In this document: piece by piece, positions 1 through 64,000 of the stretch
Layout of the letters: each line of letters starts with the position of its first letter
How positions within the stretch are numbered: the first letter of the stretch is position 1
NCBI GenBank assembly: GCA_946902875.1
Contig: OX336345.1
Location: forward strand, 4,929,395-4,993,394
Origin: Nematopogon swammerdamellus
Lineage: Eukaryota; Arthropoda; Insecta; Lepidoptera; Adelidae
Length of the DNA: 64,000 nucleotides
Reading direction: 5' to 3'
Made by a program: the position numbers and the translations under genes
The notes under the pieces: model-generated
Told to the model about the DNA's origin: nothing
What the model saw: the letters and a program-made list of their open reading frames with translations, nothing else
The model's database searches: none

Positions 1-300
1 ATTAATACATACACACCACATACCGTATTCCGACAATTGGGATAAGCAGAGTAATCGGTGTTGTACTGCAAGTACTCTGGTAAATTAAAGCACAACACCA
101 ACCACCACGTTTAGCAAAGTATTCGGCAGCAAGTAAGGCACTGAGGCCTACTGCTGCCTGACTCGGTGGAAAGAGCGCGCCAATGTGAGAGGTGGCTAGC
201 CTGTCGCCCGTATGCACGGCATCTTGTCCTTATCCCTTGGTCGCCTTTTACGACATGCACGGGGAGAGATGCAGTGGGACTATTTTTATTAAGTACCGAG
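1..300 (-). repeat. A-module repeat, copy 1
   Basis: Roughly 290-bp dispersed unit, recognised by CTCTCCCCGTGCATGTCGT and GGCGACTAAGGGAT read on the minus strand (near 230-290), and a GGTGTTGT / ACAACACC hairpin arm near 55-105. Other copies lie at 30802-31050, 48395-48735 and 54175-54475. Its first ~80 bp (minus-strand sense) also serve as the 5' part of SINEs at 34025 and 35330. No coding potential seen. The left part may continue outside the window. Confidence 0.75.
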
Positions 301-380
301 CCCATAAAGACCACAAATATAATTTTAATTCATTGCAAAACTATTCTAAGAATAAGAGTATCTATCGTTACGTATCGTCA

Positions 381-582
381 GCCTCGGTATCTCAGTGGTG
401 CGTTCGGTCGACTGTTTTTAAGCACTCCTGGGCGCGATTAGTACTTGGATGCTCGACCGGTTGGAGGCTGACCGTGGCTCGGATTGCACGTCAAACTGTA
501 GGTCCCTTCCCTTCTTACCTTACTAGGTGGTAGGGTTTATCCCGCCCGGGTTGTTGGTACCACCGCACCGCACCGCACTGAA
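381..582 (+). mobile_element. SINE family B, head half (tRNA/5S hybrid head)
   Basis: The unit starts with a tRNA A-box-like stretch (TATCTCAGTGG, ~388-398). A 5S-rRNA-like segment follows (GGCGCGATTAGTACTTGGAT, 431-450), then a degenerate tRNA B box (~476-488), then the central domain TACTAGGTGGTAGG. It stops at 582 in GCACTGAA, where the poly-T of a second SINE copy in opposite orientation begins. The B-type tail is missing here. Confidence 0.75.
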
Positions 583-817
583 TTTTTTTTTTTTTTTTTA
601 ATGGAACCTGACACGGTTGGCTACATCACCTACAACATCCGTGATGTCAGCCCATAACACAGGGTGAACTAGGTGCCATGTCAGTGCTTCCCTTCATTTC
701 ATGTCGGCTACACTAAACTGGACGGAAAACACGAACTATTTACATAGCCGTTTCGACCGACGTTTCGTTCAGTGCGGTGGTACCAACCCGGCCGGGATAA
801 ACCCTACCACCTAGTAA
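583..817 (-). mobile_element. SINE family B, tail half of a split copy
   Basis: Reverse-complement B tail. Poly-T (583-600) is followed by CTGACACGGTTGGCTACATC and the central domain, ending at CTACCACCTAGTAA. It stops exactly where the CCCAAGC terminus of the 17-kb element begins. The missing head of this copy is found at 18099-18250 in the same orientation. The two halves overlap by AA only, which matches an unbroken SINE such as the copy at 28188-28568. Confidence 0.85.
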
Positions 818-863
818 CCCAAGCAGCAAGGTCACGTTAAAATCACGTGATTTTAAAGTCATT
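818..863 (+). repeat. Left terminal inverted repeat of the giant element
   Basis: Starts CCCAAGCAGCAAGGTCACGT. It pairs with 18053-18098: the outer 20 bp match except one base, and about 37 of 46 match overall. The inner part includes the palindrome CACGTG. Confidence 0.8.
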
Positions 864-2120
864 TTCGCAGCAGTGACGACATCAGGACTAATAAGACGTC
901 ATTTTTAACGTGAGATACTGACTTGTGACGACATGTGGTCTAAAATACACGTCTAAAATCACGTTAACGACGACGTTATATTTACGAAATTATTTAACGT
1001 AAACAATGCCGTCAATACGACGTGAAAATGACGTTTAATTTCACGTTAAAAACACGTGTTGCAGTTACGTAAATAATGCCGTCAATACGACGTGAAAATG
1101 ACGTTTAATTTCACGTTAAAAACACGTGTTGCAGTTACGTAAACAATGCCGTCAATACGACGTGAAAATGACGTTTAATTTTACGTTAAAAACACGTGTT
1201 GCAGTTACGTAAACAATGCCGTCAATACGACGTGAAAATGACGTTTAATTTTACGTTAAAAACACGTGTTGAAATTACGTAAAAAATGCCGTCAATACGA
1301 CGTGAAAATGACGTTTAATTTTACGTTAAAAACACGTTTTGAAATTACGTAAAAAATGCCGTCAATACGACGTAAAAATGACGTTTAATTTCACGTTAAA
1401 AACACGTGTTGCAGTTACGTAAACAATGCCGTCAATACGACGTGAAAATGACGTTTAATTTTACGTTAAAAACACGTGTTGAAATTACGTAAAAAATGCC
1501 GTCAATACGACGTAAAAATGACGTTTAATTTCACGTTAAAAACACGTGCTGCAGTTACGTAAACAATGCCGTCAATACGACGTGAAAATGACGTTTAATT
1601 TTACGTTAAAAACACGTGTTGAAATTACGTAAAAAATGCCGTCAATACGACGTGAAAATGACGTTTAATTTCACGTTAAAAACACGTGTTGCAGTTACGT
1701 AAACAATGCCGTCAATACGACGTGAAAATGACGTTTAATTTTACGTTAAAAAAACGTGTTGAAATTACGTAAAAAATGCCGTCAATACGACGTAAAAATG
1801 ACGTTTAATTTCACGTTAAAAACACGTGCTGCAGTTACGTAAACAATGCCGTCAATACGACGTGAAAATGACGTTTAATTTTACGTTAAAAACACGTGTT
1901 GAAATTACGTAAAAAATGCCGTCAATACGACGTGAAAATGACGTTTAATTTCACGTTAAAAACACGTGTTGCAGTTACGTAAACAATGCCGTCAATGCAA
2001 CGTGAAAATGACGTATAATTTTTCGTTACAAACACGTGTTGCAATTACGTCAACATTGCCGTCAATACGACGTGAAAGTCACGTTTTTTTACGTTACCAC
2101 CACGTGTTACAATTACGTAA
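840..2120. repeat. Left subterminal satellite array (70-bp unit, ACGT-rich)
   Basis: From 840 to 1010 ACGT/ACGTC motifs are irregular. From 1011 a strict 70-bp unit repeats about 16 times (1011, 1081, 1151 ... 1991, 2061). Each unit has five ACGT cores spaced about 11-13 bp, and usually the perfect palindrome AACACGTGTT. Two unit variants differ at TCACGTT/TTACGTT and GCAGTTACGT/GAAATTACGT. They alternate from unit 6 to unit 14, and units 8-10 equal units 12-14, giving a 280-bp higher-order pattern. The last two units (1991 on) are decayed, so homogenisation was strongest inside the array. No reading frame is supported. Confidence 0.9.
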
Positions 2121-2518
2121 AAATAATGACATTCATGTATCGTAATAAATATCCGCGATCTGTGGATCTTACGCGCAGTTACGTTATACTAATCGGTGGT
2201 TAATATATCAATATAGTATAACCATACAAGATGTTTTTGGAACTGAACAACTTTTTATTTAATTAGATAATTTTTTCCTCTACAATTTTTAGTAAATACC
2301 TAACCTAAGTACCTAACCAGCATTCGTACATAACGATAGGTAATTAGGTACCAATGATATTTTAGGAAAGATAGGTTATATAAAAACTGCATCATAATCG
2401 GACCATCCGTTTGGGAGTTACATCGATGCCACAGATAGTAGGGTGACAGACAGACGGACAGACGTGGCGTCAAACTTATATAATACCTATATACAATATT
2501 TATTGTAGGCTATTATAT
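2121..2518. other. Unassigned AT-rich DNA with a short dispersed-repeat piece
   Basis: Mostly unassigned. Around 2385-2475 (ACCATCCGTTTGGGAGTTAC, then GACAGACGG repeats) is a fragment of the F repeat seen at 14805 and 27180. Confidence 0.5.
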
Positions 2519-3032
2519 AAGGTCTTTCAAAATTAGTTTAGAGTACGAAAAGGGGAGGGGGGGGGGGGGGGGGGGGGTTCTGTATCATATAGGGAGTAAA
2601 ACCTATATAATTTTTTTTGGACCTTGGGCTTTTTTTTATGTAAAATATTGTTTTATGTATTTAAATGAAAAAATAGGTGATTGATTTTTATAGCCTTAAT
2701 CGATTCAGTTTCATAACAGTTACAAAAAAGTCTTCATCACCATTATGATCTAACACGTGTAAGTTGGTAAAAAAAATCAAATTATTTCTATTCCATACTT
2801 AATAAAACTAAAATTGTGGTTTTTCACAATTTGTGAAAGAAAGAGATCTATGTGTATTGGAAGACTTTTTTGTTCCTGGCATGAAACTTAAACGATTACT
2901 AAAAATTTTTTTCTTACATTTTACATGTAAAAAATTTTATTTTTGTAAAAAAAAAATTCTTTGTTCTTCAAGTGATCTATTTCCGATACACAACCCCCCT
3001 TAGCGTACTCTGAACTAATTTTGAAAGACCTT
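2519..3032 (-). mobile_element. MITE family P, copy 1
   Basis: About 514 bp with terminal inverted repeats AAGGTCTTTCAAAATTAGTT at both ends, flanked by a 4-bp direct repeat ATAT (2515-2518, 3033-3036). Inside the left arm lies a run of over 20 G (about 2554-2577). The interior is AT-rich and non-coding. It is inverted relative to the copies at 8029 and 12389. All three lie inside the giant element. Confidence 0.85.
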
Positions 3033-3302
3033 ATATACCAAAGACATATATACCTACTCTTTTCAGAAATAATATTATGAGTTGCTTCTAGGCTTCGTGA
3101 AAAGGATGGTACGGCCGTGTTGCTCGACTTGGCGGGGCACTGCCGTGCCCCCAGATATAGGTGGGTACCTAGATTTAATCTGCCATCATCATTTAACAAA
3201 CAGATTCTCTATCAACATAGGTATCATCATTTAACAAATCCTTCCAATTCGATGCATGCATGCATGCTCGAATCTTTGGCTCGAATACGCCATTCCTATC
3301 TA

Positions 3303-3538
3303 TACGTACACGTAATGTTCCGTCAAAACTTTAATGCTGCTCCACCTATCTAAGCAGTAAATAAATTTTAGGTCATAATACGTAGAACATAAGGTAGACT
3401 TTAATGTCGCTCGCAGCCTGGGTTCCCGCATATGTGCAGTGAAGCAATTATCTACCCTATGTCTACGACTGATGACCTTAAATTCGTTGTCCATGCAGGT
3501 AGGTGAGCGGCATTAATGTTAAGGGAACTGTACGTACC
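3303..3538. mobile_element. Short hairpin MITE
   Basis: The arms (3303-3345 and 3496-3538) are imperfect inverted repeats: GTTCCGTCAAAACTTTAATG against the reverse complement of CATTAATGTTAAGGGAACTG. The right half recurs at 63505-63600. Non-coding. Confidence 0.6.
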
Positions 3539-3565
3539 TACATAATACGCTATACACATGCATGG

Positions 3566-3692
3566 AGAGCGTTCCAACTAAAAGTTCTCTTCGCCGTTAT
3601 GTTGGCTCCACTGTCTACCTGTCAAAACAGCGTTGAGGGTTGCTATGTGTAAAGATTTACCCGTAATTATCAGTATCTCTTGTCTATCTACA
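3566..3692 (+). mobile_element. Hairpin MITE, left half only
   Basis: AAAGTTCTCTTCGCCGTTAT at the start, and the following ~110 bp, match the left half of the complete element at 40218-40448. The right arm is absent, and the 130-bp tandem repeat follows instead. Confidence 0.65.
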
Positions 3693-3769
3693 GTTAGACC
3701 AAATAAATATTTGAAGAAATGAATAATATGAATAATGTTTTTCACTAAAGTCAAAAAACATAGAAGGAA

Positions 3770-4480
3770 GGAGAAAAACATAAAATTTTTTTTTTCAAAT
3801 TTTCTTGAATGTAAATGTTCTTTTGCCTGTATCATATTTGTAGACGAAATATAAGACACTTTTATTCTTACACATTTATCCCTAAAGTCAATATTTCTGG
3901 AGAAAAAAAAAACAAAACTATTTTTTTCCAGTTTTTCGCGAATGTTAATGTTTCTTCGATAGAATCATATTTCTAAACAAAGCATAAAACACTTTTATTC
4001 TTATTCGTTTTACACTAAAGTCAATATTTCCGGCGAAAGAAAAAAAAAACTTAAGTTTTTCTAAATTTTCTCGAATGTTAAGGTTTTTTTGTCTGAATCA
4101 TATTTCTAGACAAAATATAAGATACTTTTATTCTCACACGTTTTTCAATAAAGTAAATATTTGTGAAACAGAAAAAAAACTTATTTTTTTCCAATTCGTA
4201 TCTTAATGGTATTTTCGCCGGAATCATATTTCTAGACAAAATATAAGACACTTTTATTCTTACACTTTTAAAAAAAAAACCAATAATTCCGGAGAAAAAA
4301 AAACATCAGCATTCGAGAAAATTTGGAAAAAATAAGATTTGTTTTTTTTTTCTCCAGAAATATTGACTTTAGTGAAAAACATGTAAGAATAAAAGTGTCT
4401 TATATTTCGTCTAGAAATATGATTCCGGCGAAAAAAAACAAACATTCAAGAAGATTTGGAAAAATATTTGCATTAAAAAA
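3770..4480. repeat. ~130-bp tandem repeat with terminal inverted copy
   Basis: CTTTTATTCT recurs at 3859, 3992, 4125 and 4251 (spacing 133, 133, 126), each embedded in a shared unit containing TCATATTTCTAGACAAAATA and a poly-A tract after TCCGGAGA. From about 4290 to 4480 one further copy lies in inverted orientation, so the array ends in a foldback. Non-coding; the A and T runs create short meaningless open frames. Confidence 0.75.
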
Positions 4481-5071
4481 AGAACCTTTCACTTGTATTT
4501 ATTATTTGTATAATTGCTCGGCCCTAACGAGCAATTGTCGCCAAAGTTTATCTAAGTTAAGTCACTTTCTCCAAGCAGAATATAATTTTATGAAAACAAA
4601 GTGCCAGTTGTGATTTGAGATTGGAGTTGTGATTGGATTTTGAAGTTCGAACTTTGGCAAAACTGCAGTCAGTTTTGAGAGAAAAAATTGGTTTGACGGT
4701 TGTTTGATTTCTCTTTGCGCTCTTTGCTCATAGATATAGGTTACAAATGGAAAACAATTTAGTAACAAGTTAACAACCACCAATCGTTACAAGAAAGGCA
4801 CGAAATACAATTATGACGATTAAATTTTTTGAAAAAAAAAAATCATCATAACATTTCAGAAGGCCGTTCTATTGTATATATAGATTAGACATACGTACAA
4901 AGTTCTCACGTACGACAAAATACTTGGAGTCTGAAAAAAAAGATACAACAAAAAAAGACACGTTTCAAAAAAGTTAAGTACGGGCAGCCGTTTCATTATA
5001 GTGCATGCAGGTACTGTAGTGGTTTTATTACAGATGCCACATAGTTAGTATACAGAGCAGCATCCACAGCT
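4481..5071. other. Unassigned AT-rich DNA
   Basis: I see no gene, no clear repeat boundary and no RNA gene in this stretch. Confidence 0.5.
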
Positions 5072-5700
5072 GGACATTATCACTCCAAAATGAATTTAAA
5101 GAATTATGGCAAGTGTCTGAAAGAGAAACTTTTGCCGAATTTGCTAAAAAAGCTATTGTGATGGATCGATCACAACACCCGAAGCAGTAATATGCCTATG
5201 TCAAATTCTGCAAGGATGCCATGCAAAAGTGGCTGACTGAAAATAGTATTCTCAAAGAGTTTGTATTACGTCGCATACAAACTCTTTGAGTATTCCATTC
5301 GATGAACGGTTCCGCAAAGTAGAGCTGTATGATTTGATCAAAAAGAATAAAGAGGGTTTCGTAATCGACGAGATTATATTCGAAGCCAGGGTTTCGAAAT
5401 ATTGCGTCTGCCACCATATAAACCGAGCTGAACGCAATCAAAAACATCTGGGGTATTATAAAAAACCAGATTACCTCGAAAAACATTGGACAAAACATGA
5501 AAGAAGTAAAAAAAATTTATCTGAGGGCTTAAACAGCATCGATAACAACGCCTGGTTTACAAGCACGTAGAAAAAATTGAAAAGGAATACATGATATGTT
5601 TTGATTACGACTGAGTTTGTGATTAATGTTAGGCGAATCAAGTGACAGCGATACCGAAGAGGTTGTAAGTGACAGTGACAGTTTATACGAAGATAAGCAT
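5072..5700 (+). pseudogene. Decayed Tc1/mariner-like DDE transposase, C-terminal part
   Basis: Several frames read through conserved-looking pieces. The first reads WTLSLQNEFKELWQVSE and continues past a stop near 5190. Another, around 5400, reads LRLPPY followed closely by IKNIWGIIKN, the pattern (LPPYxPxLNxIExxW) that holds the last catalytic acidic residue of IS630/Tc1/mariner transposases. Here the position expected to be Glu reads Lys. A downstream Ser/Asp-rich end (SDSDTEEV, ~5650) is also typical of these proteins. Frames shift at least twice, and a 40-bp palindrome interrupts the frame at 5251-5290. The N-terminal DNA-binding part is not recognisable. The gene is dead and nested in the giant element. 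The family call is from motif memory. Confidence 0.6.
5251..5290. repeat. 40-bp perfect palindrome
   Basis: Two 16-bp arms (CTCAAAGAGTTTGTAT and its exact reverse complement) surround 8 bp. It sits inside the decayed transposase frame. A related hairpin with the same AGAGTTTGTATTACG core is at 18526-18565. Confidence 0.85.
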
Positions 5701-5740
5701 TGTAATATTAATTAATTGCATTATTTCTTTTTTTTTTTTT

Positions 5741-6137
5741 ATGTAATCCGGTATGGGTGGCTGAGTCGGAGAGGCCAAGGCACATGCTCCGACCAGCCAA
5801 TATCACCTACGAGAAGGTAGGTGCCATACCGGAGACTTCCCTGGATTGCTGGCTATAGTGAACTAGAGGAGAACACAACCGAGGCTGCTAGATGCGGCCA
5901 TCTTACATCCAGTACGGTGGTGTCAACCCAGTCGGCTACAATTTGAGCCTACCACCTAGTAATGGCCAAGGGAAGGGACCTACAGTTTACACCGGTACTG
6001 AACGGCGAAGCAGCAGGTGTAGGTATGCACGTAAATTTTTCGTCAGAAAAAACTCATTGGTACACGCCGACCGGATTTGAACCTAGAACCTCTCGCATGA
6101 GAAACCGATGCCCAAACCACTCGGTCACCCGCCTCTT
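5741..6137 (-). mobile_element. SINE family C, full length
   Basis: Read on the minus strand: tRNA-like head (6061-6132), a linker, the central domain (CTAGGTGGTAGG ... ACCGTACTGG), the C tail (GATATTGGCTGGTCGGAGCA, then CCACCCATACCGGATTAC) and a poly-A tract (plus-strand poly-T 5727-5740). It resembles the plus-strand copy at 11083-11445. Confidence 0.85.
6061..6132 (-). other. tRNA-derived SINE head
   Basis: The minus strand shows an A-box-like GACCGAGTGG and a B-box-like GGTTCAAATCC about 40 bases apart, within a 72-base tRNA-sized unit. It belongs to the SINE at 5741-6137 and is not a functional tRNA gene. Confidence 0.7.
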
Positions 6138-6828
6138 AGCTTGTGCCAAAAGCTTTGTGACAGTGCAATACATTTGTTGAACATTTATCTTTATTGTTTT
6201 TATGCTAACCATACCCGCGCTCACCCATCGAAACAATGCGGGTGACTGTACCTCAAGGACGCGAGAGAAGTGTGAGCGGAGCACGGGGTAAATACAGTAC
6301 GGGAGGCGACTCATCAACCAATATCGCGGCAGCGTCGGCCGTCTTTCCCATCGCGCCTCATTCCCCCCGCCAAACAGACCCCAAAACTTACTACTGCGCA
6401 TTCCCCCACTACATTTGCCGAGCGCTCAAAACTCGTGCCGGCACCGTACCGCACCGCACCACGACCACACGGCACGTGAAGGACGCGAAGCCCCGCGGCA
6501 TTTTTTTCCTGTCTTGTGAGTGTACTTACTACCAGGTGCTGCCAGTTTTTAATATTACCAGCGATTACTACACGTGAGTGAGGCGATTTAACAGTGTGCT
6601 TCTTGATCGGTTGAAGAAATGTGTACCTCATAGGGAAAGAAGCTGGTGATGAAGATGACACCTAAAAATTCGTCCTCGTTCTGGCCTTTCACGAAAAATA
6701 CAGGAGTCTCTACAACAACAATAATCTCTTGATAACACATACTTCGCCAAGTGAAGCAAGATTGGGCTCTTCTTATAAAATTGTAACCGAAGTTCTTTGA
6801 AACTGGTGAGTAAAATACCTAGTTCTTT
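6138..6828. other. Unassigned stretch with a GC-richer core
   Basis: 6230-6520 is richer in G+C and CpG than its surroundings, with CACCGTACCGCACCGCACC-type short repeats. No convincing coding frame is seen. It could be an old promoter or 5' exon of a transposon gene, but nothing decides this. Confidence 0.3.
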
Positions 6829-6958
6829 AGTTACCTTACGGACGGTGGCCGTCGTGTGGAACAGAGGAGAAGAAAGCCAAGACAGTTATCTAGTGATGAC
6901 GATGAAGAGAGACAGCCACTTGTGAAGAGAATGAAAATACAGATTTTTCGAAATTCAG
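6829..6958 (+). other. Possible exon (weak)
   Basis: A ~130-bp open stretch lies between an acceptor-like TTCTTTAG (ending 6828) and a donor-like CAG/GTAGGT at 6958. It would encode an acidic then basic segment (QLSSDDDEERQPLVKRMK). It may be an upstream exon of one of the transposase genes nearby. No family is recognised and it could be chance. Confidence 0.25.
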
Positions 6959-7210
6959 GTAGGTATGTTCTATTTTACTAGGGCATAAGGGTGTGGCTTT
7001 ATACTGGGGAGCCGAGATCCCAAACTGCTGGTAAGCTTAATGTGTAGGTTGAGTTAAAAGACAAATTTTAGCGAAATAATTTTTCACCGGAAACGCCTAG
7101 TTTCGGAGAAAAAAAAAGTTATAAAGATTTTTTTTCACATCGCTCGCTTCGCTTGCCCCCTGCGCGAATTATGGTCATCGGGCAGCCGTATACTCGGTTA
7201 GGTGGTCTGT

Positions 7211-7360
7211 GGCGTCTCCTTCGCTGAGAATGTTTTTTTCGAAACATTACATAGAAACAACGAAACATTGGGGCGTGGCCATACTGGCCATACACTTTGT
7301 ATTTTGTGTACAACAAATGTTTTTGAGTAATGTTTCGAAAAAACATGCGCAGGAGACGCG
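7211..7360. mobile_element. Small foldback element
   Basis: Inverted arms GGCGTCTCCT ... AATGTTTTTTTCGAAACATT on the left and the matching complement ending AGGAGACGCG on the right, about 35 bp each, around a 75-bp centre. Non-coding. Confidence 0.65.
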
Positions 7361-7418
7361 GCTTAAGTGACTCTATGGACAGGGTGCTCCATAGCGAGCG
7401 AATGAGGTTGGCGGCATA

Positions 7419-7717
7419 TTTCCAAAGTCTAGTATGCGACTTGCTCTGATTGGTGAAGAGACGATTCTGGCTCCGCCTCCGGCACCCCGAGCGATCCTAC
7501 TGAACCGATATTCGTTTGGCCGCATATGTACTTTGGTCGCATATGTACTCTCGGCCATGGGTTCGTGTCCCTTTTGTCAATTTTTTTTTTATTTACTTTT
7601 TTTTAAAGCAATGTTAGTGTGTTAAAATTAGGTTTATAACCACTTAAGAAAACTTTATATTTCCCCGATAAGTTGAGAACGACCAATCAGAGCAACTCGC
7701 ATACTAGACTTTGGAAA
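7419..7717. mobile_element. 299-bp hairpin MITE inserted in a terminal repeat
   Basis: About 36-bp inverted arms, starting TTTCCAAAGTCTAGTATGCG, match almost perfectly. TA dinucleotides flank it (7417-7418, 7718-7719), as for Tc1/mariner-type elements. Removing it restores the left terminal repeat of the 7410-9829 transposon, so this MITE is the younger insertion. Confidence 0.8.
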
Positions 7718-8028
7718 TATCGCTCTATTAAAGGTGAAGAGAGCTACGCCACACTTATGACGAAATTGAGTTATCAACACCACCATACTCAGGTTGAAAT
7801 GGAGAACTTGGTGGTGAAGTTATAGCTACAAAATTGTAGAGGCTCTAGACTCAGGTGTGAATGGAGGTCAGTTAAAGCACAGTACAGCAATTATGTTGGT
7901 GAATAGATGTTAAACTGCTTAGATTTGTTCACCACTATTTAGCGTCGCATGATACAGTCATAAAATCTTTGGTGGTGAACAGAGGTTACCGTATATAATC
8001 TTGCAGACAAGGTAGCCTCTAACTATAT

Positions 8029-8567
8029 AAGGTCTTTCAAAATTAGTTAATAGTACGCAGAGGGAGGGCGGGGGGGGGGGGGGGGGGGGTTCTGTATCGG
8101 AAATAGATCACTTTTGAAGAACAAAGAATTTTTTTTTTACAAAAAAAATATTTTTTGATGTAAAATGTAAAAAAAATATTTTCTTAATCGTTTCAGTTTC
8201 ATGCCAGGAACAAAAAATTCTTTCAACACATAGATCTCTTTCTTTCAGAAATTGTGAAAAACCACAATTTTAGTTTTGTTAGTATGGAATAGAAAGAATT
8301 TGATTTTTTTTACCAACTTACACGTGTTACATCATAATAGTAATGAAGACTTTTTTGTTACTGTTATGAAACTGAATCGATTAAGCTATAAAACTCAACC
8401 ACCTATTGTTTTATTTAAATACATAAAAAAAATATGTTACATAAAAAAAAAGCCCAAGGTCCAAAATTTTTTATATAGGTTTTACTCTCTATATGATACA
8501 GACCCCCCCCCCCCCCCCCCCCCCCCCCCCGCCTTAGCGTACTATTAACTAATTTTGAAAGAACTTT
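8029..8567 (+). mobile_element. MITE family P, copy 2
   Basis: Same termini and interior as copy 1, opposite orientation, with ATAT duplications at 8025-8028 and 8568-8571. It has a G run of about 22 near the left end and a C run of nearly 30 near the right end, which pair in the inverted repeats. It sits directly upstream of the transposase remnant. Confidence 0.85.
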
Positions 8568-8573
8568 ATATGT

Positions 8574-9302
8574 GGCATGGAGCAAATGGGACAAAAGGTT
8601 CTTCTGAAGTCGCTACTTGCTTATAGAAATTACTCTCAGAACTGGACCGGCAGTGATTGAGGTAACATTTTACTCTGACACAACATCCGGACCAAAATCG
8701 CAATTCTATAGTTTATGCAATGTTTTTGCGGGCTGTTCGAACCTTAACATTACAAACAATTAACCGAAAGTTCATGGAATCTGGACACTCCGATATGGAG
8801 TGTGACAGTGTTCATTCCACAATAGAACGTCGTGCGAAAAAAATAAGTGTATTTGTTCCGGAAGGGTGGTATACTGTTGTTAGAACTGCTAAGACCGCCG
8901 TACATAGTGAAAGAAATGCATTACAAGGAGTTTCTTGATTTCAAGTCCTATAGTCAGAAGCTAATTACAAATAAAACATATAAACTGGATGATGGGGGAA
9001 ATATGAAGTGGCTTGAAGCAAAGTGGCTCCAATACCGGAAAGAGAACAGTTTGTGTATTTACTATAAAACGCAACTGAGCCAACCAGAATTTAAAACACT
9101 TTCTATACGACGATCTACTCGAAAAGATAATGTACCAGTTGAAGTAAGTGATCTATAAAATGACCAACTACGGATTGATAAAAAAAACACAAAGACCTCC
9201 AAACACTCTGCACGACAGGAACTATTCCATCAACATATCATGAATTTTACATGAAAACTTTAAAGTCTTCAAACGAAGATGAACCTGAGCCGGAAGAATA
9301 AG
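8574..9302 (+). pseudogene. DDE-type transposase-like gene, C-terminal remnant
   Basis: Protein pieces in order: WHGANGTKGSSEVATCL, stop, KLLSEL; then VIEVTFYSDTTSG; then VYAMFLRAVRTL, GHSDMECDSVHSTIER, VPEGWYTVVRTAK; then YKEFLDFKSY and a long C-terminal stretch ending EDEPEPEE and a stop at 9302. The order YSDT..G, then GHxxxExDxxHSxIE, matches a large repeat-encoded insect protein family that I recognise by pattern as DDE-transposase-like. I cannot give its superfamily name with confidence. An in-frame stop (~8625) and frame changes near 8660, 8890 and 9157 break it. The N-terminal two thirds are absent. The terminal repeats around it indicate it once mobilised this element. Confidence 0.6.
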
Positions 9303-9829
9303 ATTGATTCGTTCCGTTAGATTAGTTTTTTTACTCTTTATCCCGTGTTTTTCCAAATGTCTTTTATTACTATTGATTAAAATTTTAGCAATAACAGTAC
9401 TTTGATTTAATAAACATCACCTTAATTTGTCAATCAATGATAACTCTTTCCACCAAATATATTAATCCAAATGAATACAACAAACATAATAGTGGTGAAC
9501 AGATAAAGTACTTAGAGATCCATTCACTTCTAAAATTTCTGTATTATCGTAATTTTTTTTCAGTTGTAGTGAAAAGAGCTATATGAAATATTCTCAAATA
9601 ACTGTAAAACTACTAAATATTTATCCTTAAATTAAAAACCATCCTTTAGAAGACATTAATGGCTTACTATCCTGAAAATTTGATGATAATGTAATTAAAA
9701 ATGGAGGAGATATGACAAACACAAAAGGAAAAATGTGACACTTAAACAGTTTAAATGCTATTATCCAAATCTCGAAAGTAGGCTTGTGTGGCGTAGCTCT
9801 CTTCACCTCTAATAGAGCGATATGCCGCC

Positions 9830-10240
9830 CGGCGCGGCAGAGCGGGGCGGCGCGGCGGGACACGCATCCAGAATTAAAGGTAAATATTTTTTCTTTTATT
9901 GGAGGTATTCTCGTTTTGCACTATGGCAATGTGACTACGGGCTCGGGCTGGCGGCGGCGTGGCGGCGGCGCTGGCTGACGCCATCTTGATAATTAATTGC
10001 CTGCGAAGAGATTTTAAGCGTGTCATAACGTTGTGCTGTGCATGTGCAATGCTGTGATGCAGTGTGGTGTGTTTACCAAAGAGTTTGGATAGCCCCCGCT
10101 CCCTGCGTCGCTGCGAGAGCGGCCGCGCCGCGCCCCGGCGCGAGAGCGGCCGGCGCGGCGGATTACAATGTCGGTGTCGTTTACGGTACGGAATTCGGTA
10201 CGGACCCCTTCGCAAGTCTCCTGAAAGCTGATTTGACTAT
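9830..10240. other. GC/CpG-rich stretch
   Basis: GC-rich with GGCGCGGCGG-type runs at 9830-9865, GGCGGCGGCG at 9950-9970 and GAGAGCGGCCGCGCC at 10115-10160. GCCATCTTG at ~9981 resembles a YY1-type initiator motif. This could be an old promoter or CpG island. No coding region or transcript signal is identified. Confidence 0.35.
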
Positions 10241-11060
10241 TTATGTATTGTGACGATTCAGTGTCTAGTGTAGTTTGAATTGCACACTACGGAAATTCTA
10301 TAAATTAACCCTAACCTAACAAGCACCCCATGTCGGTTTTGTATACATTTCTATGCAAAATCAATGTTTTGATGTTTTAAAAAAAATTAAAGTTTTATTT
10401 TTGTATGAAACATTTATTTTGTATGGAAAATCTGTTCCTATATTATTTGTTTTCTCGGAAACTAACGTCTCCGGCAAACAATTATTTCAATTAAATTCGT
10501 CTTTTAACTCAGCCTACCTACGCATTAAGCACAAGTAGGTATATTATATTATCATGGTTGGTGTTCAGGAAGTTGACTTACACCTGAGCGCAGCTTGTAA
10601 CTTTATGACAATGAATTGGCCGTGCAAATAATACGTAGTAATAATTTATTGTATTTATTTTCAGTGTGAGTACTTGAGTGCGTTCGCTGGCCTGGCCATT
10701 CGATTACAGGAACTGCCATCTAATAATGAGACACAAACTTGCTAATAAGCTGGCAGCTACATAAGTTACAGCTATAAAGGAAAACGGACTCTCGAAAAAC
10801 TCCACCTTAACACGGTTATAACATGTAAGTAAAATTACTATAGATTTTACCTAATTTTGAACATAGCGCAAGTTACTGCGCAGTATTCGAATTTTAGCCC
10901 CATTTAGGTCAAACAGGACAGGAAGGGGTGTCCACTTAATTAGAGTCAACCTTGTAAGAGCGGCATTTCTAAATTATTACATTAAATTGCACATTCAATT
11001 TGTTAACACCGACCTGAAAACTTAAAGTATTGTAGGTACGAGTTTTGGTACAAGCTGTAA
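10241..11060. other. Unassigned AT-rich DNA
   Basis: No gene or named repeat seen. AACCCTAACCTAAC at ~10304-10318 recalls telomere-like TTAGG repeats on the other strand but is too short to mean much. Confidence 0.45.
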
Positions 11061-11082
11061 GCCACCCGCCGCTTAATCGAGC

Positions 11083-11445
11083 AGCGGGTGGCCGAATGGT
11101 TTGGGCATCGGCTTCTCATGCGAGAGGCCCGAGGTTCGAATCCGGTCGGCGTGTACTAATGAGTTTTTCTGACGGTCACCGTTCGGATCCGGCGTAAAAC
11201 TGTAGGTCCCTTCCCTTACTAGGTGGTAGGCTCAAATTGTAGCCGACTGGGTTGGTACCACCGTACTGGATGTAAGATGGCTGCATAGCAGCCTCGGTTG
11301 TTTTCTCCAGCATAGCCAGTAATCCAGGGAAGTCTTCGGTATGGCACCCACCTTCTCGGAGGTGATATTGACTGGTCGGAGCTGCTTTGGCTTCTCTTGG
11401 CCTCTCCGACTCAGCCACCCATACCGGATTACTTAAAAAAAAAAT
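11083..11445 (+). mobile_element. SINE family C, full length
   Basis: tRNA-like head 11083-11153 (A box TGGCCGAATGG, B box GGTTCGAATCC), linker, AAACTGTAGGTCCCTTCCCT, central domain TACTAGGTGGTAGG, the C tail ending CCATACCGGATTAC at ~11431, then poly-A. A GCCACCCGCC / GGCGGGTGGC-type foldback (11061-11092) includes the first bases of the head. Confidence 0.85.
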
Positions 11446-12275
11446 TGTATTTTTTATTATTGGTATTTCTTTATTTTCACGCTTTTTGTTACATTTACAT
11501 TAATTTTATATAATTATAAAATAAAATACCTATACAAAATTAATACAAACAGACAAAAACAAAAAACGGTATTCTCGCCGGCGGCGGGAGGCGGAACTCC
11601 AAGCACGCCGGCGGGTGCAGGCCGTGGCTACGGAGCTCTCCGAGACGACGCGAGGCAAGCTACGAGCGATAGGTGGTGGTACTAGACACGTAGGCCACCA
11701 CCACCCCCATCTCGGTGAGCTCCGTATCCACCGGCTGCGGGGCGACGACACGCCGCCGCCGTTGCGCACCGTACCGCCACGCCGGTAGCGGGGGCTGTAG
11801 TCAGAGCACGGAGCCCCGATAGCCCCAAGCAGGCCGGTTGATGTGGCGGACATCGTCGTCTCGTCTTAGGTCTTGTGGCGGGAGCGCGATGTTGTTCGGC
11901 GAACCTTGGTGGTGGGTGTGCGCTGTCGTGTAAGAAGTGGCAGGTGAGCGAGTCACAGGGACACGTCAACGTCGTCGTCGGTGTAAGCGAGGATGGCGGC
12001 GTAATCGTGCGGGGCGGCGGCGCGCTGCTGGCGCGGCAGACTCCACGCAAGCTGCGGTGCGCCCTCACCGCGCCCTCCTCTGGCCCGGGGCGGGGACGCC
12101 GGTCGTGTCCCTGTCTTCTGCCGTGCTATCTTTGACAAGTCGTCACCATATTCCGGGAGTGCCGAGCGGCGGCGCTGATGGTGGTCGCATGGTGTTGGTC
12201 GCATGGTGTTGCACACCATGCGAGGTGCTGCGCCGGTGGTGGTGGGGCCGCGCATACACGCGAACTCGGCTTCTT
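11446..12275 (-). other. GC-rich dispersed repeat with an mRNA-like 3' end
   Basis: On the minus strand, GC-rich sequence (12275 to ~11560) passes into AT-rich DNA with AATAAAG (~11470) and a poly-A-like tract, as at a polyadenylated 3' end. A segment with the same core (CACGGCCTGCACCCGCCGG on the minus strand) recurs at 23225-23365. Overlapping open frames here are Arg/Pro-rich and typical of GC-rich shadow frames. It may be the 3' part of a retroelement or a retrocopy; no protein family is recognised. Confidence 0.35.
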
Positions 12276-12388
12276 TGTCCTCAGAACTCGGTTTTAATTT
12301 TTTTTTTCATTAGGAGAAAAAAATTTAGCGAGTTGTCACTTTGACAACTTCTTCTTTTTTTTTTTTTTTTTTTATTGGTATTATTGTT

Positions 12389-12877
12389 AAGGTCTTTAAA
12401 AATTAGTGAATAGTACGCTAAGGAGTGGTTCTGTATCGGAAATAGATCATTTTTGAAGAACAAATATTTTTTTTTTACAAAAAAAAATTTTTTAAATGTA
12501 AAATGTAAAAAAAATAATTCTTTATCGTTTCAGTTTCATGCCAGGAACAAAAAAGTCTTCCAACACATACATCTCTTTCTTTTAGAAATTGTGAAAAACC
12601 ACAATTTTAGTTTTATTAGTATGGAATAGAAATAATTTGATTTGTTTTACCAACTTACACGTGTTATATCATAATGGTAATGAAGACTTTTTTGTTACTG
12701 TTATGAAACTGAATCGATTAGGCTATAAAAATCAACCACCTATTTTTTATTTAAATACATAAAACAATATTTTACATAAAAAAAAGCCCAAGGTCCAAAA
12801 ATATTTATATAGGTTTTACTCCCTATATGATACAAAACCCCCCCTTAGCGTACTATTAACTAATTTTGAAAGACCTT
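12389..12877 (+). mobile_element. MITE family P, copy 3
   Basis: Same orientation as copy 2. The termini are AAGGTCTTTAAAAATTAGTG and its complement, slightly diverged. The G/C run is reduced to CCCCCCCC and the target duplication is no longer clear, suggesting an older copy. Confidence 0.8.
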
Positions 12878-13394
12878 ATTTAATCTTACAAGTGTAACAG
12901 TATTGCAAATAATAATTAAACATGCTTTTTTCTAGGTGCTACCAGGTCAGGCGCACTCCGCACTTTAGGTATGAAGCTACAAGTACATCGGCGGGCCCGG
13001 CTTGACAAGCCAATTCAATGAAACGTGCCGAGTCAGAAGAGAGAGTTACTCGTTAGAAAGAGAAGCGTGTTGTAGGTGAATATAATTTTAGGCAAGCAGC
13101 GTTGTGCGAGCTGAATTGCACTTTATTGCGTTGTTGCAAGAGTAGCTATTTATTTATGTGTCTTTGTAGAGTGATCCTTCTGTACATTAGTTTAGTACTA
13201 TTAATATATTCTGTGGTGTTACAAAAAAATGTTCAAGACCATAGTGGACAAACCTAATGAGGATAGCATAAAAACCTAGCATGCACCCCAGAGAGCAGAA
13301 AAAAATTAGATATAATTTGGCGTGAGTAAAATACCTATGCGCTGAGCAAGTTTGTGCTGATAGAACATAGTGATATGTAAAAAAGGTAAATTAC
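12878..13394. other. Unassigned DNA
   Basis: Nothing recognisable beyond AT-rich sequence. Confidence 0.45.
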
Positions 13395-13845
13395 ACATTA
13401 CAAAAACCCCCGACCCCTTAAAAAGTCAAAAATAATGTTCGGAGTTGGGGGACCGCTAAGTAAAATATCTGTGCAGCTCTGACTTTTATATTTTCTTTAT
13501 TTAGCGGTCCACTCCTTTAAGAAACTTAACGGACATTATTTTTGACATTTTCAGGGGTTGGGTTTTTTAAATTAAACTTGTATGTCAAACTTAAAAAAAA
13601 AATTTTTAACAACCGCATCCAAGTTGGTTCATCCTTGAGATGTAATATTTTGACTACTTCATAATTACTTGTTTTGTAATTGTTTACACCTAATAAACAT
13701 CCCGGTTAAACCAGCTTTCTAATAAAAAAAAAACCGGATCCAAATCGGCCAATCTGTAATGTTGGGAGCTACAATTCCACAGCAGACACAGTTACACACG
13801 TTAAACTTATAACACCCCTCCTTTTTCGTCGGGGATTAAAAATGT
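13395..13845 (-). repeat. F repeat with internal hairpin
   Basis: Hairpin 13398-13575 (CCCCCGACCCCTTAAAAAGT against AATGTCAAAAATAATGTCCG-type complement), then a tail with AGCTTTCTAATAAAAAAAAA and AACACCCCTCCTTTTTCGTC. The same unit in the other orientation is at 14805-15262; another minus copy is at 26870-27330. It is a common dispersed element and non-coding. Confidence 0.7.
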
Positions 13846-14159
13846 ATATTTTAAGTAAACATCAAATCTATAGAAGGGTTGAAAGACAAACATACATCTA
13901 GGACTTGAAAAAAATATTATTGGAATTTCTACCAATACTTCAAAATATCGGCTTATCAGAAATAAAATTAACTTTTGTCATTTAACCCTGTTTATTTTTT
14001 TTTAAGTGAAAACTTCTTTAGCGGCGCTGGGCACTTTTTGTATGGGGGGAAAAATGTATAACTCGCGACACCGTCGCGGTGTCGGGTCAGCGTCATTTTT
14101 AAAATGAAACCTTAAGTCATTGCATTAAGAGTTAAGTTAGAGTGGCACAGGATCTGCCG
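13846..14159. other. Unassigned DNA
   Basis: No feature seen. GACACCGTCGCGGTGTC near 14065-14085 is a short palindrome. Confidence 0.4.
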
Positions 14160-14370
14160 GCACGCCCAGAGTGCAACTGTTGAGTAGGGTTCGGTAACAC
14201 GTTTATGTCTGTCCATTCTACTAAGTTCTGCAAAATGAATGAAGGGTTCCGTGACAAATGCATGTCTGTCCGTTCTACTAAATTTTAAAATTTTCAACCA
14301 AGGTCCTCCGACGGTTATTTTATAATAAGTAGGGTTCCGTAACAAATGCATGTCTGTCCGTTCTACAAAA
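14160..14370. repeat. Three imperfect direct repeats
   Basis: AGGGTTCCGTAACAAATGCA followed by TGTCTGTCCGTTCTAC occurs at about 14185, 14246 and 14334, separated by unequal spacers. It may derive from the D repeat, which also pairs GGTTCCGTA with TGTCTGTCCG. Confidence 0.6.
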
Positions 14371-14589
14371 TTTAACATAATTTTTTTTTATTAAAATTTT
14401 TTTTTTATTTTTTTTTTCATTAATTTATTTTTTTTTTCATTAATTTATTTTTTATTTTTTTTAAACCTTTATAAATAAACTTAAAACTTAAACTTTTTTT
14501 TTAAGCAATGTTACGGTGTTGTTTTCACTTCTGCCCGCACTCCCGGAGTGCACCTGAGGCTTTTTTTTAAACCAACTCGCATAGTGCAG
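14371..14589. other. Low-complexity T/A-rich tract
   Basis: Runs of T and ATTTATTTTT to ~14465, then unassigned sequence. Confidence 0.5.
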
Positions 14590-14765
14590 TTCGTACCTAC
14601 GAATACCTCATACCTGCGAATAGCACTTTCCCGCCTGGTAGATCTATTCGCAGGAAATCAAATAAGACACTCCCAGTTCTTATTTAATAATCTCTGTTTG
14701 GCAAACCTACGAGTTTTTAGTTAATAATTTATGTTTGGCGTACCTGCGAATAGCCCCGCCCTCCT
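14590..14765 (+). repeat. G repeat
   Basis: TACCTGCGAATAGCAC, then TATTCGCAGGAAATCAAATA and ACACTCCCAGTTCTTA. The whole block recurs in opposite orientation at 39860-40025. It contains several short CCTACGAATA / CCTGCGAATA units. Confidence 0.65.
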
Positions 14766-14804
14766 GATGGGTTACCTCCTAACATTCAGTTTTGGCCCAT
14801 TTTT

Positions 14805-15262
14805 AACTCCCGACGAAAAAAAGGGGTGTTATATTTAAGTTTAACGTCTGTGTGTATGGGTGTGTCTGTCTGTGGCATCGTAGCTTCCAAACGGATGGAC
14901 CGATTTGGATGCGGTTTTTTTATTGGAAAGCTGGTTTAATCGGGATGGTTGTTAGCTAGGTTTGTAGTCAAATAATAAAGTCATTAAGTAATAAAAAAAA
15001 TAATTATCTTAAAAAGTGGACCAATTTGCATGCGGTTTTTTAAAAAAAAAGCTTGAATTAAAAGTTAATTACAAATGAAAAAAAACCCCCGACCCTTATA
15101 AAGTGAAAAATAATTTCCGTTTACTTAAAGGAGTCGGGGGACAACTAAGTAAATAAAATATAAAAACTCAGAGCTTGCCGGGAATTTACTTAGCGGGCCA
15201 CCTACTCCTTTAAGTAAGTAAACGGAAATTATTTTTGACTTTTTAAGGGTCGGGGGTTTTTA
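14805..15262 (+). repeat. F repeat with internal hairpin
   Basis: Starts TAACTCCCGACGAAAAAAAG, includes TCTGTCTGTGGCATCGTAGC and GGACCGATTTGGATGCGG, and ends in a long hairpin (15085-15262, outer arms AAAAACCCCCGACCC and GGGTCGGGGGTTTTT). Confidence 0.75.
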
Positions 15263-15341
15263 GCTGACATAGTTAGGTTGAAAGGATTCTGTATTTGTAA
15301 TTGTGAATATTTTGTGGTAAATCGAAACCTGACCCACTTCA

Positions 15342-16360
15342 GAGTTACCTAGAAGACTTCATAAAAGAATTGAAAAACATTTACTACTAAGAGGGTTATC
15401 TAATAATGGGGTAAGCATTGCTGTATCTGTGCATTCTTATGTATATGACATGCCAGCTCGATCATGTCTGAAATGTGTCAAGTCGCACAATACATATTCT
15501 AGTTGTGATAAGTGCACCTGCTATGGAAACTATGTTAATAATCTCGTTGTTCTGGATGACCTTAATTGTTCTTAAGAATTGATTAATCATTCATATTATA
15601 AATTGGACTATCGAAAGATAATGGAAATCAATGAAAGATTGGAGTATGAGGTACGTAAATTCGTTCCTGTAGAATTTAATTGTAAAGCCGCGAAGTGTCC
15701 TTGAACTAGATCATTGGAAAATAACTACTGTATGAATACCTAAGTTGTTTAGATTTAGTTCTTAGCCTTTATTAATTGCCCTTCACAACTGCAAAATAAT
15801 GTACCCACATCTTGCGTTATATACGCTTTCTTTTTACTTTCTTTTATATTTTTAGTTTATATGCATTATAAATATTAAAATATTTAGTTAAAATACTTAT
15901 ATACCTACATACATATGTGAAAATGTATATTATGTAAAATGCACTACTATAAGTACTATACAAAAATTATGTGAGCCTAGTTATGTAAAACCTAGTTTAT
16001 GAATAAACATTTTCATTTTCATTCATTCATAACTGGACTTTTAATGTTACTCTTGTACACAGGCCCTGTAGTATTGTATGGAATATTGAAGTGATGTTTT
16101 TGAACATTTCTTATTATTGCACTGTGCTATAATTATACACATAGTAACAAACCAATTGTGTCTCAATTATTCAGATTATGTTAAATAATTACTTAGGGAG
16201 TTTGTCAAAGACTGTAGATGTATGGTAAACAACAACTGTGCATTCACTGATTCATCTTACAGATGATGTTGAGAAATTTGGTATATTAGATAAAATCTGC
16301 CTTTAGATTTGAAAATTCTTTGGGAACACTAAAAAAATAATTTGCTAAAAATATTATTAT
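15342..16360 (+). pseudogene. Decayed large transposase-like gene (Cys-knuckle family)
   Basis: Frames read, in order: RRLHKRIEKHLLLRGL; then DMPARSCLKCVKSHNTYSSC and DKCTCYG (15451-15530), stop at ~15572; then NERLEYEVRKFVPVEF and, after a frameshift, KPRSVLELDHWKITTV (15630-15710); then, near 16215-16300, VHSLIHLTDDVEKFG followed by FGNTKK. This order (DxPARxxLKxxxxHxxYxxCxxC, KPRSLxELDxWK, VHNLxHLxDDV) matches a large repeat-encoded insect transposase-like family I recognise by pattern; CACTA/Tnp2 relatives have a comparable Cys-knuckle, but I am unsure of kinship. Multiple stops and frame changes make it a pseudogene. It lies on the plus strand about 1 kb inside the right subterminal array, where the autonomous gene of the giant element could have been. 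Confidence 0.6.
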
Positions 16361-17054
16361 GTTCTGTGGTTGAATAGTTCATCTGAAGAATTTTTTGAAA
16401 ATCTATGTCAATCAACAGTTTTAGGTATGGTTTTGGTAAGTGAAATATCTCCCAATTTGACAATGATTCCTATGAATAATGTTATTGATATAAAATGTAT
16501 CATGCTTCCATTTTTTAGTAAACATGTATATTATGTATAACTTTTTAATATCAATACTAATTATACAAAATTATGAACCAAAAATTTCCAGGATGTTAAT
16601 AAAAAGAAAATTTTGCGATTTTTAGTTTTTGTTTGTCATGATATGTGTTATGTGTGTAATACGAATTTGTGAAAAACTATTACTTGGTGCCGCATGAAGA
16701 CTTTGTAATGAACACGTTTCGCCCGCTGCGACGTGAGCTTCACCAGGACGCGTGATTCATCCCTAAACAAACGATTGTCGCTAAGACCAGTTTTCATGCC
16801 ACACTGACAGGATGGAACCGTGCTTTACAAATTTAATGTTGTAATAAAATTCTCCTATAACAATATGTACTAAACTTTATTTTCTCCTTCCAGCTATTTC
16901 ACCACCTGCGTTGCATCAGCAGTCACTGTCCGTGAATGTTTCTCCTCAATATTCAAAGCCAATAAACATTATACTATATGTCAATTCATTTATTTAATTG
17001 AGAGTTAATGTTCATGGACCTTATTCTGATGAGACGTGTAAAACAATTTAATTT
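16361..17054. other. Unassigned AT-rich DNA
   Basis: 16361-16560 may still be the decayed end of the transposase gene. A GC-richer patch (16715-16810) has no recognised function. Confidence 0.4.
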
Positions 17055-17294
17055 TGACTTAGGCACAGGGTGTCCCGAGCATGATGCATGAAACTTCAGG
17101 AGGTTATTCAGGAGGTCAAAAGAAACTTTCTCTTGCATTATTTTGTCTCTGAAAATTCTCATACTTACGTAGGGGGAAGACAGAGAATTGTTTTGCGAGA
17201 CATAAAATAGAAGAGAGAAAATATGTTTCTTTGATCTCCTGAATTACCTTCTGAAGTTTCATGTATCATGCTCAGGACATTCTGTGCCTACGTC
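17055..17294. mobile_element. 240-bp hairpin MITE
   Basis: Left arm TGACTTAGGCACAGGGTGTC ... CATGAAACTTCAGGAGGTTA; the right arm is its imperfect reverse complement ending CTGTGCCTACGTCA. Arms are about 75 bp and non-coding. It sits between the decayed transposase and the right satellite array. Confidence 0.75.
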
Positions 17295-17296
17295 AA

Positions 17297-18080
17297 GTTG
17301 ACGTCTTATAAAGACGTTAAAATAACGTAAATAAACACGTTAAAATAACGTAAATAAACACGTTAAATGACGTCATATAAAGACGTTAAAATAACGTAAA
17401 TAAACCCCCTTAAATGACGTCATATAAAGACGTTAAAATAACGTAAATAAACCCCCTTAAATGACGTCATAATTTTCGTCAAATTGGTCGTCATACTCAC
17501 GTCATGGTGGACGTCTTCTTTGACGTCATATAATGACGTTAAAATAATTCAAATAAACACGTTAAATTACGTCATAAATGGCGTCATAATTTTCGTCAAA
17601 TTGGTCGTCATACTCACGTCACGGTGGACGTCCCCTTTTACGTCATATAATGACGTTAAATTACGTGAATAATGACGTTAAGTGACGTTATAAATACGTC
17701 GTAAATGCCGTCGAAATTTGTGACATCCGCACGTAAAAAGGACGTTTATAATGACGAATAAAACACGTCTTCTTTACGTTAAACGACGTTATAAATACGT
17801 CGTAAATGCCGTCGAAATTTGTGACATCCGCACGTAAAAAGGACGTTTATAATGACGAATAAAACACGTCTTCTTTACGTTAAACGACGTTATAAATACG
17901 TCGTAAATGCCGTCGAAATTTGTGACATCCGCACGTAAAAAGGACGTTTATAATGACGAATAAAACACGTCTTCTTTACGTTAAACGACGTTATAAATAC
18001 GTCGTAAATGCCGTCGAAATTTGTGACATCCGCACGTAAAAAGGACGTTTATAATGACCAATAAAACACGTCTTTTTTAC
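17297..18080. repeat. Right subterminal satellite arrays (ACGT-rich)
   Basis: First half (17297-17640): irregular repeats of AAAGACGTTAAAATAACGTA and a longer unit with TTTTCGTCAAATTGGTCGTC (17474, 17591). Second half: a 101-bp unit marked by GTCGAAATTT at 17710, 17811, 17912 and 18013, nearly identical between copies. Like the left array, it is dominated by ACGT/GACGT cores and shares AATGCCGTC with it, but the unit lengths differ (101 against 70). Confidence 0.85.
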
Positions 18081-18098
18081 GTGACCTTGTTGCTTGGG
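18053..18098 (-). repeat. Right terminal inverted repeat of the giant element
   Basis: Ends ACGTGACCTTGTTGCTTGGG, the inverted match of 818-837 with one mismatch. The bordering AA (18099-18100) duplicates 816-817. Confidence 0.8.
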
Positions 18099-18250
18099 AA
18101 GGTAAGAAGGGAAGGGACCTACAGTTTAACGTGGAATCCGAACCACGGTCAGCCTCCAACGGTCGAGCGGTCACCCATCCAATCACTGACCGCGCTCAGC
18201 GTTGCTTAATAACAGTTGACTAACCAACCGTGCCACTGAGCTACCGAGGC
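18099..18250 (-). mobile_element. SINE family B, head half of the split copy
   Basis: On the minus strand: A box TAGCTCAGTGG (18236-18246), 5S-like segment (18169-18208, GAGCGCGGTCAGTGATTGGA then TGGGTGACCG), B box GGTTCGGATTCC (18133-18144), then AAACTGTAGGTCCCTTCCCT, ending at the element junction. It completes the copy whose tail is at 583-817. Confidence 0.85.
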
Positions 18251-18260
18251 TGACGAATTT

Positions 18261-18345
18261 TCTTATCCCTTAGTCGACTTTTACGACATGCGACGGGGAG
18301 AGATGCAGTGGGGCTATTCTTTTTAAGTACCGACCCCACACGGTA
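18261..18345 (-). repeat. A-module fragment upstream of the SINE head
   Basis: On the minus strand CACTGCATCTCTCCCCGTC and GACTAAGGGATAAG precede the SINE head directly. The same module arrangement (without the tRNA/5S head) is at 34025 and 35330. Confidence 0.7.
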
Positions 18346-18989
18346 CAAAATAAACGGAATAAAACGTCGGTTGAAATTAATATTGTACTTTTTTCTGAAC
18401 AATGTTTTTGGAACAATAAAATATTCTATGTCTATTACTAAATAGTATATCTATGACAAAGATTCTGAAATAAAATTAAAAGGTAAGTTTATTACTTATT
18501 ATATTTTTTTTAGTAAGTTAATCTCAGAGTTTGTATTACGAGCGCAGCGACGTAATACAAACTCTTTGGTTAATCTAGTGTAAAATTAATTTGAATTTTA
18601 TGATAATGAACGATCAATAGTTTCATTGAAAGGTAAGTTGGTAATCTATATTATATAAATAAATTAATTATTATACGTACATGCGTAACAATATACGTAG
18701 CTAGGGGTCATGCCAGTGAATATTTTATGGGGACCCTGTGTTTAATCAGTAATAAATAATGTCACTACACACTCACACTAACCTGATAAAGTAGCGTTAT
18801 GTTCAGCCGACACGCCACCTCAAATATTTTACACAGTACATAAATCAAATTAAATACCACCGTGGAATTTGAGTGTGCTGTTTTGAGCTTTTATCGTGCA
18901 AGGTGACGACATGCAGTGATAAATAACACGTGTTTTAATGCTTGTTACATGCAAACGTTATTGTAAGAAAAAATTTTTTTTCAAAATCC
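18346..18989. other. Unassigned AT-rich DNA with one hairpin
   Basis: The perfect hairpin 18526-18565 (15-bp arms AGAGTTTGTATTACG, 10-bp loop) is related to the palindrome at 5251. Nothing else is recognised. Confidence 0.5.
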
Positions 18990-19065
18990 TGAAGTGTGAG
19001 ATTTTTTAGGGTTCCGTATCAGGTACGGGACCCTATTACTAAGCCTACGCCGTCTGTCTGTCTGT
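18990..19065 (+). repeat. D repeat fragment
   Basis: TTTTTAGGGTTCCGTATCAG, CGGGACCCTATTACTAAGCC and GTCTGTCTGTCTGTC are the marks of the D repeat. Confidence 0.65.
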
Positions 19066-19589
19066 CGGCGAAAAGCAGTGCTTCCATACCGCTCTGGTAC
19101 GGAAGTCCAGCATTGGACGCATTCACGCTGACTGAATGATACATAAAACACACAAATTACTAAATACCTACTGATTTACGATTATCACTATCTTTTAATG
19201 CATTTTAAATTTAAAATACTATACAAAATAAAAAATAAAATACATTTTAAACTTCTTTGGAGTATTAAAAATCAATAGTTGAAGTTTTACTATCAAACAT
19301 GTTTTATCTGATGTTGAAACACAATAAAACGCTTCCTCTCATTGTGTCCCATATTCAAATTCGTGTAATAAAATTTACCGGCCGTGTTCTAAATAGCAAT
19401 AAGAATGCATGTTTCGTGTTTCGTCCATTTGAATCGAGGGCCACACTAGTATTACTGGCATAATGTGTATTTGACAATGCTGTTGCAAGCTATGAAGCGT
19501 ATCAATAGTGGGAATTGAATTCCACAATCGTGTGATTCTCACAGCTATTCTGGAATTTTAAATTTAGAATTAGAAAAGAATGTAACAAA
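19066..19589. other. Unassigned AT-rich DNA
   Basis: No feature recognised. Confidence 0.45.
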
Positions 19590-19800
19590 ATACCAACAGG
19601 TCGTCCGACGACGAAATACGACAAATAACCAAGATTTTGTCGTATTGTCGCCAAAGACATTGCTAAGAAAATTATGAAGTGACAGTGGGCTGGGCACATC
19701 TGCCGCAGACCCGATAACCGCTGGAGGAGACGGGTGCTCGAATGGAGGCCACGTAAAAGTAAACGTAACGTGGAACATCCCGCGGCTAGGTGGACTGTAA
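19590..19800 (+). pseudogene. RTE-type LINE, C-terminal fragment
   Basis: Reads AKKIMK, stop, QWAGHICRRPDNRWRRRVLE, WRPRKSKRN and AARWT. The pattern WQWAGHIxRRxDxRWxxxVLEWRP is the C-terminal signature I associate with RTE-clade retrotransposons. The stop replaces the expected Trp before QWAGH. Nothing upstream is recognisable, so it is a 5'-truncated dead copy. Confidence 0.7.
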
Positions 19801-19997
19801 AACATTGTTCTTCTGTATATCATCTTTGTAAATACACGACAGAGTCCAACTGAATTAAACTGAAAACCAAGGAATGGCACATCAAAACAAAAGGTGGGCG
19901 CCGCCGCCGCCGTCGGACTACATTACACCTCTGCGTTAGTCTGGCGAGCACCATATCAACCATATGTCATGCAAGCCATAAAAAAATAAAAAAGGGA

Positions 19998-20017
19998 GGG
20001 GGGGGGGGGGGGGGGGG
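19998..20017. repeat. Poly-G run
   Basis: Twenty G in a row after AAAAAAGGGA. No MITE P termini flank it, unlike the G runs at ~2555 and ~8070. Confidence 0.85.
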
Positions 20018-21439
20018 CAATGTTCCTAAATAATATCAAAAATGTCACACGTGCAAGAAATGCAACATCAACTAAAACTAAACACCAACTGAAAACAGCT
20101 AAAAAGTACTCGTATCATGCATCGAGATAAATTACTAGAGGATGCGCTACGACGGCAGTTTCAAAGAAATCAAGTCGCACTAATTTAGGTACCTATGGGG
20201 AAAAGAAGCGCGGTAGCGAGGTACGGAGAGCCCAGTGATCAAAGAGGTTATGGCGCGAGGAGTGAGCGAGAGAGAATATGAGGAGTTTCAGGCGGTTGGT
20301 GCGCGCGGACCACCATTTTCACCACATTCAGTTACATATAATTCTGATGTGGCAGCTAAAGTTCGATTACACTGCAAGAGTATTACAGCTAACTTTAGAT
20401 CCTGTCATGAGGTCTATATATGGGCACATAATAAGCTTCAATAGCCGTCTCTTTCTAAATGCACATTGAAATAAAGAGATGCACATTGAATCAAACGTCA
20501 ACATTGAAAACAAATAAATAATTAAGAATTATGTTGTGTGTGTAGTGTTAGAATGCGGCGAGAGTAAATGTATAAAGTTACATGGGTTTTGTGTTTATGC
20601 ATAATATAAGTTAGTACGTGTAAATGCTAAAACATAGTAGGTATAATTTGCCCTTAGATGCTGTCTGCATTGATTACTTTAGCGACTGTCATATATCAGT
20701 TACATGCATTACATGCATTGCTTTATTCGCTACCTACTTCATCCTCCGCGTACAAAACTCCCAACTGTATCCCGTCATAAAGCTGACGGACTGATGGTGA
20801 AAGGAAAAAGTGCGTGTAACCGAAAGATAATTTTCACATTGATGTGTACTAAACGTAGGTGGAGATGAGAAATTTGGGCGTGATTCAGTTGCGGCTAGAT
20901 GCCTTCAACTCGGTGGAACATGGCGCGCTCTATTATCGCACTCTCTAGTGCAAAACACATACATCTCAATGGTATCATGCGGTAGATAGAAGCAGAACGC
21001 CACTCGCCAAATTTCAAGTGACAGTTCGCAGCGTTCGGTCACCGAATCCGGTTCGCTTTATGGGTCAGCTGGAAACTTGAAACTGGTTCATTGCGGGAAA
21101 TTCGTATCATTAACATTAAAAATACGGACCCTATGTTGGCGACACCGGATCCGGTGTCCGTGCCAGATGACCCAATTTTCGACATTCGGCCACCGCAGAC
21201 GCGCCGCCGCGCCGCCGGCCAAGTACTTGTCTTTATACGCTTATGGCTTAGGTGCGGTTCATAATTTGGCAATCCGGGGAGGAATAATTATGTATGAGGT
21301 AGAGGGTAGGGTGATAGCTGAGTCGGCGGTAGTGGTATTTCTGCTGAATTATCTTTGATCTTTTAGTTGTCTCGCAAGAGTCGCAAGGGATTGATACTCG
21401 TAGAATGCGTTCGTTTGAATTTGGAAAACTGAATAATCC
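20018..21439. other. Unassigned DNA
   Basis: No supported gene. Short open frames near 20235-20470 and 21077-21360 lack recognisable domains or good gene context. Confidence 0.45.
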
Positions 21440-21735
21440 TTTCTTTTTTTTAGGTTTCAGTACCCCGTACGGAAGCCTATTACTAAGGCTAGAACGTATG
21501 TCTGTCTGTCTGTCCGTCCATCCGATGAGCTGTATCTTTGGAACCGTAATAGCAAGCCGGTTGAAATGTTCACATAATATATGTGTATTTTAGCAGTTTA
21601 TAACAACAAATTAATAACAAAATATTGAAAAAGTGAGAAATTAAGCGGGGTCCCCATAAATGAAAGGAGTTTTTTTTGTGGTACGGAAACCTCGATGCGC
21701 GAGTCCGACTCGCTGTTGCCCGGCTATTTTTTTTT
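21440..21735 (+). repeat. D repeat, near full length
   Basis: CCCCGTACGGAAGCCTATTA, a GTCTGTCTGTC run, TTTGGAACCGTAATAGCAAG, GGTTGAAATGTTCACA, GGTCCCCATA, then GGAAACCTCGATGCGCGAGT and GCCCGGCTATTTTTTTTT. It is a very common dispersed element, about 290 bp and non-coding. Confidence 0.75.
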
Positions 21736-23224
21736 TTCAAGGACTGACTTAATAAATAAAATTAGGTAATTTATTTAAGTCAATCCTGTTGTTTTGTGTT
21801 ATTAGATTTGCTTAGATCTCTTGAATATTTTATACTTATTGGCACGGCACGAGCAGTCGAGCCGATTAAGTACTCGAATATAAATGGAATTACATTTTAT
21901 GAAATTCAATTGGTATTTAAATTATGTTATTAAAATATTATTATTATACAAGGTAGGTAGATAGGTAGATTTATGTTTAGAACGCATTTATGAGATAAGT
22001 TACTATACCGCATTATTTTTCAACATTAAACTTAAATAAATTAAGAATATCCAAAAAAAGAGAGACAAAATTTGCCCTTTTAGCATTCTAACACATGTAA
22101 ACTTGCACGAAACCAGTTTCAATACTTTCATCAGTTTAATGAATGAATGTATCGCAACCGTACGCGATCTACGTAGGTGGAAAAGAAAAGGACCAATAAC
22201 ATCGAAACGAAAACAAAACTGCGCACCGGAGCGTGCCTCGACGAAAGTATTTTGAAATATGAACCAATAAGAATATCACAAAACGGAAACCCAGCTGGAA
22301 TGGCAAATTGCGTCGTCCATTCTGGGGGCATTATCACAAAAGAGTTAACTTTTGTAGCGGTGGACCTCACAAAGGGCCCCGAAAAATAAACTGCGAAAAA
22401 AGGGGCTATATTTGAAGGTATATGGCACCGGCAGCAACTTGAAATGCATTTGGCGGCGTACAGTGTGTGCGCGTTTGTTTTGCGTTCCGCTTGCAGCTTT
22501 GAAACTTTGAATCTGCAGAAGAAATAAAATAGTGGATGCGATAACTGTTTGCAATTGTTCTATTTCGCAATCTTTATTGGCCGCTTAACTCCTGTCAACT
22601 GATGTTTGCCCTGTTATTAATAATAAAATTATACTCATTTAAAATGTATACAGATTAACAGTGCTAGGTTAGGTAATGAATGGTAAGAAATGGCTACAAA
22701 ACTAGAAAGATCTGAGTGAGTACTCTTCTCTAGATACTGCAAAACGACTACAGCAGCGCATCTACCGAAAACCACTGAATCAAAAACTCGCCGCATCTCA
22801 GCCAAGCAGAAATCGTTAGCTAATAGCTTTAGGTAATTAATGCACTCAACACGGCTATTGGTTGAAATTTGGCAAGTTTCCAAGTGAGACAGCGAGTTGG
22901 TTGTTCCCGGAAAATCCGCTGGTAGACGTAGTACGTCAGGAGAGGCCTTAGTGTCCCTTTCAGACTGTGGGGTCTCCGGAAATAGCAAATATTTCAATGA
23001 TTTCATTTGAGCCGGCAGAGTTTCAATGCATTGCTTGTTTATGCCCGACGGTTGACAATAATAAATAAGTTATGTTATTGACAGTAAAGGATACTCCGCC
23101 TTTGTGCCTTATGTAAATTTTCTAATGTAATTATTACTGTTGAATGTTCTTTATTTCACATTTTTTACATTTAATTCATATTAATTTTACATATATTATA
23201 CCTACGAAAAGTTATGAAAATACA
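21736..23224. other. Unassigned DNA
   Basis: No recognised repeat. A minus-strand 123-codon open frame at 22635-23006 has no domain that I know and no splice or promoter support. Confidence 0.4.
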
Positions 23225-23365
23225 CAAAATTAAATAAAATAGAAACGGTCATACCGCCGGTGGCGCCGGAGACAAGTCTCCAAGCGCGCCGGCGGCCCCG
23301 GCGGGTGCAGGCCGTGGCTACGAAGCTCTCAGAGACAACCGACGCGGGACTAGCTTCGAACAATA
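23225..23365 (-). repeat. GC-rich repeat fragment
   Basis: GGGTGCAGGCCGTGGCTACG (23300-23319) and adjoining GC-rich sequence match the segment at ~11605-11660. On the minus strand it passes into AT-rich sequence, like that copy. Confidence 0.55.
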
Positions 23366-23884
23366 AAGTATTTTCTATTATTTACAAACGTCGTGCGGCA
23401 GAGTGATCAATAACATATGCCATACGTTTGGCCCGAAACGTCGAAACGCATAGCTCCAAAAAACAACTGTAATTAAAGCCGTTATAATTCGTCGGAAAAG
23501 TTGGTTTCAGGAATTTAATATGACTGGAGTGGCAGTTGGTAATAGGAACGCATTCACTGCGTCGACGGCTGGATGGAACGGCGGTAGACAGGGAGGGCGC
23601 GTGGCGGCACGCGGCATGTCGCCCCAAAGCCCGTGCTCCAACCAACGCTCGCACACGTATATTCTCGAACGTATACCCTTGCAAAGTGACGTACTTTTGA
23701 GTACTCACCGCCAGTTGTCGCCGGCATCACGATTCACGCCTCTGTCTGTCCACCTGACAGAGTTGTCGCTATAGCTGTCGTATTTTTTTCAAATCCCGCA
23801 GATACGGATATGTTTTTCGCCAAAGCGCCATACAAGATTGGCAATATCACAACCTGCACTCAAAGAATGTTTGTTAGGTTTTTT
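23366..23884. other. Unassigned DNA
   Basis: Open frames here on both strands (e.g. 23382-23708, 23520-23774) overlap and have no recognisable domains. Confidence 0.4.
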
Positions 23885-24135
23885 TTGTTTTTTTTTAGGC
23901 TTCCGTACGGGGCCCTATTACTAAGCCTATGCCGCCGTCGTCGGTCGGTCTGTGTGTCCTACTTTTAAAAGGCTGTACATTTTGAAACGTAATAGGTAGC
24001 CGGTTGAAATTTCACAGAAATGTCTTATTATGGCGGATATAATGAATTATAATAAAAAAAAATCAACAAAAACAACAAAAAATAAGGCGATCCCCATACA
24101 AGAAAAGAGTGTTTTTTTCGCAATGTTTTTTTTTT
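23885..24135 (+). repeat. D repeat
   Basis: CTTCCGTACGGGGCCCTATT, TTTGAAACGTAATAGGTAGC, CGATCCCCATACAAGAAAAG. A small piece of its 3' end (GAATCGCACTTGGCCGTTTT) lies at 24415-24434, before a SINE C copy. Confidence 0.65.
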
Positions 24136-24424
24136 TGTTTTTGCTCTATCGTAAAACGTTAATACATACAAGCGTCTATTGTTTATTGCATAATTTCATC
24201 CACAGGTAAATAAAATAAATACATAAAGGTAGGTAACCTACGCTTGGACATGTCGAAAATTCCGCCAGCTCTAAATTCAATGCTAAGAAGAACTGACGAA
24301 CAAACTTCTCAAGTCTTCGCAAGCATACGGTGTGATTATAATTCAAACTCGTAAGTAAAAAACTAATATTAAATAAAAACCAGCCATTACGTGGTGGTGT
24401 CGGTGCGAGAGCCCGAATCGCACT

Positions 24425-24625
24425 TGGCCGTTTTTTTATGTCATCCGGTAGCTCAGAGGGGCCAGAGCACATGCTCCGACCAGCCAATATCACGTTCGAG
24501 AAGGTAGGTGCCATACCGAAGACTTCCATTTGGATTTCTGACTATACTGGACTAGAGGAGAACACAGCTCTTACATCCAGTGCGGTGGTACCAGCCCAGT
24601 CGGCCAAAATTTGAGCCTCACGCAC
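24425..24625 (-). mobile_element. SINE family C, partial
   Basis: C tail and central domain in reverse orientation: CGACCAGCCAATATCACG, GGTGCGATACC-type stretch, GCGGTGGTACCAGCCCAGTC. The tRNA head is lost; CA-rich low-complexity DNA follows. Confidence 0.75.
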
Positions 24626-25329
24626 ACTTTACACACACACCCTCACACATACATAACAAACCACATAAGATCCCCCAACCCCGTTCCTCACTTCCCCCAC
24701 CCCACCCTCACCATTTTTAAACTATTTAATATTCTGTAAATTATTCTACGCAATAATTTCAGATTTTTTGTGGAAATAAATTTATATTTGACTTGTATTT
24801 TTTGTAATGTTGTTTTGGCTAGGCTGTCCCGAATAGAGTAAATAAATAAACAAACAAACCACCTAATTAGGGGCAAAGCAACCTAATTTCAAAATGGTAA
24901 TTTATTGGTAAGTCTGTTGTGACTTATTTAAAAAAATATATATTAAGAATTATGCCCTGAACGAATGTTTGCGCATGGCATTTCATCATTTTAGAAACCT
25001 AAAGACACTTTATTCAGAATTGTATATTGTATGAATAAGCGCTTTGCGAATATGGTTCCATGTCGCAGTTGTAGGCGGATAAACCTACTGTATTAAACGG
25101 GAGAGCGCAGAGCATTTCGAATCACCCCTTTCAAATGTAGTATCATTGTTGAATTGAAAGCGGACACCTAGGCGGACACGATCGTTCTAATGTACAATTT
25201 GGTCCGATTTCGATGAGTGTAAGAGGATTTGGTCGGATTAATTACCAAAAATAAGTATATATTATATGACTCATTTGAAATTGTCGGCCTAGGCAGCTCG
25301 TTGCTGATATGGGTTGACGCCCGATCGTA
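24626..25329. other. Low-complexity CA/CCCACC-rich DNA, then unassigned
   Basis: 24610-24710 is CACACACCCTCACAC-like and C-rich. The rest is AT-rich with no feature. Confidence 0.45.
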
Positions 25330-25945
25330 TAATTAAGCACGCTTGAGGCTGTTCGTGGTTCGGATTCCACGTACAGCTGGAGGTCAGGTTTCAACTGAAC
25401 TAGATGCAGGACTTAACCCGTCTGGACTGTAACTCCATCGGCAATTCGGCACTCAATGAAAGGTCAATGGTAGGTCGAAGCTGCTATGTGAATAGTTCGT
25501 CTTACCCAATCCAGTTTAGTGTAGCCGGTACGAACAAAGGGAAGCACTGACATGACACTTAGTTCACCAATGTGTTGTGGGCTGACATCACTGGCGTAGT
25601 ATGATGTGATGAGCCATAGCCGACTATCATTGGTCTTCCTCTACGGAGACCAAGCCATGCTGCATCGCCATAGCCCCACTGCGACGTTGCTATCGCTTAC
25701 TCGCTCTCGCTTGCCTCGCTGTGACAGGACTGAGAGAGAAACACGAAGATTGCGACGGTCGCCCGATGAAGGGTGAGCGATTTCATGTTTCTCTCTCGCT
25801 CCTGTCATCGGTAGGCAAGCGAGAGCGATTAAGCGATAGCAACATCGCAGTGGGGCTATGACGATGCAGCATGGCTTGTCTCCGTAGAGGGAGACAATGA
25901 TAGTCGGCTATGGATGAGCCAATCATGTTAGGTTCCACGAAAAAA
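25330..25945 (+). mobile_element. SINE family B, diverged, split by a MITE
   Basis: GGTTCGGATTCCACG (25356-25370), CCAGTTTAGTGTAGCCGG and AGGGAAGCACTGACATGACA mark a diverged B SINE. Its tail is interrupted at 25615-25912, then resumes as GAGCCAATCATGTTAGG and a poly-A stretch. Confidence 0.7.
25615..25912. mobile_element. 298-bp foldback MITE nested in a SINE
   Basis: Inverted arms of about 130 bp start CATAGCCGACTATCATTG and include CCATGCTGCATCG and GATAGCAAC-type segments. The central loop is about 40 bp. GATGAGC (25608-25614, 25913-25919) is duplicated at the borders; the duplication may be 7 bp, or 8 bp with a change. Removing the element restores the SINE tail, so it is younger than the SINE. 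Confidence 0.85.
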
Positions 25946-26571
25946 AAACTGTACAAAATCGTTAGTTCAAATTGTAAGAAGGTCTACAGGTATAACGAAA
26001 CATTCACGTAATGTTCGTTAGACCTGTCGCAACAATTTTTTGCCAAATTGAAATCTCCTAGAAGAAATTTAAAACTAGACTTTTGACTACCAATTTATTC
26101 TGCAGTGAAAACCTAACTTTCACTAGCAATGGAAAAAAGTTACAAATATTGAGCATTATCATATTATCTTCGCTTTTGAAGCTAAAATGTCTGTCTTAGT
26201 TCGCACTAGCTCGTTGTATTGACAAAAGTACCAATTCCCTAAACTAGCTATATCTTGTACATAAATATACTAGATATATCTAACAAAAGCTGCTTACGTA
26301 CGAATGTGATTACCACTAATAACAATTTCGTGTAATATTTCACACCGCAATCTTCTTTCATCTAAACTAAATCCATTCTGCGCACAATATCGAACTCTTT
26401 CAACAATGCTCCTACTTATAAAACTGTTTGTGAACAGAGTAGTGCGACCGCGTACCGCGTGCTTAGTCACTCGCCTCACTGACCGGAGGCACGTCCTATG
26501 ATGTAAGCGTCAGTCGCTAGCACTTTTCTGGCGTTGCAAGCATTCGCTTTAGCACTGATAATACATGCTTG
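25946..26571. other. Unassigned DNA
   Basis: No gene or repeat recognised. Confidence 0.45.
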
Positions 26572-26668
26572 GATTTTTTTATGTAAACTGACACGGTTGG
26601 CTACATCACCTACAACATCCGTGATGTCAGCCCATAACACCGGATGCACTTGGTGCCACGTCAGTGCT
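26572..26668 (-). mobile_element. SINE family B tail fragment
   Basis: AACTGACACGGTTGGCTACA and CATCCGTGATGTCAGCCCAT, ending at GTGCCACGTCAGTGCT, where a ~10-bp tandem repeat begins. Confidence 0.8.
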
Positions 26669-26818
26669 AGTTCTAGTCTGTTCTACACTGTTCTACTCTG
26701 TTCTATCCCCTGTTCTACCCTGTTCTGGCCCTACTCGATGCAGCTCCGCCCTGTTCGATGTTGTTCGACCCTGCTGCTCCACCCTATTGCACTGTTCCAC
26801 CCTGTCAATAGTTTATAA
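26665..26818. repeat. Degenerate 10-bp tandem repeat
   Basis: Units of TGTTCTACCC and close variants (TGTTCGACCC, TGTTCCACCC) run for ~150 bp directly from the SINE tail. Degeneracy increases along the tract. Confidence 0.75.
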
Positions 26819-26869
26819 CGTGTCGTGAACTTAAAAATGTTTTATAAATACTGTGTTAATAATGTTATA

Positions 26870-27330
26870 TAAACCCTTAAAAAGTTAAAAATAATTTCCT
26901 TTTAATTACTCGTCGGGGGACCGCTAAGTAAACTCCCGCGCAGCTCTGAGTTTTTATATTTTATTTATTTGCGGTCCCCCGTCTCCTTTGAGTAAGTAAA
27001 CGAAAATTATTTTTGACTTTTTAAGAATCGGAGGTTTTTTAAATTTGTAATAATAATATAACTTTTATTTAAAGCTTTTTTTAAAAAACAGTATGCAAAT
27101 CAATCCACTTTTTAAGATAATTAATATTTTGATTACTTAATTACTTGATTACTTGACTACAAACATAGAAAGAACCAACCCGATTAAACAAGCTTTCTAA
27201 TAAAAAAAAACGCATCAAAATAGGTACATCCGTTTGGTAGCTACGATGCCACAGTCAGACACACCCATACACACATACACGCACACGTTAAACTTGTAAC
27301 ACCCCTCGATTTGCGTTGGGGGTTAAAAAT
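26870..27330 (-). repeat. F repeat with internal hairpin
   Basis: Hairpin 26875-27030 (ACCCTTAAAAAGTTAAAAAT against ATTTTTGACTTTTTAAGAAT), then AGCTTTCTAATAAAAAAAAA and AACACCCCTCGATTTGCGTT. Confidence 0.7.
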
Positions 27331-27639
27331 CATTGAACGAATGTTATATTCTTAGTGAACTGGCTATTGCTCTGTCAACGAGCGACTGTTGCTCATAATT
27401 AAGGGGGCGTACTTGCTCGTCAGAAGGGCGTCGTAGGCCAGAGTGGCCACGCTTATTATGCTGTCATCCGCACTCGTCGAGTCTTTCGCACCCGGACAGG
27501 AGAGCAGCCATGCCCGCTTGCAGGCTGCAACATCGCCCACTGCGGCGTCGAGCGGAAGGGCGGCGTGGTGGGTAGACTGCAGACAGAGAGAAAATAAGGT
27601 TGTTTATATGTGGGAGTAATAAAATATAATCAGTATTAT
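27331..27639. other. Unassigned DNA
   Basis: Moderately GC-rich, with no recognised domain in its open frames. Confidence 0.4.
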
Positions 27640-28080
27640 TTATCCTACTAATATTATAAACGCGAAAGTTTGTGAGGATGGATGGATGTATGGATCTTTG
27701 TTCCTCTTTCACGGCGGAAAAACTACTGAACGGATTTTGATGAGACTTTACAATACTATAGCAGCTATAGTAGATATTGTAAAGTCTCATCTCATCATAG
27801 CAGAGCTTAGCTTATACATCAGAATAATATAAGCCCCCCCCCCCGCCGACCCTTTACGTACTGGCCATATTTCTTTTCTGCAAATTAAAAAAAAGGAACA
27901 GAATTCGAAATTGAACTTTTTATGACATATAAAGTTCAATTTCAAATTCGGTTCGTCACATTGTGACGTTGATAGGCAGGACAAGAAAAACAAAAGCCTA
28001 TCAACGTCACATAAAAACTTCAATTTCGAATTATGTTCTTTTTTTTAAATCCACACGGACGAAGTCGCGGGCAAAAGCTT
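27640..28080 (+). mobile_element. Helitron-like non-autonomous element (Lep1-type ends)
   Basis: The 5' end TATCCTACTAATATTATAAA and the 3' end AATCCACACGGACGAAGTCG are ends I recall from very common lepidopteran Helitron-like repeats. The interior holds two hairpins: 27739-27791 (GATGAGACTTTACAATA arms), and 27900-28038 around GAATTCGAAATTGAAC. A C run lies near 27833. Non-coding. Confidence 0.6.
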
Positions 28081-28187
28081 TTTATATGTTTGTAGGAAAA
28101 GATTTTTATATGTATGTTAGTACCATGCACATTCATAAATGCAAAGGTAAACGGTTCGAAAATTTAGAGATAATAATATTTCTTTAT

Positions 28188-28568
28188 GAAAACTGACACG
28201 GTTGGCTACATCACCTACAACATCCGTGATGTCAGCCCATAACACCGGGTGACCTAGGTACCATATCAGTGCTTCCCTTCACTTCATGTCGGCTACACTG
28301 AACTGGACGGAAAACACGAACTATTTACATAGCCGTTTCGACCGACATTTCGCTCAGTGCGGTGGTACAAACCCGGGCGGGGTAAACCCTACCACCTAGT
28401 AAGGTAAGAAGGGAAGGGACCTGTAGGTCCCTTCCCTTCCGTTTAACGTGGAATCCGAACCACGGTCAGCCTCTAACGGTCGAGCGATCACCCATCCAAG
28501 TACTGACCGCGCTCAGCGTTCCTTAACAACAGTCGACCGACCGACCGCACCACTAAGCTACCGCGGCT
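28188..28568 (-). mobile_element. SINE family B, full length
   Basis: Complete minus-strand copy with poly-T-side tail, central domain, B box, 5S-like segment (28485-28525) and A box (~28550-28562). It shows the uninterrupted CTAGTAAGGTAAGAAG sequence that is split by the giant element elsewhere. A 15-bp inverted duplication (28408-28439, GAAGGGAAGGGACCT arms) replaces three consensus bases. Confidence 0.85.
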
Positions 28569-28579
28569 TACAAAATCCG

Positions 28580-28656
28580 TCACCGACCCGCGCGGAATTG
28601 GTAACGCGCTGGCGGCTCAAGCCGAAGTACCAGGTTCAAATCCTGGTCGGGGCGTA
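28580..28656 (+). tRNA. tRNA-like sequence, probably a pseudo-tRNA or SINE head
   Basis: A good T arm (CCAGG TTCAAAT CCTGG), D arm (GCGC GGAATTGGTAAC GCGC) and a mostly paired acceptor stem, followed by TTTTTT (Pol III stop). The anticodon arm does not fold properly, though its loop would offer CAA (Leu). I treat it as degenerate rather than functional. It may be a lone SINE head. Confidence 0.4.
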
Positions 28657-30705
28657 TTTTTTCTCTTCATTTTCGGCTTCGCATTTATCTAATGTAGAAA
28701 TATTCTTATTATTATAAGTATTATATATAACATAGAGCTTATTATTATAAGTATAATATATAACATAAATATGTCATCATAATATTTGCACCTTTGTTAC
28801 TATTAAACTCGTCAGTCAGTTTCTTCTTCAACACCTTATTGATCCGGAATTCTGCCTCACATAGATAGTAATATTATATAGAATATAAATTGTTTATTGC
28901 AAGCAAAATATGTAAACGGTTAATCAAATCAAAATTGAAATATTTTTATTTTGGAAAACGTAAATTCAACATCTTTAAATAAAATTATGACAATACAACA
29001 AATCACACATACAATATAGAAGAGACGACCGCTGCCTCCTATACTGGCGTGAGCCGTGTCACAAGACGCAGGTAACTATCGACCATAAACTTAAAATTAA
29101 AGTTGAGTGAATTATCTTTTTTAATAATTCATGTATCACTGAAACAATAAGGAACGTACATACAACAGAAACAGATATACCCATTGGATATACCATACAT
29201 AAATCTGCTACTAACCTACCCAATAATGTCATTTTCTAAACCGAATTTTACGCGAGCGATGACAAGCCTATCGAAGAAATATTTTCTACGACAAGGATCA
29301 AGATCGAAGCTCGCCTGAATCCAACGAAATTGAACCAATTTCTGGCAACTCGTTTGACACCACGTTTCATTCATAATTTATCATTTTCCTCGTCCTCTTT
29401 TCCCTTTGAATATTCTTAGGCCGATATGCATGCAAATGTGATAAAAATATCATAAGGGAAAGGTTTCCTCATCGCTGAACCCGGGATGACCGGCGTAACA
29501 CTGGGAGAATTTAACTTGCGCCAGTAAAGTTTCCAAAATGAATATAGTAGGTATTTTATTTGTTGTAGCCACCGATACCGTGATCAGTGGGTAAAAACAT
29601 TAATTAGTTTTTCAATGGAAATGGATCCTGGTATCAGTGGATACAAATCGGTGTGATCAGTTTCCAATTCAATCCAAACCCGGGATCCGTGGAGACTAGC
29701 CCTGAAATAGCGCTACAAAATAACGACGTACTAACATATAAAAAATTTAATTAAAAATAAAAAACTATAAGAAAAAAAACCATTTAATTAAAAATAATAG
29801 AACTGCCTAATCTAATGGCTCTTTTTTGCATTCACGAGTAGTAAAATATATTGTTGAAGATCGCCAGTGAGATGTCAGAAATTCAAATTATCCATGTTTT
29901 GCGTTAATAACTAGTGCATGCGCATCTTGTATATGTATTATGTACCTAGTTAATTAAAATATCTCCCAAAAAACTCCGCAGATTTTACGTCCTGAGTCCT
30001 GAGGTCTAGAAGAACGCAATGGCGAAGCGAACCGTACAAGTTTATTTTAGAATGTAACTAGCAAGACAATTTTCGTCACATGTTAACTCGTCAGGAGAGC
30101 CGGTACTACAAAGTAAACAACTTTTTTTTTGTGTAAGAAAAGAGATTGCTTTCGGCAATGGTTCTGTGGCTTGGCTACCCCTCCCTCTTCCGGCCTTTTC
30201 TTCCGTCCAGATAACCGAATCAGGGACGGACGCCACCTCTGCGTTATCAAGGAGGACTTGCAAATGAAAAGAATTCCTTTCCGACAGGGTCTGGGGAAAT
30301 AAAAAGCTGACAAGTACGAAATCAGTTTGCAGATATAGGGTTCCGTGCATAAACTTTAGGAAATAGATTTAGGCAGCAGACAACGATGTTCTAAGCCTGG
30401 GCGTAGTAGGTACTTAGTATTTATACAAATATTTTGGCTTTCACAAAAATCACATGTTTTCATAATGGGAGCCCACAACGATAAAATGTCATATAATTAA
30501 TTAGAAATATTTGAACTTGCCATATTTATTGTTTGATAAGGTACATGAGGTGAGGAGTATGTTTCCATAATTCACGAAATTTAAATTTTCTGGGAAAGTT
30601 GTGAATGAAATGTGTCCCAATTGAGAGTATTTTTATTAGTCTTATAGACAGGCAACTCGTCAGAAGGACAATTTGTGAGTGAAATTAAATGGTTTTACTT
30701 TTTTA
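28657..30705. other. Unassigned DNA, about 2 kb
   Basis: A short local tandem duplication at 28700-28770 (TTATTATTATAAGTAT unit, twice). No other named repeat. A minus-strand 102-codon frame at 30042-30350 has no recognised domain. Confidence 0.45.
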
Positions 30706-31050
30706 TTTTATGAAATCTGACACGGTTGGCTCCATCACCTAAAACATCTGTGATGTCAGCCCATAGCCCCGTTGAACTAGGTGCCATGTTAGTGCTTCCA
30801 TGCAGTATCCCATGAATTGGGCTAAGCGGAGGAATCGGTCTTGTGCAACAACTAAGGTAAATTACTGTACGACACCGACCACCACGTTCAGCAAACTACG
30901 AGTATTATGACAAAGACCCCGGTGGTGGTATGATCATGCCAAGAAGACATGTGCCTAGCATGTCGTTCTTTAGCACGGCATTTTTTCCTTTTTCCATATT
31001 CGCCTATTACGACATGGACGGGGAGAGATTCAGTGGGACTAAGTCGGTAT
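30706..31050 (-). mobile_element. Hybrid SINE: B tail joined to A module
   Basis: B tail (30706-30801; CTGACACGGTTGGCTCCATC, CATCTGTGATGTCAGCCCAT) is followed directly by a whole A module (30802-31050; GGGGAGAGATTCAGTGGGAC). Both are reverse-complemented. The tRNA/5S head and central domain are absent from this arrangement. Confidence 0.7.
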
Positions 31051-31549
31051 TTAAAATTACAGTATTAAAATTAAGTTACTTAAAATAAAAACTAAAGTAT
31101 AATGATGTTTGATACGAAATATAAAACACGCTTCTGTGAAAAGCTTTCTAAAGAAAATATTACGCTCCGAAGTAAGATGGTTAAATCTATTTTAGGTTTT
31201 GTCTTCGGGCTCTTTCGTGCTTATAACATGATCGTCTTTACCTACGGCACATGAAATGCTTACATAATTTATGCCTAAAAATTGGTGTTGAAAAACTTTT
31301 TTAGGACTTGTAGTGGAACATATCAACTTCTTCATAATTTTTCGTGTAGGGTTTTAAAATATGCACAACGGAAATAAAAGTTTTAACTTTAGACTGAAAG
31401 TTCGTAAAACAAAAGTTATTTACTTTCAGGCAAGGTCCCACCTGCTCTATCTCTCGGCTAAGCTAAGGGTTTGCGTTGTTTTAATAGCAATTTGGATTTA
31501 AAGCAAATATGATAATAAACTACCTATCGCTTCTCTATATAGTTTGTAT
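31051..31549. other. Unassigned AT-rich DNA
   Basis: No feature recognised. Confidence 0.45.
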
Positions 31550-31925
31550 TTGATGTCGCCTTAGTTTCCGAGGCCGAAGGCCGAGCTGCGTTCACATAAA
31601 CGATATACGAAGAAAGTAAAGTCTGTAAGGGCGAGGCCCAAGGCCGAGCTCCGTTTAGGTAAAAAAATATACCTTCTTGAAATAAATCAGTCAATAAGGC
31701 GAGCCCGAAGCACCCGAAGGCCGAGCTGCGTTCAGATAAACGATACACTTTCTCGAAGTAATTAAGTCAGTAAGGGCCGGGCCGAAGGTCGAGCTGCGTT
31801 CACATAAACGATATTATACTTTCTCGAAGAAAATAAGTCATCAAAGGCGAGGCCGAAGGCCGAGCTGCGTTCAGGTGAACGATATACTTTCTCCAAATAA
31901 TTTAGTCACTAAGTTCATTCTTCCA
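31550..31925 (+). repeat. ~75-bp minisatellite (GGCCGAAGGCCGAGCTG)
   Basis: Five imperfect copies of a unit with GGCCGAAGGCCGAGCTGCG, TTCACATAAACGATATA and CTTTCTCGAAGAAA. The array is preceded by CCTTAGTTTCCGAG. An inverted array of the same unit is at 45441-45855 and a single unit is near 55255. Confidence 0.8.
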
Positions 31926-32204
31926 AAATAAAAGCTTTAATGTTTTTTTTATCTTACCAGTCACGATGACGCTGTAATTATATAAACAATAAGTTTACAT
32001 GTATAAACTGTTACAGAATGAATCACACACTCACGCCTAGCTAAGTTCACACATGCCATTGGGTCTGCTCCACGCGATTTAGTGTAAATTCGTCGCAAGT
32101 GCAAAGTTTGTATCACTCCCCTCCGCCCCCTTCCCCCGAGCCGTAGTGCCCCGTGAGTTCCGTGACACAGCTTTTATCATAGAGACACATACTCAGAATT
32201 GCCC
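31926..32204. other. Unassigned DNA
   Basis: No feature recognised. Confidence 0.4.
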
Positions 32205-32545
32205 TAAATTTTATACTTTTTTACTTTATTTTTACATTGTCATACATTGAATATTTTTCCCCTGTTCCCATTTTGATGGTCACGCACTCCATATTTTTTT
32301 TCTTATTGTCGTCGTACCACCTGGCGGGTGGTCTTCCCACGATGTGTTTTCCTGTCCACGGTCGCCAGTGTAGGACACGGTTACTCCAACGGTCGTCGTC
32401 TCTCCGGCTGACGTACCCAGCCCACTGCCACTTGAGCCTAGCCACCCGGTATCCAATATCGATTACTTTGCTGCTTCGGCGGATTGCCTCGTTACGCACT
32501 ATATCACGTAGCGATATTCCCAGCTCAGGTCAGCTAAAGCATTCT
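32205..32545 (-). pseudogene. RTE-type LINE, C-terminal fragment
   Basis: A 92-codon open frame (32221-32499) reads NEAIRRSSKVIDIGYRVARL, then KWQWAGYVSRRDDDRWSN, RVLHWRPWTGKH and VGRPPARWYDD. This is the RTE-clade C-terminus (compare 19590-19800). AATAAAG follows near 32225, consistent with a 3' end. The copy is 5'-truncated and lacks the RT and endonuclease domains. Confidence 0.8.
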
Positions 32546-32611
32546 TAATAACTCATTTTTCAATTAACAATACATAGTTTAATTCGTCGTTTAAAATTAT
32601 TATCATCTTTT

Positions 32612-32700
32612 GCCTCTTCCTTCCTTCCTTCCTTCCTTCCTTCCTTCCTTTCCTTATTCCTTATTCCTTATTCCTTATTCCTTATTTCCTTATTTCCTTC
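32612..32700. repeat. CCTT / TTCC microsatellite
   Basis: Tetranucleotide CCTT repeats to ~32650, then TTATTCC repeats to 32700, immediately before a Helitron-like repeat. Confidence 0.9.
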
Positions 32701-32906
32701 CTTACCTTTAATAAAATCCAACGTCTGCTTTCTGTCTGTCTGTCTGTCCGCTTATAACTCGAGAAACACTAAACAGATTTTAATGAAAAAAAATCTACGG
32801 ATAGTTTCATTCATCCCATCAACTATAGGCTACTTACTATCACGCTAAATAGCTTATGAGGTTAGCAGAGAAGTCAAATATGAGAGCGGGCGGAGACGCG
32901 GGCACA
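32701..32906 (+). mobile_element. Helitron-like short repeat, copy 1 of a tandem pair
   Basis: CCTTTAATAAAATCCAACGT, TCTGTCTGTCTGTCCGCTTA, TAACTCGAGAAACACTAAAC, ending GAGCGGGCGGAGACGCGGGC. Head-to-tail with the next copy. Confidence 0.7.
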
Positions 32907-33110
32907 TACCTTTAATAAAATCCAACTTCTGCTTTCTGTCTGTCCGCTTATAACTCGAGAACCAATGAACCGATTTTAATACAGTTCTACGGATAGCTTG
33001 GTTCTTCCCATCAATCATAGACTACTTTTCACGTTCATCACGTTAAGTGGCTTATGTGAGGTTAGCAGAGAAGTCAAATATGAGAGCGGGCGGAGCCGCG
33101 GGCACAGCTA
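32907..33110 (+). mobile_element. Helitron-like short repeat, copy 2 of a tandem pair
   Basis: Same unit as 32701-32906, ending GGCGGAGCCGCGGGCACAGC. A third copy lies at 53140-53375. Confidence 0.7.
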
Positions 33111-33339
33111 GTCTATGTATAAATTTCCACGGCTTTTATTCAGTTTGTGCCCACGTGCAAGCGTCTGAGACGTGTAGTTTATTCAGGACTTGCTCTAACT
33201 TTTGCCTGTAGCTCTTACCGAATATTTGCTTGTAGTTTTAATACATACCGTATCTATTGCACTGGATAAACCTCTTGCTTAGTTGTATCTAGTACATTCT
33301 AGTCGGTAGGGTTTAATTCGATCAGATTGATTTTTTTTT

Positions 33340-33540
33340 ATGGAAACTGATACGATTGGCTACATCACCTACAACATCCATGTCAGCCCATAACGCCGGG
33401 TGAACTAGGTCCCATGGCAGTGCTTCCCTTCGGTCGTGTCAGCTGCACTGAACTGGACGGAAAACACAAACTATTGACATAACTTTTTCGACCGATAGCT
33501 TTTTTTTCAGTGCGGTGGTACCAACCCGGGCGCAACATCG
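33340..33540 (-). mobile_element. SINE family B, tail and part of central domain
   Basis: AACTGATACGATTGGCTACA, AGCCCATAACGCCGGGTGAA, GTGCGGTGGTACCAACCCGG. The head is missing. Confidence 0.8.
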
Positions 33541-34024
33541 CAAGTACATATTCTAGACATAATCCTAAAGGAGGCAGCACAAACCCGCTAAACATCGCAG
33601 TTTCCACGAGATATGCGAGTTAGGACATAATTTCCGAAAGTTTAGCCGATTCTCGCAAACTTAAGAAATACCTTGTGTGTCGTTTAAAGTATACGGAGAG
33701 AGGGAATGAGCTAACTGGTAGAGTAAGAGAGGGAAAGAGGAAGAGAGGAAAGTCGGCGCGCGGGCTCTTAGGGGCCTAAGTCACTTAGGAGTTTTAAAAT
33801 GAGGTGACGAGTAATGCCTCTTGGGCTAATTGTCGCAAACTTGAGAAGTTTGTCGCCGGAGAAGAGAAGTAGACATAATTTACGGATCATTAAACTTAAG
33901 GTTTTTTCTTTTTACGAAAAATATTAGGGTGCTTTTTTCACGAGGGAGTTTAGAGTCTGCGTGGACAAGACAGATGGCCGTTTGATGGATTAGGAGGGAA
34001 ATTAATAAATAATTTGTACCTTTA
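33541..34024. other. Unassigned DNA
   Basis: Purine-rich (GAGAGAGGGAATGAG, GAGAGGGAAAGAGG) near 33700-33750. No gene recognised. Confidence 0.4.
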
Positions 34025-34325
34025 AAAGAATAGTCCCACTGCATCTCTCCCCGTGTATGTCGTAAAAGGCGACTAAGGGATATCACTCCCTTCTTATATT
34101 ATTAGGTGGTAGGGGTTTACCCTCCCGGGTTGGTACCACCGCACTGAATGAAAGGTCGTCGCGTCGGTCGAAACGGCTATGTAAATAGTTTGTGTTCTCC
34201 GTCCAGTTCAGTGTAGCCGGCACGACCGAAGGGAAGCACTGACGTGGCACCAAGTTCACCAAGTGTTATGGGCTGACATCACGGATGTTGTAGGTGATGT
34301 AGCCAAACGGTTTCCATAAGAAAAA
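34025..34325 (+). mobile_element. SINE with A head, central domain and B tail
   Basis: The A module (CCCACTGCATCTCTCCCCGT, GGCGACTAAGGGATAT) is joined directly to the central domain (TATTAGGTGGTAGGGGTTTA) and a B tail ending GATGTAGCCAAACGGTTTCC plus poly-A. No tRNA/5S head. Confidence 0.8.
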
Positions 34326-34459
34326 AAATTAATAGAAGTGCAGTGAATGTTTTCGTATTTGGTTCAACATTGTTCCTTTATTTCAGTTGTTTTGATTTAA
34401 TAAAGAAATACATTTATTAGCCTTTTGTGTTATGTTGTATAGGTTGTTGTACCTATTGT

Positions 34460-34755
34460 TAGGTTCACGAACCCCGTAAGGAAGCCTCTTACTAAGCCTA
34501 CGAGACGTCCGTCTGTCTGGCTGTATGTCTGTCTGTCTGACCAACTGATCTATCTTTGGAACCGTAATAGCAAGCCGGTTGAAATTTTCACAGAATATGT
34601 GTTATTATGGCGTGTATAACAATAAATTCTAAAACATAGAAAACGTAAAATATTAACGGGGTCCATATAAAAGAAACTTGTTTTTTCAGCGGTTCTTTTT
34701 TGTGGTGCGGAAACCTCAAGGCGCGAGTCCGATTCGCACTTTGCCGTTTTTTTTT
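34460..34755 (+). repeat. D repeat
   Basis: GAACCCCGTAAGGAAGCCTC, CTGTCTGTCTGACC, TTTGGAACCGTAATAGCAAG, GGAAACCTCAAGGCGCGAGT, ending TTGCCGTTTTTTTTTG. Confidence 0.7.
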
Positions 34756-35009
34756 GTTCTCTGATCCCTTGCCCCTTACCTACTACTGTTAGCGCGCACG
34801 TTGGTGGCCTCTGCGGGCGGAGGCCGATAGATCTTTAAACGATTATCCCTGTTTTGTCTTCGTACTTCAACCACGCAATAAAACCTTATTAGATAAATAA
34901 TTTAATGCCATAAATAAAAAAGAGGTTTCGTAAATGTCGTTACTTTCAGAGATTGATTCACAACACTATACATTCCATTCTCGCTTTCCTGCCGGAGGCC
35001 ACGAACGTA
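34756..35009. other. Unassigned DNA
   Basis: No feature recognised. Confidence 0.4.
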
Positions 35010-35300
35010 CGCGCTGAATGTAGATAGTAAGCTCAAGTTGTAGCCAACTGGGTTGATACCACCGTACTGGACGTAAGGTGACCCACATAGCAGCCTCGGC
35101 TGTGTTATCCTCTAATCCAGTATAGCCAGTAATCCAAATGGAAGTCTCCGATATGGCACTTTCTCGGAACTGATATTGACTTTTCGGAGCACGTGCTTCT
35201 CTGACTCGAGTCACCGCGACCGCTGAGGTTGACCGTGGTTCGGATTCCACGTAAAACTGTAGTTCCCTTTCCATCTAACCTTACTAGGTTGTAGGGGTTA
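35010..35300 (+). mobile_element. Mosaic SINE (C body/tail, then B head piece)
   Basis: C-type sequence (GTTGATACCACCGTACTGGA, AGTATAGCCAGTAATCC, GATATTGACTTTTCGGAGCA, to ~35215) is followed by B-type head sequence (GACCGTGGTTCGGATTCCAC, 35230-35249, then AAACTGTAG and TTACTAGGTTGTAGG). This is two fused pieces. Confidence 0.7.
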
Positions 35301-35329
35301 GGTTGGGTTAGGCGTACCGTTAGGCGTAT

Positions 35330-35660
35330 CGTACCGTGTGGGGCCGGTACTTTAAAAGAATAGCCCCACTGCATCTCTCCCCGTGTATGTCGTAAAAGGC
35401 GACTAAGGGATATGACTCCCTTCTTATATTACTAGGTGGTAGGGTTTAACCCGCCCGGGTTGGTACCACCGCACTGAATGAAAGGTCGGTCGAAACGGCT
35501 ATGTAAATAGTTTGTGTTTTCCGTCCAGTTCAGTGTAGCCGGCACGACCGAAGGGAAGCACTGACGTGGCACCAAGTTCACCCGGTCTTATGGGCTGACA
35601 TCACGGATGTTGTAGGTGATGTAGCCAACCGTGTCAGTTTCAATAAACAAAAAAAAAAAA
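35330..35660 (+). mobile_element. SINE with A head, central domain and B tail, full length
   Basis: ACCGTGTGGGGCCGGTACTT, A module, TTACTAGGTGGTAGGGTTTA, GGTTGGTACCACCGCACTGA, the B tail ending GTGATGTAGCCAACCGTGTC, then poly-A. It is the best-preserved copy of this arrangement. Confidence 0.85.
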
Positions 35661-35794
35661 AAAGGCACTAAAATGAAATTATATTGAAAAAAAGCTCTAT
35701 AAGGTTACTTACCCGGTTCTTCCATAAAGATTGCACTGCTCAACGGGACATGACAAAACAAATGATGACTAACCATATTGAATATGCATTTTTT
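35661..35794. other. Unassigned DNA
   Basis: Short spacer ending in a poly-T tract that is the poly-A end of the LINE below. Confidence 0.5.
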
Positions 35795-36437
35795 TTTTTT
35801 ATAGGCAGCCGGCGCGGGTGTCTGTGCCCAATACTTCAACGGAAGATCAGACACAGCCAATAACACCATTCCTCGCGAAACCACGCTCAGAGAGGCGCCA
35901 TGCCGGCTATGAGGCGGACAAAAAGGTTGTCGTCTAATTTATTGACATGCCTTTTGAAGATTCCCAGGTTATAGGTGGTGGGGAACACACTCACCGGAAG
36001 ACCGTTCCATATTTTCGCCGTTCGACACAGGAAAGATGTTCTTAGTAGTTGGGTGTCAACAACATATGGATGTTCCGAGCGAGTCCGGCGGGTGTGGCGG
36101 AGACGGATGGGGGCTGGAGGGATGAGAGAAGCCAATTCATCAGAGCAACGTCCATGGTAGTACCTATAGAACAGGCTAAGAGAACCGATTGTTCGCCTGT
36201 GGCCCAATGACTCAAGTCTCTCCGTGAGCTTGGGATCACCAATTAGACGGATAGCACGGCGCTGGATAGAGTCCAAGGACGCCAATAAGTAATGAGGGCT
36301 TCCTCCCCACAGATGGCTACAGTACTCCATCACCGGGCGAACTTGCGCTTTATATAGCATAAGAAGCTGCGCCGGTGAGAAGAACCGTCTGCTGCGGTAG
36401 AGGACGCCCAATTTCCTAGAGGCAAGTGTCTCAATGA
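35795..36437 (-). mobile_element. CR1-like non-LTR retrotransposon, 5'-truncated
   Basis: Minus-strand LINE fragment. Its poly-A lies at the low-coordinate end (plus-strand poly-T ~35790-35802) and its coding part is at 35887-36437. 5' truncation with a retained 3' end is the usual product of target-primed reverse transcription. A related 3' end is at 37207-37410 (CCTCGCGAAAACACGCTCAG). Confidence 0.8.
35887..36411 (-). CDS. CR1-like reverse transcriptase, C-terminal portion
   Basis: 175 codons, open, and in frame upstream to about 36437. Motifs: LYRSRRFFSPAQLLMLYKAQ, VRPVMEYCSHLWGGSPHYLL, LDSIQRRAIRLIGDP, then SLFYRYYHGRCSDEL, and near the end SFLCRTAKIWNGLP, then IFKRHVNKL. This is the region after the RT catalytic core in CR1/Jockey-like ORF2 proteins; the catalytic motif and endonuclease are missing. 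The frame has no stops, so it is fairly young, but it has no start of its own and cannot encode an active enzyme. The clade call is from pattern memory. Confidence 0.75.
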   Translation of the reverse strand: MGVLYRSRRFFSPAQLLMLYKAQVRPVMEYCSHLWGGSPHYLLASLDSIQRRAIRLIGDPKLTERLESLGHRRTIGSLSLFYRYYHGRCSDELASLIPPAPIRLRHTRRTRSEHPYVVDTQLLRTSFLCRTAKIWNGLPVSVFPTTYNLGIFKRHVNKLDDNLFVRLIAGMAPL

Positions 36438-36474
36438 AATATTGTTAATGTCATGTGTTCATTATGACGACATA

Positions 36475-36612
36475 AATATCTGAATCTAAATCTGAATGAA
36501 AGGTCGGTGGAAACAGCTGTATATGAGCTAGAAGAACATACATGGCACCTAGTCCACCAAGGTGACATCACGGTTGTTTCAGGTGATGTAGCTAATTGTG
36601 TCGCCAAAAAAA
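36475..36612 (+). mobile_element. SINE family B tail fragment, diverged
   Basis: CTGAATGAAAGGTCGGTGGA, GACATCACGGTTGTTTCAGG, TGATGTAGCTAATTGTGTCG, poly-A. Confidence 0.7.
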
Positions 36613-37206
36613 AACATTCTACGTAGGTAACTATAAATAAACGTTAGTGTTAAGTACTTAAAAAACCTACTATTTTCTGAAAGAAAATGAAAAAAAATTG
36701 CAATTTTCGTTCTCAATTTTATCAGGCAAAGTACCGAGGAGTGAGAAATCGCAGACCCGCGTAGTGACCCTGAGAACCTTTCCTGAATTATTGGAAGTAG
36801 AATTGATAGCGATATCAGGAGTGATGAATGGAGTTATCAGCTCCGCTTAAAAAGTATAATCCATCAAATCTTTTCTAGGGTAAGACTGAGGGAAATGCGC
36901 TGCCTACAAATTTGAAGCTTCCCATTTTCCTTACTTAATACTTTGTCTTTTTTCGAAGAATATATGTTTTTTTATATTATTTATTTAGTTTCAATATTTT
37001 TTCTCAATAAGTATTCAACATCATTATGGACCTCTTCAGGAAAATCTTTTGAACCGTTTTAATATTCTGGAGGAGTAAAACAAAATACGGCTATTTTCTT
37101 AAATTTATCCTAGATCCCAGACTGTGCTGATTCAAAACTAAGCCTTGGTTTTCAACTTCCACTTAGCCTTGATATTTCAACATCCACTTAGTTTCAGTAT
37201 GTTTTT
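36613..37206. other. Unassigned AT-rich DNA
   Basis: No feature recognised. Confidence 0.45.
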
Positions 37207-37410
37207 TTTATGTACCTAAACCAACATCGGTGGCTGTGTCGAGGGACCAAAGGTGCAGTCGACAGAGCCAAATTCACCTCTCCTCGCGAAAACACGCTCA
37301 GTGAGATGCCACGCGAGCAGATTTGCGGACTGTTGCTGGGCTGTCTAGCCTGTTGATACGAGTATTACGTTTGAAGACCCCCACGTTAAAGAATTACTTA
37401 TAGGAAGATA
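37207..37410 (-). mobile_element. CR1-like LINE 3' end fragment
   Basis: Poly-T, then CACCTCTCCTCGCGAAAACA and GCTCAGTGAGATGCCACGCG, matching the 3' UTR of the LINE at 35795-35885. The frame beyond it is degenerate. Confidence 0.55.
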
Positions 37411-37539
37411 TTGTATGGATAGGAACATATTGCATCCGTACAACATGGTCTAGAACAAGAGGAAGTCCTCGCCGCTAAGGGAGGATGGTGCACATGAAAT
37501 GCGGGAGGCAAACAGGCAAAATACAAAAGATGACATTAG
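37411..37539. other. Unassigned DNA
   Basis: Short spacer, possibly decayed LINE sequence. Confidence 0.35.
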
Positions 37540-37830
37540 TGTTGTTGTTGTTTTGGTTTGTGGTTGACTCTGGGCCTGTAAACTAGTCCCGCTTAGTTAA
37601 AAGACCTTCGTGCAAAATCCCGCGATCTCCAGCTACCCCAGTTAGCCTATGCCCTCCATGAAGGCCACAAGTCGCCTGGGGCGTCTGCAGACCTCCGCAA
37701 CGGAAGATAGAGAACGGAGTATGTCTCTTCGTTGGCTGTCAAACACACTGCACTTCATCAAAACATGCTCAGCAGTTTCATCCGTCGCCAAGCATCCCCT
37801 ACACAGTTGGTTATTCGTAATAGCCATAAT
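37540..37830 (-). pseudogene. R1-like LINE, C-terminal zinc-motif fragment
   Basis: A 61-codon minus frame (37642-37827) reads NNQLCRGCLATDETAEHVLM, KCSVFDSQRRDIL and RPRRLVAFMEG. The CRGC ... ETAEHVLMxC pattern is the C-terminal Cys/His motif of R1/I-type LINE ORF2. It ends abruptly at ~37830, where a plus-strand CR1-like fragment begins. Confidence 0.7.
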
Positions 37831-38220
37831 TGTTTACATTGGCACGAACTTGCTTCCCTTATTCCTCCTCCTCCTGTTCGCCTTCGCCAAATCCGCCATA
37901 CTCTCGCGGAACACCCCTTTGTAGTCGACAGAAGAGTTCTTCGAACTGCACGATTCTCTAAATCGTTCTTGTGCCGCACTACAATGGTGTGGAACGGGCT
38001 CCCAGGGAATATCTTTCCCCACTCCTACAATCCACGGATCTTCATATCGCGGGTTAATAGTTTAAAACCTATCCCCAGCGACATTAGTCCACCTCCAAGC
38101 CGGACTGGCACCTTCTCGGCGGTGAAATTGGCTGCGCCTGAGGCTTCGACCTCGGGCAGAGCCACCCAGTTCGGAAGCAATAGAAAAAATATTACAAGAA
38201 AGGTAAATAATAGATTATAG
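37831..38220 (+). pseudogene. CR1-like RT C-terminal fragment
   Basis: Plus frame from ~37840: ELASLIPPPPVRLRQIRHTL, AEHPFVVDRRVLRTARFSKS, FLCRTTMVWNGLPGNIFPHS, YNPRIFISRVN. It is homologous in order to the end of the LINE at 35887-36411 but on the opposite strand and diverged. The extra C-terminal region to 38220 is not recognised. Confidence 0.7.
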
Positions 38221-38469
38221 CTAGTAGTTTTAATAAAAAATTAATACATACAAAGCTATTACGCCTCGCGTCTGGTGCCGAAGGGGATCCGGAACGCCTC
38301 CCTTTGGTCCGGGAAGCGACACGATGTCGGCATCGTCTCGAAAATAGGGAAGTGCTTGCCCGCTTCCTCCCCGAACAGTTGAATTATGTATGAAGGCGCT
38401 GGAAAGAAAACAGACGCAGACTTAACACAGAATGAATAACTGAGAGAAGATTGGTGAAGGGAATATTAA
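38221..38469. other. Unassigned DNA
   Basis: GC-richer patch at 38265-38400, no domain recognised. Confidence 0.4.
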
Positions 38470-38860
38470 AAAAAAACCGGCCAAGTGCGAGTCGAACTCG
38501 CGCACCGAGGGTTCCGTATCACCATCTCACGGTCAGCGCTACTCACGTCATCTTTGGCGTGTTTTATGAAATGCTTCATATTAGGTAAAATTCATGATTA
38601 GTTAAAATGCTTCATACTCTTTTTGGTAGATGGCGCGCATACACTTTTTAGTTTCTTGTATGGGAACCCCCGTGAATTTTTTACTTTTTCTTATTTTTAT
38701 TATTCGTTTTTATAATGGTTATAATAACACATATTCTGGGAAAATTTCAACCGGCTCCCTATTAAGGTTCAAGAGATACAGCCCTCGGACAGACAGACAG
38801 ACATACGGCGTAGGCTTAGTAAAAGGGTCCCGTACGACGGAGACGGAACCCTAAAAATTA
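38470..38860 (-). repeat. D repeat, long copy
   Basis: AACCGGCCAAGTGCGAGTCG, ACCGAGGGTTCCGTATCACC, TTCAACCGGCTCCCTATTAA, AGACAGACAGACATACGGCG, ending GTACGACGGAGACGGAACCC. Confidence 0.75.
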
Positions 38861-39159
38861 CGTACTGTTATGAAAAATTCGACGGTACATCTCGTGCGTC
38901 TGTGCCACCGAGCACAGAACCCACATCTGGACCTGATATTTTGCATGGTGGTCGCTGCGACGTGCCCAATTAGGGAACAGTCTACATTCTTTCAATCCAA
39001 ACTTCACACGAGCGGGGCCGCGGGCAAAAATTAGTTAATAATAATAAAGTTAAACTGTCTATTATGGAATGATACTTTTGCAAGCTATTGCGTGACTTAC
39101 CTATATAGGTCGAAGTGCTAAATCATGGGTGGCCAAACCTCACCCCCGGGTCGCACGTT
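38861..39159. other. Unassigned DNA with Helitron-like 3' end fragment
   Basis: 38998-39035 (AACTTCACACGAGCGGGGCC, GCGGGCAAAAATTAG) is a Helitron-like 3' end. Nothing else seen. Confidence 0.45.
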
Positions 39160-39476
39160 AGCCGTGGTGCGATCGGTCGACTTTCGGTCGTGATCATACA
39201 TAAGCACACCTGGGCGCGGTCAGAACTTGGATGGGCAACCGACCGATCGTTGAATGCTGACCGTGGTTCGGATTCCACGTAAAACTGTAGGTTCCTTCAC
39301 TTCTTAACTTACTAGATGAAAGGGTTTAATCTGCCCGGGTTCGTACAACTGCACTGAATGAAAGGTCGCTCGAAGCGGCTATGTAAATATCTCGTGTTTT
39401 CCGCCCAGTTCAGTGTAGCCGGCACGACCAATAGGAAGACTCACACGGCACCTAGTTCACCAAGGTATTATGGGTT
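39160..39476 (+). mobile_element. SINE family B, nearly full length
   Basis: Head GTGGTGCGATCGGTCGACTT, 5S-like segment (CCTGGGCGCGGTCAGAACTT, GGATGGGCAACCG; ~39207-39242), B box GGTTCGGATTCC (39264-39275), central domain, and B tail truncated after CACCAAGGTATTATGGGTTG. Confidence 0.8.
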
Positions 39477-39859
39477 GTGAAGGGGCGTTTTGCCTGGGGC
39501 AAAGCAGAACTGGGTGGCTGGAATTTTTAAAAGACAATGGACTGTATCAGTGAATGAAATGACAATGAGGTGAGTGAATTTTCTGGATGAGATGCGACCG
39601 AACGAAAGAGGGCCACGTACCTGGTTCACCGCGGGCGGGCGCAGGATGCGTGCGGGACAGCTCTTCACCAGGATCCTGAAGTGCTTATGAAGAACGACAC
39701 ACACTTGATTACCCGATGGAGAAGCGGTGATGACCGGCCCGACGGCGGCGGTAGCGAGATCATAAATAATATGTTCAAAAAAAAAAGATGAATGTGTAAC
39801 TGACGAATGACAATGCGCTCTTCCTCAAGCGCGTAGAAAACCGCGCCAACGGATTGCGG
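39477..39859. other. Unassigned DNA
   Basis: Open frames without recognisable domains. Confidence 0.4.
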
Positions 39860-40200
39860 GTAGTCACCACTAATTCATGGACAGGGCTATTCGTAGGTAA
39901 GCCAAACAGAGATTATTAACGAACTCGTAGGTATGCCAAACAGAGATTAAGAACTGGGAGTGTCCTATTTGATTTCCTGCGAATACACCTACTAGGCGGG
40001 ACAGTGCTATTTGCAGGTAAATGAACGTGTATATGATAGTAAAAAGAGGAAAGTGGTATGGGTGAATGTTTTGATGGTTTAAAAAAAAATAACCAGGGTT
40101 AATTTAGGGACGCATCTTCTATAAATTAATCCTAACCTAATGTTGAGGCGGCGCATGTCGTTTTGCAGGTATACTTACGAATAGACACTTCCCTAATTCA
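39860..40200 (-). repeat. G repeat, inverted relative to 14590
   Basis: GCTATTCGTAGGTAAGCCAA, AACTGGGAGTGTCCTATTTG, ATTTCCTGCGAATACACCTA, GCTATTTGCAGGTAAATG. A further short unit is at 40170-40200. Confidence 0.6.
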
Positions 40201-40217
40201 TCGGTCGCAGAAAACTA

Positions 40218-40448
40218 GAGAGAGTTTCAGCTAAAAGTTCCCTTCGCCGTTATGTTGGCTCCACTGTCTATCTGTCAAAACAGCGTTGAGGGTTGCTATG
40301 TATATAGATTTACCCGTAATTATCGGTATTTACCGTATTTATTATACGGTAAATACCGGTACATACATTATTAGGTAATATAATCTTCACAATCCGGCAA
40401 CACAAATTTAAGCACTACCAACATAACGGCGAAGGGAGTTCTTTGATG
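40218..40448. mobile_element. ~230-bp hairpin MITE, complete
   Basis: Arms AAAGTTCCCTTCGCCGTTAT and AACATAACGGCGAAGGGAGT are inverted repeats of about 25 bp. An inner palindrome (TTTACCGTATTTATTATACG region) gives a second hairpin. It is inserted in a B SINE tail whose remainder follows. The left half also occurs at 3566-3692. Confidence 0.75.
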
Positions 40449-40500
40449 AAATGCTCTTTAGGTGGTGCAGCCAATCGTCTCAGTTTCAATAATTAAAAAA
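40449..40500 (+). mobile_element. SINE family B tail fragment
   Basis: GGTGGTGCAGCCAATCGTCT, CAGTTTCAAT, poly-A. Confidence 0.6.
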
Positions 40501-40903
40501 AAACATTATCTGTAAATGTATTTAGATATCGTCGTTAGTACTTATGCCAAAATACGATTATTCATGTATATTGTATATTGTTTATTAAGTATTCATTAGA
40601 CAGCATGACTGTACTCGAGTTTGTCACAATTTGTTCTATCCGATTCGATTACACCCACGAAGAAGAACCGGTAAGAAACTTCGCAGGGTTTTTTTTTCAT
40701 AATAATTTTTACAACCATTTAGTGACTATCCACATAATAACACCGCCTACAGTCGATTGAAAATACAGCTTGAGAGCAAGATCAAAAACAGATTTTTGTT
40801 TTGGTTTTGAAGTTCTGGCTGCAAGGACTTAATTTAGTGGATCAGGTGTAAAGAGCCTTTGTCAAATTTTTGATACGTCATTTGTATCAACTCAATAATG
40901 TTA
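40501..40903. other. Unassigned AT-rich DNA
   Basis: No feature recognised. Confidence 0.45.
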
Positions 40904-41177
40904 GTAATAAGTATACATACTACAACGTAGTATTGTCAAATAATAATTTTAAAAAATTATAATAAAAATATTAAGATACTTGAAGTATCAAGTTGTCAAT
41001 CGGTTAGTAAAATAAATTTCAGTACAAATAGTACCTAGTCATAATAAGTATACATACTACAACGCAGTATTGTCAAATAATAAAAAAAATTATATTATAA
41101 TGAAAATATTAAGATACTTGAAGCATCAAGTTGTCAATCGGTTAGTAAATAAATTTGAGTACAAATAGTACCTAGTC
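40904..41177. repeat. 137-bp tandem duplication
   Basis: Two near-identical copies with a period of 137 bp (40904-41040 and 41041-41177), each from TAATAAGTATACATACTACA to GTACAAATAGTACCTAGTC. Copies differ at a few bases and small A-run indels, so the duplication is fairly recent. Confidence 0.9.
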
Positions 41178-41577
41178 AAGTTAAGTCAAGTTAATTCCTA
41201 TTTAAGAATCAGTCTACTAAACTTTGATTAACTATTCTATGTTTGATCGTCCTGCCGGCCCCATCTCTGCGTCCACTCTTCAAAGACATCTTTTTACAAA
41301 TTTCCACGTGCCTAAGTAAATTCGTTACGACACATTCCTTTGACGCGCCGCGCCGCCGGCAAATTGGAATAATAGAAAGCTTCCACAACACTAATTGATG
41401 AAAGGAGGGATTTTTAAAGAGACTACGATGCTAGGAAGCCGCTTAAAATAACTGGATTATAAAGAGTAAAGACCCTAGATGTACTGTGAAAAAGCTTTTA
41501 ATATTACTTCAATTTTCCCTGTTGAAATAGTCTGGAAACAAAAGTCCTCTATGATTAGAGAGGAGAATTTTATTTAT
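41178..41577. other. Unassigned DNA
   Basis: No feature recognised. Confidence 0.4.
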
Positions 41578-41650
41578 TAACCCCCCGACGCAAAATGAGG
41601 GGTGTTACAAGTTAGACGCCTTCGTCTGTCTGTGGCATACGTGAAATTTT
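41578..41650 (+). repeat. F repeat 5' fragment
   Basis: TTAACCCCCCGACGCAAAAT, GAGGGGTGTTACAAGTTAGA, TCTGTCTGTGGCATACG. Confidence 0.6.
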
Positions 41651-41688
41651 GTAGAAATTGTGAAGTCGCATTTCGGCAGCGTTGGCAG

Positions 41689-41766
41689 ATGTCTGGGTTG
41701 CTCAGTTGGTCATAGCAGTGGAATTGTAATTCCAAGGTCGTCTGCTGGAATCTCGACTTCAGATAT
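41689..41766 (+). tRNA. tRNA-like sequence (degenerate)
   Basis: The terminal 7-bp stem ATGTCTG/CAGATAT pairs fully (one G-U), the D arm is TTGC/GCAG around TCAGTTGG, and a B-box-like CTGGAATCTCG is in place. The anticodon arm (GGAATTGTAATTCC) does not form a standard 7-base loop and the length is 78. It is most likely a tRNA-derived SINE head or pseudogene. Confidence 0.35.
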
Positions 41767-41944
41767 CTGGTACGGGCTGAAATAAGAAAACAATAGTTAT
41801 GTTTCTAATGTGTCCGACGCATTTACACGTAGTCAGACAGAACTCTCAGTAAAACTGTTAATCTTGCTCTCGAGCTGTGTTTTCGATAGACTGTAAGCGG
41901 TGTTATTATGTGGCTAGTCACTAAATACTTGTATGTATGTACCT

Positions 41945-42070
41945 ATATATATTCTTTATTGAATACCAATTAACACAAATTAGGCAAAACAGGCGAGCTT
42001 AATGCCGCGAGGCATTCTATTCTAACTAACCTTTGGGATGTGGGAGAAGTACATGCAGGCGAACAAGAAT
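41945..42070 (-). repeat. LINE 3'-end-like fragment
   Basis: ATTCTTTATTGAATACC, AGGCGAGCTTAATGCCGCGA, GGCATTCTATTC and AACCTTTGGGATG resemble the 3' ends at 45290-45440 and 47025-47160. Reverse-complement AATAAAG marks a poly-A signal on the minus strand. Confidence 0.5.
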
Positions 42071-42409
42071 AGTTTAAGAAACATTGTAATAAAAATACAC
42101 TGCTAAGTTTCTTGCCTCTCTCTGGAAAACAAGCTGTGACAAGTTCGAGTGAAGTTTTATTTCCATTTAATAATGAACAATAACCAATAATAAATATATG
42201 TCTACAGATAATACAAGTATAAATAAATGATGAACGTAAAAAAAAATATTACTTGCCCCCCCCTTCTCCACAGAACAGCGATCTTCCGCCAGACGGCTAA
42301 CCCCACGGGTGTAGCCCCATGCAAATTTTCAGATCACCAAGTAGCTCAAGAGTACAGAACAAACAAAACATGCATACACCCTGCTGCTTCACCGTTCGGA
42401 ACCAGTGTT
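42071..42409. other. Unassigned DNA
   Basis: No feature recognised. Confidence 0.4.
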
Positions 42410-42662
42410 AGAACTTGTAGGTCCCTTCTATTGCCGCTTACTAGGTGGTAGGCTCAAATTTTGGCCGACCGGGTTGGTAACACCGTACTGGACGTACGTC
42501 GATGGGCCCATAGCAGCCTCGGTTGTTCTCTCCTCTAGTCCAGTCTAGCCGGCAACCAAAGGAAAGTCTCCGATATGGCACCGTCTCGGAGGTGATATTG
42601 GCAGGTCGGATCATTTGCTCTGACCCCTCTGACTCAGTCACGCATAGTGAATTACATAAAAG
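42410..42662 (+). mobile_element. SINE family C, head missing
   Basis: TGTAGGTCCCTTCTATTGCC, TTACTAGGTGGTAGGCTCAA, GGTTGGTAACACCGTACTGG, GATATTGGCAGGTCGGATCA, tail end CATAGTGAATTACATAAAA. Confidence 0.8.
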
Positions 42663-42724
42663 AAACATATTTTTCATAAGTATTTACAAATGTGCACACC
42701 AAATCACACTCTGACCGAATTCTT

Positions 42725-43190
42725 TAATAGGATTTTTTTTATTATTATTGATAGCGCGACATGTGGCATCGTTTCACCTACAAGTAGGTGTCTAACGATG
42801 CCCATGGACATTCTGTGATGCACGGGGATTGCAAATGCCATGCCGGCCTAAAAAACTATATTATTTTTTTTTTATTTATTTATTTATTTATTTAAAAAAC
42901 ACAGAGTACATAGCATTGGCATCCTGCACTAGATAAATCTGTCTTGCAGGAGTGCATTCTTTAACAAATTATAATAATATACATTAGATCCAAAAATCAT
43001 AAACAGGCCTGACAGGAGCCTTTTCACGCCCCTTTTGAAAACGCCCAGGCTGTACTTCGGAGGAAATAGATGGGCGTTCCACATTTTCCCGGTTCTGTGA
43101 ATAAAAGATCTACAGAACCGGTTAAATACCTGTAGTACTACAAAACCAGTAAAGAAGTCAGTAAGCGTGTAAGCGTCCACTGCTGAACAT
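42725..43190 (-). mobile_element. CR1-like LINE fragment, 5'-truncated
   Basis: Poly-T-rich 3' end (42860-42895 ATTTATTTATTT), with a coding remnant at 42929-43180 reading NRFCRSFIHRTGKMWNAHLF, PPKYSLGVFKRGVKRLLSG. This matches the RT C-terminal pattern (SFxxRTxxxWNxLPxxxFPxxYxLGxFKRxVxR) of the LINE at 35887. The sequence at 42735-42850 is a 3' UTR-like piece with a relative near 43950-44030. Confidence 0.65.
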
Positions 43191-43609
43191 ACGCCTCTCC
43201 AATTTTTCTCCAGTCCTCCCCGCCTTCAGCGTGACGGAAAAACTGCTTTCCGTCGATATATTATATAAAAGTATAGAGGAGAGATTGACAATATCGCCAA
43301 AATAACCTTAAATTCTGCTTCAGAAATTGTCTGCACTGTTCTCTAGATTAAAGTGTGAGTAAGTGAGGGCTCCCTAGACAACGCTGTTTCCCCGAGCGCT
43401 GCGCTCTCTCGAACCGCTACAATTGTCTTTCGTGTAGGCTTCAGCGCACCAGCTACCTTACTTACTTTACTGAATTCTCTGTAACAAATTCCAGGACTAA
43501 GGAAAATTAAGAGCTCAAAAGTTACTTTCCTGTACTGGACATTTTTGAGATTTTTTTTTGTAGCTAAATAACTTTACGTACCTATCTCAAAAACTAAACA
43601 TCCTTTCTT
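43191..43609. other. Unassigned DNA
   Basis: No feature recognised. Confidence 0.4.
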
Positions 43610-43840
43610 AGCTTACTAGGTGGTAGGGTTTATGCCGCCCGGGTTGGTACCACCGCACTGAATGAAACCTCTGTCGAAATGGCTATGTAAATAGTTTTCC
43701 GTCCAGTTCAGTGTCGCCGACATGAAATGAAGGGAAGCACTGACATGGCACCTAGTTCACACGGTGTTATGGGAGGACATCACGGATGTTGTAGGTGTGA
43801 TGTAACAAACCGTGTCAGTTTCTATAAAAAAAAACTGACC
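43610..43840 (+). mobile_element. SINE family B, central domain and tail
   Basis: TTACTAGGTGGTAGGGTTTA, GGTTGGTACCACCGCACTGA, CAGTGTCGCCGACATGAAAT, GGATGTTGTAGGTGTGATGT, poly-A. The head is missing. Confidence 0.8.
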
Positions 43841-44689
43841 TAATTCTAAAATAAAAAAAAAATTGAAATCAACATTATAGTGTTATTTTATAAATTTCCG
43901 TTTGCGGGAAACTCCGCAAACTGAAATGTACGCAAACACATTATTTTAGCCATATAAGGTGACTAACGATACCCATGGATATTCGGTCGTATGAGAGTTC
44001 AGTACCGACCTACCAGGGACTTATGCACGCTCCCCTTCACAACAATCTAACATAAGTAAAGTTCATTTTCAAGATGCCATCTTCTTCGGATTATAAAATT
44101 TTTAGTTAGCCTACGAATAAAAATAGATGTTAGATTTAATTTTATTCGTAGTAGTTAACTCAAAATCAATTTTGAAACAATCATACTAACAGCTCTCAAA
44201 TCCGTGAGCAAGAGATACTCGTTCGTTCATTGTTTGAACACTGCGCAAACATCCGATTTTGTATGTCAGTAGGTATAACTGCTTCCAATTAATTAAATTA
44301 TTAGGTAAAATCTACTAAATTGAAACGATGTAACTATTATGAAGCGTTATACAGTTAAGCTATTACCTACCTACTATGTGCGTAGAATGGTAAGCACTCA
44401 TAAACGCTGTTGCTGTATTAATTAAATTATATTAAATTCGAAACCGAAACTAGACTCCTTGTGACGTACAACGGAACTTCGAAACGGTCTTCCGATGAGT
44501 GTGTTCCTTACTATGTACACTAATAAAGTTTGTAAGTGTGTAAGTAACATACCACCTAATATAATAAATATATGCTCGGATATTAATTATTAGTACTCAC
44601 AGAGTGATTGTTGGAGTATCATATCATCAATACTAATAATAAATGTGTAAGGGATGGTCATGAAGAAAGTTACTTTGTTTTATGAGATA
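43841..44689. other. Unassigned AT-rich DNA
   Basis: A LINE 3'-end-like piece at 43950-44030 (GACTAACGATACCCATGGAT, compare 42790). Otherwise nothing recognised. Confidence 0.45.
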
Positions 44690-44985
44690 CTGAGTTTATA
44701 CATAGACTCTATGTATGATACTAAAACTAAATTGACGATTTTTAGAAATATTTTCTGTATATAAGTCTTAAATCGATCATCCGAACTCGATGAAACTTAG
44801 TACAAACACATTTAGCTATACGTGACACAGGATAGGCTAAATAAAATTCAGTTCCGGTTACGCTAAGATGTGGCTCTCATACAAACATAATTGTTCAGCG
44901 CGCCGAAATAAAGGGCGAGTTTTCTTACTTTCTTTATTTTGAAATACGAATTTCACGCGAGCGAAGCCGCGGGCAATAATTGATC
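44690..44985 (+). repeat. Helitron-like dispersed repeat, 3' part
   Basis: GAACTCGATGAAACTTAGTA, ACGTGACACAGGATAGGCTA, ending TTCACGCGAGCGAAGCCGCG and GGCAATAATT, the 3' end type I recall from lepidopteran Helitron-like repeats. Confidence 0.55.
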
Positions 44986-45289
44986 TAAAAGAGGATCATG
45001 CGAATCAATGTGAGGTATTACATACTCCTAAGTTAGGAACATGCCACAAAATAAAATAAACACTTATAGATTGTACGCGCTGCCTACAGAATAAATACAC
45101 CATAAATAAATGAAACGGCAGCGATTTATCTAAATATCGCGGCGCGGACCTCGCTAACACAAATGAGACTTTATCGCATTTTCGGAAGGTGAATCTTGCT
45201 ATGTGGAATTATTTTATTTACGGCAAACTCTTTATTCGCATTATCAGGAGAAAAAAAACTTTAAGAGTGTGAGATTAGGAACTTATCCC
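44986..45289. other. Unassigned DNA
   Basis: No feature recognised. Confidence 0.4.
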
Positions 45290-45440
45290 AAATAGAATAG
45301 AATTTCTTTATTGCATACAAAGAAGAACAATACACGAAAAGATTCCATAAAAAAAAAGAAATACAGGTGTCCGCAAAGTTGGACTTATCACTGCAAGTGA
45401 TTTCTTCCAGACAACCTTTGGGTGACAAGGAATCCCTACA
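45290..45440 (-). repeat. LINE 3'-end-like fragment
   Basis: TTTCTTTATTGCATACAAAG, CGCAAAGTTGGACTTATCAC, TTTCTTCCAGACAACCTTTG. Related fragments are at 41945 and 47025. It abuts the minisatellite. Confidence 0.5.
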
Positions 45441-45855
45441 ACCCTTATTGACTTACTGTTTTCGAGAAAGTATATCGTTAACCAGAACGCAGCTCCGCCG
45501 CCGGCCTCTTCCTTAGAGATTTTGTTCGGAGAAATATATCGTATACCTGAACGCATCTCGGCCTTCGGCCTCACCCTTATTTACTTACGTTCTTCGAGAA
45601 AGTATTATTATGTATTAACGATATTTCGTTTAAGGTAACACAGCTCGGCCCTCGGCCGCGCCCTTAATGACTTACTGTTTTCGAAAAAATATATCATTAA
45701 CCTGAATACAGCTCGGCCTCCGACCTTACACTTAGTGACTCACTTTCTTCGAGAGAGTATAATATACTTCACTCGAACGCAGCTCGGCCCTCGGCCTCGC
45801 CCTAAGTTACTTACTTACTTTCTTACTTGCTTCAGCCTCGGAAACTAAGGTGATA
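45441..45855 (-). repeat. ~75-bp minisatellite, inverted array
   Basis: Five or more imperfect units containing GAACGCAGCTCGGCC, CTCGGCCTCGCCCT and CTTTCTTCGAGAAAGTA, ending CCTCGGAAACTAAGG. It is the reverse complement of the array at 31550-31925, with the same flank CTTAGTTTCCGAGG. Confidence 0.8.
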
Positions 45856-46639
45856 GTAGGTAAAAGCTATACAGAAGCGATCATTTATAATTGCGTTTAA
45901 ATTCCGTTAGTAATTAAACTGACTTAACCGCGAGTGGAGCTGCGGGCGGAGCCAGTTACTGACTGTATAATACCACACCTAAATTTTTTCCTACAAAAGG
46001 TATTCTACCAACATTCGAAAGACCAGAAGTATCGACCCAACTATTTATAATTAACCTACTTAGCAAAATAAACTGAGTTCTGATTCCGGTTGTCGTCCGT
46101 CGCCAGCAACATTGACACTATTATTTCTGGCGAAGCTCTAATTTCTTCTCAGCCATTGAAATAAATACCTAGAAGGCGAATCGACTTCCCTAATGGCCGT
46201 TTTCACCAACGCCGGTCAAGCCTCGTCCAAGAGTGATTAGTTGTTTAAAGTGATATTTCTCATAAATTTGACAGAATTTAACTCTGGCTGCTGCATTCTG
46301 GCCGAAGAAGGTGGCGAAATCTCCGTTGAGGACACCTGCCATTGTTAACACGAGAAATGCTGTTACGTTCCGGGACTATAAACAAAATTCCAAATTTCAA
46401 GCAGTTTTTGCAAGCCGTTTAGGGGCTACATGCTGTAACATAGAGACAGATTGCCTGTCTGTCTGTCCGCCCGTCTGAGACAGACGTACTGAACGATTTT
46501 ATAAGGGTCCTACGGAACCCTAAAACTCATCGAGAAAGCGAAAGAAAAGTCCACAAAAACTGAATTACAATTATGTCACTTGCTTAGTGCTTACTCACTT
46601 AAGTGTAGATACTTAAGCGAGTAAGCACTGAGCAAATTG
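45856..46639. other. Unassigned DNA with a D repeat fragment
   Basis: 46435-46530 (GTCTGTCTGTCCGCCCGTCT, AAGGGTCCTACGGAACCC) is a piece of D repeat. ACTCACTTAAGTGTAGATAC / TTAAGCGAGTAAGCAC near 46595-46630 is an imperfect hairpin. Confidence 0.5.
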
Positions 46640-46862
46640 TTTATGCAATCCGGTATTGGCGCCTGAGTCAGAAGGACCAGAGCACCAAAGACCAACTAGT
46701 ATCACATCTGAGAAAGTGGCATAACGGAGAATAACATGGCCCTTAGAATTGCTGGCTATACTGGACTATAGGATAGCACAGCCGAGGCGACTACGCGGCC
46801 ATCTTACAACGAGTATGTTGATACTTATAAAGTCAGTCGGTTACAGTTTGAGCTGCAAATTG
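46640..46862 (-). mobile_element. SINE family C, diverged, head missing
   Basis: GCAATCCGGTATTGGCGCCT, GACCAACTAGTATCACATCT, AGAATTGCTGGCTATACTGG, GCGGCCATCTTACAACG. Confidence 0.65.
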
Positions 46863-47024
46863 ACTGCATGCACACCAATATTTGTTGACGACAAGTATAA
46901 TGGCAATCCTGTTTCTGGTTATATGTTTCCAATGTACCGACTCTATTATTTATTGAATACCTCGATTTCCCCACGAGCACTAGATTATTCTCAGTGGACA
47001 ACACATTGTAATGGTATTATAGAT

Positions 47025-47160
47025 AGATAGATAGAAATACTCTATTTCTCCAAAACATTTTACAGTAACAAACGATAAGTAATTTAAATGAGGGGCAAAG
47101 GCGGACTTATCCCTTACAGGGATTTCTCCCAGTCAACCTTTGGATGTTTGAGAGTCGTAT
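47025..47160 (-). repeat. LINE 3'-end-like fragment
   Basis: AAATACTCTATTTCTCCAAA, AGGCGGACTTATCCCTTACA, GGGATTTCTCCCAGTCAACC. It is preceded by GATAGATAGATA. Confidence 0.5.
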
Positions 47161-48054
47161 GTTGTGAGATATAAGTAGGTAGTAGAAAAAGAGTTGAGTG
47201 GGGGAATGTAAATATGTATTATATTTATAATCTTACTGATTTTATTACCTACTTTAAAATTTTAACAGGATATGCCGATATGTTACAGATAATGTTCTTG
47301 TGAGATGTATTGGTTATTATTTGTAACTACTTAACTAAAAAAATACTTTAGGGTAATAACGAAACGTTAAGATCTTTTTGTCAGTTCTTTTTCACATTTA
47401 TTCTTTTAAATTTTTTATGGTTATTCATCATCCAAAGACAGCTAGATACTACACTGCACTCGAATTTGTCATATTTTAACATTAAACATTTAGCCAGTCG
47501 AAAGTTTGAAACAGAACTAGCGGAATTTTCAACGTATCCAAGATAGATCCTACCATGATCTGTGATCCTACCTATACGATGAAATTGTACAATAACAATT
47601 AAAAATACCTGAATTTTTTTAATAAATAAATTATTATAAATATTTAAAACTCATGTTTCGGTCGAAAACAACATACATATCTAAACTAAAATTAAACATA
47701 CGTTCTGATCAACTCTGAAATGGCAGCCTAGAATTCTCAGCACCTATTTATGTATTCTTAAGAAACTATAAATTCTTGATAAAATCTATCCAAGTGTGCA
47801 TTCACCTTTGTGCGGTAAATAAATGCTGGCTGTGTGCCCATGCGAGTGAGGATGTGTACGTGTGTACGAACGAGGCAAAACTCGATGTATGTACCTGCCA
47901 GGTCGACCGGATGGGCATTTACTAAAATGCCAGTAAACATTTATAAAATTAAACCTTTTTAGACGCCGAATTATAAATTATTTCTCAATTATAAATTAAC
48001 TTTCATTCACATGTTTAAAATTAGACTAGAAGGTAGTTATCTTGTCCTAATACT
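47161..48054. other. Unassigned AT-rich DNA
   Basis: No feature recognised. Confidence 0.45.
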
Positions 48055-48160
48055 TTACTAAATGTGGTGGTCGGTGTTGTGCTGTAATTTACAAGAGTAC
48101 TTGCAGCACAACACCGACTGCTCTGTTGGGATACAGCGTGTGGTATGTATGTATGTACTG
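48055..48160 (+). repeat. A-module fragment
   Basis: GTGGTGGTCGGTGTTGTGCT, GTACTTGCAGCACAACACCG, TACAGCGTGTGGTATGTATG: the 3' third of the A module in its SINE sense. Confidence 0.65.
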
Positions 48161-48179
48161 AAGGTACAAAATTTTAGTT

Positions 48180-48300
48180 TTTATCTCCGTTAATTTCGTC
48201 GTACCCACCCTAAGCTTTACTGTCTGGTAGAGAATGCCTTTAGGCATTAAGTCTGTCTTTTATCAACTGTGTTTTATGCAATAAAGTATATTTTCATTTC
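48180..48300 (+). repeat. LINE 3' end
   Basis: GAGAATGCCTTTAGGCATTA, AGTCTGTCTTTTATCAACTG, then AATAAAG at ~48281. I recall this as a frequent LINE 3' terminus in Lepidoptera; the short palindrome GCCTTTAGGC is its mark. Confidence 0.5.
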
Positions 48301-48394
48301 ATATCATTTCATTACTCAATTATGAAGGTACACAAAAATATTTACAAGATCAAACATGTAGCAAACGATGAAATATAACCTAGGAATTGAATGT

Positions 48395-48735
48395 ACATAC
48401 ATACATACCGCACGCTGTATCCCGATAATCGGGGTAAGCAGAGTAATCGGAGCTGTGCTGCACGAACTCTTGTAAATTACAGCACAGAACCGACCATGTT
48501 TAGCAAAGTATTCAGACTAGATAACTATCAAGCAGCCAGTAAGGCACGAAGACCCACCTGATGCATGACTCGGTGGAAGGACCGTGCCAAGGTATTATAT
48601 GCTAAAAGACGAAACGATAGGTGGCTATCGTTTCGTCTTTTAGCACGGTATTTTGTGCTTATCCCTTAGTCGCCTTTTACGACATGTACGGGGAGAGATT
48701 CATTGTGGTTATTCTTTTTAAGTGTCGGTACTTTC
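48395..48735 (-). repeat. A-module repeat, full, with internal foldback
   Basis: Complete A module in reverse orientation (GGGGAGAGATTCATTGTGGT at the right). A perfect inverted duplication lies at 48601-48644 (20-bp arms GCTAAAAGACGAAACGATAG, 4-bp spacer GTGG). Confidence 0.8.
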
Positions 48736-50924
48736 CACACTATTAGAATGTATAAGCAGGCCTCACGCACTCTATGTACTTGCGCGCGCTAACTACCTAT
48801 CGCCCGACGGGCCGCCGGCGGTCTTTTTCAGTACAAATTCGTCAGCCGCGCGAAGTATACATAGACGCTCGCCCACGCAACTGCGCGCAGCTGCAAAGCA
48901 ATAAACACTTTACACTCGATCGTTAAGCTACATTTTCGCATGCAGCGATTGGCGATGTGAAACAGTAGGCTATTAAAGCCCGAAGGTAGGAACATTATCT
49001 ATGAAGTGATTTATCTGTTACGAAGTAACTATTAAGTAATCTGTGGTATAAGGCTTTAAACAAAAACACAGATTTTATAAAACTGCTCCCACACATACAG
49101 CCCAGTTAGTTGTTCTCTCTCACCGCGCCGAGTATATCACGTACTGGCCCATAAATCATGGATCGACTTATCTCGAGCCAGGAGAAGCAGCATCCAACAT
49201 TCCTGCAGCGGTGAGAAGAAATATTCCTAGTAAGCTAGCACCGTGCAGGTTGCCTAGATACCGGCTGTGGAGAAAAGAGAAATACGTTTATTAATATTTA
49301 TACTGAAATGCATTTTATAATACATACCTCCTTCATGGATAGGAGACTGACGGAAGATATTTATGGAGCGGAATGCTTTCACACTAGACGAGAACGCCAC
49401 GGCGACGGTAACGTCCCGACCACGTCACGACAGCAGTGGAGACAAAAATATGTGAAAACATAATATGAACATCGCACTCGACGGCAACGGTAACGGTAGA
49501 ACCGTTGGAGTATTTCATACATATCTGTCTCATTGGTGCCGCACTTTCAGGAATGCGGAATCTGCGAACGGAAACGGTATTAGTTACTTAGGAAGAATTT
49601 CACATCTTTACCGGGATGTTTTTGCTCGGTGTACAGCGCGAGGCCTGCTTTCTGTCTTTGTGCGCTCTATATTAGGACAGCCGCAGTGGCCGACTTGCTG
49701 GCGGCGAGCAAAGAGCGATCAAGCCGCGCCGTGTTCGTGACGTTACCGTGCTGTTATTGTGTAGCGAGCAAGCAGCCAATGTGAGTGGAAAGATCGCAAT
49801 AGACTCATGCACGTAGAACATATCGGTCGTTTGCTGTAAAAGGAATAAAACTGAATGCCTAAGGCATTTTCTGCTTGTTTTAGGGACTAGCTTCTCCTAC
49901 ACTTCACTAAACACAGTCAAACTGTTGAGAACTCCGGGAGATAGTGCACTGTATAATATTTTTGCAAGGTATGTTATGAAGGTTTGACTTCCGACCCTTC
50001 CCCACCTTCTGCAGCTGCGTCCTGCCTGACTTCACCGGTCTGGATTTGGCTGAATTGGGCACAGATAGGTCATATTTTCGCTGGCACGGGTCACAGGCAA
50101 GTCACTTGGTTATGCAACATGAAACTCCGAACTAAACCACGTAGGTAGGTAATTTGCAATTCATTTGTTCTTTTTATATAGCGCGCGCGCTCGGATCGTG
50201 ATGCCATATCGGAAGCTGAAAAATAATCTGTCGCCGATATCTTCTTCTTTCGTTATGGCGCGAGAATGCTGATGTGATTTTCAGCCAGTTGCGGCGAACA
50301 GTGCCGCTTCCAGTGAATGAAAGGAAGGAAAAGTTCAAACCTCCACAGAGTCCTTGCAAGATATTTGACAAATAAATGGAAAATAAAATAATAAATGGGA
50401 ATGAAATCTAGGTTGTGCAATCATGTTCATGATACAAGTTTGGTGCAAAACTCAAACTACCAGGCTTGTGTCTGCTACCCACTGCTACCCACCTTACTGT
50501 TTCTGTAACTAAGTCCTACCCTCCTACACAACAGTGAATGCAGTCAAGCTATCAACCTATCCCCTAGTGCACGAAGGTATCTGATCTGAAACACCGAGCC
50601 ACAGTCCAATTTCAAACAGACAGAGTATAATTTTACCAACTGAATACCAAAATAGGTTCGGTCGCACAAGTTCTAACCCTGCGAGGGTGAACGCTATTTA
50701 TCGCACGTATATTCGAAGGCCCGGTCGTGATCGGGGTCATCCCCTAGGACTAAATAGTTGGGAGGGTTAATTTTAATTTTGCAACAGCAGCGGATAAATT
50801 GTCAGGTACCTTAAGTACTTTTTGGTCGGAGATTCTGCCGGAAAGACAATCGCAGTTCTGAAGTTATACACAGAACAGCACGCTTCGCGACTCAGTCGTT
50901 TTAATGTAATGTAAAAAAGGGGTT
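48736..50924. other. Unassigned DNA, about 2.2 kb
   Basis: 49380-49745 is GC-richer with GACGGTAACG repeats near both ends (49400, 49485, 49735), possibly an old foldback. GCGCGCGCGC at ~50180. No coding support. Confidence 0.4.
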
Positions 50925-51110
50925 ATACGTGCCCCTTTTTTACCGACTTCAAAAAAAGGAGGTTATCAATTCGACACGTATGTATGTAATATCTTTGGAA
51001 TTGCACAATATTCGTATAAGTTAATCGATGTGGGCTTCTAAACAGGTGTGCCAAATTTCATAAGCGTACGTATGTTTGTATGTATGTATGCATGTATGTT
51101 TGTCCACGCA
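50925..51110 (+). repeat. Dispersed lepidopteran repeat fragment
   Basis: ACCGACTTCAAAAAAAGGAG, GTTATCAATTCGACACGTAT, then TGTATGTATG repeats near 51070. I recall this CGACTTC...GGAGGTT motif as a common dispersed repeat. Confidence 0.5.
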
Positions 51111-51631
51111 TTACTCCGACTATTAATCAGATTGTAACCATTCTTGCCCGGTGCGCGAGGTGCGGAGGTGGAAAGGGGACAGCGGGATCGCGTTAAACAG
51201 CTCCTCCGAGCACTCCCCATGGAATAAGCGATAAAACACACATAGGGAGCCGACATCCCTACGGTGTTGCAGTGGTTCTAGATCGCGGAACACTTCGGAC
51301 ACACTGAAAGAATCATTACAGCCATAGATTTTGCTGTTGCACTCTAGGTGGCCTTTTCAATTATTCAGCAACCTGCCAAATTCCTAATCCACAAGGTGTA
51401 AACAAAATGCACAAGCAGAACCTCCAGAGAGCCTGCACCTGTATTTCCGCGAGTCAATTAGCGTACCTAGCAGGATCTCCTGACCATCGGGCAGAGTGGT
51501 CCAGCTGTCGATATTCATTACAAAGCTCTCCATACTGATCGTCACTGGATTAATATCCGTTTTGATTCGTTTATTTTCAGCGTTTGTTTCATTCAGTTGT
51601 CGCATTGTTGGTTTCTCGAAACATTTAGCCC
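51111..51631. other. Unassigned DNA
   Basis: Open frames here (51384-51605 minus, 51496-51696 plus) have no recognised domain. Confidence 0.4.
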
Positions 51632-51885
51632 CGGTAGCTCAGTGGTGCGGTCGGGTCAGTGCTTGGATGGGTGACCGCTCGACTGTTGGAGGCTGACTGC
51701 GGTTCGGATTCCACGTTAAACTGTAGATCCCTTTCTTACTTACCTTACTAGATGGTAGGGTTTATCACGCCCGGGTTGATACTACCGCACTGAATGAAAC
51801 GTCGGTCGAAACGGCTATGTAAATTGTTTGTTTTCCGTCCAGTTCAGTGTAGCCGACATGAAATGAAGGGAAGCAATGATCATAG
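51632..51885 (+). mobile_element. SINE family B with the clearest hybrid head
   Basis: A box GTAGCTCAGTGG (51634-51645), directly followed by the 5S-like GTCAGTGCTTGGATGGGTGA and CCGC (51655-51678), then B box GGTTCGGATTCC (51701-51712), AAACTGTAG, central domain, B tail to GAAGGGAAGCAATGATCA. Few spacer bases separate the tRNA-like and 5S-like parts here. Confidence 0.85.
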
Positions 51886-52334
51886 AGATACATATACCTA
51901 TATTACAAGTGCTTTATTGGAATTGAGTTCTATATTTGAATTTGAATGAATAATATTATTTATTTATTGTTTAATCTTCTCTAATGTTTTTAACTCATTC
52001 GATCAGTTCATGCATACATTTGGGGTGCGCAAAAGTCCGATTGAAAACTGTTTTCAATCAACGGAGAGCTTCTATAGCGAGGATTTCGCGAATGCGCCTG
52101 GCGAGTGCAGGGGAGAATTGGAAATACAATATGCCTCTGATGCATCCGTTTAATGGATTAGCCATTTGCTGATTAGCAATATCAATAAATAAAGGCCAAA
52201 CGTTTGGAGCAGGTTGAATTGTTGCGTGTGGTGAAGTGCTTTGGTACAGGCGTTTGAAAATTTTGTTTGGGCTAGAGGGCTGTATTGTGCTTATATATTT
52301 GCTACGAATCAAATGAGCCTTCCTCATAGACCAT
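51886..52334. other. Unassigned DNA
   Basis: No feature recognised. Confidence 0.4.
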
Positions 52335-52680
52335 TAAAAAAAACCGGCCAAGTGCGAGTCGAACTCGCGCAACGAGAGGGTTCTGTATCGCCATGTCATG
52401 ACTAGCGCCACTTACGCCCTCTATGACGTGTTATGAAATGCTTCATATTAGTTAAATGTCATGATTAGTTAAAATGCTTCATAATCTTTTCGGTAGATGG
52501 CGCGCGCGCATACACTCTTTATTTTATTCTATGAGAACACCTTGAATTTTTTACTTTTTCTTATTTTTATTATTTGTTGTTATATCGGTCATAACAACAG
52601 ATATTCTGGGAAAATTTCAACGGGCTAACTATTACGGTTCAAGAGTTACAGCCCTCGGACAGACAGGCGAGTTTTACTCG
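52335..52680 (-). repeat. D repeat, first of a tandem pair
   Basis: AAACCGGCCAAGTGCGAGTC, GAGGGTTCTGTATCGCCATG, TTCAACGGGCTAACTATTAC, CAGCCCTCGGACAGACAG. Confidence 0.75.
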
Positions 52681-52988
52681 CGCACGGAGGTTTCTGTATC
52701 TATCCGCTATCAATAATATCCGCCTATCTTTTTTCTTTCAACAATGCAATGTATAAACGCCTGTGGCGCCATCTATTATTCAGTAGCGTGACTAATCGAT
52801 TTTTCGCACGTTTGCTGTACGGGAGCCCCCCTTCATTTTTAACATTTTCTTTTTTTTATTATTTGTTGTTATATCCGCCACAGTAACACATTCTAAAACA
52901 AACATTCTTTCTTATTCTTCTTATTCTTTTTTATTCTTAAGCAATTTCAACGGGCTACCTATTACTGTTCAAGAGATACAGCCCTCGG

Positions 52989-53022
<34 letters not shown>

Positions 53023-53060
53023 TTAGTAATAGGGTCCCGTACGATGGATAGGGAACCCTA
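52681..53060 (-). repeat. D repeat, second of a tandem pair
   Basis: ACTCGCGCACGGAGGTTTCT, GTTTGCTGTACGGGAGCCCC, TTCAACGGGCTACCTATTAC, ACAGACAGACAGACGGACGG, ending AATAGGGTCCCGTACG. Head-to-tail with the copy before. Confidence 0.75.
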
Positions 53061-53139
53061 AAAACGTGCCACCGACTAAATAAGCTTATTAGCTGAGTTC
53101 ACAATGACTGATGCTTGTATTGTATGGCTCAACTTCCTT

Positions 53140-53375
53140 CCTTCCTTACCTATAATAAAATCCAACGTCTGCTAGAAAGCAGACAGAAGTCTGTCTGAGT
53201 GTCTGTCTGTCCGCTTATAACTCGAGAACCACTGAACCGATTTTAATAAAAAAAAAATCTACGGATAGCTTGATTCTTCCCATCAACTATAGGCTACTTA
53301 CTATCACGCTAAATGGCTTATGAGGTTAGCAGTGAAGTGAAATATGAGAGCGGGCGGAGCCGCGGGCACAGCTGT
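53140..53375 (+). mobile_element. Helitron-like short repeat
   Basis: CCTATAATAAAATCCAACGT, CTGTCTGTCCGCTTATAACT, CTACGGATAGCTTGATTCTT, ending GGGCGGAGCCGCGGGCACAG. Same family as 32701-33110. Confidence 0.7.
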
Positions 53376-53404
53376 ATCTCCATAAATCCGCAAAATTAAA
53401 TACG

Positions 53405-53795
53405 AATGTTTTCAGCAGAGTAGCTCAGTGGGGCGATCGGTCGACTTTCGGTTGTTCAGTTCAGTTCATTTATTTCGTCTTTGGACAAAAATTTGTGATC
53501 AGTACTTGGATGGGGTGAGCGTTCAACCGTTGGAGGCCGGCCGTGGTTCGGACTCCACGTAAAACTATAGGTCCGTTCCCCTCTTACCATACTACGTTTT
53601 AGGGTTTGATACCACCACACTGAATGAAAGGTCGGTTGAAACGGCTATGTAAATGTTCGCGTTTTTCCTCCAGTTCAGTGTAGCCGGCACAACCGAAGGG
53701 AAGCACTGACACGGATCCTAGTTCACCAAGGTATTATGGGTTGATATCACGGATGTAGTAGGTGATATAGCCAACCGTTTCAGATTCCATAAAAA
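53405..53795 (+). mobile_element. SINE family B, full length, with head insertion
   Basis: A box AGTAGCTCAGTGGGG, then a ~45-bp insertion (GTTCAGTTCAGTTCATTTAT, TTCGTCTTTGG), 5S-like GATCAGTACTTGGATGGGGT, B box GGTTCGGACTCC, central domain (GATACCACCACACTGAATGA), B tail ending GATATAGCCAACCGTTTCAG and poly-A. Confidence 0.8.
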
Positions 53796-54174
53796 AAAAT
53801 ACGCGAGTCAGTAGCGTCAGCACATTCATAGCTTGAAATTATTTTTAATGGATCCTTTGAATGTATTTGTGATGTGATGACAATGCATGTGAAGGCTTGC
53901 ACACTTGCTTATCAACAGGTAACGTGTTTCATCGCCTTTTGCCTCTTCTAGTATTCAGTTCGAGAATATCAATATTCGGTGTTAAGTACATTTTATGGGG
54001 AAGTTTTGTCGTCAGAGAGTCTATTTCCTATGTGATAATGAAAAACTTTGATTTAAAATATTTTATTTTCGCGTAATACCACCCGTAATACCACACGTAA
54101 TACCTGCCCGTGGTACCACCAGGTATGAAGAACGACCTTATTTTTTAAACATTTTTTATATAGGAAGTGTTTGA
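53796..54174. other. Unassigned DNA
   Basis: No feature recognised. Confidence 0.4.
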
Positions 54175-54475
54175 GCAGTGTGGGGCCGAGACTTAAAAAT
54201 AACTGCATCTTTCCCCGTGCACGCCTTAAAAGGCGACTAAGGGATAAGGACGAGATGCCGTGCTAAAGGGCGACAGGAGAGCTACCTCTCACCTAGGCTC
54301 GGTCCTTCCACCGAGTCAAGTAGCAGGAGAGTCGCCGTGCCTTACTTGCTACTTGATAGTTATATTGTCCGAATGCTTTGCTAGACGTGGCGGTCGGTGT
54401 TGTGCTGTATATCTACCAGAGTCCTTGCAGCACAACACCGGTTACTCTGCTTGTCGAGATGTATGTATGTTTGAG
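54175..54475 (+). repeat. A-module repeat, full
   Basis: GTGTGGGGCCGAGACTTAAA, TGCATCTTTCCCCGTGCACG, GGCGACTAAGGGATAAGGAC, GTCCTTCCACCGAGTCAAGT, GGCGGTCGGTGTTGTGCTGT. It is in SINE-sense orientation but not joined to a SINE body. Confidence 0.75.
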
Positions 54476-54869
54476 CACTTGAGCAGTCGCTTGCAGTACA
54501 GAGGCGCTCTATATGGAATGTGAGCTCTTAGTTATACGGTTTCTCGATTGAGAAATTGACACAGTTTTCGAGAGGGAGCTTGAAAGCCACATCGAACTGG
54601 GAACGAGTTACACTTCAGAATTGCTCCAATTAAGAGCGCATTGGCGAGGCGGCCTACATCCAGCATTCGTATATCGCAGCCCTGTGCAAGCAGGCGCAGT
54701 TAATCACGGATTTGAATGTAGATCTTCAAACATTCGTACGTAGTAGAGGTGTAATAGTTTTCTATGGAAGTTCTCCATCAAACTGTTTTGTTTGAATTAG
54801 GTACCACCACGGTCGGATACTGGTTAAACCGGTTTACTTCTGTAAGAGTTCATGTAAAACAGCAAGTTA
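54476..54869. other. Unassigned DNA
   Basis: No feature recognised. Confidence 0.4.
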
Positions 54870-55250
54870 ATTTATTTAAAAAAGCTGCCAAGTGCGAGTC
54901 GGACTCGCGCACCGAGGGTTCCTTACCACCACAAAATATATTATGAGCGTTTGCAATATAATGACATCAAGTTTGACGCTTAAATGTATTACCGTTTTTA
55001 CGATAGAGAAAAACCAAACACAAATACCTTTAAAAAACATTTTTCCAGGGTCCCCATAGGACCCTCTTTAATTTTTTACTCTTTCTTTATTAATTTTGTT
55101 TTTTATAAGATATCCACCATAAAAACACATATTCTATGAAAATTTCAACCGGCTACCTATTACGGTTCAAAAAATACAGCCCTTTAAAAATTGCAGGGCA
55201 GACGTTGCAGGTTTAGTAATAGGGTACTCCGTAAGTTACGGAACCCCAAA
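54870..55250 (-). repeat. D repeat
   Basis: AAGCTGCCAAGTGCGAGTCG, GACTCGCGCACCGAGGGTTC, TTCAACCGGCTACCTATTAC, ATAGGGTACTCCGTAAGTTA. One degraded unit of the 75-bp minisatellite follows at 55255-55305. Confidence 0.7.
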
Positions 55251-55347
55251 AATGTCCTTGCCTTCGGCTTCTCCCTCAGTGATTTACTTCGTTTACTTGA
55301 ACCCAATCAGATAATTCTATAGGTACTATACTGTAGAGATAATATAC

Positions 55348-55640
55348 TGTACTGTGCCGTGCCGTGCCATGCCTTGCCGTGCCGTGCCGCGCCGTGCCGT
55401 GCCGTGCCGTGCCGCCCCGTGCCGTGCCGTGCCGTGCCGCGCCGCGCCGCGCCGTGCCGTGCCGTGCAGTGCCGTACCATTCCGTGCCGTACCATGCCGT
55501 GCCTTGCCAGGTGCCGTGCCGTGCCGTGCCTTGCCAGGTGCCGTGCCGTGCCGTGCCGTGCCGTGCCTTGCCAGGTGCCATGCCGTGCCGCGCCGTGCCG
55601 CGCCGTGCCGTGACGTGCCGTGCCGTGCCGTGCCGTGATT
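55348..55640. repeat. GCCGT pentanucleotide microsatellite, ~290 bp
   Basis: Nearly pure (GCCGT)n with variants GCCGC, GCCTT, GCCAG. Because the unit is 5 bp and stop-free, open frames appear on both strands (MPCRAVPCRA-like and RHGTARHGTA-like). These are artefacts, not genes. Confidence 0.95.
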
Positions 55641-56975
55641 ATACTGTATCGAAGGCACGTTTTTGATCTGATGTGAGGTAAAAAAACAATGTTGCTTACT
55701 TCAGTATTTTTGACATTCGAATTTGACGAGAGCGATGCAAAGCTACTCGTAAAAGTATTAAACAAAATATTAACTTTTTCCAGAAGATTCGACACCCGTG
55801 AATTATCGGGTTTAACGAAGATTTCTGAACTATGTTAGTTAAACATTCGACATTTATGTCTAGGCACGTTTATATGAAGTGGTTTTATTTTTTCCGCACT
55901 TCAATCAAGTTTTCATAACATTTATTTCACTCCATCATTATCTCTTGGAGAGATCATTGACACACACATATAATGGAAAGGTTCTGCCGGTCAAATAGAT
56001 TTGTAAGCTATTCATAGAGTCTGATTTCAGTAATTGATTAAAACTCGGCGTAACTCTTTAATGGCACTAACCACGAGCGAGGAAGCCACTTCCTCTTGCT
56101 GAACTGGGACGTGAAAAGGAGCGCATAGCTGAAAGTGGCATATGAGCGTTAACTACTGAACTCCAGTCGTATATCCCAACCAAGTAGTACAGTCTCGAGT
56201 CCTTCAAGAGGGGCGGCGTGAATGGGTACTTGTCAGGCCGGCATGATATCATTTACAAGCCCCGCATACGACCGAATGTTCGTGGGCGTCGTTAGACACC
56301 TTACGGATGGCTCTGCGCTACATGTCGCACTTTCAATAAAGAAGGCGTACCTAAACACAATACAATATAAGAGTGCCGAGTTTAAATTTTACAAAATAAA
56401 ATTAAGCCGCACCTCCAATATTATTACATCAATATTATTTCTTGTTTATTATTTGTGTTGTTATGTTCAAAACTGTTGTATTGTGCTTGAATTAAAATAA
56501 AAAAAAAACAAATTAAAATCATGCCCCTGATTTATTTCTTTCAGACATGCAATTAACACTTTTCAATAAGCAATTTGCTATAGGAAATTCTCCCAAATGT
56601 AAATTTCTGATGCAGACTGTTCCAGCGACTTTTACTCAAAAGCTACTCAGGCGAAATGTGTATGTACTGACAAAATGCTAGCGCCATATGAATTATGTTC
56701 CCGACTCCCCCGCACTACCCTGGGGAAATTAAAGTGTCTCACTATAAATTTAAGAAGGCAGGTAGGTGTATTCGTAACATTCAAATCGCGCTGCGTTTTA
56801 CGGGAAGCTAGAAGCGCGAGCCTGTAAAGGGAATTATGAACACCAGCACGGTTGAAGTTGTAACCTTTCACTTAAGTGCTTGAAGTGTGCAATTTTCGGT
56901 ACATAATAAAAAAACATGCATCTACCACCGGTGCTGTTGTTTTGACTGCAACAAAGCTGCATTTACTATTCACAT
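55641..56975. other. Unassigned DNA, about 1.3 kb
   Basis: No gene or named repeat recognised. The short frames at 56222-56500 and 56647-56871 have no domain support. Confidence 0.45.
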
Positions 56976-56997
56976 ATAAGAACCTGCCGTATTTCAT
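56976..56997 (+). repeat. 22-bp direct repeat, left copy
   Basis: ATAAGAACCTGCCGTA plus TTTCAT, matching 62841-62862 with one mismatch. The pair brackets the Gypsy internal region. The flanks beyond the 22 bp do not match. Confidence 0.6.
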
Positions 56998-57009
56998 ATA
57001 CATATAAGT

Positions 57010-57029
57010 TTTTTTTTTTTTTTTTTTTT
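57010..57029. repeat. Poly-T tract
   Basis: Homopolymer of about 20 T between the 22-bp repeat and the 37-bp minisatellite. Confidence 0.85.
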
Positions 57030-57056
57030 AACGTTATTCACATACAATAATTATAG

Positions 57057-57388
57057 CGGCAACAGGCCCCTTCGTCCTGAATACAAAATTATATGGCAAC
57101 AGGCCCCTTCGTCCTGAATACCAAAGAACACGGCAACAGGCCCCTTCGTCCTGAATACCAAAGAACATGGCAACAGGCCCCTTCGTCCTGAATACCAAAT
57201 TATATGGCAACAGGCCCCTTCGTCCTGAATACCAAAGAACACGGCAACAGGCCCCTTCGTCCTGAATACCAAAACATGTGGCAACAGGCCCCTTCGTCCT
57301 GAATACCAAAACATATGGCAACAGGCCCCTTCGTCCTGAATACCAACACATATGGCAACAGGCCCCTTCGTCCTGAATACCAAATCAC
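57057..57388. repeat. 37-bp minisatellite, 9 copies
   Basis: CAACAGGCCCCTTCGTCCTG followed by AATACCAAAGAACATGG-type spacer, repeated nine times with a period of about 36-38 bp. A 37-bp unit without stops is open in all three minus-strand frames, giving overlapping repeat peptides (e.g. FRTKGPVA). It lies just downstream of the integrase frame, in what would be the 3' region of the Gypsy element. Confidence 0.9.
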
Positions 57389-57548
57389 AAAATATTCGTT
57401 TATAGATAGTATTTATATAAACCAATATTACATTTTACAAAAATAACATTCCACATTTAATAAGTAATATAATCAGAACTTAAGTGTTACGAAACAGTAA
57501 TAACACGGGGGATATCATAAAACACAATTAGTCGGTTAATGAACCAAA
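57389..57548. other. Presumed 3' untranslated or LTR-proximal region of the Gypsy element
   Basis: AT-rich, no frame. No polypurine tract or LTR boundary can be fixed; TGTTATTACTG on the minus strand near 57500 could be an LTR start, but I see no matching partner upstream. Confidence 0.3.
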
Positions 57549-58493
57549 TTAATCATTTTCTCCGCTAGACTCACCAGACGCAACTAAATCTTGCCCGTGA
57601 GGTCGACTAAAATTAAGCCAAGGTTTAATCTTATCTATGGCTACAATCGAAGAGAACCGTCTACCGTTTTTCTGGGTCAAAGGTGTTCCCTCCACGTGGA
57701 AACGGTCGTGGTCTAATACCGCCGTAATTCGGTAAGGGCCCTGGTATTTGGGCACAAGTTTCTTGCTTTGGCCTATAGAAGGTACGTGGCGCTCAACTCG
57801 CACCAAGTCTCCTACTTGGAAATTTACTGGCTGGCAACGTTTCTTGTCAAATGCTGATTTTTGGCTCTGCTGGCTAGATTCAATATGGGCATTAATTTCT
57901 TGTCTAATTTCAGATCTACTTAGATCAAGGCCCCTTTCGTTATTAACCACATCATCGGCTATCTCAGTAAGTATCCTGCTCTCATTAGTACCTGCCGGTC
58001 TAACACCAAATAATGCTTCTGACGGGGTACGATTAATGCCTTTGTTAAGGGTATTGTTGATACCCCACTGCACATCGGGCAGGTGGTCGTCCCATTTACT
58101 ATCTGGTGTACCAATGCACTTTGCTGTAAGGGCGCCTACGATTGTTTTATTGTAGCGCTCCACCTGCCCGTTGGCTCTGGGTGTAGCAACCGCATTGAGT
58201 ATATGCTTAATGCCTTTTTCTCCTGTGAATCTTTTAAACGATATGCTCGTGAACGAAGTTCCTCGATCCGTAATTAGTCTTCTCGGTACCCCGAAAATAC
58301 CAAAATACTCCCGGAACACCTTTATAGACGTATGTGACTTAGTGTTTCGCACTGGTTTAAGGTAAATATAACGTGTGTAGGCGTCTATAATGACCAATAT
58401 ATGTACATTCCCTCTACTGCTTCGCACAAAGGGTCCAACGTGATCCGCGTGGACGGTGTCAAATGGGTTATCAACTTTCTCAATTGGATGCAA
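57549..58493 (-). CDS. Gypsy integrase core and C-terminus
   Basis: 314 codons. The catalytic triad reads D17 (HADHVGPF), D76 (LITDRGTSF) and E112 (GQVERYNK), a D,D35E arrangement, so the core looks intact. Residues ~215-275 (GDLVRVERH ... KYQGPYRITAVL) form the GPY/F module that follows the integrase core in many Gypsy elements. No chromodomain follows; the protein ends in a short Ser/Gly/Glu tail. The first Met is unlikely to be a real start. This frame is the continuation of the pol polyprotein, separated from the frame 58480-59733 by a shift in an 8-base T run at 58557-58564 (A run on the coding strand), upstream of this Met. It joins retrotransposon DNA to the host chromosome. Confidence 0.85.
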   Translation of the reverse strand: MHPIEKVDNPFDTVHADHVGPFVRSSRGNVHILVIIDAYTRYIYLKPVRNTKSHTSIKVFREYFGIFGVPRRLITDRGTSFTSISFKRFTGEKGIKHILNAVATPRANGQVERYNKTIVGALTAKCIGTPDSKWDDHLPDVQWGINNTLNKGINRTPSEALFGVRPAGTNESRILTEIADDVVNNERGLDLSRSEIRQEINAHIESSQQSQKSAFDKKRCQPVNFQVGDLVRVERHVPSIGQSKKLVPKYQGPYRITAVLDHDRFHVEGTPLTQKNGRRFSSIVAIDKIKPWLNFSRPHGQDLVASGESSGEND

Positions 58494-59733
58494 GAATCCA
58501 GGTCTTTTCCCCCCTGATGATTTCGCATAAGCGCACTCTAGACACGAATTGACATATTTTTTTTACAAAAGCCCTCATTTTACTAAACCAGTAAGACGAC
58601 TTAATCTTTTCTAGGGTCTTGTCGACAGAAAAGTGGCCTATGTCGTCGTGGTTCTGTTTGACGATCTGCCAACGGACACCTTTTGGTACCACCCATCTGT
58701 CTCCCTGTGGGGTAACCCGAAATAACTTATCCCCCTTTAACTTGAAATTGGTTTTAATGTCAGCTACATCATTGAGATTCGAGTCTTTGAGAATGTTGAC
58801 AATTCTCTGCACCTCAGAGTCTGCACTTTGCACTGTAACTAACCAACTAGTCTCCGAAATGGCCATAATATCATGAATCTCTTGCAACGAACCAGGAATG
58901 GGATTACGGCTAAGGGCGTCAACATGGGCCATTGCTGTACCGGCCCTATACTGAATGTCAAAATTATACTCCTGCATTTGTTCCCACCATCGAGCTACCC
59001 GCGGTATCATGTCTCTCTTTGAAAAGGTTGCACGCAATGAATGACAGTCCGTCACAATTTTAAAAGACAAAACAACAAGATATACTCTGAATTTCTGAAG
59101 GGCGGCCACCACAGCTAGCGTTTCTAAATCATAGGAAGAATAATTTTGTTCTTCAGGGGTCGTTTGACGACTGAAATAAGCCACCGGTCTAAGTATTCCA
59201 CCATCACCACTTTGTAGGAGAATTCCCGCAAGACCAATCTTGCACGCGTCCGTATGCAGCTCTGTTTCTGCATTAGGATCATAAAGAGCCAATGTAGGTT
59301 TCTGGACTAGCTTTTGCTGCAAGGTTCTAAATGCTACTTCCTGTTCATCTCCCCAGACCCAAGTTATATCTTTCTTTAAAAGATAAGTTAAAGGTTTTGC
59401 AATCAAAGAAAATCCAGGCACAAAACGCCGAAAGAAACTCGCTAACCCTAAAAACTGGCGTACATTATGTTGATTCTCCGGTGTTGGAAACTTCTCCACA
59501 GCTTCCACTTTCTTAGACCCCGGTTGAATTCCATCCTTTGAAACCTCGAATCCCAAGTAATCGACATTATGGCCGAAAAACCAACATTTTGAAAGTTTTA
59601 GTGTTAGACCCGCATCCAAAAACAGCTTCAGAACTTTCTCCAGTCGAGCCATACCCTCATCGAAGTCCCTGGCAGGAATAATAACGTCATCTAAGTAAGC
59701 GAGTGCTTCCTTGTGGCATTCGATTAAACTCAT
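58480..59733 (-). CDS. Gypsy pol: end of RT, RNase H, start of integrase
   Basis: 417 codons; the first ~7 residues are probably not authentic. YLDD (residues 13-16) is the RT catalytic motif, followed by the RT thumb (FFGHNVDYLGFEVS, then VRQFLGLASFFRRFVPGFS). RNase H: D162 (HTDACK), E204 (DLETLAVV), D229 (VTDCHS) and D272 (HVDALSR), all present. An integrase zinc-binding segment begins ~residue 320 (HDDIGHF), but its Cys pair is read out of frame after residue ~389, where eight A occur on the coding strand. The frame overlaps the upstream frame by 47 bp, at the deletion point inside RT. Confidence 0.85.
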   Translation of the reverse strand: MSLIECHKEALAYLDDVIIPARDFDEGMARLEKVLKLFLDAGLTLKLSKCWFFGHNVDYLGFEVSKDGIQPGSKKVEAVEKFPTPENQHNVRQFLGLASFFRRFVPGFSLIAKPLTYLLKKDITWVWGDEQEVAFRTLQQKLVQKPTLALYDPNAETELHTDACKIGLAGILLQSGDGGILRPVAYFSRQTTPEEQNYSSYDLETLAVVAALQKFRVYLVVLSFKIVTDCHSLRATFSKRDMIPRVARWWEQMQEYNFDIQYRAGTAMAHVDALSRNPIPGSLQEIHDIMAISETSWLVTVQSADSEVQRIVNILKDSNLNDVADIKTNFKLKGDKLFRVTPQGDRWVVPKGVRWQIVKQNHDDIGHFSVDKTLEKIKSSYWFSKMRAFVKKICQFVSRVRLCEIIRGEKTWILASN

Positions 59734-62548
59734 AATGCCCGTCCGGAGTCACGAATGCGGTTTTATATTTGTCGTTTTCGCGGAGAGGCACCTGATAGTA
59801 GCCAGATGCCAAGTCCAGAGTGGTATAAAACTGATGACCAGCTAAAACGTCCAGCTGATCGTCTATGAGTGGCATCGGATACTTTTCTTTGATGGTGCTC
59901 TTATTGAGAGCTCGGTAGTCAATACAGAGTCGATAGTCTCCAGTCTTCTTTCTCACCAGCACGACTGGGCTGGCGTAGGGCGAAGTGGAGGAACGTATTA
60001 TATTATTCTCTAGTAATTCGGCTATCATATCTCTTACAACCTCTTTCTCCTGGACTGCCAACCTATATGGCCTGTAAACTACAGGCTCGTCGTTGTTCAA
60101 AGTTATAGTCATTTCGCCTACCGATGTAGCACCTAATTCGGACAAATTTGAAGCAAAGCAGCGTCTGTATTTATTTAGCATTAACATCAATTGTTCCTTT
60201 TCGTAGGAAGAAATCCCTTTGCCAACCCGTACATTAGTAGAATCTATGGGTAATAACTGGTTAGTCGCTACAACGCGCATTACATCTAAAGGTGCTGTCG
60301 AACTTTCCTCTCTCGCCACACGCCCACGAGCCACTACGCAACCTTCATCTAGAACAATTGTTTTATCATCAGGAACGTTAACTACTATGTTACTCATTCT
60401 TTTTCGAACGGAAAACAATCCTGAGGGCACTGAGAAGCGTACATCAGACTTAAGACGAATACCTCCTTCAATATACACCTCACCTTCAAAAGTTGGATCC
60501 GTGTAAACTTCAATGATTGATAATCCGGAAAGAGAGACATCGCTTTTACAGAAGAACTTAATTTTATCCGAGGTATTATAATCGTCAACTGAGTTGTACA
60601 TATATAACTGATCGTTCGTCTTATAGACTACAACGTGAGATTGCTCTGTAAAAGTTTGACCAATCATAATTGGTACATGCATAGTCTCGTCAGGTACAAT
60701 GTACAATTCTACGTCAGCCTCAACCTCGTCAACTGTGATACGGAGTTCTTGCTTACCTAATACTTGAACGACAGAATTGCCAAAACCTCGGAGAGCTGGT
60801 AGTGCTTTTGTATCAAATTGTTTGCTAATTTTATTAAAATCGGATAACCTAACCATACAACATTCGCTGCCGAAATCTATAAATCCCTCAAAAGGAATGC
60901 CATTGACGTATACATTTTTATGGTATTTCTCTCCGTGGGAATTTTTATTCCAGACAGTTAAAACAGTTTTCTCGGTAGTAGCTGGTAATTTTGAATAGCA
61001 ATTTTCCGTTTCGTGCCCTATTTTAGAACATTTACCGCATCTTTTTATAGGCATTGTGCACTTGGTTGTAATGTGGCCCTCCTTCTTACAATTGTAACAG
61101 CGTGGTATTATTTTGTCCTGTTGTTTGTTAGGAGTGTCATGTGGCCTAATTGAAATATGACCTCTGGGAAACCGGCGATCTACTTGTGGCTTTATATTTC
61201 TGACATTTCTCAAATATGCCAAAAGCCTGTCTGGGTCTTCGTATTGCACGGCTTCAGCCCCTAACCTGACAGAACGGTCGTCAATGCCGTGAAGTATACA
61301 CTCCACAGCACGTCTACCTGTGATGCCACATCGGTTCACGAAGGCTATTTTATCGTAAAAGTAGTCCTCTAAAGCGTCTCCGAAGCGAGCACGTTTGGCA
61401 AGCATATCGCTTAGCATTTGCCCGTAATTCTCTTCAGAAGGAAAAGCTGCTAACAGTTTTGTCTGCCATTCTTCCCACGAGTAAAGAACGGATGATAGAC
61501 CTTCGTACCATCGCTGTGCTACGCCTCGCAACTTAGGTAGAGCGAAATGTATCAACTGCTTCTCTGTCCATCCATATATTAAAGCGCACTGATTTACCTT
61601 ATGAAGCCACATAGTTATAGTCTGTTCTTTTCTCGAGGGGTCGAACTCGGGAACAGTATTGTGCATACTTCCTAACTTTTCTGGATTATTATCTGTACGA
61701 CCAATCGATTTTATAGCTTCTAATAAGTGAGCCAAACTTTCCTTAGCGTTAGAAAGCGATGTATTCGACTCGCCAGTATTCTCTGTATGACCACGAAATG
61801 TATTAATGGGCCGACGTTGGCCCTCCTGGCAGCGAGTAATACTACGTGACGGGCGTACCACCTGCTTGCGCGACCGTCTGCTTACATGGCTGTCCGAGCG
61901 ACGAGTCTCCCTACTACTACGTTGTGCCCGCTGAACGCTGCGCGAGAACCGTTCCGTCCGGCGAGGCGACTCCTCTCGGGCTGCACTGCGTAGACTGCGC
62001 CTCGCCGACCGGCTGCGTGTGCGGCGGCCCGACTCCCGGCGGCGCGGTAGCGCCCTTCGCCGCTGCTCTCGGCTGCGTGCGCGGCGGCCCGACTCCCGTC
62101 GCCCTCCGCTGCTCTCCCGGCTGCGCGTGCAGCAGGTCGTCTCCCGGTGTTCTCCGCTGCGCTCTCGGCTGCGCAGTTGGCGGCGGTTCGACTCCCGGTA
62201 CGATCTGCTGCGCTCCCGGCTGCACGTGCGGCGGCCCGACTCCCGGCGGCGCCCTCCGCTGTGCTTCCGACTGTGCGTGCGGCGACGGCCCGACTCCCGG
62301 CGTCCTCCGCTGAGCTCCCGGGTGTGCGTGCGGCGACACGACCCTCGGCGTCCTCCGGTACGCTCCCGGCTGTACGTGAGGCGGCACGACTCCTGGGGCC
62401 CTCCGCAGACGCTCCCGGCGGCGGCTCGACTCCCGGTAGGCTGTGACGGACTATACAGTCCAGTACCATCAGTTTCGCCGGTCACTGAAAAGCGAACAGA
62501 TATAAATCCGACAGTGGACTGTTCTCTCCGAAAGCCTAAAAAAAACAA
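59687..62548 (-). CDS. Gypsy gag, protease and first part of RT
   Basis: 953 codons. Residues ~45-265 are extremely rich in Arg, Ser, Gly and Glu (repeats like SRERTGGRR, ESGRRTRSRE). A retrotransposon gag domain follows at ~275-420 (ITMWLHKVNQCALIYGWTEK, LPKLRGVAQRWYEGL). Two zinc knuckles begin at C484 (CYNCKKEGHITTKC) and C504 (CGKCSKIGHETENC). The protease site is FIDFGSE around D558: DFG instead of the usual DTG/DSG. RT begins ~843 and includes the first catalytic Asp, D912 (TTLDLASGYYQ). The frame ends at RMPQGSTRLLR: the RT block between RMP and YLDD, about 30 residues in relatives, is missing. The gag-protease-RT frame has no internal shift. The first in-frame Met is at 62548; an earlier start is not excluded. 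Confidence 0.85.
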   Translation of the reverse strand: MFFLGFRREQSTVGFISVRFSVTGETDGTGLYSPSQPTGSRAAAGSVCGGPQESCRLTYSRERTGGRRGSCRRTHTRELSGGRRESGRRRTHSRKHSGGRRRESGRRTCSRERSRSYRESNRRQLRSRERSGEHRETTCCTRSRESSGGRRESGRRARSREQRRRALPRRRESGRRTRSRSARRSLRSAAREESPRRTERFSRSVQRAQRSSRETRRSDSHVSRRSRKQVVRPSRSITRCQEGQRRPINTFRGHTENTGESNTSLSNAKESLAHLLEAIKSIGRTDNNPEKLGSMHNTVPEFDPSRKEQTITMWLHKVNQCALIYGWTEKQLIHFALPKLRGVAQRWYEGLSSVLYSWEEWQTKLLAAFPSEENYGQMLSDMLAKRARFGDALEDYFYDKIAFVNRCGITGRRAVECILHGIDDRSVRLGAEAVQYEDPDRLLAYLRNVRNIKPQVDRRFPRGHISIRPHDTPNKQQDKIIPRCYNCKKEGHITTKCTMPIKRCGKCSKIGHETENCYSKLPATTEKTVLTVWNKNSHGEKYHKNVYVNGIPFEGFIDFGSECCMVRLSDFNKISKQFDTKALPALRGFGNSVVQVLGKQELRITVDEVEADVELYIVPDETMHVPIMIGQTFTEQSHVVVYKTNDQLYMYNSVDDYNTSDKIKFFCKSDVSLSGLSIIEVYTDPTFEGEVYIEGGIRLKSDVRFSVPSGLFSVRKRMSNIVVNVPDDKTIVLDEGCVVARGRVAREESSTAPLDVMRVVATNQLLPIDSTNVRVGKGISSYEKEQLMLMLNKYRRCFASNLSELGATSVGEMTITLNNDEPVVYRPYRLAVQEKEVVRDMIAELLENNIIRSSTSPYASPVVLVRKKTGDYRLCIDYRALNKSTIKEKYPMPLIDDQLDVLAGHQFYTTLDLASGYYQVPLRENDKYKTAFVTPDGHYEFNRMPQGSTRLLR
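61845..62430 (-). repeat. GC-rich in-frame minisatellite coding the Arg/Ser region
   Basis: Tandem imperfect units of ~40-50 bp (CCGACTCCCGGCGGCGCCCT, GTGCGGCGGCCCGACTCCC on the plus strand) encode the RS-rich gag segment. Frames on the opposite strand are shadows. This segment is much more GC-rich than the rest of the element. Confidence 0.8.
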
Positions 62549-63209
62549 CCGTCCTGTTTAACTCTGTGTAGGTATTAAGTGTGAACAATAAAGAATGTTT
62601 ATTAATTATATTTTTTTATTTTTTTATTTACATAAGTAATATATTCAATGAAGTTTCTACAATTCTAATTTTAATCTGGTAACTAATGACGTCAACAAAA
62701 CAAAATAAATATATATAAAAAAAAAAAAAATTATAATTATTCCTTCAAATTAGTGGGAACACGAAATGTATGTAAACATTTGGAAACTAACGGAAAACAA
62801 TAATGCCAGTTGAAATTTGAGTCCACCCCACTTCTGAACTATAAGAACCTGCCGTACTTCATGGCATTTCAGGATGAAATGGGAATTGCGATTCCCTTTG
62901 GTGGTACTTCTAGCAATAGGTATAGGTAAATTGTGAATAAAACACTATATCGAGTACTCACTCTTTATAATTCCTTAAATCCAGGTCTACAACCAACGGT
63001 TAATCACAATCATTAACACTCGGCAAACTCCACGATTTCCGTAAAAACCACACACTCCGCCATCTTGGCGCTGCCCTTCGTTTCATTACTTTTAGATTTA
63101 GACAATGTTAAAACTTAGATAACCAAAGTAAATTATACTTCTAAATTAGTAAAATAATTAATAACAGGTATTCATATGTTGCTGACACACAGAATGATCC
63201 GATTTTTAG
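62549..63209. other. Region upstream of gag; 5' leader or LTR not resolved
   Basis: AT-rich to 62790. The right copy of the 22-bp direct repeat is at 62841-62862. CACTCCGCCATCTTGGCGCT (63053-63072) contains a YY1-like CCATCTTGG. No tRNA primer-binding site or LTR ends can be identified with confidence. Confidence 0.35.
62841..62862 (+). repeat. 22-bp direct repeat, right copy
   Basis: ATAAGAACCTGCCGTA plus CTTCAT, one mismatch from 56976-56997. Confidence 0.6.
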
Positions 63210-63480
63210 GTTTTCGTACCTCGCACTAAGCCTACAACGTCTGTCTGTCCGTCTGTCTGTCTGTCCGTCCGTCCGATGGCTGTATCTTTGGAACCGTAAC
63301 AACTATCTGGTTGAAATTTTCACAGAATAATAGTTATTTTGGCGGAACTGCGAACAAATAATAAAAAAAAAACAAAAATTAGATAAATTAAAAAATGCAA
63401 CGGGTCCCCATACAAGAAAGGTGTTTTTATATTTTTTTTTGTTTCGTGGTGCGGAAACCTCGATGCGCGAGTCCGACTTA
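63210..63480 (+). repeat. D repeat
   Basis: GTACCTCGCACTAAGCCTAC, TGTCTGTCCGTCTGTCTGTC, TTTGGAACCGTAACAACTAT, GGAAACCTCGATGCGCGAGT. Confidence 0.75.
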
Positions 63481-63504
63481 ATATTCATATATTTGTAATC
63501 GTAC

Positions 63505-63600
63505 CTAGACTTTAATGTCAATTGCATCTTGGATTCGTTGACTACGCAGGTAGGTCGAGCGGCATTTAAGTTTTGAGGGAACTGTACCTGCATACACGAA
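63505..63600. mobile_element. Hairpin MITE right-half fragment
   Basis: TAGACTTTAATGTC, GCAGGTAGGTCGAGCGGCAT, TTGAGGGAACTGTACCTGCA match the right half of the MITE at 3303-3538. Confidence 0.55.
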
Positions 63601-63869
63601 ACCATCACTACCTATTTCACAATTCAACAAAGGACCACACAATCCCAACAAAACAAGTGCTAGAGAGGTGGAGCGGTTTGAAGGGGTCTCCAAGACTTCT
63701 CCGCCCACGCCACACCTACCCGTCCCACCGGATAATGGGTCCAATGAATTCGTAATGTCGTACTGGTACATTTTCCCCGCAGCGACGCCTCGGTGTTAGT
63801 TTTAAACCCGATCCAATTAACTGCGGGTACGTTTTAAAATGGCGGGTATTTGGTTTAGGAAAAGGGTAT
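63601..63869. other. Unassigned DNA
   Basis: No feature recognised. Confidence 0.4.
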
Positions 63870-64000
63870 AAATGTCTTGAAGGAGCATCAGCTTTGTTTT
63901 CCTCTAGTTCAGTATAGCCAGCAACCCAAAGGAATGTACGATATGGCATTTTTTTGGAGGTAATATTGGCTGGTCGGAGTATGTGTTCTGGCCCCTCTGA
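63870..64000 (+). mobile_element. SINE family C tail, cut by the window end
   Basis: CTCTAGTTCAGTATAGCCAG, AGGTAATATTGGCTGGTCGG, TGTGTTCTGGCCCCTCTGA: C tail running off the window. Confidence 0.75.

Follow-up and report, generated by a model that had tools for sequence, protein, structure and literature searches.

The window analysed here, a 64,000-nucleotide stretch of the genome of the lepidopteran Nematopogon swammerdamellus, contains one real transposon of approximately 17 kb at positions 818-18098. Its left terminal inverted repeat, CCCAAGCAGCAAGGTCACGT (818-837, plus strand), is identical at 19 of 20 positions to its inverted partner CCCAAGCAACAAGGTCACGT, read inwards from the right end (18079-18098, minus strand), and a search allowing five substitutions found no third copy of the 20-bp end within the window. 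A target-site duplication, AA, lies at 816-817 and again at 18099-18100, as defined by alignment of the flanking SINE and by comparison among paired copies. The insertion divides this SINE, which is on the minus strand, into a left (3') part at 592-817, with a start at 592 or 594, and a right (5') part at 18099-18257. Both parts align to a single uninterrupted relative in the same orientation outside the element (28179-28574, minus strand; a paralogous empty site) and likewise to SINEs at 51879-51654 and 39477-39201, with an overlap of exactly two bases, AA. When the flanks are joined minus one AA, their alignments to 28303-28517, 51842-51654, 39408-39210 and 568-451 have no gap at the breakpoint; five more alignments cross the breakpoint but are weaker (74-88%), some with substitutions or gaps nearby. 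The inverted ends, the 2-bp duplication and the two halves of one SINE described in the initial annotation are thus all borne out. Intact SINE relatives continue across the breakpoint, which speaks against halves drawn from different copies, and the empty sites that the annotation had proposed to look for were found, as paralogues, for the window copy.

The annotation had also described arrays following each end. ACGT-rich arrays are indeed present at both ends, but the left one begins about 180 bp inside the terminus rather than directly at it. It comprises 16 units of 70 bp (997-2121), with 10 to 21 units across the 18 copies counted, and the right subterminal arrays (17308-18082) are built from 47-, 117- and 101-bp units, the 101-bp unit being present four times in every one of the 10 copies counted. 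The two end regions carry 66 and 61 ACGT motifs per kb, compared with 2.3 in the interior, and have an observed/expected CpG ratio of 3.1, compared with 1.05. The arrays are in direct orientation with a CpG spacing of about 11.5 bp. A plain shuffle is an unfair control for periodicity in tandem arrays; random placement of CpG within a tiled unit reached the observed periodicity in 12 of 5,000 trials on the left and 67 of 5,000 on the right.

The interior holds nested repeats, one at 2514-3037 with more copies at 8024-8571 and 12388-12884, and a SINE-like one at 5731-6132 with a second, inverted copy at 11084-11444. A plus-strand stretch at 8666-9155 has a weak match to DUF7869 (first open frame 8666-8935, E 0.0093, under the family's cut-off), a domain for which a literature search gave no paper. 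Scanned against Pfam in all six frames, stops being treated as residues, 2150-17311 returned only weak matches, which we take as chance, and no Pfam family exceeded its cut-off in those parts and reading frames of the window's element that were scanned. At 15307-16342 on the plus strand lies a broken tnp2-type (Transposase_21-like) transposase carrying YDMPARSCLKCVKSH..SCDKC, LLYTGPVVLY and HSLIHLTDDVEKFG, with shifted frames and stops. This remnant is colinear with tnp2 proteins (best linked E 7e-19, tblastn) and retains the motifs CLKCVKSHN..SCDKC and HSLIHL. The first-aspartate region NVDGLP, recognised in copy C1, had no match in the window remnant, and the last E of the transposase motif set was not identified there. 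Pfam gave no match to the remnant; with no family above its cut-off in the scanned parts of the element, class placement rests on the colinear motif matches.

Copies were sought across the 699-Mb host assembly, and all copy comparisons are made within this one assembly. The assembly contains 36 exact 20-base ends beginning CCC, 18 of the left form and 18 of the right. Of the 18 left ends, 16 have a right-end partner at a distance of 14.8-50.9 kb, so that the paired ends the initial annotation had suggested searching for do exist; 14 of the 16 paired copies measure 14.8-20.8 kb. Every pair (16/16) is flanked by an identical 2-bp duplication (AT in five, TA in three, TT and GT in two each, and CA, GA, AG and AA), while a third matching base beyond the duplication occurs in only one. 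By our own arithmetic, the chance of 16 such matches under equal base use is about (1/16)^16. The same first base was found in 18 left ends, namely 17 of the 20 fetched left-end loci and the window. The copies represent many independent insertions. Their 100-bp flanks are unrelated from copy to copy, the exceptions being one inverted match of 62 bp that two left flanks share and two matches of 15 bp among right flanks, and in two single copies the left flank resembles the copy's own right flank. Two left ends were left out of the pair count: C24, which has no right end (at most three substitutions, 22 kb read) and whose interior is not in common beyond about 1.57 kb, and C17, whose contig stops before the right end.

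The interior is common to the eight copies having both ends in the fetched pieces, among which C20 matches more weakly and with gaps. Copies C1 and C15, each of 16,412 bp, differ by a single substitution, and C34 (16,416 bp) differs from them by two and one substitutions, respectively, plus two 2-bp gaps. These three lie on different contigs at unrelated insertion sites, and differences of one to a few changes over 16.4 kb therefore indicate recent movement. Relative to C18b and C11, the interior of the window copy carries 0.5% substitutions. The proposal of one large inserted element is accordingly confirmed assembly-wide by paired ends and matched duplications. The contrary reading, in which a pair of short, independent elements, each with one array, flanks ordinary host DNA by chance, could draw on five right and two left ends without a partner among the matches listed, and on an old relic at C6 (L056, about 0.67 kb) in which left-type and right-type array pieces almost adjoin. 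It is highly improbable, and for the giant's family it is already refuted by the paired duplications: with 16 of 18 left ends paired over 14.8-50.9 kb, each pair carrying an identical duplication, the arrays are therefore not two short elements, and the common interior and the three near-identical copies at unrelated sites argue in the same direction.

We tested membership in three classes: animal TRC/CACTA-related elements, plant-type CACTA (En/Spm) and Polinton/Maverick. Polintons or other virus-related giant elements share the size range only, and this origin is refuted for practical purposes, as the duplications here are 2 bp rather than the 6 bp of Polinton/Maverick and the six-frame scan of 2150-17311 yielded no polymerase, capsid or integrase family. 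An exact search of viral contigs for the initial 17 bases of the end returned 29 loci, none of which continues as GTCACGT and which hold at most one ACGT in the 300 bases from the match start; they are therefore taken as unrelated. A phage collection gave no match to 818-2150. Plant-type CACTA, with CACTA ends and a 3-bp duplication, was rejected, given the CCC ends and a 3-bp match in one of 16 pairs. A 2-bp duplication is also a feature of the Mirage group, which is defined by its own transposase clade. Because of its CCC-initial inverted repeats, the 2-bp duplication in all 16 paired copies and its Transposase_21 (tnp2) type transposase, present as a broken remnant, we regard the element as very probably a giant non-autonomous cut-and-paste DNA transposon of the animal TRC/CACTA (CMC, tnp2-transposase) type, which supports the CMC affinity suggested initially.

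The intact transposase expected of an autonomous TRC member was not found in the full-length copies. The 80-aa core of the remnant has 33 matches in the genome, 20 close and 13 distant. Every one of the 16 paired copies contains at least one of the close matches, whose open frames span 33-86 aa; the distant matches lie in frames of 360-732 aa. With the gene broken in all paired copies and close-match frames no longer than 86 aa, we therefore infer that the element is non-autonomous and moved in trans. That it might instead be autonomous, with a transposase assembled from short exons or through an unrecognised interior protein, seems quite unlikely, even though many conserved motifs are still recognisable and the three young copies have an uncharacterised 162-aa open frame in common. 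In C1 the conserved stretch shifts frame within about 25 bases, contains stops and is broken up by an interruption of ~500 bp; no match to the block around PLDYMHLICLGVMKRLL was obtained. Furthermore, no unspliced stop-to-stop frame above 175 aa is listed in C1, C15 or C34, although frames cut where pieces end, near 2.0 and 12.0 kb, could escape the listing.

A helper with the same ends was not found: near the 13 loci whose tnp2 frames are long there is no end at up to two mismatches, nor at three among the matches listed (100 of 128). The genome does harbour a separate, coding-intact TRC family (C11:5816800-5821105 and 10 further places; L088-L092), with an array of 91 bp x 8.6 and an end, CCCTAGTAGCA, that falls at the same base in four of four copies read. 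Like the giant, it runs from a tnp2 transposase through a subterminal tandem array to a CCC end; unlike the giant, its long frame is intact and its array motif is GGCCCAA. Pfam gave only a sub-threshold match to its transposase (E 0.0017). A spacing of 11.5 bp is unsupported in this family, where the best period is 10.1 (power 5.9 versus 8.1 in the largest shuffle). Mobilisation of the giant by this family is a possibility to which we give limited weight. Ten of the 13 distant matches carry the 732-aa frame, the 1,297 bp downstream of that frame show 100% identity (rounded) among nine places, from which we take the family to be young, and CCCTAGTAGCA agrees with the giant's end at nine of the first 11 bases (our own count); on the other hand, its array motif is GGCCCAA/TTGGC rather than ACGT, and the match between its transposase and the core of the giant's remnant is just 42%.

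For the non-autonomous TRC element we propose that an autonomous ancestor may have lost its transposase, and that the dead element then gathered nested repeats and grew. Transposase would be supplied in trans, by a helper absent from our finds in the assembly or by a related TRC element, and would recognise both the short ends and the ACGT-rich arrays, excise the whole unit and insert it with a 2-bp stagger. By analogy with the TNPA-bound subterminal repeats of plant Spm/En, the arrays are probably multiple binding sites. More tentatively, they may form a cis platform that lets a trans-supplied transposase move unusually large gene-dead cargo in an animal genome. If so, the element would be a natural large-cargo non-autonomous transposon of 16-20 kb, perhaps up to 51 kb, the ends and arrays would be its sole functional parts, and the ~11.5-bp CpG spacing would reflect binding stacked on one helix face. 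The recently mobile 16.4-kb gene-dead unit offers a natural model for the question of what makes the movement of large cargo possible, its defined ends and arrays provide a handle for seeking the missing helper, and it shows satellite-like arrays carried by a transposon to many sites.

No description of a lepidopteran or giant CACTA/TRC element appeared in the open-licence literature, judged by titles and abstract openings among the matches listed; CACTA MITEs are known from two Helicoverpa moths, according to the available text (PMC9033116). The initial view that no known type combines this size with such ends and arrays needs correcting, since the accessible portions of published accounts describe CCC ends with 2-bp duplications in animal TRC elements (PMC1636069, PMC4298943) and a 20.5-kb soybean CACTA element with subterminal repeats (PMC2613891). 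In the text available for PMC1636069, SmTRC1 of Schistosoma mansoni has 2-bp direct repeats in seven of 14 copies and a tandem-repeat region, the Tribolium element (end CCCTAGTAGCACCG..., about 5.2 kb) and the Aedes element (end CCCAGTCAAC, 9.2 kb) have 2-bp direct repeats, and all three share with the giant a CCC core and a Transposase_21 domain; the Aedes end matches CCCAAGCAAC at eight of 10 bases (our own count). These elements measure about 4.7-9.2 kb and have a coding region, whereas the giant has a broken transposase, large ACGT-rich arrays at both ends and 14.8-20.8 kb in most paired copies. Spongebob/EnSpm-4N1_HM of Hydra, with short relatives in silkworm and others, resembles the giant in its CCC ends (CCCAGCCAACATTGAC), 2-bp duplication and transposase with stops or frameshifts, but is 5.8 kb long, below 0.5 kb in insects, and the available part of its description makes no mention of ACGT arrays (PMC4298943). 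Soybean Tgmt* (20.5 kb) is similar in size, short inverted repeats and asymmetric subterminal repeats, of the sort that TNPA of Spm/En recognises, but differs in its CACTA ends, 3-bp duplication and large expressed gene, as far as the accessible text describes it (PMC2613891). The efficiency of DNA transposition is reported, in the portion available, to fall markedly once the cargo exceeds about 6 kb (PMC6431247). Unusual in the giant are its size, its recent spread in the absence of a functional gene, and its direct-orientation ACGT-rich arrays with ~11.5-bp CpG spacing.

The initial annotation read window 818-18098 as one terminal-repeat element interrupting a SINE, and the positions it gave for the inverted ends of this giant transposon, the split SINE, the AA duplication and the two subterminal arrays all hold. 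The two 20-bp ends (TIRs) share 19 of 20 bases, and a search of the window allowing up to five substitutions turned up no further copy. Relatives of the split SINE (window 28303-28517, 51842-51654, 39408-39210 and the neighbouring copy at 568-451) align without gaps across the breakpoint, which is also crossed by five weaker SINE alignments (74-88%), some with changes near it; on intact SINE copies the two flanks overlap by exactly AA. SINE-like repeats are densely clustered around the insertion (window 1-600 and 18258-18346), among them a second SINE (375-568) that adjoins the split one in inverted orientation.

All copies were compared from the single assembly containing the window (699 Mb, 39 contigs), whose host, going by its repeat types, is probably a moth or butterfly. 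The left 193 bp of the giant match 21 places, 17 of them full-length at 98% identity or above (including the window). A further full-length match is at 92%, another match is partial, and the last two cover part of the length at 84%. Among the 20 left-end loci fetched besides the window, 17 start with the exact TIR, one old relic carries it with two substitutions and two have none. A whole-genome search allowing up to three mismatches gave 25 matches with the reversed control and 128 with the TIR itself (the best 100 are listed, the rest all having three mismatches), of which 36 are exact, divided evenly into 18 left-form and 18 right-form ends. A right partner is present for 16 left ends, exact in 15 and with one mismatch in C9b (copies being named by assembly contig); the exceptions are C17, where the contig ends, and C24, for which no right end was found within 22 kb. 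Five right ends are without a left partner among the matches listed, three on C21 and the others at C9:23748593 and C23:2225499. Exact right-form ends at C21:15650093 (+) and C21:16005834 (-) point towards each other across 356 kb, and a further right end lies between them at C21:15662186; the two facing ends are most likely separate damaged copies. In addition, an old relic of about 0.67 kb (positions 536-1200 of fetched stretch L056, C6:4970684-4973484), with a left end of GCAAC form, holds left-type and right-type array pieces nearly adjacent, which suggests short ancestors or deletion forms of the giant.

Every one of the 16 pairs is flanked by the same two bases on both sides, a 2-bp duplication whose sequence differs from pair to pair; a third base matches in only one. 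By coordinate subtraction, 14 pairs span 14,840-20,760 bp, and the long outliers are C11 (29,460 bp) and C9b (50,942 bp). The C11 copy resembles C18b, to which it is identical over the last 1,549 bp, and carries about 12 kb of added sequence whose two flanking blocks share 8 bp when placed on C18b, indicating that the added length came from a later insertion nested in this copy. This insert, at about C11:8926850-8938769 (L071, L087), has no frame above 205 aa among those listed, and the overlap suggests that it is another large element, one that duplicates 8 bp. The excess length of C9b, a copy read at its ends, is likely also due to nested insertion.

The window copy, C34, C15, C21a, C21b, C18a, C18b, C11 and C20 are colinear with C1 over most of their length, except for matches of one nested repeat and shifts in array register; the C20 alignment is weaker and gapped, and C24 aligns over its first 1.57 kb only. 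C1 and C15 differ by one substitution in 16,413 aligned columns, while C34 has two substitutions relative to C1 and one relative to C15, plus two 2-bp gaps. Because the 100-bp flanks of these three copies are unrelated, they represent separate insertions rather than a duplicated chromosome segment. The window interior is closest to C18b and C11 (0.50 and 0.49% substitutions, gaps apart), followed by C18a (0.83%), C21b (1.09%), C21a (1.74%), C1/C15/C34 (2.3%) and C20 (4.69%). C20 is a mosaic, 99.5% like C1 over its last 4.4 kb and mostly 88-96% elsewhere, a pattern pointing to sequence exchange between copies or layered ancestry. A repeat some 0.5 kb long, bounded by inverted ends of type AAGGTCTTTCAAAATTAGTT, is nested three times in the window giant (2514-3037, 8024-8571 and 12388-12884); outside it, arrays are formed by a GTGCC pentamer (about 56 copies, 55354-55637) and by a 37-bp unit (about nine copies, 57058-57385).

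Close to its right end, the giant carries a broken gene with a colinear match to tnp2-type transposases, in the block order NVDGLP..FWPI (found in C1, not in the window), GKSKPDPLQSYLEDFIKE, YDMPARSCLKCVKSHN..SCDKC, LLYTGPVVLY and HSLIHLTDDVEKFG. The C1 remnant contains frame shifts, stops and an interruption of about 500 bp, with one conserved block unmatched, and no frame above 175 aa occurs among those listed in C1, C15 and C34, which were read by pieces. A genome protein search with an 80-aa central piece of the remnant returned 33 matches. Twenty are close (71-100% identity) and lie in open frames of 33-86 aa, every paired copy (16 of 16) having at least one of them; the other 13 are distant (36-42%) and lie in frames of 360-732 aa. 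Short frames at all close matches indicate that the gene is broken in every family match listed, and we infer that the giant is mobilised by something other than its own gene. A remnant at window 8666-9155, with a weak DUF7869 match (E 0.0093, below the cut-off), is possibly a second dead gene or a nested element.

Arrays do occur at both ends, as first annotated; the right one (17308-18082; 47-, 117- and 101-bp units) reaches nearly to the end, and the left one (997-2121; 70-bp units) starts about 180 bp inside. ACGT density is 66 and 61 per kb in the two end regions versus 2.3 per kb in the interior. Unit number in the left array ranges from 10 to 21 across 18 copies, and four 101-bp units are present in 10 of 10 right arrays counted. 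CpGs are spaced by about 11.7 bp in the 70-bp unit and 11.2 bp in the 101-bp unit, values reached in 12 and 67 of 5,000 random placements, respectively (equal CpG number, tiled unit). The two arrays share 29 distinct 8-mers on the same strand versus 12 on the opposite strand (9-mers, 19 versus 6), compared with 14/6, 7/6 and 7/7 for 8-mers in three interior control pieces, one of which shows a similar bias on a smaller number of words; a stretch of one array aligned to a stretch of the other scores 88 on the same strand versus 62 on the opposite, with 200 shuffles reaching up to 50. From this same-strand excess and better alignment, the arrays look to be in direct orientation despite the inverted ends. 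They look like runs of putative binding sites, by analogy with TNPA on the Spm/En subterminal repeats as described in PMC2613891.

One distant tnp2 match belongs to a second, coding-intact family of CACTA-related animal transposons (TRC). At C11:5816800-5822800, read in two pieces, the frame is open across all 633 aa within the piece (732 aa in the genome protein search), and its matches to PF02992 (E 0.0017) and DUF1258 (8e-4) fall short of the cut-off. It matches 918 database proteins; names of moth, butterfly, spider, planthopper and other animal origin appear among the best 120. The 1,297 bp 3' of the frame place this family at C11:5816800-5821105 (L088, L089) and 10 further places; identity is 100% (rounded) at nine places, implying a young family, and of the other two places one reaches 97% and one 99% over part of the stretch. 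Downstream of the frame follow an array of 8.6 91-bp units, without the CpG spacing pattern of the giant, and an end ..TGCTACTAGGG that falls at the same base in four of four copies read; the sequences past this base are unrelated.

Among the titles and abstract openings listed from open-licence papers, none describes a giant of this kind. According to PMC1636069 and PMC4298943, animal TRC/CACTA elements have CCC ends and duplicate 2 bp, features that the giant shares as a non-autonomous member; its CCC..GGG ends depart from the CA..TG ends that, in PMC12730594, which also gives the CMC motifs, prevail in the wider group with 2-5 bp duplications. The order of transposase gene, array and CCC end in the second family, known here from frame to downstream end, is like that of the giant, so the two have a common plan, which the giant keeps with other array letters. 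The first 11 end bases of the second family, CCCTAGTAGCA, agree with the CCCAAGCAGCA of the giant at 9 of 11 positions and are identical to those of the Tribolium TRC end quoted in PMC1636069.
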